DNA from: Tachypleus tridentatus
Taxonomy: Eukaryota; Arthropoda; Merostomata; Xiphosura; Limulidae
Direction of reading: 5' to 3'
Assembly: GCF_004210375.1 (NCBI RefSeq)
Contig: NW_027467782.1
Coordinates: 37,871,771-37,935,770 of the forward strand
DNA: 64,000 nucleotides
Made by a program: the position numbers and the translations under genes. The notes beneath the pieces are model-generated. The model made no database searches. It saw only the letters and a program-made list of their open reading frames with translations, and was not told where the DNA came from. This document shows, one piece after another, positions 1 through 64,000 of the stretch (position 1 is its first letter; each line of letters opens with the position of its first letter).

Positions 1-497
1 CATGAAACTAACTCATGTATCAATTCTCATTCTGATTAAGAAATTTTGAAATTTAACCATGAATTTTGCAACAAGTTATTTTATGGTCTGGCCTAAAGCT
101 AAGCAATGTAAATCTAATTCAGATAGTCAAAGTGAGAGAAAAATAGTGCCTCCATCAACACAGATAACAATTTATTTTAGTTTCTGTTCATATACATTAA
201 AATTACAAATGGTTGATATAAATAAATCAACTTTTTTTAGACTGTTTGCAAATTTTAACACTGCTTCCACAGGCCAGACACCCAGGATTTGTGCTGAATG
301 GCTATCCTTAATAAATAAAATCATTCTAGAATGAGCTAAAACTCACTTTTAGAGTTTTCTGGTTGAACAAAATCTCCTACAAAGTTTTATGAAAAAATAT
401 GCAGATTTAGTAATGCTATTGAAAGTTTTTGACTCCCATAGTACACAGTAGTAAACTTGGAAGATGTGTATGTTATGTTATTAACTATTTGTTCTCA

Positions 498-1090
498 TTC
501 TTGCTCTTTGTTTTCAGAGTAGGTACAAAGGCCATGACCTTCACATCAGTGGGATAATTCTCATCTAGCTATTTCAAAAGTTTGTTCTTCAATCTATCTT
601 TCATTTCTTTAAACATCATTGACTAGAATATCAGTGCAAGTATAACTTTTTCTGGCAAAACTTGTTGCACATTATTGGCATATGAGAATAGTTTTGTATC
701 ATCAGATTTAATTGTATTTCCAGTCATGTTCATAAGATCATCTGGATCTCCTGGAAGTAATGTAGTACTAAAAATCCTTAATCCTGCCATGCAGAATGCA
801 AGCAATCAACTGTTCTTTTCAAGAGCACTGAAACTTGATGCTTTTCATCGAGCTTCTTGATTTGGAAAGTTTAATGTTGTTGTGCATTCAATACCAAATT
901 GAATCGGCATTGCTCCTGTGCCATGTTGAAATACCACAACGTCTTGCTTTTACACTTCAATTTTGGATTATCTGCATCATTCATTCAGTGTCACAAACTC
1001 CATGGGATCCTCAGAAGTTCTGCTAGACATTTCATCTTCATCACTCTCCAGTGGAATAGATGAATCAGTCCTTTATTTTCTCTTTCTTCA
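498..1090 (-). pseudogene. Decayed coding relic of unknown family
   Basis: On the minus strand one frame stays protein-like for a long distance, despite several stops. A 60-codon open stretch (623-805) has balanced composition (G-D-P-D-D-L-M-N, S-D-D-T-K-L-F-S-Y-A-N-N). After one TAG it continues M-F-K-E-M-K-D-R-L-K-N-K-L-L-K. After a second TAG it continues L-D-E-N-Y-P-T-D-V-K-V-M-A-F-V-P-T-L and closes with a stop near 498. Upstream, an acidic S-D-E-D-E-M-S-S and D-P-M-E-F-V-T-L-N-E precede it. This looks like the C-terminal half of an intronless gene copy or transposase. I do not recognise the family. Confidence 0.45.
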
Positions 1091-1380
1091 TACTTTTAAA
1101 TTACCTTGCAGTTCTTTCACACCTGTTTTTTATGCAATTTTGACCTCTAAGTCTGAACCATTACATCTACACTGTCACTTTGAACTTACAAGTCACTTTC
1201 TTCTTTTCCTGTATCAATGTTACTTTATCAATACAGGATCAGCACACTTAATCACTGAATGTTGTAGCATGTTGACATCTGTTTTGTGGCCAGCTGTAGA
1301 TCAAATTTTCACAAAGTGTGCAACAGTTATCTGTATTTTGGCCAATCAGGTTTTGGTAAAGGTATCAACCAATTAACTAA

Positions 1381-2470
1381 AGATCCGAAGTGACTGCAAA
1401 GTGCAATTATCTACCCATGCTGTTTTTGGTCTTGTATCTGAATTTGATTTAATGAAAAACTATTTAATATTATAAAAAACTAGTTTTTCATAGTTTAAAA
1501 CTTGCACATAAAGAGTCATTAATACAATTAAGTTATAAAGAGAAGTACTTGCCCTGTTAAGTGCTCTTGAAGCTTTACTAGTTGCTTCACGTGTACAAGT
1601 GACAGTAAGAATAAAACCATAATAACCTGTAGGACTCACTCAACCACTAGAAATACCTTTTTCTGATTACAATAGAGCCACAATTCAAAGCACGTTTTTC
1701 ACCATTGCCTTTAAAGTCTAAAAAATTGTAAATTTACAATTTATGTAGTCCCAACTTATAAGTTATATACTAATAATTTCATTTTAAAATGTTGTCCAAA
1801 TCTACTTACATAATTCGGCAGACACTACTTGTAATGAGAATGAACAATTATTAATTATGTGGTTAACTAACTCGTTTTCGTATTAACCCTCACAGACCAG
1901 CATTAGGCTTAGCAGCTACGATAAATTCAAGTTACAGTACATTTTTACAAGTACAAATATTGCACTGGTTAATATTTACAATGTCCTTGTACACGACAAT
2001 AAAATTTAAATATGTTTCACTTTTTTCTTCTTGTAAATTTTCTTTTCTGATTCGTTTGATTTTTCCTTGGGGTGATCACTTCACATAAATAAATCTATAA
2101 ACATTTTACTGCATCATATCTTTTAACCCCAACGTATTGAATGCAATATTTTGCTTGCAAATTGTCAGTGACCTGCGTAGTAAGCTACATGTGTTATCGA
2201 GCGACCTCTACAATTCCAAAAAAAGTGCCAAGCGAATCTGCAAGAAAATTCTCGTCATATTAAGAATATTAAAAAGCTTACGTATGCTTATATTCTTGTC
2301 ATTGTTAGTAGAATAGAATATTTTGTAATTCTAGCAGTATTATGAGGTTAAAAGGTGACAAATAGGACTTGGATGATATCACAATAGTTGTCTCCAGATC
2401 CTAAGGTAAGTAATTAATGTGATTGTAATCTGTAATGTTTAATATTGCATTAGTACTAAAACTGGCGCTC
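1381..2470. other. AT-rich intron or flank, no gene seen
   Basis: About 1.1 kb of AT-rich sequence between the coding relic and the first SINE. No open frame resembles a known protein and no strong repeat structure is visible. If the ATR gene continues leftward, this is part of its next intron. Confidence 0.5.
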
Positions 2471-2481
2471 ATGCCCACGAA

Positions 2482-2755
2482 GGCCCGGCATGGCCTAGCG
2501 CGTAAGGCGTGTGACTCGTAATACGAGGGTCGCGGGTTCAGCCAGCGTCGCGCTAAACATGCTCGCCCTCCCAGCCGTGGGGGTGTATAATGTTACGGTC
2601 AATCCCACTATTCGTTGGTAAAGAGTAGCCCAAGAGTTGGCGGTGGGTGGTGATGACTAGCTGCCTTCCCTCTAGTCTTACACTGCTAAATTAGGGACGG
2701 CTAGCACAGATAGCCCTCGAGTAGCTTTGTGCGAAATTCCCAAACAAACAAACAA
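2482..2755 (+). mobile_element. tRNA-derived SINE family A, complete, with TSD
   Basis: The element starts with a tRNA-like head, GGCCCGGCATGGCC, with A-box-like and B-box-like (GGTCGCGGGTTCA) pol III promoter sequence. A conserved body follows (AGCTGCCTTCCCTCTAGTC, GCTAGCACAGATAGCCCTCG), ending in a CAAA-type tail. Exact 11-bp direct repeats ATGCCCACGAA flank it at 2471-2481 and 2756-2766, the signature of LINE-driven retroposition. I recognise this consensus as one of the most abundant SINEs in horseshoe crab genomes. Confidence 0.92.
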
Positions 2756-3043
2756 ATGCCCACGAAATGTGTAAAGCTAAAATTCTACGTCGGATGTTGA
2801 TCAAAGCTGGTAGTAGCGGTAGTTGTGAGTTTATTATTGCAATTACAAACTATAAATTAAAGTACTTCAAAGTGTATATGAGATTGGGATAAATGGCTCA
2901 TTTATTATTTGAGTTCATATTGTTTTGTGATACAATAACTTGTAAGTTACTCAAAATTTCGAATAGAAAGACTTACATTTTCAAAGCAGTATAGTTTTGT
3001 AATAAACTTTTCAAATTCCGAGTGAAAATTCGTTGGATATCAG

Positions 3044-3171
3044 TTTGTTTGTTTGTTCAGAATTAAGCACAAAGCTGCACAATGGGCTATCTGTGCTCTG
3101 CCTACCATGGGCTTCGAAACCCTGGTTTTAGTGGTGTGAGCCTGCAAACAAACCGCTGTACCATTTGAGGC
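3044..3171 (-). mobile_element. SINE family B copy with near-perfect TSD
   Basis: The sequence begins with a TTTG repeat tail and holds AAGCACAAAGCTGCACAATG, then GGGCTATCTGTGCTCTGCC and a GGGCTTCGAAACCCTGG box. On the minus strand the last resembles a pol III B box. Flanking repeats TTGGATATCAG (3033-3043) and TTGGACATCAG (3172-3182) differ at one base. It is a second tRNA-related SINE family common in the same presumed host. Confidence 0.8.
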
Positions 3172-3406
3172 TTGGACATCAGTATGAGCACCTTTCTAAA
3201 ATCTAAATTGTATTTCATTAGGTGTCAATTAAGTCCTAAAACGTAACCTTAAGAATATTAACAATAGAAATAATACATTTAGCAGATTAAGAATAAAATA
3301 TTAGTTCTTAAAGCTATAGTCTTTGATTGACAATGTAGTACCAAAGAAACTGCTGTTGTGGCATATAACACAACTCATTAAGGATGTTCATTCGAAGCAT
3401 TCAATT

Positions 3407-3440
3407 TCACACACACACACACACACACATATATATACAT
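3407..3440. repeat. (AC)n(AT)n microsatellite
   Basis: A run of CA dinucleotides followed by TA repeats. Similar short microsatellites occur at 19743-19760 (TA), 32229-32250 (AT), 41021-41038 (GT) and 54139-54158 (AC). Confidence 0.9.
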
Positions 3441-3712
3441 ACATTCTTTTGGGATCACTGGCCATTAATAGGAAGCCAAAGGGTCTGATAATAATGAAGA
3501 TGAAAAAAGTTCTTAAACTGTTCAGTTACTTATTTTGCTTATGCTTGTGACGTTTTGGATAAAATACATATAATTTTCACAATAAAAGATTATTACTTAA
3601 ATCTCAAATATTTGCGTATTTTATACAAATTTATTATAAAAACATTTTCACCATTTCAGTGTTGATTTGATAAAAATACACATGTACTGATTATACTTTA
3701 TATATGTATATA

Positions 3713-3930
3713 TTTGTTTGTTTGTTTTGAATTTCGTGCAAAACTGCTCGAGGGCTATCTGCGCTAGACATTCCTAATTTAGCAGTTTAAGACTAGAGGG
3801 AAGGCAGCTAGTCATCACCACCCAGCGCCAACTTTTGGGCTAATATTTTACCAACGAATAATGGGATTGACCGTCACATTATAACCTTCCCACGGTTAAA
3901 AGGGCGAGCATGTTTAATGTGACGGGGACT
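3713..3930 (-). mobile_element. SINE family A copy, tRNA head truncated
   Basis: Starts with the TTTG tail, then AATTTCGTGCAAAACTGCTC and the CTCGAGGGCTATCTGCGCTAG and ACTAGAGGGAAGGCAGCTAG blocks of family A, read on the minus strand. It runs through CCAACGAATAATGGGATTG to GGGCGAGCATGTTTAATGTG. It then stops before the tRNA-like head, so it is 5'-truncated. Confidence 0.88.
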
Positions 3931-4264
3931 CTCAAAGTAATTACAGGTATTAGAAAATATTTCTTCTGTCTGGTGATAAGGAGGAGTGAGAAACTTCAAA
4001 TTCAGAAATAATCCACGAAGTACAAATGACTCAATAAAGGAAAATGAATACTGAATACTACATGTTGTCTTCGTTTCTTTGTATCAGAAACATTACGCGA
4101 AAAGTAAAACAACAAAATATGTTTTGTGAGGTGGATAGACTTAAAAGTACATTATTTTGTTATTTTGCTTCTCTTGTACTCCTGGAAGGTTCTACATTTA
4201 TGTTATTTCCTCTGAGACCTGAATATCCACCTCGGTGTTTGCCTTATATGGAGACTGCTACTCC

Positions 4265-4408
4265 TTTACCAACGAATAGTGGGATTGACTGTAACATTAT
4301 AAAGCCCCCATGGCTGGGTGGGCGAGCGTGTTTGGTGTGACCGGGATTCGTACCCGTGACCCTCGGATTCCGAGTCGAACACCTTAACACGCTTGGCCAT
4401 GTCGGGCC
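4265..4408 (-). mobile_element. SINE family A copy, head half only
   Basis: Contains the promoter half of family A on the minus strand: ACCAACGAATAGTGGGATTG, GGCGAGCGTGTTTGGTGTGA, GGGATTCGTACCCGTGACCC and the terminal TTGGCCATGTCGGGCC. The tail half is missing. A (TA)n stretch follows. Confidence 0.88.
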
Positions 4409-4587
4409 ATATATGTATATATACAGTCATAAACTTTCGCAGTTTGTAAAACAATTTTAAAAATATTTTTAGCATAATATTTTTACAATTTGAGTTATCT
4501 ATAAGTATATAAGATAACGTGTACACTCTTGCATAATTTTAAAAGGTAATAGTTTTTATACATTTAATTATTTTCCTACTGTAAATT

Positions 4588-4785
4588 GTTGCTTTGTTTT
4601 TTGAATTTTTGCAAAGCTACTCGAGGGCTACCTGCGCTAGTTGTCCCTAATTTAAGACTAGAGGGAAGGTTGCTAGTCATCACCACCCAATGCCAACTCT
4701 TGAACTACTCTTTTACCAACGTACAGTTGGATAGACTGAACCATTATAACGCCTCCACAGCTGAAAGGTCAAGCATGTTTGGTAA
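4588..4785 (-). mobile_element. SINE family A copy, diverged, head truncated
   Basis: Family A body on the minus strand: GCAAAGCTACTCGAGGGCTA, GACTAGAGGGAAGG, TAGTCATCACCACCCAATGC and AAGCATGTTTGGT. It is more diverged than the 2.5-kb copy and lacks the tRNA-like head. It is the fourth SINE within about 2.3 kb. Confidence 0.8.
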
Positions 4786-5239
4786 AAGACTAACCTAGGT
4801 AGTTAAGGTAGTGTTTTGTAAAATATAATCACATTTCAGTTACATTATGTATGTATGTATATTATTACTATTTTCAAATTAATTTTTAAATTTCAGTCAT
4901 TATTCATAAAACAGAAAACTATGTGAACAAATATAGAAAATAATTATCTTTGCTACCTACAAATGTTAAGGTTTATACTTGCTTGGCATAAACTGTAAAC
5001 ATTGTTAAATTTGGCACGAGAAAAATATAAAACAAAATAATCTTTTTAAATTTTATATATGCATTTTGAAATGACAAAAAAATATATAAATTATTATGTA
5101 AATGCCATAGAATTTCACTGCAATGTATCAAGGCTACCAACTAAGCAGCATTTGGGTCTAAAAAATACATCCAATCTCCATTTTGTCTATATTTAAAAAA
5201 GGTGGTTCTTTAGTACTTAAGCCTTGCAAAGGCTGAGAA

Positions 5240-5735
5240 AAGAATGTGAAGGAGAAGTCTGAGCTTTTGATTTGCTATGTATACCTCATGAAGTGCAGTG
5301 GGTTATGTGTAAAAATATGGTTTCAAAAATGGAAAAGGAGACAGAGCAATTATGGTGGATTCATTGAACAGAATGATATCTCAGGACACAGAAAATATAA
5401 GAGGTTCTTATTTTATATTCCAGCTTGCAATATTAATAATTTGAGTTTGTAACTCATAAGAAACTAGAGATGTTGTATTGTGAGCTTTATAAAATGTAAT
5501 ATGACCAAACACATCACATGACAAAAAAAACTGATATTTAGCAATCTTATTTTGATATTTATTTTCAAATTAAGAAATTAAATAATGTATAGTTTTATGC
5601 CAAATTTACTGACATGAATTTATAAAATAGTAGTTCAATAATATTTTGAATATAACTCTACAAACATGATAACATGCCCTCTGCCTCCAATCCATAGGGG
5701 AAATTTGCCTCGATGGGGTTAATCACTACAAAAAT
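5240..5735 (+). repeat. AT-rich interspersed repeat, copy 1
   Basis: The stretch around 5583-5735 (ATAAAATAGTAGTTCAATA, then a T-G-A-A-T-A-T-A-A block and CCAATCCATAGGGG) recurs at 41395-41545 and 45290-45435 in the same orientation. Weaker similarity extends left, for example TATTTTATATTC(C/T)AGCTTG here and near 45100. No coding sequence is seen; the family is unclassified. Confidence 0.55.
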
Positions 5736-6285
5736 TATGCTTTGCCTGAGTAGTAACAATATTATAATAAGTAATTTACATCAGTTCCATATTCCTTGAA
5801 GGGATAGTAAATTAATTAGAGAGGAGACTTAGCGAGTAGACATCACAATTTTCATACTGTATAAAATTAAGAACTCAAACTGACATAATATTACATGTTT
5901 TTAACATTTGATTTATTATCTTTATTTGTGACCATCTTTATTTGAAGATGTTGATACTACTATCATGATATTCTGTAAAAGGGTTGCAAAGTGCAGAAAA
6001 GGGTGCTTGTATAGAAAATGTTAAACATAAAAAATATAAAGACAAATTAGATTTAAAGGAAAAAATAGTAAAATTTATCAGAAGATGTTAATTCAACAGT
6101 GTTTGTAAAATGCAACATAACCCTGAAATTGTCAAGCCAAGTCATTCAGCATAGATGTATATGATATAATGATGAATTTGATTGATGAAGAAAAAATTCT
6201 GAGTGTGAAAAAAACATATACTTATACTGTGTAAGAAATTTAGCAATAAAATATTTTGTGAAATAAACAACCTAGGCACACACAC
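5736..6285. other. Sequence left of exon W17, nothing recognised
   Basis: AT-rich sequence downstream of the W17 donor in the ATR direction, interpreted as intron. No exon-like similarity to the next ATR segment, and no repeat, was recognised. Confidence 0.5.
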
Positions 6286-6461
6286 CTTTTCTTTTCTGAT
6301 TTCTCTAATGTAGTCATAACTCGGTCATAATACTTGGCTAAATGGAAGTGACCTTCTTCCCATTCAGGCTGAATGGCAACCACATCTCGGTACATTAGAA
6401 TAAGGGCATTACTCTCCAAGACAGCCGATTCTTCACTATATTTGGCAAGCATTAATGTTGC
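6286..6461 (-). CDS. ATR: ATR exon W17 (last exon in window)
   Basis: A 176-bp exon from AG at 6462-6463 to GTGTGT at 6285. It reads L-E-S-N-A-L-I-L-M-Y-R-D-V, then PEWEEGHFHLAKYYDRVM, against human PEWEDGHFYLAKYYDKLM, near the end of the FAT domain. It leaves in phase 2. I found no following exon in the remaining 6.2 kb, so the next one (human G-D-L-I-R-Y-I-V-L-H-F-G) should lie beyond the left edge. The frame is open throughout. Confidence 0.95.
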
Positions 6462-9400
6462 CTAATAAAGATAACAGAAAGTGGTATTACAATAAATGAA
6501 CTTAATTATCTTAAATTATTTCATATGCTCTATATTATTCATGTGGTCCTAAGCAAAATTTATACAGAGATGGAACTACCACAGTATTCAGATTTGAATT
6601 TATTCAAAACACCCAATCTACATTATGATTTTATATCTACACACTAATAACCCAGATGGAAGGAGAAGATACCAATAGTTTAGGGTGATGGAATAATATT
6701 TTACATTATTTGATCAGACTGAAGCTTCAAATTTTACAGTTGAATAAACTATTAAAACTCTGGAGAATTTAACAGTGTAACAAAGGCAGTATATATTTCA
6801 CAAAAATATTAGATATTTTGAAATGAGAATGGAAAACTTCAGCTTTCTTAAATCATAACTTACCATTAGAAAAGTTCAAAATGAAGCACTTATTATGTAT
6901 TTTTGCTTTTGTTAAAATACCCAAAAAAGAAATACCATTGTTAACTCTCTCAACATGGGCTTGGTTGACTTGACTGACCACAAGACCTCTTTGCACTCAC
7001 TTCTACTCTTTTTATATTTAATACTTCTAACTTTCAATAGAGTGTATCTGTCCTCACAAAATTTGGCATACTTTCAGTTAACATTCCAAGTCATTCACAT
7101 ACAAATATCATATCTTTAGTGAAGAATTAAAAAAATACAATGGAGATTTTTTCACAAATTTATTGAGCATTTACTTTGAATAGTCCACAGGCAAAGTAAT
7201 TTTCATATTAAAATAAAAAAAAATACTTTTTTGTCACCTCAAGAATCTCAAATTTCCTTTGTGTAGTCCCTATAATCTCGTAAATAATACATTTCAAACA
7301 ATTTTTGTTCCAGTAAAAGTTTATAGTTCATGTTATATTCTTTACCTTATCTCAAAATAAAATCAGTCAATTTTAGATACCTTGTAAGCACCAGAAAAAA
7401 ACAACCAAAAAAGTACCCATCTTTTCTTTCTAGAATGACTTAAATTGTAACATAAACCTACATTCTTTTATCCCAAGTAGTTTTAAGCTCATAGCAGAAT
7501 AAACCTACTTATAACTAAACCACTATCCCACCATTATGAGATGTTAATCACCTGGGAAACATGCAGCTCACATTACATTAATGAATTACATTACTTGTGA
7601 GTTGCTTGCTCATGAAAAAAATATTACTTATTTTGTCTGAACTAAACTACACTAAAAGGATACTTATTTTTACACTTTAGTTACTTTTATAAATATACAT
7701 AAAAAAATATACATGAAAAATAAAATGCTTAACCATTTTCATTTTTTTCTTGCTATTGACTATTAAAGAGACTTCATCCTAATTATGCTAGACTCCTAAT
7801 AGTAATGCATTTAATAATTTGTATTTAATTAAATAATGCACCAAACAATATAGATTTCTCAAAATTTTCCCTGGCTTTCCGGCTATGTGACAAAAGTCGT
7901 TACAAATTCATTCAACGTAGTTGTTAACTTTCTTGTAAGAACGACGTTTGTACTCCGAGTGACATCAACATTTCAGAACATTGTACAATATGCCATTTGA
8001 TACATAAAAAACCTTGACTTTCTATTGATCATAGGTAACATATCATTAAACATAGAGAGAACAACTGATGAACTGTGAAAGGCATGATGTGACAGGAAGG
8101 GTCTGATTTTCTCTTTGATAGCTCTGTAACCAAACAGAATTGAAGGCTATAAAAAAATCTGGTTTGTCTGAGTCATGATGAGTGTATAGAGAGAAATTTA
8201 CTTTGAATTTTTTACTTTTCTGAATAGTGGTTGATAAAATATGAAAGATGACATGCTAGAAGAAAAGGTGTTTGAACAGAAGAAATACATGATTTTAAAT
8301 ATTGTAGAATTTAAAACTTATACACTATTAAAATATGCATTATTAGCTATGCGATTGTAATTAGTATAACACAAACACAAAGTAGTTTAATAAACTTCTG
8401 AATGTAAGACACTTAAACTTTGTATCTTATACATTAAAGAATAACACACAATATTAAAATAGATAAACAATCAATCACATTTTAAATTCAGGCCAACCTA
8501 CAGCCTATAAAATGTTGACTCTATTTGGTTGGGGCCAATTGAAAGTGTGAGAGTTGGCAGGCCATAACATTTCTTTCTATAAAATAAACAAAAAAGAGTC
8601 CTTTATATTTTCTACCAACTATAAAACTAATCAAATTTCTATTAAATTGTGATATAGAAACTCTTAAATTTAATAACAGATGAAAAATAATTCATCAGAT
8701 AAAAAACAAAAACTATCAAATTTAAGCACTATAATTTCATGTCATGAGCTGTATAGTGAGTTGGTGAACCAAATCTGACCTGCAGGCCACATGTTGTATA
8801 CTCTGTTCTACATGTTTAATATTTTCTACATTATCATCAGCAAAAAGTACCTAAGTAATGTAACATAAGTGTTAAAACTTCTGTATAAGTAGCATCCATT
8901 ATTACCTTGGCACAAGCAGCAGTTTCTTTCTGTGTTTTGAGCTGGGTTATTCTTGAACTGAGAAACATCTGGAAAATGTTCCTGAATTCCTTTCTGAAGA
9001 ATATTGATAGCTTGTTCCTGTTCATTCTGTATAACAAGTCACAAAATAAGCATACAGGTAACCAGAGTACTAGCTGGCTATTAAAATTTTAGAAACATGA
9101 CAAGTTTGCATATCATATAACTTTTGGTGTATCATCCTATTTAACTGATATCAATATCTACTGAAAACTTAAAAACATTTAAAACCTCAATTTTTATATA
9201 CATATCAATTTTGACATAGTTTTAAAATAATATTGATTTACTACTGATTCACATGTATGTTTCTACAAATATCTTGTACAACATCCGTTTTGAAGATTCT
9301 TTACTTGATAACACTGTATTATCAACCCTTCTGTTTCATTTAATTTTAATATCACCAGAGGAAGGGTGTTCAGGCTATTTATCATTTTTTGTGGTATAAA

Positions 9401-12400
9401 TTTTTATTCTCCATTTTTCTTTAATACTAGACCACAGTAAGATGTAACAGGGTCATTCAGTACAGTGGTTACAAATCTACATTATCACGAATGAAATACA
9501 ATATTAGGCCTAGATGAGTAATAACAAAATATTATACAGATAGATCAAAGACTAGTTTATCCCAAGTACAGTTCAAGAAAAGACTTAGTTGAATAACAGG
9601 ATTATTCTATACAGAGATCTTAGTTTACACTATCACAAGTACAGTTCAACATTAGGCACAGTTGAATGGAAAAAAGGATCATTTAATACAGTGATCTAAG
9701 ACTATATTATCACAAGTACAATTTAATATTATGTTAAGAAAAGTGACACATGATCATTCAATTTGAGGTGTTATAGTTTAAAAGTCAGATATAACTTTTC
9801 AATCAGTAGGAGAAAAAAATATATAGAAAGCTAGTACATCAGAAATATATGATAATATTTTAAAATGTAAGATTTTTCACAGAAAACTTACTGTTCATTA
9901 TTTTAACCCAAACCACATAACATTAAATACTCAAAACAAATCAAACTCACTTTAAACTATAAATCTTACAATTCAAGAGAGCAACACTCATTTGGAAATT
10001 GTTAACTTTCATGTAATCTAAAACCTACAGTGTTGAATTTGTTCACAAGTAAAAAGTAAGTTGAAGTTAATACCTACATCAATGTGCCCTCTATCTTATA
10101 TTGATAGTGTTCATAAACACCTCTGCACAATACTGACATTTTTTCGAGACAGACCCAATCCACAGTCCCTCCCTTAGACATGAATGTCTGCATAGACTGT
10201 GGACATACTAAAAGAAATATATAATACTAACAACATAGTGAGGAACTGCACCACAGCCACAACAGGCATGTTACACACTCAGAAACTAAACTGTGCAGTG
10301 GATGTGGAACTTGAAATGATATGTTATAATCACTGGCCAAGCCCCAACCACATATCCAAGGTATCACTGTTCAGGGTTGGAATCACAGGATCATGGTTCC
10401 TAAATCCCATGTTGGTGGATAGGGCATTTGGATCATAATATATATATGTGTGTGTGAGACAGGATGGATCCAAACCCATAGCTACAGAGTGATGCATCTG
10501 GAATCATAAGAAGTAAATAAATAACACCAATGTGGACAAGCCCTTTCCTCAAACTGAAGAAGTCCAAAAGCAAAACCACAGATTTGGAATAACATGACAC
10601 TGCATGCAATATTTAACCTGAGGAAACAGAACTTATCCAACCTGAAATTACAGACACTCATCCTCTCTCCCTAGCCAAGTGGGCAGCATAAATTCCATTT
10701 GTCCCTGGAATTACTGGAAAGATATGGAACAAACTGTGATGAACCAAAAACACAGAATGGGACTACTCTGCATCCACAATTATGAAGTGACAATGAACAA
10801 TGTACTGAACCAACATTAATCAAGAAGAAAGACCACACCAAACCCAACTGGATAGTTGAGTGTCGAAACTGAAATACTCTTACGAGTAAGCTCCTGTTTA
10901 AGCTGGTGCTGCTCCTACCAAAATCTGGAAAAAAAACAACACTCAAAATCCTGAGTAGAAAGGTTTCTAACTGGGGGCAGGGGTAGTGCACATTAGAGAA
11001 GTCCTGAAAAACAATGCTCTAGAATCAGCAAAGTAAGTGAACCAAATTTCCTAAATTTCTAAAAGCAAACTGATCCTGATTTATTCAATCCACTGATCAG
11101 CAGAGATGGGGAAGAACCCCTTATGCTTTATTCATTATATTTTCTGAGTGGTAATCCAGCATAGTAGAGTATTACCACTCAGTCTGTCTCTGTGTGGTTG
11201 TATGTGACACCATATTTCCACAGAGCCTGTAACAACCTAGATAAAGTATACTGTGTCAGTAGTTGCTAGAGTGAATTTGGTTTGATAAAAGCACACTTGA
11301 TTGGGCAACACTCACCAAAAAGTAGAATTTTGAAATTAAAAAAAAAGAGAGAAGATTAGTAATGCAAATACTTACCTTTCAGTATAACCTAGCAGATGAG
11401 GTTAACATAGATGTTGGGGTAGTAAAAAAACCCTCAAAGAAAGATAATGCCAGATTATGTAAATAATGTGAGATAAAAGTATTGGGGAAGGTTCACACAC
11501 AAGCTCAGAATGTCCTCCAGTGAGCAATTCAACTGGGCCACGATGAACATAGAAATGTGATGAATCTGATAAGTTGAGACTTGTAGAATTTTCCTTGCCT
11601 TCAGAGAGAGCCCATAAAATCAATATGGATCAATTCTACCACTCATCCCATTGAGGTAACCAGAGGTAAGCCCTGGGAAACTAAAGAGACACAAATAAAA
11701 AGTCATTGTCCAGCACCACTAAAACCTTTAGTTTAGGCAACCTAACACCTCAAGGCCTTCATTAGACATAAGAAACAATGGGGACCCATCATTTATATGT
11801 GTGAAAATAAAGAGGTCAGATGAATCAGTGAAAAGTATTTATCCCTTTCCCTGGCTGCCAGTGGTAAGGTAAGGAGGACCTATCTGGGTACAGAAAAACA
11901 TGGGTAGAATGAAAAAGTGTCCTCTGTAAGTGTAATGCAAATAACTCTGACTGGTGATGTCCACAGGCCAGAAGCAACATAAAATAAACCCTAAGGGAAA
12001 AGTGGTACATGGTATATGAGATAAGGGTTGATTAGGCCAATCTCGTGCAATCAACAGAATACGACAAGAGATTGAAGAAATCATTGCTAGGAAGCTGGGT
12101 AACAGATCAATCAGTGGGTAGGTGTATAAGCACAATCCAGTCCAGTTATGACTGAATAGAACTATTGTCAATGCCTAAGGGTGGGTTACTAGAGACCAAA
12201 AGGCTGGTAGTTGAGTGTTCCAAAGAAAATGAGAAGTTTTAGCTCTGATAATAAATTCTATCTTTTTTGCTTTAGAGAAATAGTATCTGACTGTGCTGTG
12301 ATGCTGCTACTAGTAGCAAGATGTCCATGTAATGGTGTGTGCATAGGCCCAGAGGATGGGGTTAATTAAAAAGATTTGTAAACTTTAATAGTCAATAGCA

Positions 12401-15400
12401 AGAAAAAAATGAAAATGGTTAATCATTTTATTTTTTATTTTTATGTATATTTATAAAAGTAACTAAAGTGTAAAAATAAGTATCCTTTTAGTTTAGTTTA
12501 GGCAAAATAAGTAATAATAATATTTTTTCATGAGCAAGCAACTCACGAGTAAATTTAATTTATTAATGTAACGTGAGCTGAATGTTTCCCAGGTGATTAA
12601 CATCTTATAATGGTGGGATAATGGTTTAATTATAAGTAGATTTATTCTGCTATGAGCTTAAAACTTCTTGGGATAAAAGAATGTAGGTTTATGTTACAAT
12701 TTGAAGTCATTCTGGAAAGAAAAGATGGGTGCTTTTTTGGTTGTTTTTTCTGGTGCTTACGAGATAGCTAATATTGACTGATTCCATTTTGAGATAGGGT
12801 AAAGAAAATAACATGAACTATAAACTGTAAACATATGGAACCAGTGTGAGTTTAAAGGGCTGAGAGATGACCTGCAGCACCAAACCCTTGTGCACAAAAC
12901 ATAGATAGTAGCAGGATGACTTCACCATGGAAATGTGTAGATAGGCATTAGCAACATTAAACATGGTCAACAACATTCCCAACAAAAAAACACCAATATA
13001 GAATGAGGAATGACTCCACCGTGAACTGTGGAAGATTTAGGAATTGACTCAAATGAAAAGACTGATGACAATATGGGCACAACAAATATACAGAAATAAA
13101 CCTTAGTAAGAACTGAAACAACTCTCTCAATCACTCCAATGACCAACACATCTCTGATAACCATGGATGGAATGAAGTTAAAACATTTGAGGACTTGCAG
13201 GAAGTGAAATACTATAAGATGATGAAAAAAATGGTAGTGGATATGAGAAATGAATGATCAATTCTGATGCAAGGGCCTGTAGTACCCATGGATCTGTGGT
13301 AACGGTTTTCTACATGTACAAAAATTAATGTAGATGAGTCCCCACAGGACACAAAGGAATACAGTAGTCATTTACACTGCTGGCAATACTCCAATCAATT
13401 GAACATGGAACCCTGTAGATAAGGGCATAAAATATTGTAAGTAATGATGAAACAAGGGGTTGTTGTTAGGGTCAGGACAACATTGGAACTAGACCTCCTG
13501 TAAGAGCTGAGGAAAGTCAAGCAACCAACAACTAAGACGAATGCAGATGGGTGACATAAGCTCTTCAATATGAAGGGTCTGGAATGCCTGCAAAAATCAA
13601 GAGTTTGAGAAAAAGGACTCATATAACACATGGAGGTTGTCAGTAAGTAGACAAATGCCCTCTAATATGTTTCAATGAAATACCAGCCACGAAATTCAGG
13701 AAAGTGTTGAAGTCGACAACTGAAATGAGGAGAGAAAAAAAGTGTCCATACAGTAAATATTAGTGTTAGTTAAGGTCAAACAAATCCTACAAAACTGTGA
13801 TATATTCAGATCAAGCATAAACTTCTTTATGGAACATTTTCAGGAGCTGATCTATTCTCTGAGAGTCTAAACGTGTATCTACCTCATGATAATGAGTTAA
13901 ACATGCTGTTCTGACAAACATGGCAGACAAGACATAGCTGTCCCTTCACAAAACTGAGCAATAAACATCTCTTATATGAGCCTCAGTATCAGGGAATGGA
14001 GGGAGGACTAAGTACTCACCAAACTGAGCAGTAAACATCTCTATATGAGCCTCAGTATTAGGGAATGGAGGGAGGACTAAGTACTCACCTTCAGACCTTT
14101 CCACCCCCAAGGAAAACCCACCAAGTAATGACAAAAAACATGACACACTGAATGAACTAAGTAAAGAAAAGAAGTTGGTAAAGGTGATCAAAATTAGCCT
14201 CATTAGAAGCAAACAGATGAAAGGAAGGCACAAGAAAAAGCAAATCTAAATTCTCTCCAGAATGTCCAGGATCACCTAAAAGTTCAGCATCACAGTCCCC
14301 TGAAGATCACCACATCAAACCTATGTTTCCACTTTACTACAGATAAGGTCATGGACAGCCTCAACTAAGAGCGACTCCTTTCCCAATTTGGGAGCAATGT
14401 TATATATCAGAGGTGAGATAGGAGAGGCCTAATTTGTTTCCATGCTGGATACATTAATTCATGAATTCAAGCTGTAAACGTACATACCAAACAATTTTTT
14501 TTTTTTACTACATGAAAGTCAAATATAAAAACCTGAAAAAATGCATAAAATATCTTCAACAACTGTACTACATGCACCTGTTAAGAAATGTTTATATACA
14601 GTTTTAAAACAGAGGTCACATTGATGAAGATGAAAAGTGTAATGAGATAGATTTAAAGGTGAAATAAAACACTGGAGCAAAGGAGAAAAAAATCAAACCT
14701 ATACTTAGATGGACAAAGGAAAAGAAACCATAGCAGCTGAATAATAACTGTAAGGTAAGAAGATATAAATATATTTTGGAAATTTTATTTTTGATGTAAT
14801 GCAACTCACATTTGAACTAATTGTTTCTTTTTTTAAGAGGTATAAGATACTAATACTGCACTTATGTGGTTCTAATTTGAGATAACAATCATATGCATAA
14901 ATAAAATTTATTTATTTACTATTAGTTCAAAAAATGCAAGTCGACAGAAAACTGTTATAACTAAACACTAAAATTTGCCAGTAAAGTGCCAAAATAAATA
15001 GACTGCTGTAACATTTTTGTTAATTACAAATTCATCATTATAATCTTCACAAAAACTCAGATTCAAAGTAAATATTACAGTTTAGAAATACCAAATGTTA
15101 TGGTGTTTGATGAGAAAACATTTTTACTGCCTCAAATATAAAAATTTTTCACTTCAAGGTTAAATTCTTAATGCTTTTAAGTTCCAGAATCTTGTACTTC
15201 CAAATGTATACATTTAGAACATACAATGTTCATAATTTAACAGTTTCAAAGTTTAAAAAAGTGACATTTATAAATTAATAATTTTCAAATTTACTACATT
15301 ATAACATAATAGTTCAAAATTTTAAATCACAGCAAAATCCTGGAGCTTCCAATTTCACAATTTTGGCATTTCAAAATATTAAAAGAGGTACTTTAAATAA

Positions 15401-18400
15401 TTTCATCAAAAGTTTTACAAACAACTAAGAACAGTATCTGCTTTAATAATTACAAAAAATATTACCACTGAGATTTATATTTACTTTATTCCAGTGCCAC
15501 TTAGATTTTTCCACAAATGTCTCAGGTATGTTTAATACTGAAGCTTCTAGCAGACAACTATAAGCCCTCTGTTGATGACCACTTCTAAAAAACACAGGTT
15601 GAAAATACTATTCTGAAAATTAATGGACATGATTCATTGTACAGTTAATGGATTCTAATCATAATGTATGCAATATAATAATGCAATTAATTATTACATA
15701 ATTAATATAATTATGCAATTAATTATTACACAGATACTTCTTAGTTTTTAATAACAGTTAAATCTAATGATATAATTTAATTACAACTCATTCTTAAATA
15801 AATTCTTCACTTAGTGTATGGTACTAATTCTACAGTTATCAGATGAATTACTATCAAATATAATATTTATTCTAATGATTCAAATCTAGTACCAGTTCTG
15901 GACTTTAGCAGTGAACTTGAATACAAGCTATTAATATGCACAAGATTAGTTGATGAACACATGAAAGCTTCAAGCATGTCAAGAACTTGAAGTGGCTATA
16001 AAAATACACGAGTTAAAACAAAGAGCATTTATTATCATAAAAAAAACAAACCTAGATACAGCACTTACAGATTCCTGTACTAACAAACTTCCAAAACAAG
16101 CACTGAGAAACTAATGTCCCCATAAATTAAATCAATTATAGAAAGCATGGTGTCCTGAGACTCGTTGTTGAATGTTTATGCAAAGCTACACAAGAGCCAT
16201 CTGCACTAGCCTTCTCTAATTTTGAGTGATGAATTATATAGAAAGCAATTAGCCAATACCATTCACCACTAACCTTTGTCAGACTGAATAGTGGGACAGA
16301 CTGTCACAATATATAATGTTCCCACAGCTGAGAGGGCAAACATGTTCAGTAATGAGGTTCAATCCTGTAATCTGTAGATTACGAGCTGAAAAGCCTAATT
16401 ATCAAGTTTCAGATGTAATTTCTACATGACAGTTGCATGAAAGAGCCTTCTGTAATGGAGACTGTGCTGTCAGAATATTGTCAAGATGTACAATCGTTAG
16501 ACAGAGCACAACTATGTGGCAACATGAGCTGCAGTACTCCAACAAAATCATTGACTCATTCTCTGTGTTTGAATATTTTCAATAGGGGTATACAAGTTTA
16601 GATTGATTGATATCCTAGGTAGATTATGTATGATATCAGTAGTAACCAGATGTATACATTTATTCGTATTACCTTTTGTTATATGGGGTTCAAGTCCTAT
16701 TATTTTAGCATTACTCTAAGAAGAAAACTATATGTCAGAAATTTCTCTAAAAACACATATACAGGATATGTACACAATATTAAGTCAGAAAAGCATTTAG
16801 AAGCCAAAACAACTGTAATTAATTTGTATCAAATCACCTAACAGAGAGAGATCATATACAGCATCTTCTGTGGATTCCAATATGCTGTAGAAACATCAAG
16901 ACTAAAAAACACTAGAATTCAGAAATATAAGAGATACACAGTAACTGGTAAAAGTAATCTATTATGAAAGCCCACCATGCCACAGAATAATTCCACCTTA
17001 AAGTTCAGAAAACTGCTAGTGGGGTAATTGTCAAATTATCAATACAATATCATTTTCATATTCAAACCCAGTTCTGCACAAGAACCATATCAATCCACAC
17101 ACACACAAAATGTTATCCTCATCACCTCTTATGCCAGACTTACAGTCCCCTGAAACATGTATGTTGTATTTATTCACTTATGTACAGAAAATGTGAGATA
17201 GAAGAACATAATCAAATATCTATCAGATCAACTGAAACAAGCTTTAGTTTCATTACATCCATCAGTAGGCCTCCATATTTCTGTAAAGTTTGAGGTCTGT
17301 ACCCTCACGATTTTGGACATTTTGCTACTCTGGTATCAAGCTAATCCCTAAAAATTAAGCAACTTCAAAAATAATCTATTCTAAACAAAGTTCAATGGTT
17401 CTTACAATATTCTGAGTAATGGCACACATTTAAATCTCCATTATCATACTGTTGACAAAAAGAGAAATAAAAGCAATGCCAGATGGTGAACAAAATTATT
17501 TTTGAAACAGTATGATTTGGTTTGTAATGTCCTCTTTTGTTTGATCATTCCTGTATAAAACTTATGGACCTTATCTATGAAGATAGAATCATTTTAAATA
17601 TGAAGTTTTCTTTCAAAACTTATAACTGGGTTACAAATAATACATGTCTTTTAACTTGACATAATTTTAGGCTAAAGTGACAATGCATAATTAAAATATA
17701 TATGTAAAACGGCTGGTATGGGCAGAGAAAAACTCTATGTAGCAGGTTTTCTCACCATCATGGATCATAAATTATTTCTTTAACATTTTACTATGTGACA
17801 CTAACAACAGAATCAAAAAGTCAGATTTTGATGAGAAATACTCCCCCAACTTAACTCAGTAAACTGGATTACGAATTTGTTTTTTTTTAAATTGCATTTA
17901 GTTTAAATTTTCATCAGAAGCTTACAACCAAGGTGTGCAACTTGTATAAATTGTGAGACTAATATATAACTTTACTGTGATTATAAATTAAAATAATTTA
18001 ATAAACATGAATGATTCTGTTAATGTGAACAAAGTGTTAGAAGAAAATGATACCCCATAAACACATTATATAATATTCTCTCTGTGAGAATGTACATAAA
18101 AGCTCAATAATGTCTTACAAAGAATTAGAAATGAGTAATAACTTCTACATGCATGCACTGACAGGTTTAGGAACTTTTCAATGCGATATCTTCAGTATTA
18201 GTGGTGCAGGAAGGAGAGAAATAGGTGGAGTGCTTGACTAGACACGCAAAATTTACAACGAGGAATTTAAAGTATAAGAAGCTGCTAAAAGTGTTTCCCC
18301 CCTGCTGTCAAAGTCAGCTAAGTCTGTAAAGATTTAGGTCATGTCCTCACCAGAAAATTGATATAATAATTTACAGTTGCTATGCATGTAAAATATGTAA

Positions 18401-21400
18401 AAGTGGGGATGTTACAACACCTCCAGGTCTGATGCTTCTGAAATACTCCATACACATTTCAGAGAAATGTATGTTACTATATGATATTAATGAAAGAATA
18501 GATCAGATTAATAATCGACTGAAAAGTTAAAGGAACAGTACAGATGAGGTGATTACAAGAATTTATTTGCAGTGTAATAAAACCTACTTTCTGGCAAGTT
18601 TTGCACTTTGTAACCAGCAAGTTACGATTTCGTAATCAATCTTTTTGGTCTGCTCAGGAATGTTGTTCTTGGCTATTGTAAGGAGAACCCGGTACAGATT
18701 AAGAAGAGGTTCCTGATAACGAAGTGAGGACTGTAAAACAAAGAAGTTTAAAAAAAAAACACTCATGAATACAAAATATTATTTCTAATTCAGGATCTCC
18801 TCTACTAAGTACTGTTTAAAGGGAAGTTATATACAATTAACAAATATTTATAATCATAAAATATAATTTATCTAAATTTTAGCCTTTAAAATAAAGAATT
18901 AAGTAAAAATAGACAAATATTATATGAAAACCAATGAAACAGTTGTTATAATTAAAATGGTATATCTTTAAGTTTGGGTCATGGTATTTCAGTAAATTTC
19001 ATTTCTATATTACTTTTAATTATTTCTAGAGAGACAAACAGAACTATAAGTGCCTGTTCAAGGTTAGATTAATAAAATTTTAATCTTTGTTTTAATGTAG
19101 ACTTTGATTATTAGTATACTAATTATTTTAAAACGTTTGTGTATATGATCATTAAATGATTCTTTATTATTTATATTGTATAATCTGCTTTAAACAATTT
19201 ATGTTTTTTAAACTCAGAAATGTGTTCTCGTACCTAAAAAATGTACAATATCAAAGATATAAATGTTGAAGTTCTTATCATTAGAGTAGCTGCTCCCGAT
19301 ATATAATGAGACACTTTTTTTTTAAAACAAGAATGATAAGTGCTTTCTATTTTTCTCTTCACATCTCATTTGGTATCTTTAAAGCTTTAAAGAAATAATC
19401 AGTAATGTATACAAACTATAAGTTAAATTATCAATATCATTAGATAAAAAAATCATTCCTAGCTTTTGAGACTGCAGTTTTTATATATTCTATTTGCAAT
19501 AAAAGTAAAACCTGAAACACATACTTGAACCAATTTTCTTCTTCCTCTCCACTCTTCTAAGAGTGGAGTTCAATCTACTGACTGAGGAGTAGCTTCCTTG
19601 AAATGAAGGGCAGAGACCTGTAAAAACTTAGACTGCTTTCTCCATATCTGTCAACATGTGTAGTCTGGAAGAAAAAACAAACACATACTCCCTAAAATCT
19701 TAACAAACTACATTTCAGTGTCTGACGAATACAGAAAAACTAGTATATATATATATATAAAAAAGTAAACTAACAAAAGAAAAACACAACTGAGATAGAG
19801 AATCATGTTAAATATCTTTCTAAACCATTTAAACATTTTTTAGCATGAAAAAGAAAACACAGCTGAAAGCAGCATAATAAAAAAACATACTTCTAATTCA
19901 CTGTTACTAAGATAAAAGAATAATATCTGATGATATGATGATACCCCCAAATATAATGTAACATTTCCATGCAACTAGACATGGAAACAATTACATGGAT
20001 GGCTGGTTGATTTGGTGTTCTAGCAACCAGGCTATGTGCACCAAACATCTGGTTAAAAGTTAAAAGTAAAGTAAAATTATTAAAATTCATTAAAGGAAAT
20101 TAAAATAAAACAAAACAAAGTTACATTTTGAATTAAAACACAAATAGCATTAAATCCAACTTTTACATCTAGTCTACAGCAGTAAGAAGAAAACTACAGT
20201 AATACAAGTTGTGAAGGACTTTTTATAGCATAATTATAATTATCATAACTTGCCAGAATGACCAACAGGTAGTTAAAAAGTAGCATTAGTCACCTGAAAT
20301 TGGTCTTTCCATTCCTGGTTTCAAGTTATTGGATGTTATGGCCATTTTCTAATTTTAGATTGAACTAGATGTACTTTGATCCTTAAAAGTGAATCACATC
20401 AAAAAAATGTCTAATATATAAAGTAAAAAAAAAAAACAAACTTAAATAGCATTAAAAAGATTAATAGACTTTAAACAACTAAAATCATTTCAAAGGTGGA
20501 CAATGTCACCATCGCCAATAACAATATCTAACAAATAAACCTTGGGACAAAACATGTTTAAAATGGTGCCATAATTAAGTCGTAATGACACCGAAACAGT
20601 AAAATGTGGCTTAATGTAACACACAATACATTGGTGCATCAGTCCCAGATAAAAGAAAACGATGAATTAAAAACTGTGACCAATGTGTAGTCTAGTTAGG
20701 ACAATTTCCTCTTTCCATTTCTGGTCCTTAAGAAAGCAAGATAGCCAAAGTCCAATAGCACGTTTTATTTAGAAAAGCTTGTTTTCACGTTGCTCACCCA
20801 AGTCGACTGCTAACTGGCATAGAGATGAGCCTTGAATACAGGACCATAGTCCACGTATGGAACAGAAACAGCAGTGATAGAGCCAGAGCAGACAGATTTA
20901 TCTGCAGTGTCACCAAGCTCGTTCCTGCAAATACCAATGTGGCCCAGTATCTAGAAACACTGGACAGAAGTAGATGTTAAAGAGAAATGGGCCAGTCGAT
21001 TTTGAATATCAGTAAGAACTAAGATGAAACAATTCAAGGACCAGTAGAGAACTAAGCGAATCAGTATAAATTGTACAATTTTAGTACTGCTTAGCTTCTG
21101 TGTGATACAGGACAAGAGAAATGACATACAGTTCAGCAGTGAACACAGAAACTGTAGAGAGGATTCTCTGCACAACCACCAAACCATGGCTGAGCCCACA
21201 GAGTCACCTGATTTTGAACCATCTGTATAAATAGGAATGGAAGGGTGGTTTGAAAGATGTTCTGCAAATAACATACAGTATTTCAAATCAGGAGTGTCTG
21301 CTTTTCTCAGATGACTTAAAGAAAGGTTACATCTTGGGACTGTAATAGCCATGGTAGGATGAGCTGACCAGTGGATACAGCAAATGTTTCCAAGGATAGA

Positions 21401-24400
21401 CCCAATTCATCCAACTGTACTTGGATACAAAGGCCAAAAGGAGCAATGGCTGATTGTCTATTTTGCAAAAGCATGGCCCACTGAGGAAGGAAAACATAAT
21501 CCCAGGTGGAATGTTATGGTAAGGACTGAAGTTTTGAAGCATACAGTAAAGACAGTTGCAAACGGCAGAGGTGCAAAGAAAGTTCATGAGATTCTACGTA
21601 TAAGCTATGAACAGGGAAGTGCTGAAAGCCCTGGTGCAGAGCTGAAGTCCCTGATGATGATCTTGAAGGCCAAGGTGCTGGCAGAGCCATAGACCAGTGA
21701 TCCATACTCTAGTTTTGATCAAGTAATAGCCTGATATATCTTTAGCAAAGAACATTGATCCACTCCCAAGATGTGCAAGAGTGGACGTGGAGGATGTTCA
21801 GTGCTCTTGTACATTTGACCTGTAGCTGCTTGGTATGTGTTATGAAGCTCAGCTTTCAGTCAAAGATAAGTCCACAGTTAGCACAACTTCACCAATATTG
21901 AGTTCAGGATCAGGGTGAATACCCCATTGGTGGCAAAAGTGCATACAAACAGTTTTAGAGAGAGAGAATTAAAACTGTTTGCAGTGATCCACTTCAGAAA
22001 ACAATTGAGGGCAGTTTGTAGCTGTCGCTCAATATACTGCATGTTTGATGATTGACATGAAATGTGAAAGTCATTGACATAGAGACCGTATGCAACAGTA
22101 AGAGGGAGTAGTTCAGTGATGGCATTAATCTTTATACTGAAAAATGTGTCACTCAAAACACAGCCCTGAAGAACTCCAAGTTCCTGTAGATAAAAACGGG
22201 AATGTGTTGAACCCACATGAACTTGGAATCACCTGTCCATTAAAAATTTTTTAATAAACATGGGTAAATGGCCAAGTAACCCATATATATGGAGGTCTCA
22301 TGAAATGCCATACCTCCATGTTGTGTCACAAGCCTTCTCAATATCAAAGAATATTGATACAAGATTTTGTCATTTGAGAAAAGCTTCTCTGATTAATGTT
22401 TCAGGTTGAATCAAGTGGTCCATGGTGGAGCACTGTCGTTAGGACACACACTGGGTGGGCGAGAGGAGGTTATTTTCTTCAAGGAACCAAACAAGACGAG
22501 CTTTAACTATCCTCTCTGAGGTCTTACAGAGACATTTCATCAAAGCAATTGGATGGTAGTTTGAAGGAATCTTCGGATCCTTCCCAGGCTTAGAGAAAGA
22601 TGGGAATATAGCTCAGTGCCAGGCATCAGGAAAACATTCTCCTGCCAGATCTGGTTGAAAACAATAAAAAAAACAGCAAGAGAAGCAGGAAAGAGATAGC
22701 ACAGCATTTCATTGTGCACATCATCAGATCCAACCGAATGTACTGACAGACTGATGAAGAGCCAGTGTAAGGGGACGATTATAGTCACAGAGACAATCAG
22801 CTCAAAGGAAAGAAGTGATTACTCTGCCCAACTGGTGATAAAAGATATGTTGGTTGTGAACTTAATCCAAGAGTCCTTCTGGCTTTGACATATTACCCAC
22901 CAAGCATGTGCACGGGCCTGTTGGAAAGCGATGCGATTCGAGAATGTGGGATACCTATGAAAAGTATCCCACGTCCATTTTTGAGTCTTCTGTGCCATGT
23001 GGCAGGCAAGATTCCACCACAGATGATGATATTGTGGAAAATATGTCAAGGCTTTAGGAATACTTTGAGCAGCTTTCTGTACAATACAGTCAGTTATTGC
23101 TGTCACACAGTCATCTATTGATGGCATACAGATGATGGCAGGATCAAGTTCTGTAAGAACAGTAAAGAGAGCAAGTTTGCTTGATCCTTTTCCATTGGTG
23201 CACATGGGTTGGGTGGCATTGACCACAGCCAGTCTCTCTCAAAATTGTAGAAAAATTATCACTGCTGCATGGGTTATTGTCAACCCTCCACGAAAAGTGG
23301 GAGAATAGTGAAGGGGAGTAAATGGAGAGATCAAAAGCAGTAAAGAACTGACAAGATGCATGAAAATAAGTATAAGAACCACTATTGAAGAGAGAAAAGT
23401 TGTGATCAGAGAGCATACACTCTACGGAGTGACCCTCCCATCAATATCAGCACTTCCTCAGAGGGGACGATTTCCATTAAAGCCCCCCAGCATTAAAATG
23501 GAGATGGCAACTGTTTAATGAGAGCATCAAGGTCTGATTGATCATAGGTCTCTCTAGGCAACAGGTAGAGAGAACAAACAGTGATGATACGACACAAAGA
23601 AACACAAATGGCTACAGCCTCCAAGGGTGTGTTGAGTAACAAAGACAGGGTAAGCACATGCTGATCAACCAACAGTGCTACCCCTCCATGCACTTGTCCA
23701 TCACACAGCCTGTCATTTCTGTACAAAGAAAACTGCTGAAAGGTGATTGTATCAGCAAGTTTCAGAAAGATTTCCTGCAAGGAAAGACATACAGGATGGT
23801 AGGAAGAAATAAGTGTTTTGATGTCACCCAGATTAGAATGTAAACTTCAACAGTTTACATTGTATCAAGGTGGCTACTTTTATTTATGTTTAGGCAAATT
23901 GGGTGCAGACCATGTTTTATTTCTTTATTGTCTTTATTCGAGGGAGGTTTACCAACCTCAATGGATCCTACCCTGAGTTGATTGGGCAAGTCTTTGTTGT
24001 TAGAAGAGGATTCCAGTGACTTAGGGTGCAAACAAATGATCATTTTGCACCTTGGGAAAGGAGAAGAAAGTGTAACCAAAACCAAAGGAAGCAGATATTG
24101 GGGTTTGCTGAAATTAATGTTAGAGACAAAGATGGGTGTTGACATTGATTCATTAACTTTTTTAACCATGGATGTCAGAAGACTTTCTGTTTGTTTTGAG
24201 AATGATTCTTTTGGAGGTACAGAGAGATCTGTCTGCACTCCCACTGTAGTAGTGGAATGAAGTGCATCAGCATAAGTCAAACATAAAGTGGTAGATAGCA
24301 ATTTTCAAGCCTCAGGGCAAGTAATGTTTTGAATCGTCTTTAAACACTGTACCTTTTTATTCCTTCCAACCATTTAGGGCAAGAATAAAAGTAAGATGGG

Positions 24401-27400
24401 TGAGAGCCATTGCAAGTGATGCAACAAGGGTCTGTTTCATACTCAGAGGCACCATAATCCTTGCCACTGCAACGAGCACATGTCAAGGAACCAAGACATG
24501 ATGTCTCCAGTGATCAAATGGCTGACACCGGAACTATCCGAGAGGGTTTGGAATGTATGGCCGTACCTTGCAGTTAAAATAACCTGCCTTGTTGGTAGTA
24601 GGTGGATGCTGTGATGTAAATGTTAAAATGAGGACATTGATCGGCATCAAAATTCCATCTTTGGGAGTGGAGATACACCTTACTGAAGAAACTCCTTGTG
24701 GTGGGAGAAACCAGTGGGAATCTCTGACTCAGGATGTTCTTCAAATCCCTATCAACAATAACTTCTTGTTACGAATTCAAAGTTGAATGAGGCATAACCT
24801 CAATAGGTATATTGCCTTGGAATGTAAGAGGAATTCACTGTGCTCGAGATGTGGATATTTCTACCAATATGTCACAAGAGCGAATCCTTCTGACCAACTT
24901 TGGAGAGCCAGTGAGACCTTCTGGTCCCTTCTGAATGAAAAAGGGAGACATTTGCCCTAAAGGTTTGTCTGAAAGAAAATGTAGTATAATAAAATAAGGT
25001 ACAGAAGTTACAAATGTTAAAGATTGCTGCTCAGAATCTTCAAGATGTTATTGTTTACTCATAAACTGTTTTTCACTATTTTGGTTAACTTTTTATTTGG
25101 ATGGTCAATAATAAAAAATGAATTTATCGGTGTCCACTGTCCCCACCCACCATAAAGCCCTATGAGTGGATGGCATTACAATGCCAAACAAGAACACTGG
25201 AGCAACACCAGGGTTTCATGAGCACTATACCCAAACACCAGCATCAGATACAATGTCCACAACACCTGCTGAGAACATCCAACACTGGTACTTGGTTAAC
25301 CCTAGGCCAAGTGAACCAGCCAACTGACCCAAGGGGAGCCACCCCAAGGCTGCCCATCTACAGGAATTCAAGGCCACAGTGGTATGTTAGGGTTGGACCC
25401 CTCAACCATCAGGATCTTCTCCTCCTCTTCATGGGTCACCATGCACAACACACATGTTGGTGGATCTTTAGATCACAAAAGAGGTAAACTAAAAGAACAG
25501 AACCTCCCTGGGAGGTCCCTCACCAATCACAGGAATCCAGAATGAGGGGAACAACTACCTGAAGAAATCCACAATGGTAAATATTATTCATCATGTAACT
25601 ACACATGAAAACAATTACTTCAAGATATCCACAATGATATGTGCCTTTCTCCTTGTAATTAGACATTATAACAATTACTTCAAAGATATCCACAATGATA
25701 TGTGCCTTTCTCCTTGTAATTAGACATTAAAACAATTACTTCAAAGATATCCACAATATGTACCATTCTCCATGTAATTAGACATTAAAACAATTACTTC
25801 AAAAATATCCACAATATGTACCATTCTCCATGTAAGTAGACATTAAAACAATTACTTCAAAGATATCCACAATGATATGTACCATTCTCCATGTAATTAG
25901 ACATTAAAACAATTACTTCAAAGATATCCACAATGATATGTACCATTCTCCATGTAATTAGACATTAAAACAATTACTTCAAAGATATCCACAATGATAT
26001 GTACCATTCTCCATGTAATTAGACATTAAAACAATTACTTCAAAGATATCCACAATGATATGTACCATTCTCCATGTAATTAGACATTAAAACAATTACT
26101 TCAAAGATATCCACAATGATATGTACCATTCTCCATGTAATTAGACATTAAAACAATTACTTCAAAGATATCCACAATGATATGTACCATTCTCCATGTA
26201 ATTAGACATTAAAACAATTACTTCAAAGATATCCACAATGATATGTACCATTCTCCATGTAATTAGACATTAAAACAATTACTTCAAAGATATCCACAAT
26301 GATAACCATTCTCCATATCCACAATGATATGTACCATTCTCCATGTAATTAGACATTAAAACAATAACTTCAAAGATATCCACAATGATATGTACCATTC
26401 TCCATGTAATTAGACATTAAAACAATTACTTCAAAGATATCCACAATGATATGTACCATTCTCCATGTAATTAGACATTAAAACAATTACTTCAAAGATA
26501 TCCACAATGATATGTATCATTCTCCATGTAATTAGACATTAAAACAATTACTTCAAAGATATCCACAATGATATGTACCATTCTCCATGTAACCTCAGAA
26601 CTTTTATATTTTTGCTTCTTCAGTTTATTTTGTGCCCATTACTTTAAGACTTTTGTCAATATGATTGTTAATCCTTTGTTAGTTACTTTCATTTAAACTC
26701 TTATTTCTTAATTCTGTAAGCATGAAATGCATCACTTTTCTTATAATGTGATAAAAACAGTTACGTGAGAACATTATATCTACCTTGGTACATACAATTT
26801 ATCTTGTAAATAGAAATAAAATTAATTGCAATCACTTGATACCATGGTGGAATCCACACTGGTATTAACTATTCCCTTGTAAGTAGATATAAAAAATTAC
26901 TGAAGAACATGATAACATGTATGGTGATTTATACTTTTATATAAATGGAGATTTAATATAATTACCTGAGAATGTGACTGTATCCACCATTTTCCATGGA
27001 GGCTGCTGATAAAGGTCCCATCTGCTGAGTTCTTACAATTTTACACTATGTGAGATAGTCAAGGGTGGAACAAAATTTACCACATCAATCCAAAAAGTAT
27101 TTTGAATATTTCCTAGAGACATGAATAATCTTTAAGTGACATGCCTCTTCACTTCTTCCAAATACATTTACATTACTAACATATAAAAAAAAATATATAT
27201 TGCACTTGAATGTTGGAAATACATCTTTGCTAATTAAAGCATTTATTTTCTTATTGAGATACAAAAGTTTATTTATACTATGATTATACTTTAAAACTCA
27301 GGAAGGAAACTAAGTTTTCTCAAGAACTTTGCTATAATGTTGTGTATGATTATAACCAATGGCAAAAATCAAAATTAATTGAAAATTTATGTTACAAGAT

Positions 27401-30400
27401 CTTCTACATAACATCACATTCATGGTATGAACTTATTTTCATATGCTCTCAATGAACAGGTAGATTTAAACAGTTTGAATACATCTTTGGTGTTAAATTC
27501 ACTTATTTTTTGTGGAGATGGTTTACCACAGGTTTGTTACATAGCTGTGCATGTATCATACTTTGATTAAATTGTTGTGAATTGGCACTTGTTGTATATT
27601 GCTGAATCATGTCAGTAGAACCTTCCAAGATTTTCACACTATCACAAATTATTGCATCATAATATCCCATGAAGACCATTGTGTAAAGCAACTGAGGCCT
27701 CTTTCAGACAACAAATATGCATCCAAAATGCACTTTGAGTTGGTCACTTAGATATATCTAGACAGTCTGAGTGGGAGTTTAGCCATAAAGAGTGTATTCT
27801 GGCTATTTCTGAAGTGAAATTATCACAGACTGTATTGTAACAACAAAGTAAAAATTATATAATATGAACAAGATTGTGTGAGCTTTAAGAAAAGGAGACA
27901 ACAATTTAAAGATTTGGATACAACTGTAATAGCCAACAGTGTAATGAACATTTGAATATATGTTTGACTTGCTTTAATTTACTATTATTTAAAAAAAAGT
28001 GAACTCTATGCTGTTTCTTCACTGTTGAAATGCCAACAAGTCAGACACTTACTGTAAAGCATAGGCCTATAAATTCACAGCTGAAGCAATAGAATAAATA
28101 TTGTAGAGGCCACATATACACCATTTTAACTGGCTTTGATAAGTGGATGGTGAAGGGCAAATAACTTAGCCTTAAAGATGGTGATATATGAGAGTTTGTT
28201 ACACAACAACAAGACATAAAGAGAGAAACAAACAACAAAAAAAAAAGAGAAGAAAAAAAGAAAGGCTGAAAAAAGAAATGAAAAACTGGAAACTGAGAGA
28301 GAGGAGAGACTAAAAACAAAGAGAATATAACAGTACAACTTGAAGTCACTAAGTTTAACAAGCAAATTGAAGGATCATTAACAATGGGCTGACAAAACTT
28401 GATGAATAGAAAGACAACATGAATGATCTAATGAGAAGTGAAAGATTCACCCCTCAAGGTCAAAACTGGGACAAAAACAATTTGACATTTTGGCTTAGTT
28501 TCCTTTTCACAGTAAAAGGACTACAAGTGTATGTAGGTGTAATATCAGAAGATGCCATGGACTAGAATATGTTAAAATTGCCTTGCTGAAATGCAATGAA
28601 ATTACATAGGATGGTTTTTGTTAGAATTTAGAAAAGGCAAAGTTGACACTAGAGAAACTATATTTCAGTTTGTGGCATGTCTACAGCAATATTTCACAAG
28701 GTGAATTTACATGGCCAAGTGTGAAGATAGTTTTGAAGGACTGGTAAACCTACTAACAGATGAATAATTCATTATCATGTACTCCACTTACATGTCATTT
28801 TTTGTACCAGAAAGAGCACCAAATGACATGATAAAGATGATCAAGCTGGCAAAATAGTATGTGGAAGCCCATGGGGAGAACATAACAGGCAAATCCAATC
28901 ATAACCATTCAAAGCCAACAAGAGGGATTACAAGCAGGATGCCACCACAGGTGACAAGAAGTCGTCAGACAAATGGGAGATACTACACTTGTTAGAAAAT
29001 GAGACATATTGTGATATGATTGCAAGTTTGCAACCAACAAGAATCTCAAATCAAGCAGTTAGAGTTACCTACAAAGATGGTGCTAGTAAGATACTAGAGA
29101 AGAATGATTGTCACTGTTGCCAGAAATCACATAAAATAATTCATGATTAAACAGTACTTGAATGACAGTCAGTTCAAATTAACAAACGGATCAATCACAA
29201 CTTATCAGTAGGTGAACACTATGTTTGGCAACAAGAACATGACAGTGAAATGAAACACTGGGAGAAGAAGTGAGAATTACTCTAGTATCAAATGACCAGA
29301 TAATGGCAAAAGTACATATATGTGTGCTGACTGATGGGACAGTGAGAAAGTTTCCTATAGTAACAATAAAGGGGAAACTCCATACTATGTGGGAGACCTT
29401 GAGACAACACATAAGAAAGCACCCATCTATGACATGGTAATCAGCAATATACCTGACAACAGAAATTTGAAGGAACCAGACAGAAAGGAGACTGATGAAG
29501 TATCTGCAGTCACCACAAGAATTCAAAAAAATAAAAGCAAGCAAAACATCAACCCTCTGCAAATCTCAAAAAGTGACATTGTGTATGTATGTCTATGGGA
29601 ATTGAAGGAAGCACAGAAGAAAGACCCTTCAATGATGAAACTTTGAAACAATGTCTAAGAGACAATTGAGCACAAAAATGAGGAAAAAAAGGATATACAG
29701 AACAGAGAATCAGAAGAAAGTGCTGTATCAGATCTATCAAAGCACTTCTACCAGAAGTTAAACAGATCATTGTACCAACAAAGCACTAGACTCAAGTAAT
29801 GAAGAAGTTGGCCAACAAGTAACTTTTGAAATGACACCAAGGAATAAAGAAGATGGCATACAAAATAAAGGGACTCTACCTAGAATGAATGTAGCCATAG
29901 AGCCATGAGATGAAATGTCTCTTATAGGAGTGCTATCCAACACAGTTGCCATGGACTTGATTGGACAACTAACACCTGACATGAGCAATATGTATGTGAT
30001 GATAGTAGCTATGTAACACATTACCCAGAAGCCATAGCACTACCAAAGACAGAGAAACTCGCAGAAACCTTCCTTATAAGTGTTCTGCAGAGAAGGGTTT
30101 TAAAAAGAAGTCTCAAGTGACAGAGGGACCTAGTTTACCTCAAAATTGATTCAAGAGGTGTGCAGACTCATCAGCACTAAGCAGCTCTTTGCAAGACAGT
30201 TGATGACGTCCTAAAGAGCATGATGAAAATGTTCGAGAAAAGACCACGTGACCAGGACAAGTACCTCCAGGCAGTAGTATTTGCTTATTAATAATTCTCG
30301 TATGTAAATATAAGATTTTCAGTATTCATGTTACTGCATGGAAGAGCAGTATGAGGTCCAATGCGGATACTGTGAAAACTGTTCACAGAAGAAGAAGAGT

Positions 30401-32226
30401 CAGAAGTGATGCACATATACCAATATGTGTTAGACCTAAGAAACCAACTGTAGAAGACTTGTCAACTCACTCAAACAAGTTTGTATGCAGCCGATGTCAG
30501 ACAGAAATGCTTCTATGATAAGAAGTCCAAGGATTAACATTTCAGAAAGAAGGTTTCTGTTCCTTAAAGACACAACAAACTCATCTGAAGGTTAGTAATT
30601 TTCACACACAAAAAAAATGAAAATCTGAGACCACTGGGTGTAGATGACATGTACAAAAGTGTCAACATCAATGAAGAAATTAATGACAAATTGAAGAAAG
30701 AAGTAGCAGTGTGCATCTGTCTCCACAGACAGATAAAGCCAGACAGACTGTGACCATGACCAAGAACTCAGTCAAAGTGAAGCCCTACCAAATGTTCTAC
30801 ATAATAAAAGCCTGATTAAGCTAAAAGTTAAAGTAATGTTAGAAGCTGGAATAACTGGGCCTTTGAATTAAGTTTACTGTTCACTGGTGGTAATCATGAA
30901 GACCATGAATGTCTCACAACCATCTGTACAGATTTCCAGAAAATAAACTTTATGACAGAATTTGGCTCCAAACCTATGGGCAACCCAGATGCTATTGCAG
31001 TGAAAATAAATGGGCCCAAGTTCTTCACTAAGGTCAATCTCAGAAAAGTGTATTGGCAAAGTTTCAAGAGAAGACAGCCTTTTTTGACACCTGATGAATG
31101 GTACCAATTCAAGAAAGATGCCATCTGGATTAATCAATTCAGCAGCAGCATTCAACTTCTTGATGAGAAAAATGTTGCAAAAAACCCACCAACATTGTGT
31201 ACGATGTAACCATCTGAAGAAACTCAGGGATCTGTTCAGAAAGACACTGAGCAGTGAGATCTGTGACTCAAGAAGTGTTTGGCCACCATACTGACATTTG
31301 GAACTTCTTGAACAGTCTGTATGGAAGGAGTTCATCACCCAAATGAATCATCAACCACTTGCAAAGATCCAGAAGTATAAAACTGACTGTGCAATAATCA
31401 TGAGTTAGGTATTGTACCCCAAGAACTTCTGGTCCCACATTGAATCCAACAAGAGGACTGCAAATGTTGGTGCAAGACTGTATGAGTAGACTTTTTGGAT
31501 GAACTGGAAACAGTCTTTGTATATAGTACAAAAAATAATTGTAAACACGTTTCTTAAAGAGAAGCTTATTGTTATATCCACACAAGTGTTTAAGTTTAAT
31601 GTAAGTGTTATTACTTAAGTAGTATAAGAGAGAGTGTTCAATTTAGTTATTTTTAGTAGCAGTAGTTTATAATTACTTTTCTGTGTATGAATCACAGACT
31701 GTGATTTATACTTGCTGTACTATTGCATTATTTTATTAGAAACTTCAAAATTTTTCTCATTGTTTTGATTGAATATTATTTTATCACAATAACTCATAAT
31801 GTGAAGAATGTTTAAGACCTCTGTGAGGTTATAAATGTGTGTCAAAAATGTAGTTTGGGTTAGTTTGATTGAACAGATAGATCTAGCCTGTGTGATTGTG
31901 AGTTTAGCCATAAAAAAGCATATATTGGTGATTTCTAACTTGAAATTATCACAAACTATATTGTAACAACATAGAAGACAAGAATTAATTTGTTTTGTAA
32001 ATTGGATTCTAAAGTAACTGGACCAGGCTATGTGGATTTTGATGAAAAGAAGACAAGTATTTAATGCTCTAGATACAACTGTGCTAGCAAATAATGAAAA
32101 AAACATTTGTTTATACATTTTAATTGTTTTAATACATTATTACCTGAAACAAGAGAACTGTATGCTGTTTGTTTGTTATTGAAATTTGTTGCCAAGTCCC
32201 AGACACCAACTACAAAGAATCCAGCC

Positions 32227-32257
<31 letters not shown>

Positions 32258-35200
32258 CAATAAACTAAAACACCCTGACAACAAACAAGGTAAACAGATG
32301 CAAATCTCTATGTCACCTGTTCCAAATAAATAGCTAGATTTAAAATAAAAGCCATAACTAGGATAAACAAATGCACATACTTATTTTAATCTGTTTCAAA
32401 TAAATAGCTAAATTTAAACTAAGAACTATTACTATGATACAGATACACATACTTATTTTCATCCCTTTCAAATAAATGACTAGATTTCAACTATATACAA
32501 CAACTACAATAAGTAGATGTACATAGTTCTTTAAGGGAGCCATTTTCTTTTCCCATGATGTAGATTTAGTTTGAATATTCATACAGTGTAGATAATATAT
32601 ATACATACATACAATAACAATTACAAAATATGATACTTTTGTTGATATTATATTTTCTTGACTAATAAGTAATAGCAAAAAAAAGACGATTTGTTTTAAA
32701 ATTACAAAATAGTTTTCCACTACAGTTTATGGAATCAATGAAATGGACAATCTTAGCTCAACTTTTACTATGTAAGAGAACTCATAATTTTTCAAACTGT
32801 GTGACTTAAAAAGGACATGAACTCAAGTGTTCTTGTTTTAATATATATTATTTATTATTTGAATGTTTACTCACACAATAATATTCCAAACATAACTCAT
32901 AAACAACTTGATATATCTTATATATGAGTTCTGATCAAAAGATTTCTTCTGTTACAGGTGCCAGTACAGAGGCAGTAAGCTTTACTGAGGTGTGTACAAA
33001 GTACAAATAGTGATCTACCTCACGGATAAACCACTTATCCAGACCTTATACCCGTGTTCAAAGACAGAAGCATCTCTTGCTTCTGTTGAAATATAAATGG
33101 ACAGAAAATAAAAGCAACATGTTTGCATCAAATTTTTTATGAAAAATGGTACAGTAGGAACAGAAATCATTGAAATGTTAAGAACTGCTTTTAATTATGA
33201 TTGCTTTAAAACTGTTGTTTATCAGTGGATAAAACACTTCCAAGATGTCCAGAAATCAGTCAAAGATGACGACCATTCTGGGCAATCACCGACATCAACT
33301 GATGAAATGGTTGCTAAGATGAAAGAAAATAGTCAAAGTCATCAAAGATTAACTATTCATGAAATTGCTGACAAACTGAACATTTCCTCTGCATTATGTC
33401 ATGTGATTTTAGCTGAAAAACTCTGCATGTGTCAAGTGTCTGCAAAATTTTTTCCAAGGCTGTTGATGGATGACCAAAAGTTTCACCATCAACAAGTGTG
33501 TGAGGATCTGAAAAGAAGGCTAGAAATTGATCCAAATTTCATCAACATCATTATTACTGGTTATTGAGTCATGGGTACACAGTTATGACCCTGAAACGAA
33601 ATTTCAGTCACCCCAGTGGAAATCTCCATCATCACCACTTCCAAAAAAACATGACAGTCTTGATCAAATGTAAAGACAATGTTGATCGTGTTTTTGATGT
33701 TCAAGGTATTGTTCATCATGAATGCCTGCCTAATGGCCAGACAGTTAACCAAGCATTTTATAAAAAGGTCCTAATTTGCTTGAAGGAAGAAATTAGAAGA
33801 AACTGCTGCGAGCTGTGGAAAATGATTATTGGTTTCTCTGTCACGACAATGCACCTTCACATAGTGCTGTATCTGTTCAAGAACGTTTGGCAGAAAGAAA
33901 CATTCCTGTGATACCACACCCCCTGTAATCTCCCAATCTTGCCACATGTGATTTTGTTCTGTTCCCAAAAATCAAAATTAAGTTGAAAGGAAGGTGATTT
34001 GATGACATTCCAACCATCCACAATTGTGTGAAAGCAGAACTTAGTCACACAAAAGTTGAAGGCTTTCGAAAATGGCAGGAACATCAGGACAAGTGTGTAT
34101 TAGCTGGGGGATTACTTTGAACGGGATATAATATAATACTGATGTATGTACATTGTTCTGTGCAATAAAAGTGAAGTCTTAGAACTTTTGACCATACATC
34201 ATATATTGCAAATAGTGGTCTCTGTTCAATCATTTGCCTGTCTCCAGTTTGAAAAGTTGCACAAAGAAACAAAACTCAACATTTACTTTTGAAATTACAG
34301 AAGAACAGACATGGATAATGTTGATGCCAAATTTTATTTCACAAACAGGATATTCTACATTAAATGTTAGAAAGTAATCATACTGTCATTCAAATTTCAA
34401 AATGTAACATAACTTAAAGAATAAAAATGTACATTTACCATATGTTATTGCTGAGCACCACTTAGGATGACTAAAATGCTCAACAATTACTTTTGCAGTG
34501 TGTGGTACAAATATGTTAGAGGCTTGACACTGAGTGAAACCAAGAGTGCAACACAATAAACATTTTCTTAAAGTCTACAATATAATTTAAATTGAAAGAT
34601 CCAATGGGTCATTTAGGTTGGGGCTAGAAGAGGCTCAGCCCTAGGGCTTATGGTCTTAATGGAGGCCCATTGTAGGACCCTCAAAGATTATTAGCCACTA
34701 TGCACATACAACCTTTAATCCATCACTGGAAAGATCAACATAAACGTTCTTATTATGTGAGATAAGTATGTTTGTTTGTTGTAAATAAGCTAACTTTAAA
34801 ATTTACTTTCTTAATTAGTAATTTTTACAACTACTAATTAAGAAACAAGGGCACTTGGCAAAAAAGTGTCATCCATAAGTTACTACATATTAAACTTGTT
34901 ATATAAATGACTATATATTAGTTATTAAAAGTTTCTCATACCTTTTCTTTAACAGAAAGAAGAATTTTTCCAACTGCAACTCCCCAGTTATCAGAAGAAA
35001 TCTGCTAAAAATTTGATAAATAAAAAACGGAGTTACAAAACTGTACTAAGGTACAGGTAACATGGAACAATTAGCAGGCAAAAATATACACATTCTTAGA
35101 ATGAACTTCATTTATTACCTTTTAACTGAAACTATATTGACTATTAAAATACACATAGCTGCACCAATTATTAATCTTTTGTATTTTCTCCCTTGTTTAT

Positions 35201-38200
35201 AATGCCTTAAAGTGTTCTGCAGAATCAAGCAATTTTCACTTTTCAAAGTTAAATGTAAAATAATAAAAATAAACTTTTCTAGAAAGTTCATCATTGAACC
35301 ACTGTCCTTTTTAGTTGGGAAATTACAGCTCCACAATGATTTACAGATACCAATCAAGAAAGAGACTACCTAAATGGCACCTAAAGATACAGTTATGGTT
35401 GGACCTATGTTAAAGAGTCACCATTAAGATAACTGATCACCAACTTGTTTCATAGTTCCTCATGTTAAATAAACATCTGGTACCACTGGAATCTGTGGTA
35501 ATTAACCTGAACAGAAAATAGAGAGAGAAGACAAAGAGGGAATCAGAAAAATTTTGTCAGCAGTTATTTAAAATGTAAGCAGTGATCTGTCATCGCACTC
35601 ACAAATGGTCCCTATATTAAACAGAGACGACTGGGTACTTACTGTCTTGCAAAACAACACATTCTTCTTGTGAAACTTAAAAGTCTTATACAAGAAGTTC
35701 AAGAACAGAGATGGAAGCCACACAACAAGCTGTTTTCTGGATTATGGAAAACAATGAACTGCAAATAGAAAGTTCCATGACATAATATCTGATAACAATT
35801 TCCAGGCAGTACTGTATAAAGTTAAAATTTTCCAACACCATAAATGTACTTGCAATAAAACTTAGATCCTCTCACATAACAATTTTTTTTTCAGGTCATA
35901 CTGCCCTCCACATGCACAATTTGTTACTCTCCACTAGCCTTGAGACTCACACCTCAATTCACATTTCCACATGCTATTGATGAACTGTAGTATAAAAATG
36001 AGCATGAGACAACTTTCCACCAATAGGGGTGTGATGTACTATCCTAGCACAGCTGGCATAATCTATAATAATTATTCAATTATCACTTTAAATTACTCAA
36101 TTAAAGATGTACTGGAAGTAAACAAGAAGGGTGGGAAGTGTGACAGAGGTAAGTACCTATACGAAATACATTTTCAACATTGGAAAACCTTAACATTCAA
36201 TACAATATCTTACCTACCCTCACATTAGAGCTTAAATCCCACACTAAAACAGTGGAGAAACCAAAACAAAAGCAACTTAGGTGAACTCCCTTCAGAAAGT
36301 GCCTGAAGAAAACAATTGGAGCACAATACCCTATACTACAAAAGCATAGGAACACACATGCAGGGTATAGTCTTCACCTGTAGTGAAGATACGTGTCACC
36401 AAGAAAACAAGTCCAGTATGGAAAATGGATATGCTTGATGGTGTAGTAGCTAGGTGCAATAGAAAGTACATGGTAGGTTAACTCTAGTCCAAAACCAGGT
36501 AGTATTGAATACATGTCTTCTAGTCTACAGAAGGAGAAGGGTCCCAAAAAATCTTCACTTCAATGGCAGGAAGCAGAAAGGAAAAGCAACATTTTTTTCT
36601 GGCAACTTAGATACGGCAAATGTTTGAAGACCCAGTACACAACTAAGAAAAGGCTACCTGAGAACTTAACACCTGGGAAATGGTAAAAAAAAAAAGGGAA
36701 TGCAAACATGGTGGGTCAACTCCAGTCATAAACCATGTAGTGTCAGGAATTTTTGTCTGGTCCATGGTAGGTGTAGGGTCCCTATCATTCATACTTGGGA
36801 GGCCGTATGCTGACTGGTTATATGTGACTCAAACACAAGACTGCATGAGAACTGATATTCAAGTGATAGTAAAATGTGGGAAAAAGTTAGCCAGGAGTAA
36901 AATGCATGAGGCAGACTTGTTTAACAGAAAACCATACAATATTGGGAATTTTTCATCCATTCCTCAGTAGTAAAAGGATACACACTATATGCACTAGCAG
37001 AGCACCACCACCCTACTCTCTACTGATTGAAAGTTGTCATGCACTTGACGAAGCCTTCATGGTCCACCACTCCAGCAGTTAGAAACTGGTAAGTTGCAAG
37101 AACTTCCATACTGCACTGAAAGGGAGATATACCATGTAGAATACAGAGAAATGAAACACTTTACAATATTTTAGTAAAACTACACAGGCAGATGAAAACA
37201 TATGAGAACAAAATAGGGGTGGGGTTAAAGGACTTAAGTAACAAGGGCATTATGCTCCTAACAAATGGTAGCAACAAATCAACCAAATATGAAAGGATAA
37301 TGCTGAAGAAGATAAACACACAACTGTTGAAAAGATAAGTAAAAGAGCATGCACCAAAACACCAATGTAAGATTGGAGATTTCTACAGAAATAAGGTGAA
37401 TGAAACAAACTTGAGGAAACTAAATTGTACAAAAGAATAAAAAAGGTTTAGGTAGTTTCAAGCCAGCATTGGTACATGATTAGGATGCAGGTAATAATAA
37501 AAAAAACTGACAAAATTCCTTCCATCTCAAACAAGAAACATAACTGGAGATATGTCATGTACAAAAGAAAGGCAGAGGCTTCATGAACTTGTCCACCACT
37601 TGCTGTACAAAAGCTGTCACATCTGCCAACAGACAAACCCAATGCTTATAAACTGCCCAGTCATGAAATGATGATTGTATACTTCAGAATGGAGGAAGTC
37701 AGCTGTGCTAGAAAAGTGTGTTACTCTCTTACTGTTGGAGGGTTGTTGCATACTTACTTGCATGGAAATATGAATCTGGACAGAAGTCTCAAGGCTAGTG
37801 ATAAGCAAAATTTATACAAAGAGAGTGTAACGCAACTCTAGGAAAGCAATTATGTTAGTATAGGAAAGGTATCATATCAGTAATTCAGTATTTTCCCATA
37901 TGGATGACAGAAATAAAGAAACTGTATAGTAAGACCATCCTCTGTCACTGTGTGCCATACCACATAGGGTAAAAGTAAATGAGACAGTTAACAAGCTCTG
38001 CCATATCCACTCAATTCTAATGAAAGAATATGGCTCCACGTGCATTAATATGGCAAAAGTGACAACCATAGAAAGTATTCCTCACAACATTCAGAAGAAA
38101 GGAAACTGTATGATACAGCAGTAAAACTAAAACACGAGCTTGTCAACAGGACAGTAAATAAACAGAAGTCGATTGGTAAAGTAAGTAAAGGATTCCTCCT

Positions 38201-41200
38201 CTACTTGCTGCCAGACAGCCAGCTCTACAAGAAGGGTCATTGAACCTCCTGGTATTATTAGCAAGTGCTATTCTAAACAAATTTCTAATAAAAAAACAAA
38301 CAAGATTCACTGTTATTTATATTACAGTACTACATCTCTAGTGAAAAGACTTTCAGTGAAACCACGAATTTCCAGTGAAGTGGCAGTAATGAGTTTTTCA
38401 ATGTGTTGTATAAAACATTATTAATTGAAACTTTAATCAATAAAAGTTTGAATATAAAAATGACAAACTTTAATCATACTACTTGTAAAACAATGTTTTA
38501 TTCATTTCTGTAAATTGTACAAATTATAGTTTATTTTATCATGATGCAATTTTATTATACATGTTGCAGGCACAATAGTTTTTTAATTTTTTTTTCCATA
38601 ATAAGAGATAAATAAACACTCACTGTTTTAACAAATCAAACTGATGTCTCTTGGGACAGTTTCTTTAGATAAATGAGGACTTACGATGCTCTTCTGTATC
38701 AGAAGAACAATTAAACTAGTACAGAACTATGAATAAAGAAGACATTTATGTACAGAAGTATGAATAACGAAGACATTTATGTACAAAAGTATGAATAAAG
38801 AAGACATTTATGCACAAAAGTATGAATAAAGAAGACATTTATAAAGTATGAATAAAGAAGACATTTATGTGCAGAAGTATGAAAAGAAGACATTTATGTG
38901 CAGAAGTATGAATAAAGAAGACATTTATGTGCAGAAGTATGAATAAAGAAGACATTTATGCAGAAGTATGAATAAAGAAGACATTTATGTGCAGAAGTAT
39001 GAATAAAGAAGACATTTATGTGCAGAAGTATGAATAAAGAAGACATTTATGTGCAGAAGTATGAATAAAGAAGACATTTATGTGCAGAAGTATGAATAAA
39101 GAAGACATTTATGAAATAAAGAAGACATTTATGTACAGAAGTAAATAAATAAAGACATTTATGCACAGAAGTATAAATAAAGAAGACATTTATGCTCAAA
39201 CAGTTGTGCCAATGAATGTAGCTAACAAATCATCCTAGTCACTACATTAATTTAAAATTTGAAAATACTTTTGATCTTATCGTACTTACCGATTTTAGGA
39301 ACTCAGAAAGGCCGTCCCAGTCTGCTAACTTCCATGCTGATTCTACATGAAATGGATTTATCTCATTTGACCATTCTGGTCTATAAAAATAATGCAACAA
39401 AAAAAATTTATCTAAACTTTCACATTTTTCACCAGAAAATGTCGAAGTTTATATAGAGTTAGTGCTAGTACAAAGCATTATGAATATAAGAAAATAAATA
39501 TAATTAACAAATAAATCTTATTTCCTGTCAGGTGTAAAGCTAGACAAATTATAAAAAGAAGAAATACCCATGTTTAAGAAAGCAACTCTGTTTCCTGTTG
39601 GATGAAAATAACTTAAAAGTGTGCATAAAACAAACAAACACAAACCTCTCATTTACAAGACCAGTAGCATAGGTAAGTGCTGTGTTTGACTGATCTAAAC
39701 CCATCAAGCATCGAAGAAGACCCTGATGGTGACTAATTGTGTCTGGTTTAACTTTTACAGCTCTTTCATAACAGGAAAATGCATCTTGTAGTTGACCTAT
39801 CAAACATGATAACAGAATTTGAAATTCAGCAATTTGATCTTGATGAAACTTTGTAGAATTGATAGCTACTGCCTGTTGTGGAGACACAAGTGTAGAGGAC
39901 AACGTTTTGAAAGTCTTCTGCTTTTTGTCTTTAAGACTAAAGTCACATAACTCTTGATGCGATGGAAAATGAGTTAGAGAAGAGGGTATTACCTACTGAG
40001 CAAATGTCAATCCTCACACTATGATGCTTGTTCTGAAAAAGATAAACAGATCGCCAAAAGTATTACTTACTTGGCATGACACAAGATCTTAGTGTCTCAC
40101 AATCAAAATTTAATTAATTTGTTATAACAATTAGAATAGCATAAACAGCTCAGCTAATAATGCATATTATAACAGTATACAAGTTTTAAGTTCTTAATTC
40201 AAAAGGCAATATTTAAAAAAACAGGATTTGTCAAAAGAGACTTCATAAGCTGTAGCTAAAATTAGCATGTAAGCATATTTCTTTGATGGAATTAAAACAT
40301 TTCCATCATCTTTAAGTCCATCACCAATAATCCTCTTTAGATTACTTGTACCTACATCGCCAAAGCTCCCAATGTTCTGTAAGGCAACAACAGAAATAAA
40401 CTGTAAAACATTGCTTCACTGCTTTAGCAAAAATCAGTTTGTTTATTTTTAGAGCCAGTTTTCATGTGTAACTACCACAACTAAGCATTGCATAAAAGTA
40501 CTGCAACTTGAATGGCTTCAACAATAATGTTAATTAATTATTTCTTTCTATTGGCATTATCAAGATCTGAAATCAACTGTACCCCATTTTGCTTTTACAC
40601 TTTACTAGAGTTTTGAATGCTGACAAAGTATGTCCATCCACAGCAAACAGGTAAGCTGTTTAAGAAGTTTTCAATATGCCTCTTTAGCTTGTACACCCAG
40701 CGTTAAGTTATCTGAGGATGAAGAGAGATGCTGGAAGCAAAAAGATCATCATCAGTAATACCAGTGTTGTCATGAAGACTTCTCATCATCTTTGGACAAC
40801 TTTTTAAAACATTAAAAGCACAAGTGTATAATTGTATAAAGTTTATGTTGGATACAATGCAATAGAATAGATTAATAAAAATAGCATAGCTTGAATTAAT
40901 AAAATAAATGGATAGTATATCTGTGTAAAAGAAAATCATAGTGATTGAGAAAACAGAAATTCACCAAAAATAACTAGGTTATAGACTTACCAGTTTATAA
41001 AAAACAACAAAAATCAATTAGTGTGTGTGTGTGTGTGTATGTTTTCTTATAGCAAAGCCACATCTGGCTATCTGCTGAGTCTACCGAGGGGAATTGAACC
41101 CCTGATTTTAGCATTGTAAATCTATAAACTTACTGCTGTACCAACTGGGAACAAATCAATTAGTAGATAATACTACACACAGGATAAAATTTAATTATGT

Positions 41201-44200
41201 TTAAGTTAGTACTCAGTAAATAAAGACCACAAAATCAGTTCTCTAATTACCTTAGTATATGCTAATTTGAATTACTAACAAATAACCAAATTTAAAAGTT
41301 CACATATAACTCAAAAATCAGATAAAAACACATATATTAAACACATCATGACACACAAAAATCGATGTTTAGGTGTCTTTTTAAATAACGTATAATATGA
41401 AAATTTAAATATTAACATACAGTTTGATACCAAACTTAAGAAGATAAAGTTATAAAATAGTAGTTCAATAAAATTTTGAATGTAAGTTGACAAGTGCAAT
41501 GATGTGGCCTTTGACCCATGACCCATCTGGAAAGGGTTAACAGTTACATACATAAAGAAATATTTACTTTTACATACCAGTTGCTTCATGACCTAGAATC
41601 AAATCATGAAGTGTGAGGTCTTCTTGGCGAGATGCTGCTTCTCCTGCCACTCCATCTGGTTCATCAAGGAGAATGTACAGTTTCTAAGACAAAAAAATAT
41701 ATGCATACTGATCACAACTGAAAAAAGTAGTAGTAAAAAACAATGCATTCATCCTATATATATATAAAAACATTTTTTTCATTTGAATACTGAATATTCT
41801 TAGATTCCTTATTCTTATAAAGAGTGATTCTGAAGTTCATTAACAGGTAAGGAGAGGCACAGGATCAGAAATAAGGTACACTGAGTCTGCCCTGTGACAG
41901 TACCATTGAAATAATGGGAAATTTTGTTGATATGAACCAAATAACCAAATTATCAGGAGAAAAGGTGTAGACAATAAAAAATAAAAACATTTTAACATGA
42001 GTACTCTGAAAATATTCTTTGAGAGCTATAATTTTATGTATATGTGCATGTAAAGTTGTACTACAGAAGATGTAAGTCTGACAGTAGCAAAAGTTATAGC
42101 ACAAATCTGAGTTTGAGGTACAAGCCCAGAATTTTATTATACAATTAGCTCATTGAAAGATTGTAAGTATTAAACTTTACACAGTTTGGTTTCTATTCAT
42201 CTCATGAATATTGCAACTTCACATAACACACACTGCAGATTCACACTTAAAATCTGTTTCAATGCAAAATTACCAATATCTATTGTTTTCCTTAAACTAT
42301 TATTTTGTCATTTGAAATCAAACAGAATATTCTGGCATGTGATGTAATCTTAGTAGTATTAATATTTTATTATACAAAATTACAAGAGATATCATTTCAA
42401 AATTATTTACCTGCAAGAAAGCCAACTCTTCAGGAAGTCATAAACAGACTTATAGTTGGGATCATTATGTGGGTCCACAAGAGAAATAACAACTTTGTCA
42501 ATTCATGCATTAGCAAAAGCAAATCACAAAAAACGAAAAATACATTGTCTTTACATGTAAAACATTTATTATAGATTAAGGAAAGTTGGTGTATTCATTC
42601 TATGCATGAGCTTATGAATATACAAAACCACAACAGTCATCATGAGGTCTTAGTAATGGGTCACATCTCAATAACTGAGAATAATTCTATTCTGTTAACA
42701 ACAGAACCAAAACAGCCATCTTGAGGTCCTAGTAGCAGATTACATCTCAACAACTAAGAATCGTTTTTTATTCTGTCAAGAACAAAACCCATAAGACCTC
42801 CATTAGGTCACCAATAATTACAAACCATGTCTTATTATGTAAAGAATAGAATCACAAAAATTTCTGTCAGGTCCAAGAAAAACAGGTCACCTTGCAAAAA
42901 TGTGTAATTATGGGTTTTTATTTGTCAATAACAAAATCTTAACAGCATCCATCAAGTCAAAAGAAAATTGGTCACAGCACAATAATTTGGAATTTTATCT
43001 ATTATTTTAACAATAAAGTTCTAAACAGAAGTTGATATCAGTTACAAAACAGATGTTGAAAGCAGCAAAGTTTGAATGAACTATAATAGTACAGATTGTA
43101 CATGTAAACAACTTCAGATCTTTGAAGCTTATCAGAAAAACAATAAAAAACCACTAAAGATGAATCCCAAAATACTGATGTTGCAATAATTTGACTCTAC
43201 AATGAACTGAAGCATTTCATGGAGTATGTTGATATATATATAGAGCTAAAGGAGATGTGGCACAGAAACTGAAAAATTGCAAATGAATTCAACATTGAAA
43301 CTCTGCCATCATTTCTTAGCTGAATTTCTACTTTCAAGGGCAAGTTGGCAACACATTTTGGTGGTTTCCACAAGGTCATTTTATTATTAAACTGCAACTT
43401 ACTTTGCTTGTTTTGAGAAATCGAATATTTTGTAAATTCTGGTTTTATTTATACCATAACAATCATCACATTTGCTTCCTTTCAGGATGAAAGCTCCAAC
43501 ACATCATTCTATAGTTTCTCCACTTTAAACCAAAATCTGCAAAATTGTCAGCTTATCAGTTGTTTCAAATGAGACTGCTGACATATCTTGTTTCTGTCAA
43601 ATGCAGTCAAAGTTTTCATCCGTGAATCAAGTTGAAGACACAATATACAATACAAGTACATAAGCCACATACAGAGACAAATTTCTCTTCATTATCAATG
43701 TAGTTCTAAAGTTTACAGGTTACATATTTTTAGAAGTTACATACAAATATCAATGAATAAGGTGTAACAGAGAGTTTATACATGCTACTTCATTTTATAT
43801 ATGAAGGATAGCTTTTGCTAGAGACAGATCAGGAAAAAATTATGATAACTAGCAGTCATTTAGCCCTTTTGCTACAGACTCAGTATAATATACAAGTTCA
43901 TCTACACATTTGCACACATTAAGTATTTGTACTATAACTTTTGATACAGCACATGTACCTTCACAAAATCTGGTAGACATTAGTACAGATTTAAGTATTT
44001 TTTATCCAAAAATCAGATGTTTCATGAACTATTTTTATAAAAGATCTGTTTGTGAAAATTGAGTCTGTTTCATTACTAGTATGAGTGCAAAGTGATTTCA
44101 TGTTATGAGTTAAAAAACTGTTCTTCATCCCAAAAATCTCAAATATTATTTGCATAATCTCTAAAACTTCCTAAATATATTTCAGATGTTTGATTTCAGC

Positions 44201-47200
44201 GAAACTTTATACATTATGTTATTTTCTACACTCCAGGTGTGGGGTCTGTCACTTAACTAGCTTTGTAACTATCATTAAAAAATTAGGAAATAAATAATTT
44301 TATTTTTTTAGTGCTATGATGATGACATATTGTAACATGAAAATACAAATGTTTAGTTTAAGTAGACTAAGTCTCATAATGCTATATGTTACATATATAT
44401 TTATTATGTTACTGACCTTCCAGTCATGCCTAGCTAGCATTGTGCAACTTGCATTGATCTGGTGCTCTCATATTACATATCCAGTAACATAAAACTGACC
44501 TTTAGTCTTTTCTGTCTTAGCTGTGTTTTAGTGGACTAGTATTTTGTAATATACAGACACATTTAAATTATTATACATTATATATATGTATATACATTAT
44601 GACTATTTAGAAATAAATTATTAAACTTTTCTTAAAATATAGAAAAAAAAATGGGAAACGCAAACAATTATCTCTTCTCTCTACGATCTCTGTACTTGGT
44701 TGTTGCTGGACATAAGTTGCTGAGCCTTTTGAAATTTCAGAAGTGGAGGATATCAAACAATTTTTTTTTAGGTTTTATACATACAGTTGAATAACCAAAA
44801 AATCATAAGTAACTACACTGATACCATAGAATTCCACTTAGTAACTAGATTTATATCAATTTTAAAATATATGAAACTATGAGCAGACACAACTCCTTGA
44901 AAACTTAGATTGAAAGAACACTAGCTTTTTCAAAGATTAAAATAGCTAAAAAACCACTTTAGGAACATCTTAAGCTACTGATTGGTTTTTCACATGTCAT
45001 ATACTGTAGTAAGAGTATATAATGGACTGTTTCAAAAATTGGAAAGAGTTGAATAGAGCCCACTGTGTTAAAGACCTCATACCTTTTTTATTTTATATTC
45101 TAGCTTGTCAAAGTTAGTAATCTGAGTTCCTAATTTGTATGAAACTGTGAACTTAGTATTTTGACACCACAAACATCTAATTTTAAACTGTGCAGCATTA
45201 AACATAACATGTGACTCACTAAAATCAATATTTATGTTCTTTTAATACTTATTTTTAAACTAAGAAATTAACTCACACATAACATTAAATAGTAAAATTA
45301 TAATCTACAATTTGATTCCAAACTTACTGACATAAATTCATAAAATATTTGTTCAATACAATCTTGAATGCAAGTCAACAAACACAACAAGATGGCCTTT
45401 GATCCATGACCCATTGTAAAAGGATTAAACATTGTTAAGTCCTTAATACTGCATGAAAGTTAGACCACACAGTACTGAATATAATGCACCAGATTAGGTC
45501 ACAGTATAACTATACACTTGCTACATGGATGAAAAGGTCCTGTCACAAACTACAGCTCTTGAAAGAACATGATGACTTGCTTGTACATCTCTTGAATGTT
45601 AAAGACCTAAGTGACATACATAGGTTTGTGTACACACTACCATTTAAAATATTCAATTGCTCTTTATTAAACTATAAGTCAAACTCAGGGTTTAGATGGT
45701 AATGTATCAAAAATGGAAACTAATGCTTTCTTAAACTAAAAATGCACTTCCAATAATACTTACCTATGCAGACATTACAGCTATTTCATGATCTCTAAGG
45801 ATTCCATATTTTGCCCATCTAAGCACTGAAAATACTAACTTCAGTCTTTTATACCCAACTTAAATACCTTAGACAAGTTCTAACTAGCAAACTGCTCCAC
45901 AAACTTTAATGTGCCTTCTAACTAGGTACTGTATATAACCATCTCATCCTGACAACACAGTCACTTTTTCTGAGAAATACATTTGGTTTTAGTGGGAAGG
46001 TAGAACAGGAGAGTGTCAGTGAAGGTAAGTATTATCGAAAATACATGTTCAGTTAACTTTCGAAATATACCATCTACTGACACTAGAATCCCATGTTAAG
46101 AAGGTGGAGGGGCTGGTGCAGGCATGATCCATACAGAAAGTGTCTTCATAGAACAGGAGTATACCAAGAAAAGAATAGTACAAGAGTGGGAGAACTGAAC
46201 TACCTCCAGAACAGATATGCTCTTCACCTGAAACTTAATTTTTATATCCAAGGTGGAACAGAATACGAGTATTCATTCGTATAGGTTAGCCTCAACCAGG
46301 TAGACAAGGTTGGATTTAGGCAGTCATGAAACCTGTATCTCATGTTAGTGGTTAGGGTTATTGGACCACAATGTTTTGTGTGTGTATATAAATATATATG
46401 ACTGGATCTCAACCTGTAGCCAAAGAATGATGCTTTACACAATGAGAAAGTAACAACAACTAAGTGGACATACCTTCTCCTCTACCTAAAGGAATCTAAA
46501 AGGCAACACAACAGTTTTAGAAATACAGGCTAGACTAATAATGAAATTAATTTTTCTTAAAGAACACTGTAGAAAATTTGTTACCCAAAAGTTATTACCA
46601 CCACTAGCTTCTACAGATGAAAGTCTTGTAGTAAATTCAATTATTTTACATGAGAAAATATTCTGGTAACCCTGCTTCAAATTTTGAAATTATTACCCTA
46701 ATAAATCATTACTTATTTCCTAGCAAAGTGACATTTTTATGTTGTAAAAACATAATCAAGGCTGTTAATCAATGACTAGAACAGGCATTTTAATTGTTTT
46801 ATAATATTTACAGTCTTTAATTTCTCAAAGAAAAAAGAATATAAAATACCAGTAACTTAAGCTCATGATTAATTAATGAGTATTCCAACTACCTTTCCCT
46901 TTATTTGCAGGCTTGGAGTTATTCTGGTTACTAGATCTCAACATCACAAAATACTGATGACACCAAACCGTTAAACAATCCAATATTGAAAACACAGTCT
47001 GGGCACTCAAGTGGCAAAGGTCAGTCTTCTCATGAAACTTCAATTTGCTCTGTTCAGCTTGGTCAACATGGCTTAGAACAGCCATAATCTCTCTGTAGAT
47101 CTATAGACCCAAATACATAAAAAAGTTTTGCTTTTCTTTTTATAATAACACATATTAATTCTAAATTTTAGTGAGATTAAAATCTACCTTGATTATCAAT

Positions 47201-50200
47201 GTTAAAAAATTATTTTGCATTCCATTTTGCTTTTAAAAATTCTACTACTAAAATATGCAGCAAAATATTTCATAGATTCTTGTAATTTATAACATCTATG
47301 ATAACGCAAAAACTGCTGTGAACACATTATTCAGCTCACATTTTCAGTTCACTTTGGTATAAATCAGTCATCTTTACACCTCCACAATTCTGAGGATTTC
47401 ATCTTAATATGTAAGACAACCACCATGAACAACAAAGGCAGTACAGCACTGATGCTGTATACTCGAAATCAGAATGTTCATTAAGTTCTAAGGCATCAGT
47501 AATCACTCCATTAAAACAAATACCTTCAGGGCATTTTCAGTATTCTGAATTATTTCATAGGATGTGATGAAGCTCACAAGAGTATCTCATGCATGAACAA
47601 TGGATATGAAGACTGGTGACACACTTCACTCAATCCCCTCTTTTGAAGACGATGTACTGATTACTTCTACACAGTTAGAATGAAAATCATAATTCATTAT
47701 GTGACAGAACACAGGATAATAGAATTTAAGGCATTAGTAGTCCAATCAGAAGATCGTAAAACAAAGTCTACCAATGTTCATTACTGTCGACACCAACTTG
47801 AATCACCATCATATGTACAATGTCTCCGTATGAATATGGTATTTAACCTGACTCTCAGATACTCATCAAATAAGCACATAGCTGTTATGTGGTAGCAGGG
47901 TGAGACATAGCTCACTTGTAAAATTACTATTCTTATATTGTTGGTCCACTTGGTATGTTCTTGGCACAATAAGAAGCAAGTCATTTCCTGCTATATGTGA
48001 GCATAATGCACCTTAGTAGGTGTGTGAAATACAAGCTATCCTCGTATAGTCTCTATTTTAGCAGTCTGTATACTTACAGTGCCAAAGTAAAAACTACAGA
48101 CATTTGACACAGTCTAAGAGCAAGTTTAACCAACCAAACAGAGCTTTAGACACCTGACTCAACCTAGATGCAGTTTTTTCAAACTCATCTGCCTGTGCAT
48201 CATTTACTATTGCAGTAACACTGTAGTCTTACACTGCACAGCATTCAAAAAACAAACAATGTTGTCTTATATAATTATATAAATCAAAATCACTGTTCAA
48301 CTGGTATTTTAATGCTATAACATTTGGTGTAACATGCAAAAGTGGATTATAGTTTATTTTAACATTCATGTTTTTCATATTACATTATATTTGTTGAAAG
48401 CTATGACAAGACTTCAGTGCACATAAGCTAAGTAAACATGTACGGTAAATAAAAACAAATTATTCTAATAATTCAAACTATTTCTTCTTGAATGTTACTG
48501 TTAAGTTTATAGCACTCATAAGATACACATAAATAATTTAATATCTATTAAAAAAAACATTATTAGATATAAATTCATGCTGTCCAAGAATACTCTTAGC
48601 AAAAATATTGTTAATTAGACTGACAAAAGTAACGTTGATCTCAATTTCAAAGATCTGACCATAGGTCACTCATACATTTTTGACAGTTTTATCTTTGTTT
48701 CTGGCAGTGACAGTTGTAACTGGCAAAATAAACTGTCAAAAGAAATAATGTTACTTTCAATCAAGTTGAAATTGACTAGATATGTAAGATGGAACTAGGA
48801 TTTGTAATCAACAATAAGAAAGAAAGAAAATTTTTTGATAAAAGGAAGTACTTTTAATATTATTTTGAAAATAGTTTCTCACAATAGAATTCACATCCTG
48901 AAAAACGACTGAAAGACTAAAGTTAAGTAAAATGTTCCAAAAGTCAGAATACCTTTGGCTGACTGATGGATAATTAACCAATTCAGAATCTTTTCTATTT
49001 ACTGTAAACATCAAAGCAGATGTACTGGTACTGGTATTTTCTTTCTGTTCCCTGCTTTCTTACCCCTTAAAACATTTTATTACCAGATCTAAACAAAATT
49101 AATGATTGGCCAATCTGATAAGAGAAGATGCAGAAGTCTGTCAAATGGCTATCAATGCTAAGCTCTGTCTTTAAAATCTCACAGCCTATCAGTTGTATTA
49201 CATTCTTTACTTCTGAAAAAAGAAAATGTCATATAAAGAATTATGTACATTTACTTCTATACTTTATATTATTTCTTAAAACAAACATCTTCCTTTTCTT
49301 CATTGCTTGCATCTTGTAAAACATTAACCATGATGTGAGGAAGAAGAAAAACTGCTGTCTTCACATCGTTTTTGTCAATCATGAAGCATGACTGAAAAAC
49401 TCTAGCTGTATTCTCTCGCTTTATCTGAGAAATTAAATACACAAAACTATATAAATTTTATAAAACTAAGGGCATTTAAAAACATGCTAATGAGCATGGA
49501 AAAGTTAGTTTTAAATTGAAATGATTTTGGTTGTTTTTCTCTATGGCATAATCTGTTCTCAAAAAGCAGTTTTATAAAAAACTATTCTGCATTATTTCTT
49601 TTCTTTCCATTAAAAACAGAAAATTAACATATACAAAGACAAAATGAGAGAATTTTAAGTGTAATGTGGTGATTATAATCTAGTACTTGTCTTTGATACT
49701 ACAGTAGTCTACCCCCCCAAAAGAAATTCTAAAAGTGTATACCACCTTTATGTTCTAAACATATTTGTAGAGTAAGTTTCAATAATGTGCTCCTAATGGG
49801 CTAAAACTGTGACAAATGTCGCAGAACTGTGTGCACGTTACTTAATAGTTGAAATTAACATTCTCCTGAATTAGAAAAGGAAATGAAACTCAGACTTACA
49901 AGAACTGTGTGAACAGATATGTTTAGCTGAACTGTGAGGTGCCTCTGTTTCAGTAATACTTTTATCTACACAGTCTGATCTCTAGTTCAAATTTTGTCAT
50001 GGTTTTAATTAATATAATAATCACCTATAACAATAATATTGATTAGCAACCTAATTATCTCATTTCTTTTATCACAGAAAAGTGCTTCTTACCTTCTGGA
50101 GAAGACAAGATGCCCAATTACAGGCCCAATCTTTAAAAGTGCTTCCTAGTTTGCTCCCATATATTGGGCATGGAAAGGAAGTCCTCTTGTTACTAGACAT

Positions 50201-53200
50201 AATGTACCTATCAAATAATAACAGAAAACCTGATGAACTTTTTTTTTAACTTTTATTAAAAGCAGAACAACTTCAATATTCAAATAACTTTTCAGTTTAT
50301 GTGAAATATTAAAAAAAATTGAGTTTTTAATGTTTAAACTATGCTAAAATACTGTTGAATTGTAATGTTTTATAACACAGTAAAGATAAAAGAAAAACAT
50401 AACACAATGAACAATGTTAGAAAAAAAATTGATAAGAAAGAAAATAACTGAAAATTACTGTCTAAATTTCATTATAATAAAAAATAAAATACATACCTAG
50501 AGTGCTGCAAAGGTACCAAAATTTCTTGAACCTCTTCTGAAAACCTGTTCCAAAGACTACCACTTGGTCTCACAATTTGTGACAACTCTCCACTTTGACA
50601 AGTATATATCTGTAAGGTTTCCTGCAGTGCATAAGATGCACAGTCCTACAAAAAAGAAAAATGTGTACTTTACATAAGAAAACAGTCATAAACACAGCAT
50701 GAAAAACTTCAGTTCCAGAAAGAAAGAAAAACGTTAGGAAGTGGAGAAATAAAAATAACAATAAATACACACAATACCATATGTTTACTGTGAAAGGCCT
50801 ACAGTATCATACGTGACTATGTTTACTGTGAAAGATATAAGGTATCACGTGTGACTGTGCTTACTGTGAAAGATATAAGGTATTATGTGTGACTGTGTTT
50901 AATGTGAAAGATATAAGGTATAACGTGTGACTGTGTTTACTGTGAAAGATATAAGGTATTATGTGAGACTGTTCACTGTGAAAGATATAAGGTATTATGC
51001 AAGACTGTGTTTAGTGTGAAAGATATAGAAGAAAGATATAAAGTATCACGTTGTGACTGTGTTCACTGTGAAAGATATAAGGTATTATGTGCAACCTTGT
51101 TTACTGTGAAAGATATAAGGTATCACGTGTGACTGTGTTTAATGTGAAAGATATAAAGTATCACGTGTGACTGTGCTTACTGTGAAAGATATAAGGTATC
51201 ACGTGTGACTGTGCTTACCGTGAAAGATATAAGGTATCGTGTGTGACTGTGTTTACTGTGAAAGATATAAGGTATTATGTGTGACTGTGTTTAATGTGAA
51301 AGATATAAGGTATCATGTGACTGTGTTTACTGTAAAAGACCTAAAGTATTAAAAGGAATATGAGAGGATAATGGATGATGATTTCCTTGATAAACAAATC
51401 CCAATTCAAGGGGAGTGGAAGACTTGTAATATGCATGAAGAAAAAGTTCACATACAAAGGGCAACACTAAATAAGAACAGTTAATCTTGTGAGAGATGGC
51501 AAGTACATTGAAAATACATTTTCAGTATAGGGAAAATTAAGACTTCTGATATGGTAATTATCTACTCTCACAATATTAGCTAGAATCTTACATTGATAAC
51601 AAGGAGGGACCAGTGTGAGGATATGACAAAAGAATATTTTAAAATTATCTGAAGGATATCTTGGAAATGAAAGAATCAGATCTTGAGATCATAGAAAGGG
51701 AAGTGGACCATTTCTGAGCCAGGGATACTCTTCATCCGATTATGGAACGTGTGAAATATAAGGGAAAAAAATGAGAGGAGTACATCAGAGTGAGAGAGAA
51801 TGTGGCAAGAAAGTGGTCATAACCAATACTGTAACTCAATCTCAAAATAGGAAAGGCAGGTAAACAAAAGATACACCCCTAGGTGTACAGCAGCTTGGAT
51901 GCAATGGACTACACATAGTAAATCAACTACTTTCAAAACATGCCCATGGGATACCAACATCCATGTGAGTGTAGAATAAAGAGCATACCCTCTTTACCTC
52001 AATCCCATGAAATGGGGAATTGAAACCCACTCTAATTCCTGGGTATGACACTAGGATTAGATCTGAGCTATTGAATTGGTATCAACAGAATGTCTGTTGC
52101 ATGTAATCAACTCTCATAACTGTGAAATGGGCCAGGACCATCCATAGACAATATCATACCCCTAATATTAAGATGAGAAAACAAGAAACAAGAGATAGCC
52201 AATGACAGAACCAGAACAATTTCACAAATCATTGCTGTGACCCACAGCCAAGATGGAGGAAATTGAGTTAGGAAGATAGTTAACTTGAAATATGTGTGAG
52301 AACTTAAGTAAATGAGTTCACTCTAAATTCAAAACCTTCTTATAGTGTAACAACATTTAGTTGAGAGTAGGATGACAGTTTCCAATAAAAGGGATGAATT
52401 ACATCTTGATGTCTCATTCTGTTGTCAATGGTTATCATAAAGAGAAGAATATCACATCATCTACACCCATAAAATACCACCACCCTATTCTGTAATTGAT
52501 TGGTTATTGTGAGTAACTCATTCAGCTGGGTGCCTTCAGGGTCAACCACCTCAGCAATTTGGAACTGGAGTTGTAAGGATGCCCATACTCCACTTGAAGC
52601 AAGGAAGGTGACAATGTGGTGGTGAAATCCAAAGCAGTATCACCACATAACCACAAAATCTTATTTTGAAAAATCAAACCATACTGAGTTATTAATTCTA
52701 GGAATGATTGGGATGGACAACAAACCCCTTCTGTTTTCCCATTCAGTCCAAGGGTGATACAGTCTGGGATGGGCTTGGTTATGAAACACAAAATATCATG
52801 AAAATCATGAACCTATATGTGATTTTGTGGAACACCCCATCTCAATGGTGAATGTGTGAAGCCATGGAAGATAAATTGAACACATCATGGAAGTACAGTG
52901 TGGATTTAAAGTTTAAAAAAATCCTGGTGTCTGACCACAGAACAGGATCAAAATAATGATGAATGAAAAGAAGACCTGTGAAAAGAAAAAGGAAAGTATA
53001 AATAGAAACTTAACAGTCAGTCACACAGAATTGTGAAGAATGGCTACAGGTGGAAGATAAAACCCCAAACAAAGAGGAAACTGCAATATAATGGAAGACT
53101 TAGAATGGATGACAAAGGCAAGCAAGGGAAAAGTGAAATTGTCAGATCTGATAGGAGTATACCCAGAACAAATTCCAGGAGAAATAGACCAACTGAAACA

Positions 53201-56200
53201 AAAGATGGACCTAACTGGCAAAAAAAGTAGGTAAAAGATCATGAACAGAGGAGGATTGCCAGAGGATAAAGAAAACTTATCCTGGTAGGAAGCAGTATGT
53301 CAACAAAGAGCTCTCACTGAGCACAGAAGCCTACACGGATAAAGTCAAGGGGAAAGATGGAAAATGGAAGAAAAGGAGGAATCACCATCTCGAGCTGCTA
53401 ACAATAATGCCATATCCCCAAAAGTGATAGAACCTTGTGAGCAGTAAATACAACCTTAAAAAGAAAAAGCTCTTCCAAACCTAAGCACTGTCAAATGAGA
53501 AGTGATAGTTCAGTAGAGGAGTGTAGAAGGAACCACATATGTCAAATGAGTATGTCACACGACGATTCGGATGAGAAACGCATTGAAATCTTACAATTCC
53601 AAAAGTGGGGAGCGGAAGGTTTGAAGCATGTGTAAAGTTCACATATGTGAGAAAAGATAATCATTATGTTGGAATTTCATATTTTTTTTAGACCTAAATA
53701 CAGCTTACTTACTAAGCTTGATAAATTATAGTGGAATTCTACAGTACTGATATTGTAACTTATGACTATTTTGTTTATTTATACTGTATATTTGTTACCT
53801 GTAAATAACAGTATTGTAAATACGTATATAATGTATAATAATTGAAATGTGACTGTATTTTGCACAATCCTTTTCCACTACAACACAGTCAAAACAGGTC
53901 ACTCTGTGGATAGTAAAAATTAGTTCCATATAACTTAATACAGTAATATGACACATGTGCACTGCTTCACTGTAGCTTCTGTATTGTTAGGCATGCATGG
54001 ATGAAAGGTTGTTATAATAAAAATAATAAATATATATGAATGTATAATGTTATAAGATTTAAGCTATTTAGTCTAAACATTTGTGTTTTCATGTTATACT
54101 CTGTTGTCATCCCAGAATGAAAAGGGCAAAATTTATATATACACACACACACACACATATTTTGTTTTTTGGTTACGAAATCAGTAAAATCAACCAAACC
54201 TACACAGAGATTCATTAGTAAAAAATAAAGGGCAAAACATAATGTTTTTCCTTAATAAACATTTGATAAGTTTTTGAATGTTATATTTTGTATGTGAAAT
54301 TTGAAAATTTTCTGATGCATGAAAGTATTTTTCATCTCAAAATGTTGGATAAGAAACATGCAAAAAAGAAAAAATGAAAAAGAAAAGCTTACGACTTCAT
54401 AAAAAAAACACAATATTTTGCATAACAAATCTTGTAATATTTATTGATAATATACCAAGTTCCATCAAGATATATTTATTAATTTAAAAGTAATAGCTTG
54501 AAAATTGTATCAAACACAAAATGATTATAAAGCCAGTCCCAGAGACTAAGCCTGTGTTAAAAAAAAGTCACATATACAATCAACATAGATTCGTTATACA
54601 GTACAGTTCTTGAATTCTGTGTACACCAAAAGGTCTCCTCAAGAATAATTACTTCTTGTTACAAACTTTAGATATTGGCACTTTATTAACAACCCTATAA
54701 TCTCGAGTGTGTCTAATATTTTTCACTATCTACAAATACATGAAGCTCAACAGGTCTTTCACTCACAATAATGAAAAGTCCAAAGCAATATTGCAACTTT
54801 ATCAATGGGTGCTTCAGAACACAGGATACAAACATTATCAGTCTACAAAGAATTTTATTTCAACACATTAAGTCTATTTGTAAGTAATGAATGAGCTTAT
54901 AAAAGTGAAACCTGTTAGTCCTAAAATTATGCAGATGTAGCTTAACACTGTTTCAGTGAAGAAATTCCTTCACTTTTAGAAGTATATTCTCTTCTCTAAA
55001 TACATTTCACTTAGAAACAAAAGTGACATTTCTATATTTTTTGCCCTCCCAGAAAACTGATTTGCTGATTCCACACAAAATTCTATGTCCTGAACAATCT
55101 TAATGTTCCTACTGACTAGTGATAGTAGTGGATTTGTAAAGACAACACTGAGGTCTCTTCTCCCTGGTTTCACTCAATTTTATGCCACTAAAGATGGTTA
55201 GTTTATGTTTTCACTTCATGCTCTTTTTTAACAAAAAAAAAAAAATTTCTGTTGGTGCCTGGCACACCTTTACTACTTCATATAGCTGGAAGGTCTTGTC
55301 TTAGGCTCCATGCAGGTTGGCAGAAGTTTATCAACTGTAGTAATGTTATTAACGGAGTTACAAAATGTTATACAGGGTGTTCAGAAAGTCACTGTGCAGT
55401 TTTGTAATTATATGTCTATTCAGTCTATTTCAAGCCAGCAACTGACATCAGTGTTTAGAAACAAAATAAGAAGGATCCAAGCCAACAGGGGTCACTTTTA
55501 ATATTGTTTATAATTGTTATTCATATTTACCTCCTGTATTCTATATTGAAACATGTCTGTTAATAAATATACAAGTGCACAGTGACTTTCTGAACACCCT
55601 GTACAAATGATCTTTTGATAGTTTATTTATTCTATTTACCTGATGACGATTTAAAACTTTCTCCATTTACAGTGTGTTTCAGTGGCGAGTTATGATTGTC
55701 ACAATCTGTATTTTGTTCAAAGCATATATACAATCCAAAATGGTATGCAGTATTTGAAATATATAAAAGCACATTCTGCTGTCATTCGTAAGTCCAGGAT
55801 TTGGAAACACACCTTAAAATGTGGCTTATGTTTTGTTGCACTGAACTTCTTCACCCATTTGTATCCATATTTTGAAGACCACAGGAGATTCAAAACATGT
55901 TTGTCCATATTTCAGAACATCATGTTACAAACCATTTGTTGGGTAAGAAAGCAACTGGGTAATGTAAACTAAATGTCATATCTCACTGAATATCTAGTGA
56001 TTACTGTGATCAACAATTTGTTTTGAGATTTCTGAAAAAATTTAATATCTCATGTATAGTGAAAGAAATAAATGGCAAGGTTCATAGATAATTAAGATTA
56101 TATTTTAAACTAATTTAAAAAAAAAATAAATGATTAAGTTTTAACAAATGAAAAACTTAAATTTAAGTAAAGTGAAAATAAAGTATTTTTCAAATCTGTG

Positions 56201-59200
56201 CAACTTTTGTATAGGTAGTCTAATTATTCTAACCATTTCTCATAAGTATGTCAATGTGAAATAAAACCAATAACACAGAGTCAAAAGACACACTTCAGTA
56301 TAAAATAACCACTCACTTGTATTCTGGTGTCTTCAGCTGCTAGGAAAGACCTAACTAGCTCTTGAACCAAATCATAAGCAAAGTTTTCATCTTCTACACT
56401 TAAATAAAAAAATGAAGACTTTTGGTTCTCACTCAATCTCCTCATTTCTAATCTAAAAACAAAACAAAAGATAAACATTTATTTAAGTTTCAACTCAAAC
56501 TTCTCTACTTCAAAATAATCTGTATTCCTATATGTATTCTTGAGACAGCTAATATGGATATTAGAACTTTAATTAACATAAAGCACAGAAGAATATTTTG
56601 GTCTTCTCATGTAATCTTCAGGTTAACAAAGAGAGAGTTTGCAACTGACTCTGCTTTATGTTAATTAAAGTTCTAATATCCATACCAGCTGTCTTCAGAA
56701 TACATTTTACTTGAAGTGTGTTTCTCATCTTCACGAATGTATTCCTATATATTACAAATAACTTATGAACTGTTGTTTAGAGATGCACATAAATTATTCA
56801 TGCAAGTTAATGTAAAAAAAAAAAAAAAAAAATGAAGGGCTTTCCAACATCTTTTCTAAAACTTGTCATTTACTGGGATCTATTTTACTGATTTTAACAG
56901 ATACACGAACTCCAATAAACTAAGTTTATTATATTTTGTAACAAAATAATTGCACTGAATACAATAAATAAACTGCAGTGAGTCCAATACAGCTAAAAAA
57001 CAATAGAAACAGGTTACTGAATAAGTACTACTGAATTCTTCAGTCTTCATGTTCCCTTAATTATACTTTTTCAATTTCAGTGCAATAACAAGTGATATGA
57101 GCCTTGCATCTTTTCCCTAAATACTGTTCTTTACCTGCAGTTTGCAACAAAAATCAACTTGTATTTATTGAACACATTACTTCAACTTGCCAAAAGGATT
57201 GCTTTTAAACCTGACTGACTGCTTAAACATAAAATACATCACCATGCAAAATAATTCAGTAAAATAGATTCAGTCATATTGTCATGAAAAACTTCCTTCA
57301 CATTATTATGTACATAACCACTATTTTAGACTTTGTGATGTTTCTATATAATTGTATTTCATGACTGTTAAGCACTTTCTCATTTTATTATGGCAATTCC
57401 ACCTAACAAAGAAATGGAAACTTTGTTAATCAAAACAACTTTGATATTTCTACATTGTGTTCAGTTGGTTGGTGTTTACTGGCACAAACCAACTAGACTA
57501 TCTACACCAAACAAGCAGTAAAATAGGAAAAAAGGAATGTCTTATAAAAGGCAAAAAAATAAATTAAATTAAAACAAAACAATGTCCAAAATTTGTACAA
57601 AAGATCTAAATAGAATTAAAAATGCAAATGGCCCATAAAAAGTTAAAGACATGAGGAAGTCGGACAGTGTTACCATTTCCAATGTCAAGGGTAAACCCAT
57701 ACTTAAGGCATATAGTAAATGGTGCCATCATTTTCTTTCACTCAAAATTCACGCAAGGGAAATAAAACAACACAATGATACAACACATTAAAATCTTACA
57801 CATCAACTGCCAAGGAAATCTCAAAGACAAAAGGATAGAAATATACAACATAAACAAACATATAAACGCCAACATAATCATCGTTTCAGAAACACTTTGC
57901 ACAGAAAAACAAAACACCACAATCCCCGGATTCATCTCACACAGCATACCTCACTCAGAAAACAACAGAGGTATAATAACTTACTTTAGTACAAAAATAT
58001 CGCAAATAATCTCAATAGAAGATTCCTTCAAATCTGACATTAATGAGACCATTTTTTGTAATATCCACTTTAACAACCGGTTAACTATTCCGATTCTAGC
58101 CATATATTGCTCACCAACCAAAGACATCGACATTAACTTCCTTCAAAAATGTGTTAATCGTAAACCCAAACCAATTATTATTGGAGATTTTAATTCACCG
58201 CACACAGAATTAAGGGGTAACAGAGACACACGCAGAGGATCGTGCATAAAAAAAATTATCTCTAGCAATAAAATGCACTTAATTAATGACAATACACCTA
58301 CACACTTCTCAGCCGCTAACGGCTCATACGATGTACTCGATTTCATCATTGCACCCAAGGACATGGTTAACAGAATATCTAACTTTAAAGTGCATGATGA
58401 AATCACCAGTGACCACTTCCCCATGTCATGTATGATTCACCCGCGCCACCCTGCTGTGGCGTACGTGACTCCTTCCGCATACACCTACACTGAAACAGAC
58501 TGGCTCACTTTTAATGCCTCTCTGGACTCATACCTACCCCATCCAATCGAACATGTAAATAACAAAGCAGAACTAGACAACTATGTTGATCAAATTACAG
58601 AAGCCATAAAAAACACAATTCCTAAATCAAAAAGAAAACAATCACTTATTCAATGGACTCTAACACCAGAAATTCACGCACTAATAATCAAACGCAGACA
58701 ATTAAGACGAACACACTACATCACACGCGATCCACACATTAAAACAGAAATCAATAGAACAAATACAAAAATTAAACAAGAAATTAAAAAAGTCAGAGAA
58801 AACAATTGGCATAACTTCTGCAAAAACTTAGAAAAAACCAAGAACAATCCAAAAGAATTCTGGAAAAAATTCAAGAGTATTGCTTCAGACAAAAACACAA
58901 ATCACATGCTACAACACATCACACACAACAATAAAATCGCAAGGACGGACGAAGAGAAAGCTGACTTATTAGCTGACTATTACAAATCCGCTTTGAGCGA
59001 TTTAAACTCAGTAGATTTCGACACACAACACCAACACCATGTCAACAACTACATAAATACAAACCAAGCTCCATTCTCACCAGGATTTCCCGGAGAGACA
59101 CTAGAAGCATACTCAAATTCAATCAATAGAAAAATAACCATATCCGAACTAAAGATTAATATCAAAAACTTGAAGAACACTTCCCCCCGGACATGACCAA

Positions 59201-62200
59201 ATACCAAATATTATTCTCAAAAAAAGTTCCACTCTCCTACTACAACACCTCACAAACATCATGAACATTTCACTAGCGACCGGGTATTACCCTGACACGT
59301 GGAAAAAAGCCATCATAACAACGATCCCCAAGAAACAAACTAACAGAACAAATCCAGATAATTTCCGCCCCATCAGTCTGTTAAGCTGTCTTGGCAAACT
59401 GATGGAGAGAATTATCTCCAATCGTCTCCTCCATTTTTGCGAATCAAACAACATCCTTCCAGAATCTCAAAATGCCTCCAGAAAAAATAGACAAACAACA
59501 GATCACCTAACACGACTCACCGAATCAATCTACAAAGCTTACAACAACAATCAAGTAACCATCGGGGTATTCCTAGATGTCAAAAAAGCATTCGACAGCG
59601 TTTGGCACAACGCCATCAGATACAAACTAAATCACCTACAAATAAATCCTACGATAGTCAAATGGATTTCAAATTTTTTAACCAATAGAACAGCACAAGT
59701 AAAAGTCAATAAAACCATATCAAAATTATTTAATATAACGGCAGGAGTGCCCCAAGAATCAGTCCTCTCTCCACTTCTATACATAATTTTCGTCAGTGAC
59801 ATACCTTTTCCAAATCTAACATACACACACAATTCACAATACGCAGACGACATCGCAATCTGGAGCACCTCAAGAAACCCAGTAATGGCCATGTCTCGCG
59901 TACAAGAATCACTAAACAACGTCTCAACATGGAGCAACAAGTGGAGGGTCGTGTTAAATCCGACAAAAACACAAGCAATCACCTTCTATAGAAAACTAAA
60001 GAAGCAAAGAAAAAATCTAGAAAAATAAAACTATCACTTGGAAACACAACCATTAACATGAGCAAAAACATCACATTCCTTGGCGTCACTTTCGACACAA
60101 AACTAACATGGAAAAACACATAAACAATATACACTCATCAATCAGAAAAAGGATTTCATATCTAAAGACTATAACCGGTAAACAATCGAAATGCGCACCG
60201 AACACCATTATACAAATATACAAGGCTTACATCCGTCCACTAATAGAGTACGGATGTCAAGTAACATACAATATGTCAAACAACACACTCCAAAAAATCC
60301 AAGTACAACAAAACAAAATATTAAAATCCGCATTCAGTTTACCATCTTGTACGCCAACAAATTATCTACACCAAATTAGTAAGTTACCAACTATAAGAGA
60401 TAGAATAACAGAACTTTCTCTCAAATATTATCTAAAAGCAGAAAATAGAAACAAACTAACGGCATCACTACACAAATTATCAAGTGCACCAACAAAATAC
60501 ATATCACCTTACAACATATTTCAAGAATCACAATCCACTCAACAAAGAATCTAAATAAATAAAATCTATGTTATTAACATGAATTCCTTTTTTTCAGGTA
60601 CAGGGCACACGACAGGCAAAACTTTCGGCGCCTGTCGTGTGAAAGTGGGTTTTCTCGGGGCACTCCCGTTTCCCCCCACATCAAAATCTTCAGACATTGG
60701 ATTTCTAGATCCCAACCTAGGCAACCTTTTTGCCAGACCCAGAATCGGGCCGTTTGATTTGATCTGAATTTGAATGAATTACATTCACGTTCACATCTGC
60801 CCAACTTTTTTCTTTTCGGGACAGGTCCCGGCCTTTCTTTCCACTGCTGCCTTTGCCTCCACCCAAAAAGTCAAGAATAATAACGATAATTAATTTATTA
60901 AAATAATAATAATAAAAAAAACCACCACTTAATCTTAATAACAATCCACGAAAGGGGACGAAGAGGAACTACAAAGTTCCTGAACACCCCAGTTGGAGAG
61001 AGAACTCTTCTGATTTCTCTCTCTAAACTGAACACCTGCCACGGTAGTTTAGTTAGTTAGTGCCATCATTACAATCATAAGTTTGGTTTATTGTGACTTG
61101 AGTGTTACAAAGGCCACAAATTGGTGGCTCAGTTGCAGATGAAAGAAAATAATGAGTTAAAAAGCTGTGACCAATGCATAACCTAGTAAGGACAACTTCC
61201 CCCTCTCAATCATTTGGAGAAAAACCTTGGCAGGTTGTACAGAGACACCGTACTTTAAACCATATGCATAAATAGGAATAGAAGAATGGTTTGAAAGATA
61301 TTTATTAAAGAGATAGTACATTCAATTGGAAATATCTGCCTTCCTCAGATGACTCAAAGAAAGATAAACAAGTGGGAATGATAATAAGCTATTGCAGTAT
61401 GGGCTGATCAGTGGAAACAGCAATGACATCCAATGGCACACCCAATTCTACCAGTGCACCTGAATATGAAGGCTAAAAAGAAGAGTGGCAGACTGTCTAT
61501 TCTAAAAGAGCACAGCTCACTGAGGAAGATAGAACCTCAAGGGAATGCTGTGGTAAGGATTAAAGTTTAATAGCATATTGCCAGAAGCAGGGCTGAAAAA
61601 CCTGGACCTGGGCAATCACTGGAAAGAATGGTGGGAACAGAGTGAGGAGTAGACACTGACTTGCCAATTCACTTATCCAAAGAGGGCAAAATACTCTTCA
61701 CATTGTTGGAAAATAAATCTTTCTGCACTCGCACTGCAGCAGTGGTACATAGTGCAGAAGCATATGTCTGAAATGGAGTTGGGGAAAAATAATTTCTGAG
61801 TTTCAAGCTAAATGTTGTCAACTGTTTTAAAACACTGTACCTCTTTCTCCTCCACCCACCCAAGACAAGGACAAAAGTAAAAGAGGTGACAACCACTACT
61901 TTTAATGCAATGTGGTTCCAGTTTGTACTCATATAAATTGTGGTCTTTGCCACCACAAAATGTGCACGTCAAAGAACTACAATGTGATGTCTTTGAAATC
62001 AAAACTGCTGGCACTGAAAAAATCAGAGAGGGTTAGGAATATACCCACACCTTACAATTCAGGTAGATGTCAAGGCAGACAGATGTAACAATTTATATGT
62101 CAAAATTACGACACTGGTTGGCAGCATAATTCTGTCCTTGCAAGTGAAGAAATGGCTGCACAACAGAAACTCCTTGGTTGCGGAAACAAGCAAGAATCTC

Positions 62201-63696
62201 CAACTCAGGAATGTTCTTCAAATTACTCTCAACAATTACTCCTTGTTAAGAATTCACAGTAGCAAGGGGGAGTAACATCAATGGGTATATCCCCAATGGC
62301 CTTAAAATTCAGGAGGTGTTCACTGTGTTTTGGGGTTGATATTTCCACAAAGATGTCCCCAAAACATAGCTTCTTGATGGACTTGGGAAAGCCAATACTC
62401 CACTCTAATCCCTTTTAAATGAAAAAGGGAGACATATGCCCTAAGGATTAATCAGATAAAGAATGAAGGATTAAAAATTGAGCTACAAGATCTGATGGTT
62501 GTGGTGATTTTCAAGGATTACGGAATTCAAAAGAGTGAGAGGAAGATTTACTACCCATTGACCCTGCCCACAATGGAGTCCTATGAGGCTACACGTTACA
62601 ATGCTAAACAAGGGCATTACAGCTACACCAGGGTTTCATTAACATCATATCCGAACACCAACATCTGACACAATGTCCACAACACCTGTTGAAAACGTCC
62701 AAAACTGGTTCTCAGGTTAATCCTGGAAGGGGTCACCACCAGGCCACCCATCTACAGAAAGTAAACTAAAAATATGAAACCTTTCCTGGGAAGACCCCTT
62801 ACCACACAAAAGAATCACACCAAGCACATAGTGTTCATCCTTTAAATTTTCTTATACAATAATATCTATTATTTAAAACACAATCCATGAGTTAGGGAAA
62901 CATTTATGGTGGGTTCATCCTTCTCTCAAAGTCTAAGAGTACAATACAAGATTTGGTTCTTCTGTTCTGTAAAGCCATTTTCTTTGCACTAGGGAGGGGA
63001 CACTATACTTTACTTGTTGATTTAAGATAACTAAATGTGAGGGATGCAAAAAAAAAAAACACTTTTACTATTTTTTGCAAGAGGAACAAAATCCAGCCAA
63101 CTGTCAAAAAAAGGGCAGAGTGACACACATGTAGCTTATTAGATTTAGGGCATGTATCTGACTTTACTTTACATGCATGCTTTTGAATCACATGTCAAAG
63201 TTAATTTCATTATTAGTATAGATGTATATGTAGATTTTACTAAGTAATAACAATAAACACATCCAACTTTTTGTTACTGATCATGTTTTTATTAACCAGG
63301 AAATCACTGCTCATGGTCCTGCAAACAGTTGTGGATTAATGTTATAAAAAATAGCCCTAGTCATTCTTATTCCTTATTTTCAAAATTGTTTTTAGAGTTT
63401 TCTACACTTTTACCATTTTCAAGACCCTATGGAATCAATAAAATTATAAAAAAATGTGTTTAAGTTAAGAAATTTCATTAGATAAGTAGATTAATTAAAA
63501 GTTACTTTTCTTGCAATTGCAAAGTAAAGAAAATATACTTATGAACAAAAGTGTTCCAGGCTTGAGTACAAATTTGAGGGAAATCTTCCTCAGTAAAATG
63601 AATAGCTATCTTTAGAGTAGCCATCACTTTCATCCTCACTGCAGTAATGTGCTTTGGACCCATTAGCTCCATAATAGAATTTAAACTTCCTAATGC
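6286..63696 (-). CDS. ATR: ATR checkpoint kinase gene, partial, multi-exon span
   Basis: Seventeen separated minus-strand segments align in order with the C-terminal HEAT repeats and FAT domain of animal ATR, which I recognise from the human protein. ATR is a nuclear PI3K-related serine/threonine kinase. With ATRIP it binds RPA-coated single-stranded DNA and activates CHK1 during replication stress. Every exon called here has an AG acceptor and GT donor, and reading phases match across all neighbouring pairs that I could join. The 5' part of the gene is beyond the right edge; the kinase and FATC domains are beyond the left edge. Introns are long (up to about 8 kb) and full of transposons. Two exons contain frame-disrupting lesions and two blocks of expected sequence were not found, so this may be a decaying duplicate or contain assembly errors. 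Identity as ATR is near certain; functional status is not. Confidence 0.93.
6462..7319. other. ATR intron, AT-rich
   Basis: Intron sequence between W16 and W17. Part of it (about 6950-7130, with C-A-C-A-A-A-A-T-T-T-G-G near 7060) weakly resembles sequence near 43900-44000. No gene is seen. Confidence 0.45.
7320..7768 (+). repeat. Left arm of a 0.45-kb inverted repeat
   Basis: These 449 bp match the reverse complement of 12383-12824 almost throughout, with scattered substitutions and a few small indels. Shared blocks include AGCACCAGAAAAAA, CCTACATTCTTTTATCCCAAG, TTAATCACCTGGGAAACAT and AAAAGGATACTTATTTTTACA. Similarity stops sharply at both ends (TTTATAGTTCATG on the left, GACTATTAAAG on the right). 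The arms are separated by about 4.6 kb. The sequence is non-coding and its class is unknown. Confidence 0.9.
7769..8905. other. ATR intron W16-W17, nothing recognised
   Basis: AT-rich intron sequence. No coding similarity and no clear repeat beyond simple AT-rich runs. Confidence 0.45.
8906..9026 (-). pseudogene. ATR: ATR exon W16 with 1-nt frameshift
   Basis: Read from AG at 9027-9028, the exon gives N-E-Q-E-Q-A-I-N-I-L-Q-K-G, matching human D-V-H-Q-A-L-I-V-L-Q-K-G. Read back from the donor GTAATA at 8905, it gives K-E-T-A-A-C-A-K, which continues correctly into W17. These two readings are in different frames. Both neighbours require a phase 0 to 0 exon, hence a multiple of three, yet the exon is 121 bp. 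A single extra base, probably an A in the A-rich stretch near the middle, explains this. The splice sites themselves look normal. Confidence 0.86.
9450..9735. repeat. Degenerate tandem repeat, about 75-bp unit
   Basis: About four diverged copies of a unit containing ATACAG(A/T)GATC(T/A)(A/T)AG, then TATCACAAGTACAGTTCAA and TTAGG. Copies differ at many positions and by small indels, so the array is old. It lies in the W15-W16 intron. Confidence 0.65.
10140..10600 (+). repeat. Unclassified interspersed repeat, fragment 1
   Basis: The part around 10390-10590 (CCCATGTTGGTGGATAGGGC, then a TG-rich run and GAGTGATGCATC) resembles 46320-46440 (CTCATGTTAGTGGTTAGGGT, TGTGTGTGTA, GAATGATGC). It therefore belongs to the same dispersed family. 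No protein similarity was seen in any frame; the 79-codon plus-strand frame here is not convincing. Confidence 0.5.
10601..12382. other. Intronic sequence with long but unsupported open frames
   Basis: This GC-richer stretch has minus-strand open frames of 106 and 110 codons (10671-10991, 11839-12171). They have no recognisable motifs, splice context or repeat-family match that I can name. It probably derives from the same unclassified repeat as 10140-10600. It contains a perfect 12-bp-stem hairpin at 11144-11182. Confidence 0.4.
11144..11182. repeat. Perfect 12-bp stem hairpin
   Basis: CTGAGTGGTAAT at 11144-11155 is the exact reverse complement of ATTACCACTCAG at 11171-11182, with a 15-nt loop between. 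It could be a MITE relic end pair or a chance palindrome inside repeat DNA. Confidence 0.75.
12383..12824 (-). repeat. Right arm of a 0.45-kb inverted repeat
   Basis: Reverse-complement partner of 7320-7768. The arm is 442 bp, slightly shorter through small indels, including a 3-nt difference beside TATTATTACTTATTTTG. Both ends coincide with the ends of the left arm, so it is a defined unit rather than a gradient of similarity. Confidence 0.9.
12825..13950. other. Intronic repeat-like DNA, no gene
   Basis: Continuation of the moderately GC-richer unclassified repeat DNA. No exon, motif or terminal structure could be supported. Confidence 0.4.
13951..14089. repeat. Two-copy direct tandem duplication, about 70 bp
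   Basis: Two adjacent copies (13951-14020 and 14021-14089) begin AAACTGAGCA and end AGTACTCACC. They differ at a few positions plus a one-base length difference. The duplication is therefore recent relative to the surrounding sequence. Confidence 0.92.
14090..15484. other. ATR intron W15-W16, AT-rich
   Basis: No coding or named repeat sequence recognised. A poly-T run occurs near 14500 and palindrome-rich AT DNA lies nearby. Confidence 0.45.
15485..15584 (-). CDS. ATR: ATR exon W15
   Basis: A 100-bp exon with acceptor AG at 15585-15586 and donor GTAAAT at 15484. It completes a lysine codon and reads S-G-H-H-Q-Q-R-A-Y-S-C-L-L-E-A, against human A-G-H-H-Q-T-A-Y-N-A-L-L-N-A. A T-F-V-E-K-S-K-W-H-W-N-K end matches L-Y-V-E-R-A-K-W-L-W-S-K. 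It has one extra residue in the first helix relative to human and ends in phase 0. Confidence 0.88.
15585..16164. other. ATR intron, AT-rich palindromic stretch
   Basis: Around 15675-15730 there are repeated ATGCAATTAATTATTA blocks in direct and inverted order, giving cruciform-prone AT-rich DNA. Nothing else was recognised. Confidence 0.5.
16165..16405 (-). mobile_element. SINE family A copy, old and diverged
   Basis: Family A landmarks are present but eroded: TGCAAAGCTACACAAGAGCC, ATAGTGGGACAGACTGTCAC, TTCCCACAGCTGAGAGGGCA and AACATGTTCAGTAATG. The tRNA-like head is mutated (GAGGTTCAATCCTGTAATC). It is nearly full-length and inserted in the W14-W15 intron. Confidence 0.75.
16406..18587. 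other. ATR intron W14-W15, nothing recognised
   Basis: About 2.2 kb of mixed AT-rich intron. The 71-codon plus-strand frame at 16626-16841 shows no similarity that I recognise. No tandem or inverted repeats stand out. Confidence 0.4.
18588..18730 (-). CDS. ATR: ATR exon W14
   Basis: A 143-bp exon from AG at 18731-18732 to GTAGGT at 18587, entering in phase 0 and leaving in phase 2. It reads Y-Q-E-P-L-L-N-L-Y-R-V-L-L against human A-K-E-P-I-L-A-L-R-R-A-L-L. It then reads CWLQSAKLARK against human CWLQSARVARK, a highly ATR-specific motif in the FAT domain. It is fully open. Confidence 0.92.
18731..19524. other. ATR intron W13-W14
   Basis: A short (794 bp) AT-rich intron between two phase-compatible exons. 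No repeat was recognised. Confidence 0.6.
19525..19664 (-). pseudogene. ATR: ATR exon W13 with frameshift and nonsense codon
   Basis: The exon starts after a strong acceptor (TTTTTTCTTCCAG, ending at 19665) and completes the W12 arginine. It then reads L-H-M-L-T-D-M-E-K-A-V, matching human L-H-M-L-C-E-L-E-H-S-I. A TAA follows at once in this frame. One base further along, the frame resumes K-F-L-Q-V-S-A-L-H-F-K-E and ends L-L-E-E-W-R-G-R-R-K-L-V-Q before a GTATGT donor at 19524. That resembles the human L-N-W-V-A-R-L-E-M-T-Q. The flanking phases require 3n+1 bases; the exon has 140, one too many. The resumed frame also contains an in-frame TGA. The two lesions are independent and no normal-sized intron could remove them. 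Confidence 0.8.
20951..21352 (-). pseudogene. LINE RNase H domain fragment
   Basis: The 133-codon minus-strand frame contains P-I-Y-T-D-G-S-K-S-G-D-S-V-G-S-A, the first catalytic Asp region of LINE RNase H. It then loses similarity, probably after a frameshift. RNase H places the element among Jockey/I-group non-LTR retrotransposons that carry this domain. Confidence 0.8.
21878..22216 (-). pseudogene. LINE reverse transcriptase palm fragment
   Basis: The frame reads L-Q-G-C-V-L-S-D-T-F-F-S, then Y-V-N-D-F-H-I-S-C and W-I-T-A-N-S-F. This corresponds to the non-LTR RT motif G-x-x-Q-G-S-x-L-S-x-x-L-F and the Y-x-D-D box. The box here reads Y-V-N-D, so the copy is catalytically dead. Confidence 0.85.
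23493..23780 (-). pseudogene. LINE endonuclease fragment
   Basis: The frame L-Q-E-I-F-L-K-L-A-D-T, then G-G-V-A-L-L-V-D and V-C-S-L-Y-L-L-P matches the apurinic-type endonuclease of Jockey-like ORF2 proteins (E-T-x-L, G-G-V-A-I and Y-x-P landmarks). It is truncated by stops on both sides. Confidence 0.8.
23855..24301 (-). pseudogene. LINE ORF1 C-terminal fragment
   Basis: A 148-codon open frame in the position expected for ORF1 of copy 1. It includes S-Y/T-Y-A-D-A then T-T-T-V-G-V-Q-T-D and a K/S/N-rich tail. A diverged equivalent lies at 61669-61956 in copy 2. The zinc-knuckle part lies just upstream in a different frame, so the reading frame has broken. Confidence 0.7.
25561..26592. repeat. 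61-bp minisatellite, about 16-17 copies
   Basis: Tandem copies of a 61-bp unit (GATATCCACAATGATATGTA, CCATTCTCCATGTAATTAGA, CATTAAAACAATTACTTCAAA). Central copies are almost identical. The leftmost copies carry shared variants (GTGCCTTTCTCC), two copies lack a GAT trinucleotide, and one copy near 26300 contains a partial internal duplication. The array abuts the 5' end of LINE copy 1 and lies in the W12-W13 intron. Confidence 0.97.
26593..26965. other. ATR intron 3' of exon W12
   Basis: AT-rich intron between the minisatellite and W12. It has loose matches to the minisatellite theme (CACAATG-like words) but no further tandem copies and no exon. Confidence 0.5.
26966..27045 (-). CDS. ATR: ATR exon W12 (5' edge uncertain)
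   Basis: On the minus strand this segment reads I-V-R-T-Q-Q-M-G-P-L-S-A-A-S-M-E, against human L-V-R-A-E-Q-I-V-P-L-S-A-A-S-F-E, and then Y-S-H-I-L-R against Y-E-Y-I-V-R. The donor GTAATT is at 26965. It ends in phase 2 and joins W13 as R-L-H-M-L, as in human ATR. The 5' edge is set at an AG at 27046-27047, because that AG forms an in-frame TAG with the base before it. Upstream bases in the same frame read K-F-C-S-T-L, resembling the A-F-Y-D-S-L expected next. The true exon may therefore be longer and interrupted. Three or four residues usually present after the glycine pair also seem missing. Confidence 0.75.
27046..27659. other. ATR intron upstream of W12, with left flank of the LTR element
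   Basis: AT-rich sequence. The first bases upstream of W12 may encode a few more ATR residues (K-F-C-S-T-L) interrupted by stops. The 62-codon minus frame at 27503-27691 overlaps the start of the 5' LTR and shows no similarity to ATR. Confidence 0.4.
27660..28055 (+). mobile_element. 5' LTR-like region of a decayed LTR retrotransposon
   Basis: This stretch is a diverged direct repeat of about 31800-32215. Shared landmarks are GAGTTTAGCCATAAA, GAAATTATCACA(G/A)ACT, ATTGTAACAACA, GATACAACTGT and TATGCTGTTT. At the right end AAGTCAGACACTTACTGTAAAG corresponds to AAGTCCCAGACACCAACTACAAAG. The order and spacing of the landmarks agree. The pair flanks the gag/pol remnants between them. Confidence 0.7.
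28056..31600 (+). mobile_element. Internal region of a decayed Ty3-type LTR retrotransposon (gag, integrase, RT)
   Basis: Plus-strand remnants with many stops. A gag-like part at about 28540-28930 reads F-V-P-E-R-A-P-N-D-M-I-K and Y-V-E-A-H-G-E-N-I. An integrase core at about 29930-30110 reads V-A-M-D-L-I-G-Q-L-T-P, then T-H-Y-P-E-A-I-A-L-P-K-T. The integrase C-terminal side near 30340 reads G-P-M-R-I-L. A reverse transcriptase at about 30830-31190 reads M-L-E-A-G-I-T-G-P, F-F-T-K-V-N-L-R-K-V-Y-W-Q and S-G-L-I-N-S-A-A-A-F-N. The catalytic Asp of the K-x-D-L motif is Asn. Integrase lies upstream of RT. The copy is dead. Confidence 0.72.
30952..31209 (+). pseudogene. LTR-element reverse transcriptase fragment
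   Basis: An 85-codon open remnant with G-N-P-D-A-I-A-V-K, F-F-T-K-V-N-L-R-K-V-Y-W-Q and L-T-P-D-E-W-Y-Q-F-K-K. These are the fingers and palm landmarks of Ty3/Gypsy RT. The next RT block (S-G-L-I-N-S-A-A-A-F-N, 31094 onward) is in another frame. The Y-x-D-D box appears deleted. Confidence 0.75.
31795..32216 (+). mobile_element. 3' LTR-like region
   Basis: Direct-repeat partner of the 5' LTR-like region, with the landmarks in the same order. It may extend left to about 31570 (TGTTATATCCACACAAG), but that part is not preserved in the 5' copy. The large divergence between the LTRs implies an old insertion. Confidence 0.68.
32229..32500. repeat. AT microsatellite followed by degenerate approximately 72-bp repeats
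   Basis: An (AT)n run is followed by about three diverged copies. Their shared themes are TTTCAAATAAATAGCTA(G/A)ATTT, AACTA and CACATACTTATTTT. The array lies just right of the LTR element in the W11-W12 intron. Confidence 0.7.
32501..33089. other. ATR intron between LTR element and mariner
   Basis: AT-rich DNA. It probably includes the left part of the mariner element, but I could not identify a 5' terminal inverted repeat. Confidence 0.4.
33090..34195 (+). mobile_element. Dead DD34D mariner transposon
   Basis: The transposase remnant runs in four or more frames. The helix-turn-helix part (33139-33567) reads E-M-L-R-T-A-F, H-F-Q-D-V-Q-K-S-V-K-D-D and F-F-P-R-L-L. The catalytic part shows E-S-W-V-H-S-Y-D-P-E-T-K, then F-D-V-Q-G-I-V-H-H-E and G-Q-T-V-N. 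It continues with H-D-N-A-P-S-H, exactly 34 residues, and C-D-F. This spacing assigns it to DD34D mariner. Single-base indels hit the first Asp (T-G-D-E reads T-G-Y), the run before F-D-V-Q, and the stretch before H-D-N-A. A stop replaces the Y of P-P-Y-S-P. The right end AGTCTTAGAACTTTTGAC looks like a terminal repeat; the left was not found. Confidence 0.88.
34196..34941. other. ATR intron, right flank of the mariner
   Basis: AT-rich with no gene. The segment CCAGTTTGAAAAGTTGCACA (34246-34265) resembles mariner terminal sequence and could be a second, older mariner end. Confidence 0.4.
34942..35004 (-). CDS. ATR: ATR exon W11 (63-bp micro-exon)
   Basis: A 63-bp, 21-codon exon (phase 0 to 0) bounded by AG at 35005-35006 and GTATGA at 34941. 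It reads N-W-G-V-A-V-G-K-I-L-L-S-V-K, aligning with human T-W-S-V-R-L-G-Q-L-L-L-S-A-K. Length, phase and position between W10 and W12 all fit. It is short, so similarity alone is modest evidence; synteny raises the confidence. Confidence 0.8.
35005..35989. other. ATR intron W10-W11, left part
   Basis: AT-rich intron grading into GC-richer repeat DNA near 35400. No gene recognised. Confidence 0.4.
35990..37135 (+). repeat. Unclassified interspersed repeat, fragment 2
   Basis: Two parts recur elsewhere. The first is 36128-36400 (GAGGTAAGTACCTATACGAA, ATACATTTTCAAC, TAGTCTTCACCTG), which matches 46020-46230 and 51490-51740. The second is 36985-37130 (CACCACCCTACTCTCTACTG, CACCACTCCAGCAGTTAG, CTTCCATACTGCACTG), which matches 52480-52610. 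The order is conserved, so this is one long dispersed family. No protein motif was identified. Confidence 0.55.
37136..38740. other. ATR intron W10-W11, right part
   Basis: Mixed sequence, probably continuing the unclassified repeat to about 38230 and then AT-rich intron. Open frames of 60-65 codons on the minus strand show no recognisable similarity. Confidence 0.4.
38741..39195. repeat. 31-bp minisatellite, about 14-15 copies
   Basis: Tandem copies of GAAGTATGAATAAAGAAGAC + ATTTATGTGCA (31 bp). Several copies are shortened, by loss of GTGCA, AATAA or the central part. The left copies have the variant GTACAAAA, the middle copies GTGCAGAA. The array ends about 95 bp downstream of the W10 splice donor. 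Confidence 0.96.
39290..39380 (-). CDS. ATR: ATR exon W10
   Basis: A 91-bp exon with acceptor AG at 39381-39382 and a consensus GTAAGT donor at 39289. It completes an arginine codon from W9 and reads R-P-E-W-S-N-E-I, then VESAWKLADWDGLSEFL. Human ATR has R-S-E-W-T-D-E-L and then VEAAWKLSQWDLVENYL. It ends in phase 0. A 31-bp tandem repeat ends only about 95 bp downstream of the donor, inside the next intron. Confidence 0.92.
39646..39796 (-). CDS. ATR: ATR exon W9
   Basis: The exon runs from AG at 39797-39798 to GTTTGT at 39645 (151 bp, phase 1 in, phase 2 out). The sequence DAFSCYERAVKVKPDTISHH aligns with human DATACYDRAIQLEPDQIIHY. It then gives G-L-L-R-C-L-M-G-L-D-Q, matching G-V-V-K-S-M-L-G-L-G-Q. 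This is a TPR-like pair of helices in the FAT domain. It is open and both junction phases agree with W8 and W10. Confidence 0.94.
39797..41010. other. ATR intron W8-W9
   Basis: AT-rich intron. The minus frame of W9 stays open to the right of the acceptor (to 39902). That extension lacks ATR similarity and the splice phase argues against its use. No other feature recognised. Confidence 0.5.
41022..41152 (-). mobile_element. SINE family C copy with perfect TSD
   Basis: Starts with a GT-rich tail. On the minus strand it then gives a tRNA-like head with GGTACAGCAGTAAG (A box) and AGGGGTTCAATTCCCCT (B box). Exact 11-bp direct repeats AAATCAATTAG flank it at 41011-41021 and 41153-41163. It is a third tRNA-derived SINE family, also familiar from chelicerate genomes. 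Confidence 0.88.
41395..41545 (+). repeat. AT-rich interspersed repeat, copy 2
   Basis: Shares AAAATAGTAGTTCAATAAAA, TTTTGAATGTAAGT and TGGCCTTTGACCCATGACCC with copies at 5583-5735 and 45290-45435. It lies immediately downstream of the W8 donor. Confidence 0.65.
41578..41683 (-). CDS. ATR: ATR exon W8
   Basis: A 106-bp exon between AG at 41684-41685 and GTATGT at 41577. It begins KLYILLDEPDGVAGEAASRQ, against human KLYAAMHEPDGVAGVSAIRK, an ATR-diagnostic stretch in the FAT TPR-like repeats. It enters in phase 0 and leaves in phase 1. W7 ends in phase 2, so at least one exon of 3n+1 bases is missing between them. Human ATR has about 35 residues there. Confidence 0.92.
41684..42410. other. 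ATR intron W7-W8, expected exon not found
   Basis: Phase logic requires at least one exon of 3n+1 bases here, corresponding to about 35 human residues (S-K-A-Y-T-R-A-V-M-H-F-E-S-F). I found no minus-strand frame with that similarity. The 79-codon minus frame at 41865-42104 does not match. Confidence 0.5.
42411..42492 (-). CDS. ATR: ATR exon W7 (short, less certain)
   Basis: An 82-bp exon found by phase and similarity, lying between AG at 42493-42494 and GTAAAT at 42410. The one leftover base of W6 plus its first two bases gives a valine, producing K-V-V-I-S-L-V-D. A Y-K-S-V-x-x-F-L pattern follows. Human ATR has K-V-D-S-M-V-S-T-V-D then Y-Q-S-V-T-R-F-L. It leaves in phase 2. The acceptor has a weak pyrimidine tract, so the 5' edge is less secure than in other exons. 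Five degenerate copies of an approximately 80-bp repeat start about 130 bp upstream. Confidence 0.66.
42625..43015. repeat. Degenerate approximately 80-bp tandem repeat, about 5 copies
   Basis: Units share (A)ACCA(C/A)AACAG(T/C)CATC, GAGGTC(T/C)TAGTA, CATCTCAA(T/C)AACT(G/A)AGAAT and TCTGT(T/C)AA. The left two copies are clear and the rest increasingly diverged. The array starts about 130 bp upstream of the W7 acceptor. Confidence 0.7.
43016..43849. other. ATR intron W6-W7, possible transposase relic
   Basis: The minus frame 43197-43397 includes N-K-M-T-L-W-K and N-L-P. These faintly resemble hAT-type transposase text, but not enough for a call. The rest is AT-rich intron. Confidence 0.3.
43850..45435 (+). 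repeat. AT-rich interspersed repeat, longest copy
   Basis: The right end (45290-45435) shares CATAAAATATTTGTTCAATA and GATGGCCTTTGATCCATGAC with the 5.6-kb and 41.4-kb copies. Weaker similarity extends left to about 43900, where it parallels 6950-7130 and 5240-5580. It is non-coding and unclassified. Confidence 0.45.
45985..46510 (+). repeat. Unclassified interspersed repeat, fragment 3
   Basis: Shares GAAGGTAAGTATTATCGAAA, ATATGCTCTTCACCTG, CTCATGTTAGTGGTTAGGGT and a TG-rich run with fragments at 36.1, 51.5 and 10.4 kb. Flanking sequence 45480-45985 contains one 72-codon plus-strand frame with no recognisable similarity. Confidence 0.55.
46893..47100 (-). CDS. ATR: ATR exon W6
   Basis: The largest recognised exon, 208 bp, from AG at 47101-47102 to GTAGTT at 46892. 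It opens IYREIMAVLSHVDQAEQ against human VYAEIMAVLKHDDQHT. It then gives DLCHLSAQTVFSILDCLTVW against human DLCQLSTQTVFSMLDHLTQW. A lysine/asparagine-rich tail follows, as in ATR. It enters in phase 0 and leaves in phase 1. No lesion is visible. Confidence 0.92.
47101..49286. other. ATR intron W5-W6
   Basis: About 2.2 kb of intron. Around 48620-48770 there is a loose inverted similarity (GTAACGTTGATCTCAATTTCA against TGTTACTTTCAATCAAGTTG). No gene or strong repeat recognised. Confidence 0.45.
49287..49424 (-). CDS. ATR: ATR exon W5
   Basis: This 138-bp exon (46 codons, phase 0 to 0) has acceptor AG at 49425-49426. The donor GTTTGT at 49286 is non-optimal but is supported by the continuation into W6. 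The segment FLLPHIMVNVLQDASNEEKE aligns with human YLLPHILVYVLLGCNQEDQQ in the FAT solenoid. The exon is open throughout. The open frame extends a little past the donor into the intron before meeting a stop; that extension lacks similarity. Confidence 0.88.
50093..50207 (-). CDS. ATR: ATR exon W4
   Basis: A 115-bp exon bounded by AG at 50208-50209 and GTAAGA at 50092. It completes the split codon from W3 and ends in phase 0. The stretch CPIYGSKLGSTFKDWACNWA corresponds to human KPIYLSKLGSNFAEWSASWA in the FAT domain. Phase agreement on both sides supports these boundaries. No stop or frameshift is present. Confidence 0.87.
50497..50645 (-). CDS. ATR: ATR exon W3
   Basis: The exon starts after an AG at 50646-50647 and stops before GTATGT at 50496. 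Its first residues, DCASYALQETLQIYTCQSGE, match human DSAAYAIQELLSIYDCREME. A later W-x-R-F-x-E-x-V-x-E-I-L motif matches the human equivalent. It is 149 bp, enters in phase 0 and leaves in phase 2. The frame is open. A 38-bp tandem repeat begins about 120 bp upstream of its acceptor. Confidence 0.9.
50765..51345. repeat. 38-bp minisatellite, about 15 copies
   Basis: Tandem units CTGTGTTTACTGTGAAAGAT + ATAAGGTATCACGTGTGA (38 bp). Variants are TATTATG for TATCACG, and TTAATG for TTTACTG. One copy near 51020-51060 is disrupted. The array lies in the W2-W3 intron, about 120 bp upstream of the W3 acceptor. Confidence 0.96.
51455..53640 (+). repeat. Unclassified interspersed repeat, fragment 4 (longest)
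   Basis: Shares the ATTGAAAATACATTTTCAGT region, GGGATACTCTTCATC and, at 52480-52610, the CACCACCCTATTCTG and CACCTCAGCAATTTGGAACT blocks with fragment 2. It is more GC-rich than the intron around it and has no convincing protein similarity. The 89- and 73-codon minus frames (52522-52791, 53021-53242) show no motif. Confidence 0.5.
53641..55370. other. ATR intron W2-W3, AT-rich
   Basis: AT-rich intron with an (AC)n run at about 54139-54158. No exon similarity and no other defined element. Confidence 0.45.
55371..55603. mobile_element. Tc1/mariner-type MITE with perfect 28-bp terminal inverted repeats
   Basis: TACAGGGTGTTCAGAAAGTC at 55371 continues to a 28-base arm. Its exact reverse complement (ending CTTTCTGAACACCCTGTA) occupies 55576-55603. 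The outermost bases are TA on both sides, as expected for TA target-site duplication by Tc1/mariner transposases. The 233-bp element is too short to encode a transposase. A short internal frame (R-N-K-I-R-R-I-Q-A-N-R-G-H-F) may be a transposase leftover. Confidence 0.92.
56317..56452 (-). CDS. ATR: ATR exon W2 (start of FAT region)
   Basis: This 136-bp exon has acceptor AG at 56453-56454 and donor GTGAGT from 56316. It contributes one base to a split codon and then 45 codons. The core SVEDENFAYDLVQELVRSFL corresponds to human GVEDSSFAYGLLMELTRAYL, just before the FAT domain. It ends in phase 0. Exon W1 ends two bases into a codon, so W1 and W2 are phase-compatible, although about 170 residues expected between them are absent. 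A 172-bp hairpin repeat (56533-56704) lies 80 bp upstream of the acceptor. Confidence 0.88.
56533..56704. repeat. Long hairpin (foldback MITE-like), arms about 56 bp
   Basis: The left arm 56533-56588 contains GGATATTAGAACTTTAATTA then ACATAAAGC. Its near-perfect reverse complement occupies 56649-56704. The loop is about 60 nt. Arms differ at only a few positions near their outer and inner ends. It lies 80 bp upstream of the W2 acceptor. Confidence 0.9.
56705..57454. other. ATR intron W1-W2, left part, expected exons not found
   Basis: AT-rich intron with a poly-A run near 56815-56831. I looked on the minus strand for the ATR segment ending G-E-C-L-G-E-L-G-A and did not find it. Confidence 0.5.
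57455..57732 (-). mobile_element. Jockey/I-type LINE copy 2, 3' end, left of nested insertion
   Basis: Resembles the 3' end of copy 1 (19985-20590). Shared features include G(A/T)TTGGTG(T)TT, CACCAAACA, an A-rich stretch, GGACA(A/G)TGT(C/T)ACCAT and AATGGTGCCAT. The match breaks at 57732 and resumes at 61060, on the far side of a plus-strand LINE. Confidence 0.75.
57775..59196 (+). pseudogene. LINE ORF2 part 1: endonuclease and start of RT
   Basis: A 473-codon open frame. The endonuclease starts I-K-I-L-H-I-N-C-Q-G. It shows V-S-E-T-L-C (catalytic Glu), I-I-I-G-D-F-N-S-P-H (Asp and Asn) and T-S-D-H-F-P-M (the S-D-H box), so its active-site residues look intact. A lysine-rich linker and the start of RT follow. 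The frame ends at a six-C run (59183-59188). Counting one fewer C restores the RT reading S-P-G-H-D-Q-I-P, so this is a 1-nt insertion. Confidence 0.93.
59197..60028 (+). pseudogene. LINE ORF2 part 2: reverse transcriptase core
   Basis: Continuation in the next frame. It has non-LTR RT landmarks in order: N-F-R-P-I-S-L-L, F-L-D-V-K-K-A-F-D-S-V-W, A-G-V-P-Q-E-S-V-L-S-P-L-L and Q-Y-A-D-D-I-A-I-W. The Y-A-D-D catalytic pair is intact; the usual Q-G-S reads Q-E-S. The frame is lost again near 60000-60026. An open ATG start at 59261 is internal to the domain and not a real start. Confidence 0.92.
60108..60554 (+). pseudogene. LINE ORF2 part 3: C-terminal domain
   Basis: Reads K-H-I-N-N-I, then I-Q-I-Y-K-A-Y-I-R-P-L-I-E-Y-G and L-S-L-K-Y-Y, the thumb and C-terminal landmarks of Jockey/CR1-like ORF2 proteins. 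It is out of frame with the preceding F-L-G-V-T-F-D-T-K-L-T-W by one base in the A run at about 60112. It ends at a natural stop at 60554. Confidence 0.88.
60606..60641 (+). repeat. Perfect 12-bp stem hairpin in the LINE 3' UTR
   Basis: CACACGACAGGC (60606-60617) pairs exactly with GCCTGTCGTGTG (60630-60641) across a 12-nt loop AAAACTTTCGGC. GC-rich stems stand out in this AT-rich window. 3'-UTR hairpins serve as RT recognition sites in some LINEs; that role here is inference. Confidence 0.9.
61060..62820 (-). mobile_element. Jockey/I-type LINE copy 2, right part, internally deleted
   Basis: Resumes the match to copy 1. 61130-61260 corresponds to the 3' region near 20620-20740, and 61320-61570 to 21290-21550. 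The match then jumps, near 61575-61680, to the ORF1 region (24150 onward in copy 1). About 2.6 kb covering most of ORF2 is deleted. The 62560-62815 end matches the copy-1 5' region (AGGGTTTCATTAACATCATA, CCAACATCTGACACAATGTC). A zinc-knuckle relic lies around 61850-61990. Confidence 0.85.
62821..63538. other. ATR intron next to exon W1, expected exons not found
   Basis: AT-rich intron. I searched the minus strand for the HEAT-repeat segment following W1 (human C-L-G-S-L-L-S-H-V-I-V-A-L-L-P-L) and found no convincing frame. Confidence 0.5.
63539..63696 (-). CDS. ATR: ATR exon W1 (C-terminal HEAT repeats)
   Basis: Read on the minus strand from an AG acceptor at 63697-63698, this 158-bp exon starts ALGSLNSIMELMGPKHITAV. 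Human ATR has ALNSLMSLMKLMGPKHVSSV at the same place, so the match is unambiguous. It continues through a methionine-rich helix to an F-P-x-x-C and A-W-x-x-F-V pattern that also matches ATR. The donor GT is at 63537-63538 and the exon ends after two bases of a codon (phase 2). The segment belongs to the alpha-solenoid ahead of the FAT domain. Upstream exons should lie beyond 64,000. No lesion is visible. Confidence 0.9.
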
Positions 63697-64000
63697 CTAA
63701 AATAAATGAGAAAATTAGTTTTAGATATAAAAGTTCTCTTTATGTATTTAATGAATTTTGAGCAGTTGTAAAGTTCTAGATTTTTTGTTTTATGAAAAAA
63801 AGTGTCCAGGTTTTAAACATGAAAACTCAAATATATACTACCAAAAATTAAGCACATAAGTGTCATACAGTGACACTGGTAAAACTTCTTACGTTTGTTT
63901 AAAATAAACCTGTCCAACAACAGTAATTAAATGAAATTTCTGATGATATAAAGATAGGGATGTTGCAGCTACAGTTTACATTTTAAAACTCGATACACTT
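63697..64000. other. ATR intron upstream of W1
   Basis: AT-rich intron to the right edge, including the polypyrimidine tract of the W1 acceptor. No further exon is visible in these 300 bp. Confidence 0.6.

Follow-up and report, generated by a model that had tools for sequence, protein, structure and literature searches.

The DNA analysed here, a window of 64,000 nucleotides from the horseshoe crab Tachypleus tridentatus, very probably holds an unprocessed pseudogene of ATR, which on sequence evidence would belong to a young, dispersed family of segmental duplications whose founder was already broken. ATR is an essential kinase of the DNA damage checkpoint and is usually encoded by a single-copy gene. 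In the window, one of its exons (W13) carries an in-frame stop codon and lacks 5 nt, and both lesions recur in every other copy of this exon that was read in the genome except the one on a second contig, C3, which is undamaged.

The ATR Copy in the Window

The window lies at positions 37871771-37935770 of contig C19 (69,812,617 bp) in an assembly of 2.17 Gb and 205 contigs (G000), in which C3 measures 119,009,709 bp. Sixteen ATR exons were mapped on the minus strand from 63696 down to 6286 (57 kb), every one of them bordered by AG and GT (Table 1). Three PDB sequences with the name ATR match a typed stitch of their translations (E ~5e-103), as do the Pfam families UME (6.5e-10), M-HEAT_ATR (7.8e-10) and FAT (1.1e-22), which bears out the identification of the gene in an earlier note made from the letters of the window. 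The UME, M-HEAT and FAT regions of a functional ATR are hence represented in the stitch; the kinase and FATC domains are missing from the copy, and its open reading frame is interrupted in W13 and W16. A search of the 206 kb downstream of W17 brought no kinase exon to light, the T. tridentatus protein P0009 has no match beyond its residue 225 in C19:37671771-37975770, and in the 200 kb downstream the only ATR exons found were the window's own. The lack of a kinase exon there and the lesions of W13 agree with the proposal of the earlier note that this copy cannot encode a full kinase.

Table 1. Features of the ATR copy in window coordinates, with remarks on their comparison with C3 and with NCBI protein models.
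Feature	Position	Strand	Remarks
UME-domain exon	63539..63696	minus	
Exon B	56317..56452	minus	
Intron stretch	54722..54842	minus	matches final residues of P0040, in two frames
Exon D	50497..50645	minus	
Exon E	50093..50207	minus	
Exon F	49287..49424	minus	
Exon G (M-HEAT)	46893..47100	minus	phase 1 at its end, against phase 0 at the start of H, the next exon found
Exon H	41578..41683	minus	
Exon I	39646..39796	minus	
Exon J	39290..39380	minus	
Exon K	34942..35004	minus	
Exon W12	26966..27045	minus	4 residues shorter than the same stretch in P0179; 5' part unmatched to P0179
Exon W13	19525..19664	minus	140 nt (C3: 145 nt); 7/140 substitutions vs C3
In-frame TAA in W13	19628..19630	minus	CAA in C3; common to all 18 non-C3 copies compared, window included
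TGA in W13	19570..19572	minus	out of frame, likewise out of frame in C3; no lesion
5-nt shortfall site in W13	19565..19568	minus	TCC before ACTC, C3 ATTGATAA before ACTC; common to the same 18 copies
Exon W14	18588..18730	minus	4/143 substitutions vs C3
Exon W15	15485..15584	minus	0/100 substitutions vs C3
Exon W16	8906..9026	minus	one base more than C3 near 8930-8937, a second frameshift; 3/120 substitutions vs C3
Exon W17	6286..6461	minus	0/176 substitutions vs C3; last ATR exon found in the window copy

The copy appears to lack the exons between the UME exon and exon B (about 166 residues) and those between G and H. For the former (residues 739-904 of P0040), the best match in the window has an E value of 0.68 and is misplaced; several NCBI models on C19 join UME straight to B, as the window would, and P0181, P0187 and P0189 retain some of the missing part. 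For the latter, the window yielded nothing convincing for scorpion residues 1545-1618; read by hand, a splice from G to H would give ETVHSP and then a stop, and P0181 terminates in ETVHPP. The intron stretch between B and D is probably not a true ATR exon; the corresponding sequence is taken by the NCBI model P0040 as its final exon. A stop inside exon K was considered and rejected, as the stop of the tblastn alignment falls past the donor site. P0179 is a different copy from that of the window, because the four W12 residues are present in P0179 and absent from the window. Further ATR exons lie in the 40 kb upstream of the window, one of them with an internal stop (ASPEA*MLLKV; L028, C19:37938996-37939199); the five C19 models that cover this point have a serine there, and P0186 (a cluster of 14 members) begins just after it.

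The window has no Rfam match at gathering thresholds and no match in the plasmid collection. Minus-strand frames at 20800-24600 resemble decayed pieces of what we take to be a non-LTR retrotransposon, and a Pfam search of five intron reading frames returned a single match, to Exo_endo_phos (0.0007), which is below the cut-off. Tandem arrays with units of 31 bp and 38 bp occupy intron positions 38722-39113 and 50782-51339, and among the 4-kb bins of the window the GC skew is most extreme at 56001-60000 (-0.257).

Lesions of Exon W13

Mapping of exons and splice sites (acceptor ttcttccag, donor gtatgt) confirmed the position, strand and length that the earlier note had given for W13, as well as its reasoning that an exon between a W12 ending in phase 2 and a W14 starting in phase 0 must hold 3n+1 bases, which 140 nt does not satisfy, and that the 5' start and the 3' end of the exon read in different frames. 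The note had concluded that W13 carries a frameshift and a nonsense codon; both are indeed present, but each had been assigned to the wrong bases. Instead of one base too many, the exon is 5 nt short when aligned with the undamaged W13 of C3, and at approximately 19565-19568 the window has TCCA against ATTGATAAA in C3. The TGA that had been taken as the nonsense codon is no lesion, because it stands in the wrong frame and also occurs in the undamaged exon of C3. The bases that were thought to separate two frames, GTCTAAGTTTTTACAG, are coding and, in the proper frame, translate as V-stop-V-F-T with TAA as the stop codon; this frame runs on to ...SVSRLN and is broken there only. By the alignment with C3, the stop is due to a single base change and the frame break to the 5-nt shortfall.

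An intron of 16 nt in place of the separating bases was rejected: it is superfluous because the C3 exon reads through this piece, and its excision would keep the real frame break. P0009 starts within W13 and continues through the same bases. P0179 and P0180, two NCBI models annotated on a contig of 69,812,617 bp, terminate exactly at MEKAV, which is the W13 stop.

A Family of Copies Sharing Both Lesions

When searched against its own genome, P0009 gave at least 57 matches (56 of 217 candidates scored) and P0179 at least 79 (77 of 320 candidates scored); C3 holds seven of the 136 matches listed for the two proteins, and 129 places lie outside it. Grouped by contig and strand, the places outside C3 form, on C19, at least 33 clusters under a 100-kb rule and 47 under a 30-kb rule, spread over 3.41-45.35 Mb and both strands, together with at least 4-5 on C4, at least one on C9 and at least one on C10. 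All of these counts are lower bounds, a cluster does not equal a proved copy, and both copy number and concentration on C19 apply to the matches listed. Beyond residue 332 of P0009, only C3 is found among the matches listed. In separate protein searches, P0065, a partial protein of 1343 aa, is the only ATR protein of Limulus polyphemus among the matches listed (best 120 of 215 in one list).

For W13, 20 regions were fetched, namely 17 that adjoin listed W14 matches (C3 included) and three guessed places. The exon was found in 18 of them, two of the three guessed regions (L049 and L051) being without it, and 17 of these 18 (15 on C19, two on C4) carry both lesions, as does the window, the exception being C3. 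The search for a second ATR locus in the same genome that the earlier note had recommended has thus led to an undamaged W13 on C3 and to 17 other copies with the lesions of the window. Five further substitutions in W13 and one in its flank also separate C3 from all 18 copies. That the window might be a lone decayed copy was rejected on account of the shared lesions and of the dozens of places with ATR fragments.

Decay is layered, with further lesions in only some copies. W16 was found in seven of eight fetched regions (L067 lacks it); the extra base occurs at the same place in two of the seven (C19 at 33.23 and 38.60 Mb) and is lacking in five. The span from W14 to W17 is about 12.2 kb or 7.4 kb depending on the copy, and the ends of the copies differ, since the window copy stops at 4809 and, in other copies, W17 is followed by a next exon after about 3 kb. 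A search of the genome with the FAT family gave at least seven matches, on C6 and C10, and none on C19 or C3 among the matches listed, so that absence cannot be proved from such listings. Four ATR proteins compared by tblastn with the seven FAT-family loci on C6 and C10 found nothing.

The C3 Locus

On C3, the C-terminal half of ATR occupies 67839195-67887400 on the minus strand and the UME exon C3:67977858-67978064 on the plus strand; the NCBI models at this locus are P0040 and P0009, and the middle exons are in neither. The opposed halves could reflect misassembly, a large insertion or a true inversion, and what is claimed here for C3 is limited to an undamaged W13 and does not extend to a whole ATR. 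The alignment of the window with C3 ends downstream at window 4809 (C3:67872622). Upstream of W13, homology ends at window 26650 (C3 about 67895160), just after an intron array with a 61-bp unit that is common to both (window 25562-26592; L058, C3:67893400-67895600), and exons W12, I and J were not found in three C3 pieces beyond or around this break. One breakpoint has been located, at window 4809, and repeats lie past the C3 side of another. A stretch about 80% identical to the retrotransposon-like sequence at window 20800-24600 adjoins the homology break on C3.

Divergence and Age

Exons W13 to W17 differ from C3 by 14/679 substitutions (2.06%) and two indel events, introns and flanks by 128/7273 substitutions (1.76%) and 26 indel events, and neither substitutions (Fisher, p = 0.54) nor indels (p = 1.0) distinguish the two classes. 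Taken over the five exons, divergence in exons therefore equals that in introns, the pattern of a sequence without constraint. It is patchy, however, as W15 and W17 have no change in 276 sites where about five are expected from the intron rate, which counts mildly against uniform neutral drift; constraint or gene conversion may have acted on these two exons.

The neutral rate given for four-fold sites in PMC7210998 is 1.37e-9 substitutions per site per year, at which an intron divergence of 1.76% would correspond to a split of the window from C3 about 6.4 Myr ago, an estimate that gene conversion could make too young. Over W13 and its flanks, the mean difference is 0.45% among the copies (at most 2.1%) and 4.25% between them and C3, hence their spread came after the split from C3. 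Pieces of the window are 94.5-98.4% identical to C3 over 0.5-3 kb, and the other copies were compared over 0.14-0.24 kb.

Origin of the Family and Alternative Explanations

The course of events that best fits these observations would begin with a single ATR segment that was duplicated away from its parent about 6 Myr ago and then gained the nonsense codon and the 5-nt loss of W13, after which the broken segment would have been copied many times, mostly within C19 and in a few cases onto C4, C9 and C10. Duplication at the DNA level is evident because introns are retained: the 16 exons keep their AG and GT and the introns align with those of C3, unlike in a processed pseudogene, where introns are absent. 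The lesions relative to an undamaged relative comprise the TAA and the 5-nt shortfall of W13 and the additional base of W16. Segmental duplications are defined as segments of >1 kb with >90% identity (PMC9132208), values that the window exceeds in comparison with C3, and the copies are interspersed. As both W13 lesions are shared, the founder was probably already broken when amplification began; another way for the lesions to spread could be gene conversion between copies. The copies would in all likelihood add no working ATR kinase.

The earlier note had considered a decaying duplicate that stems from the genome duplications of horseshoe crabs, of which the decaying duplicate stands and the origin does not. 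Three rounds of duplication are reported in PMC7210998 and PMC7815833 and are placed at 135-500 Ma in the former; the ATR family resembles the resulting paralogues in that it, too, duplicates a single-copy gene of this lineage, but it is far too young and too numerous. Introns that still align at 1.76% divergence do not fit an age of 135 Myr or more, and dozens of near-identical places are not a few ancient paralogues, so that the divergence refutes a paralogue of this age unless C3 recently converted the whole segment, and we regard this origin as extremely improbable. Errors of base calling or consensus, which the earlier note had named as the main alternative, may still account for the single W16 base, which lies in a short A-run, and the T-run after TCTAAG, just past the W13 stop, does vary in length among copies. 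For W13, however, they are refuted, as 18 places (17 besides the window) have the same nonsense codon and the same 5-nt difference along with further shared substitutions, and the chance that such errors explain the observations is practically negligible. Very unlikely, too, is a false multiplication of a single broken locus along C19 during assembly: the opposite orientation of the ATR halves on C3 does suggest a region that may be hard to assemble, but the copies differ in substitutions, W16, intron length and downstream reach, and are spread over four contigs and both strands.

Capture of the segment by a large transposable element, which would carry it as Helitrons carry gene fragments, would agree with the many dispersed, intron-bearing copies in both orientations and with the retrotransposon-like and tandem-repeat sequence within and beside the window copy; it is unlikely given that the ends of the copies differ. 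The copies might, on the other hand, be live, and their products, RNAs or truncated ATR-like proteins, would then act on ATR. NCBI annotates many ATR-like models on the C19-length contig (at least nine representatives), among them multi-isoform models such as P0186 and P0179 (eight cluster members), which may reflect transcription, splice sites are canonical in 16/16 exons, and W15 and W17 show 0/276 changes. These isoforms are predictions, however, and with neutral divergence overall, lesions that differ among copies and no kinase, we consider this distinctly improbable. A more elaborate version would have the broken ATR segment amplified in a recombination-poor or sex-limited region that makes up all or part of C19. 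Its transcripts (sense, antisense or those of truncated HEAT/FAT proteins) would act on the parent gene in a conflict of the Stellate kind, fought over the checkpoint for meiosis and DNA damage, and the rearranged C3 locus would belong to it. We consider this version very unlikely.

Comparison With Known Duplications and Significance

An unprocessed pseudogene in a young dispersed family is thus the reading that we prefer. Unprocessed pseudogenes that arise by segmental duplication have introns, disabling lesions, neutral divergence and a source exon elsewhere, and the ATR copies share all of these features; unlike typical cases, they form at least 39 clusters among the matches listed, and the W13 lesions are present in every copy read outside C3. 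A parallel may be drawn with SMG1, which we take to belong to the PIKK family, as ATR does, and of which partial pseudogene copies are presumably contained in the human lcr16 duplications. As with lcr16a and lcr16u, part of a large PIKK gene with many exons has been duplicated with its introns and at high identity, and the copies are interspersed mostly on one chromosome with few elsewhere. On human chromosome 16, the lcr16u repeat contains SMG1 and accompanies lcr16a, according to PMC9132208. The ATR copies differ in being those of a chelicerate, and for them a core duplicon, a co-duplicated gene or a breakpoint retrotransposon would be hypothetical. Segmental duplication like that of the human lcr16 repeats is favoured as the probable mode of spread, for which a core duplicon, a transposon or unequal exchange may have served as the vehicle.

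A description of the ATR-segment family was not found in the open-licence literature, and the term "ATR" has no occurrence in the main text of PMC7210998 or of PMC7815833. At least those ATR-like models of this genome that reach W13 would go back to a founder that was already broken, and to count them as an expansion of ATR would be a mistake. The family would represent a young and datable amplification of a gene segment, chiefly on a single chromosome, in a lineage where duplicates are commonly attributed to whole-genome duplication. It prompts the question of whether recombination is scarce on C19 or the contig is limited to one sex.
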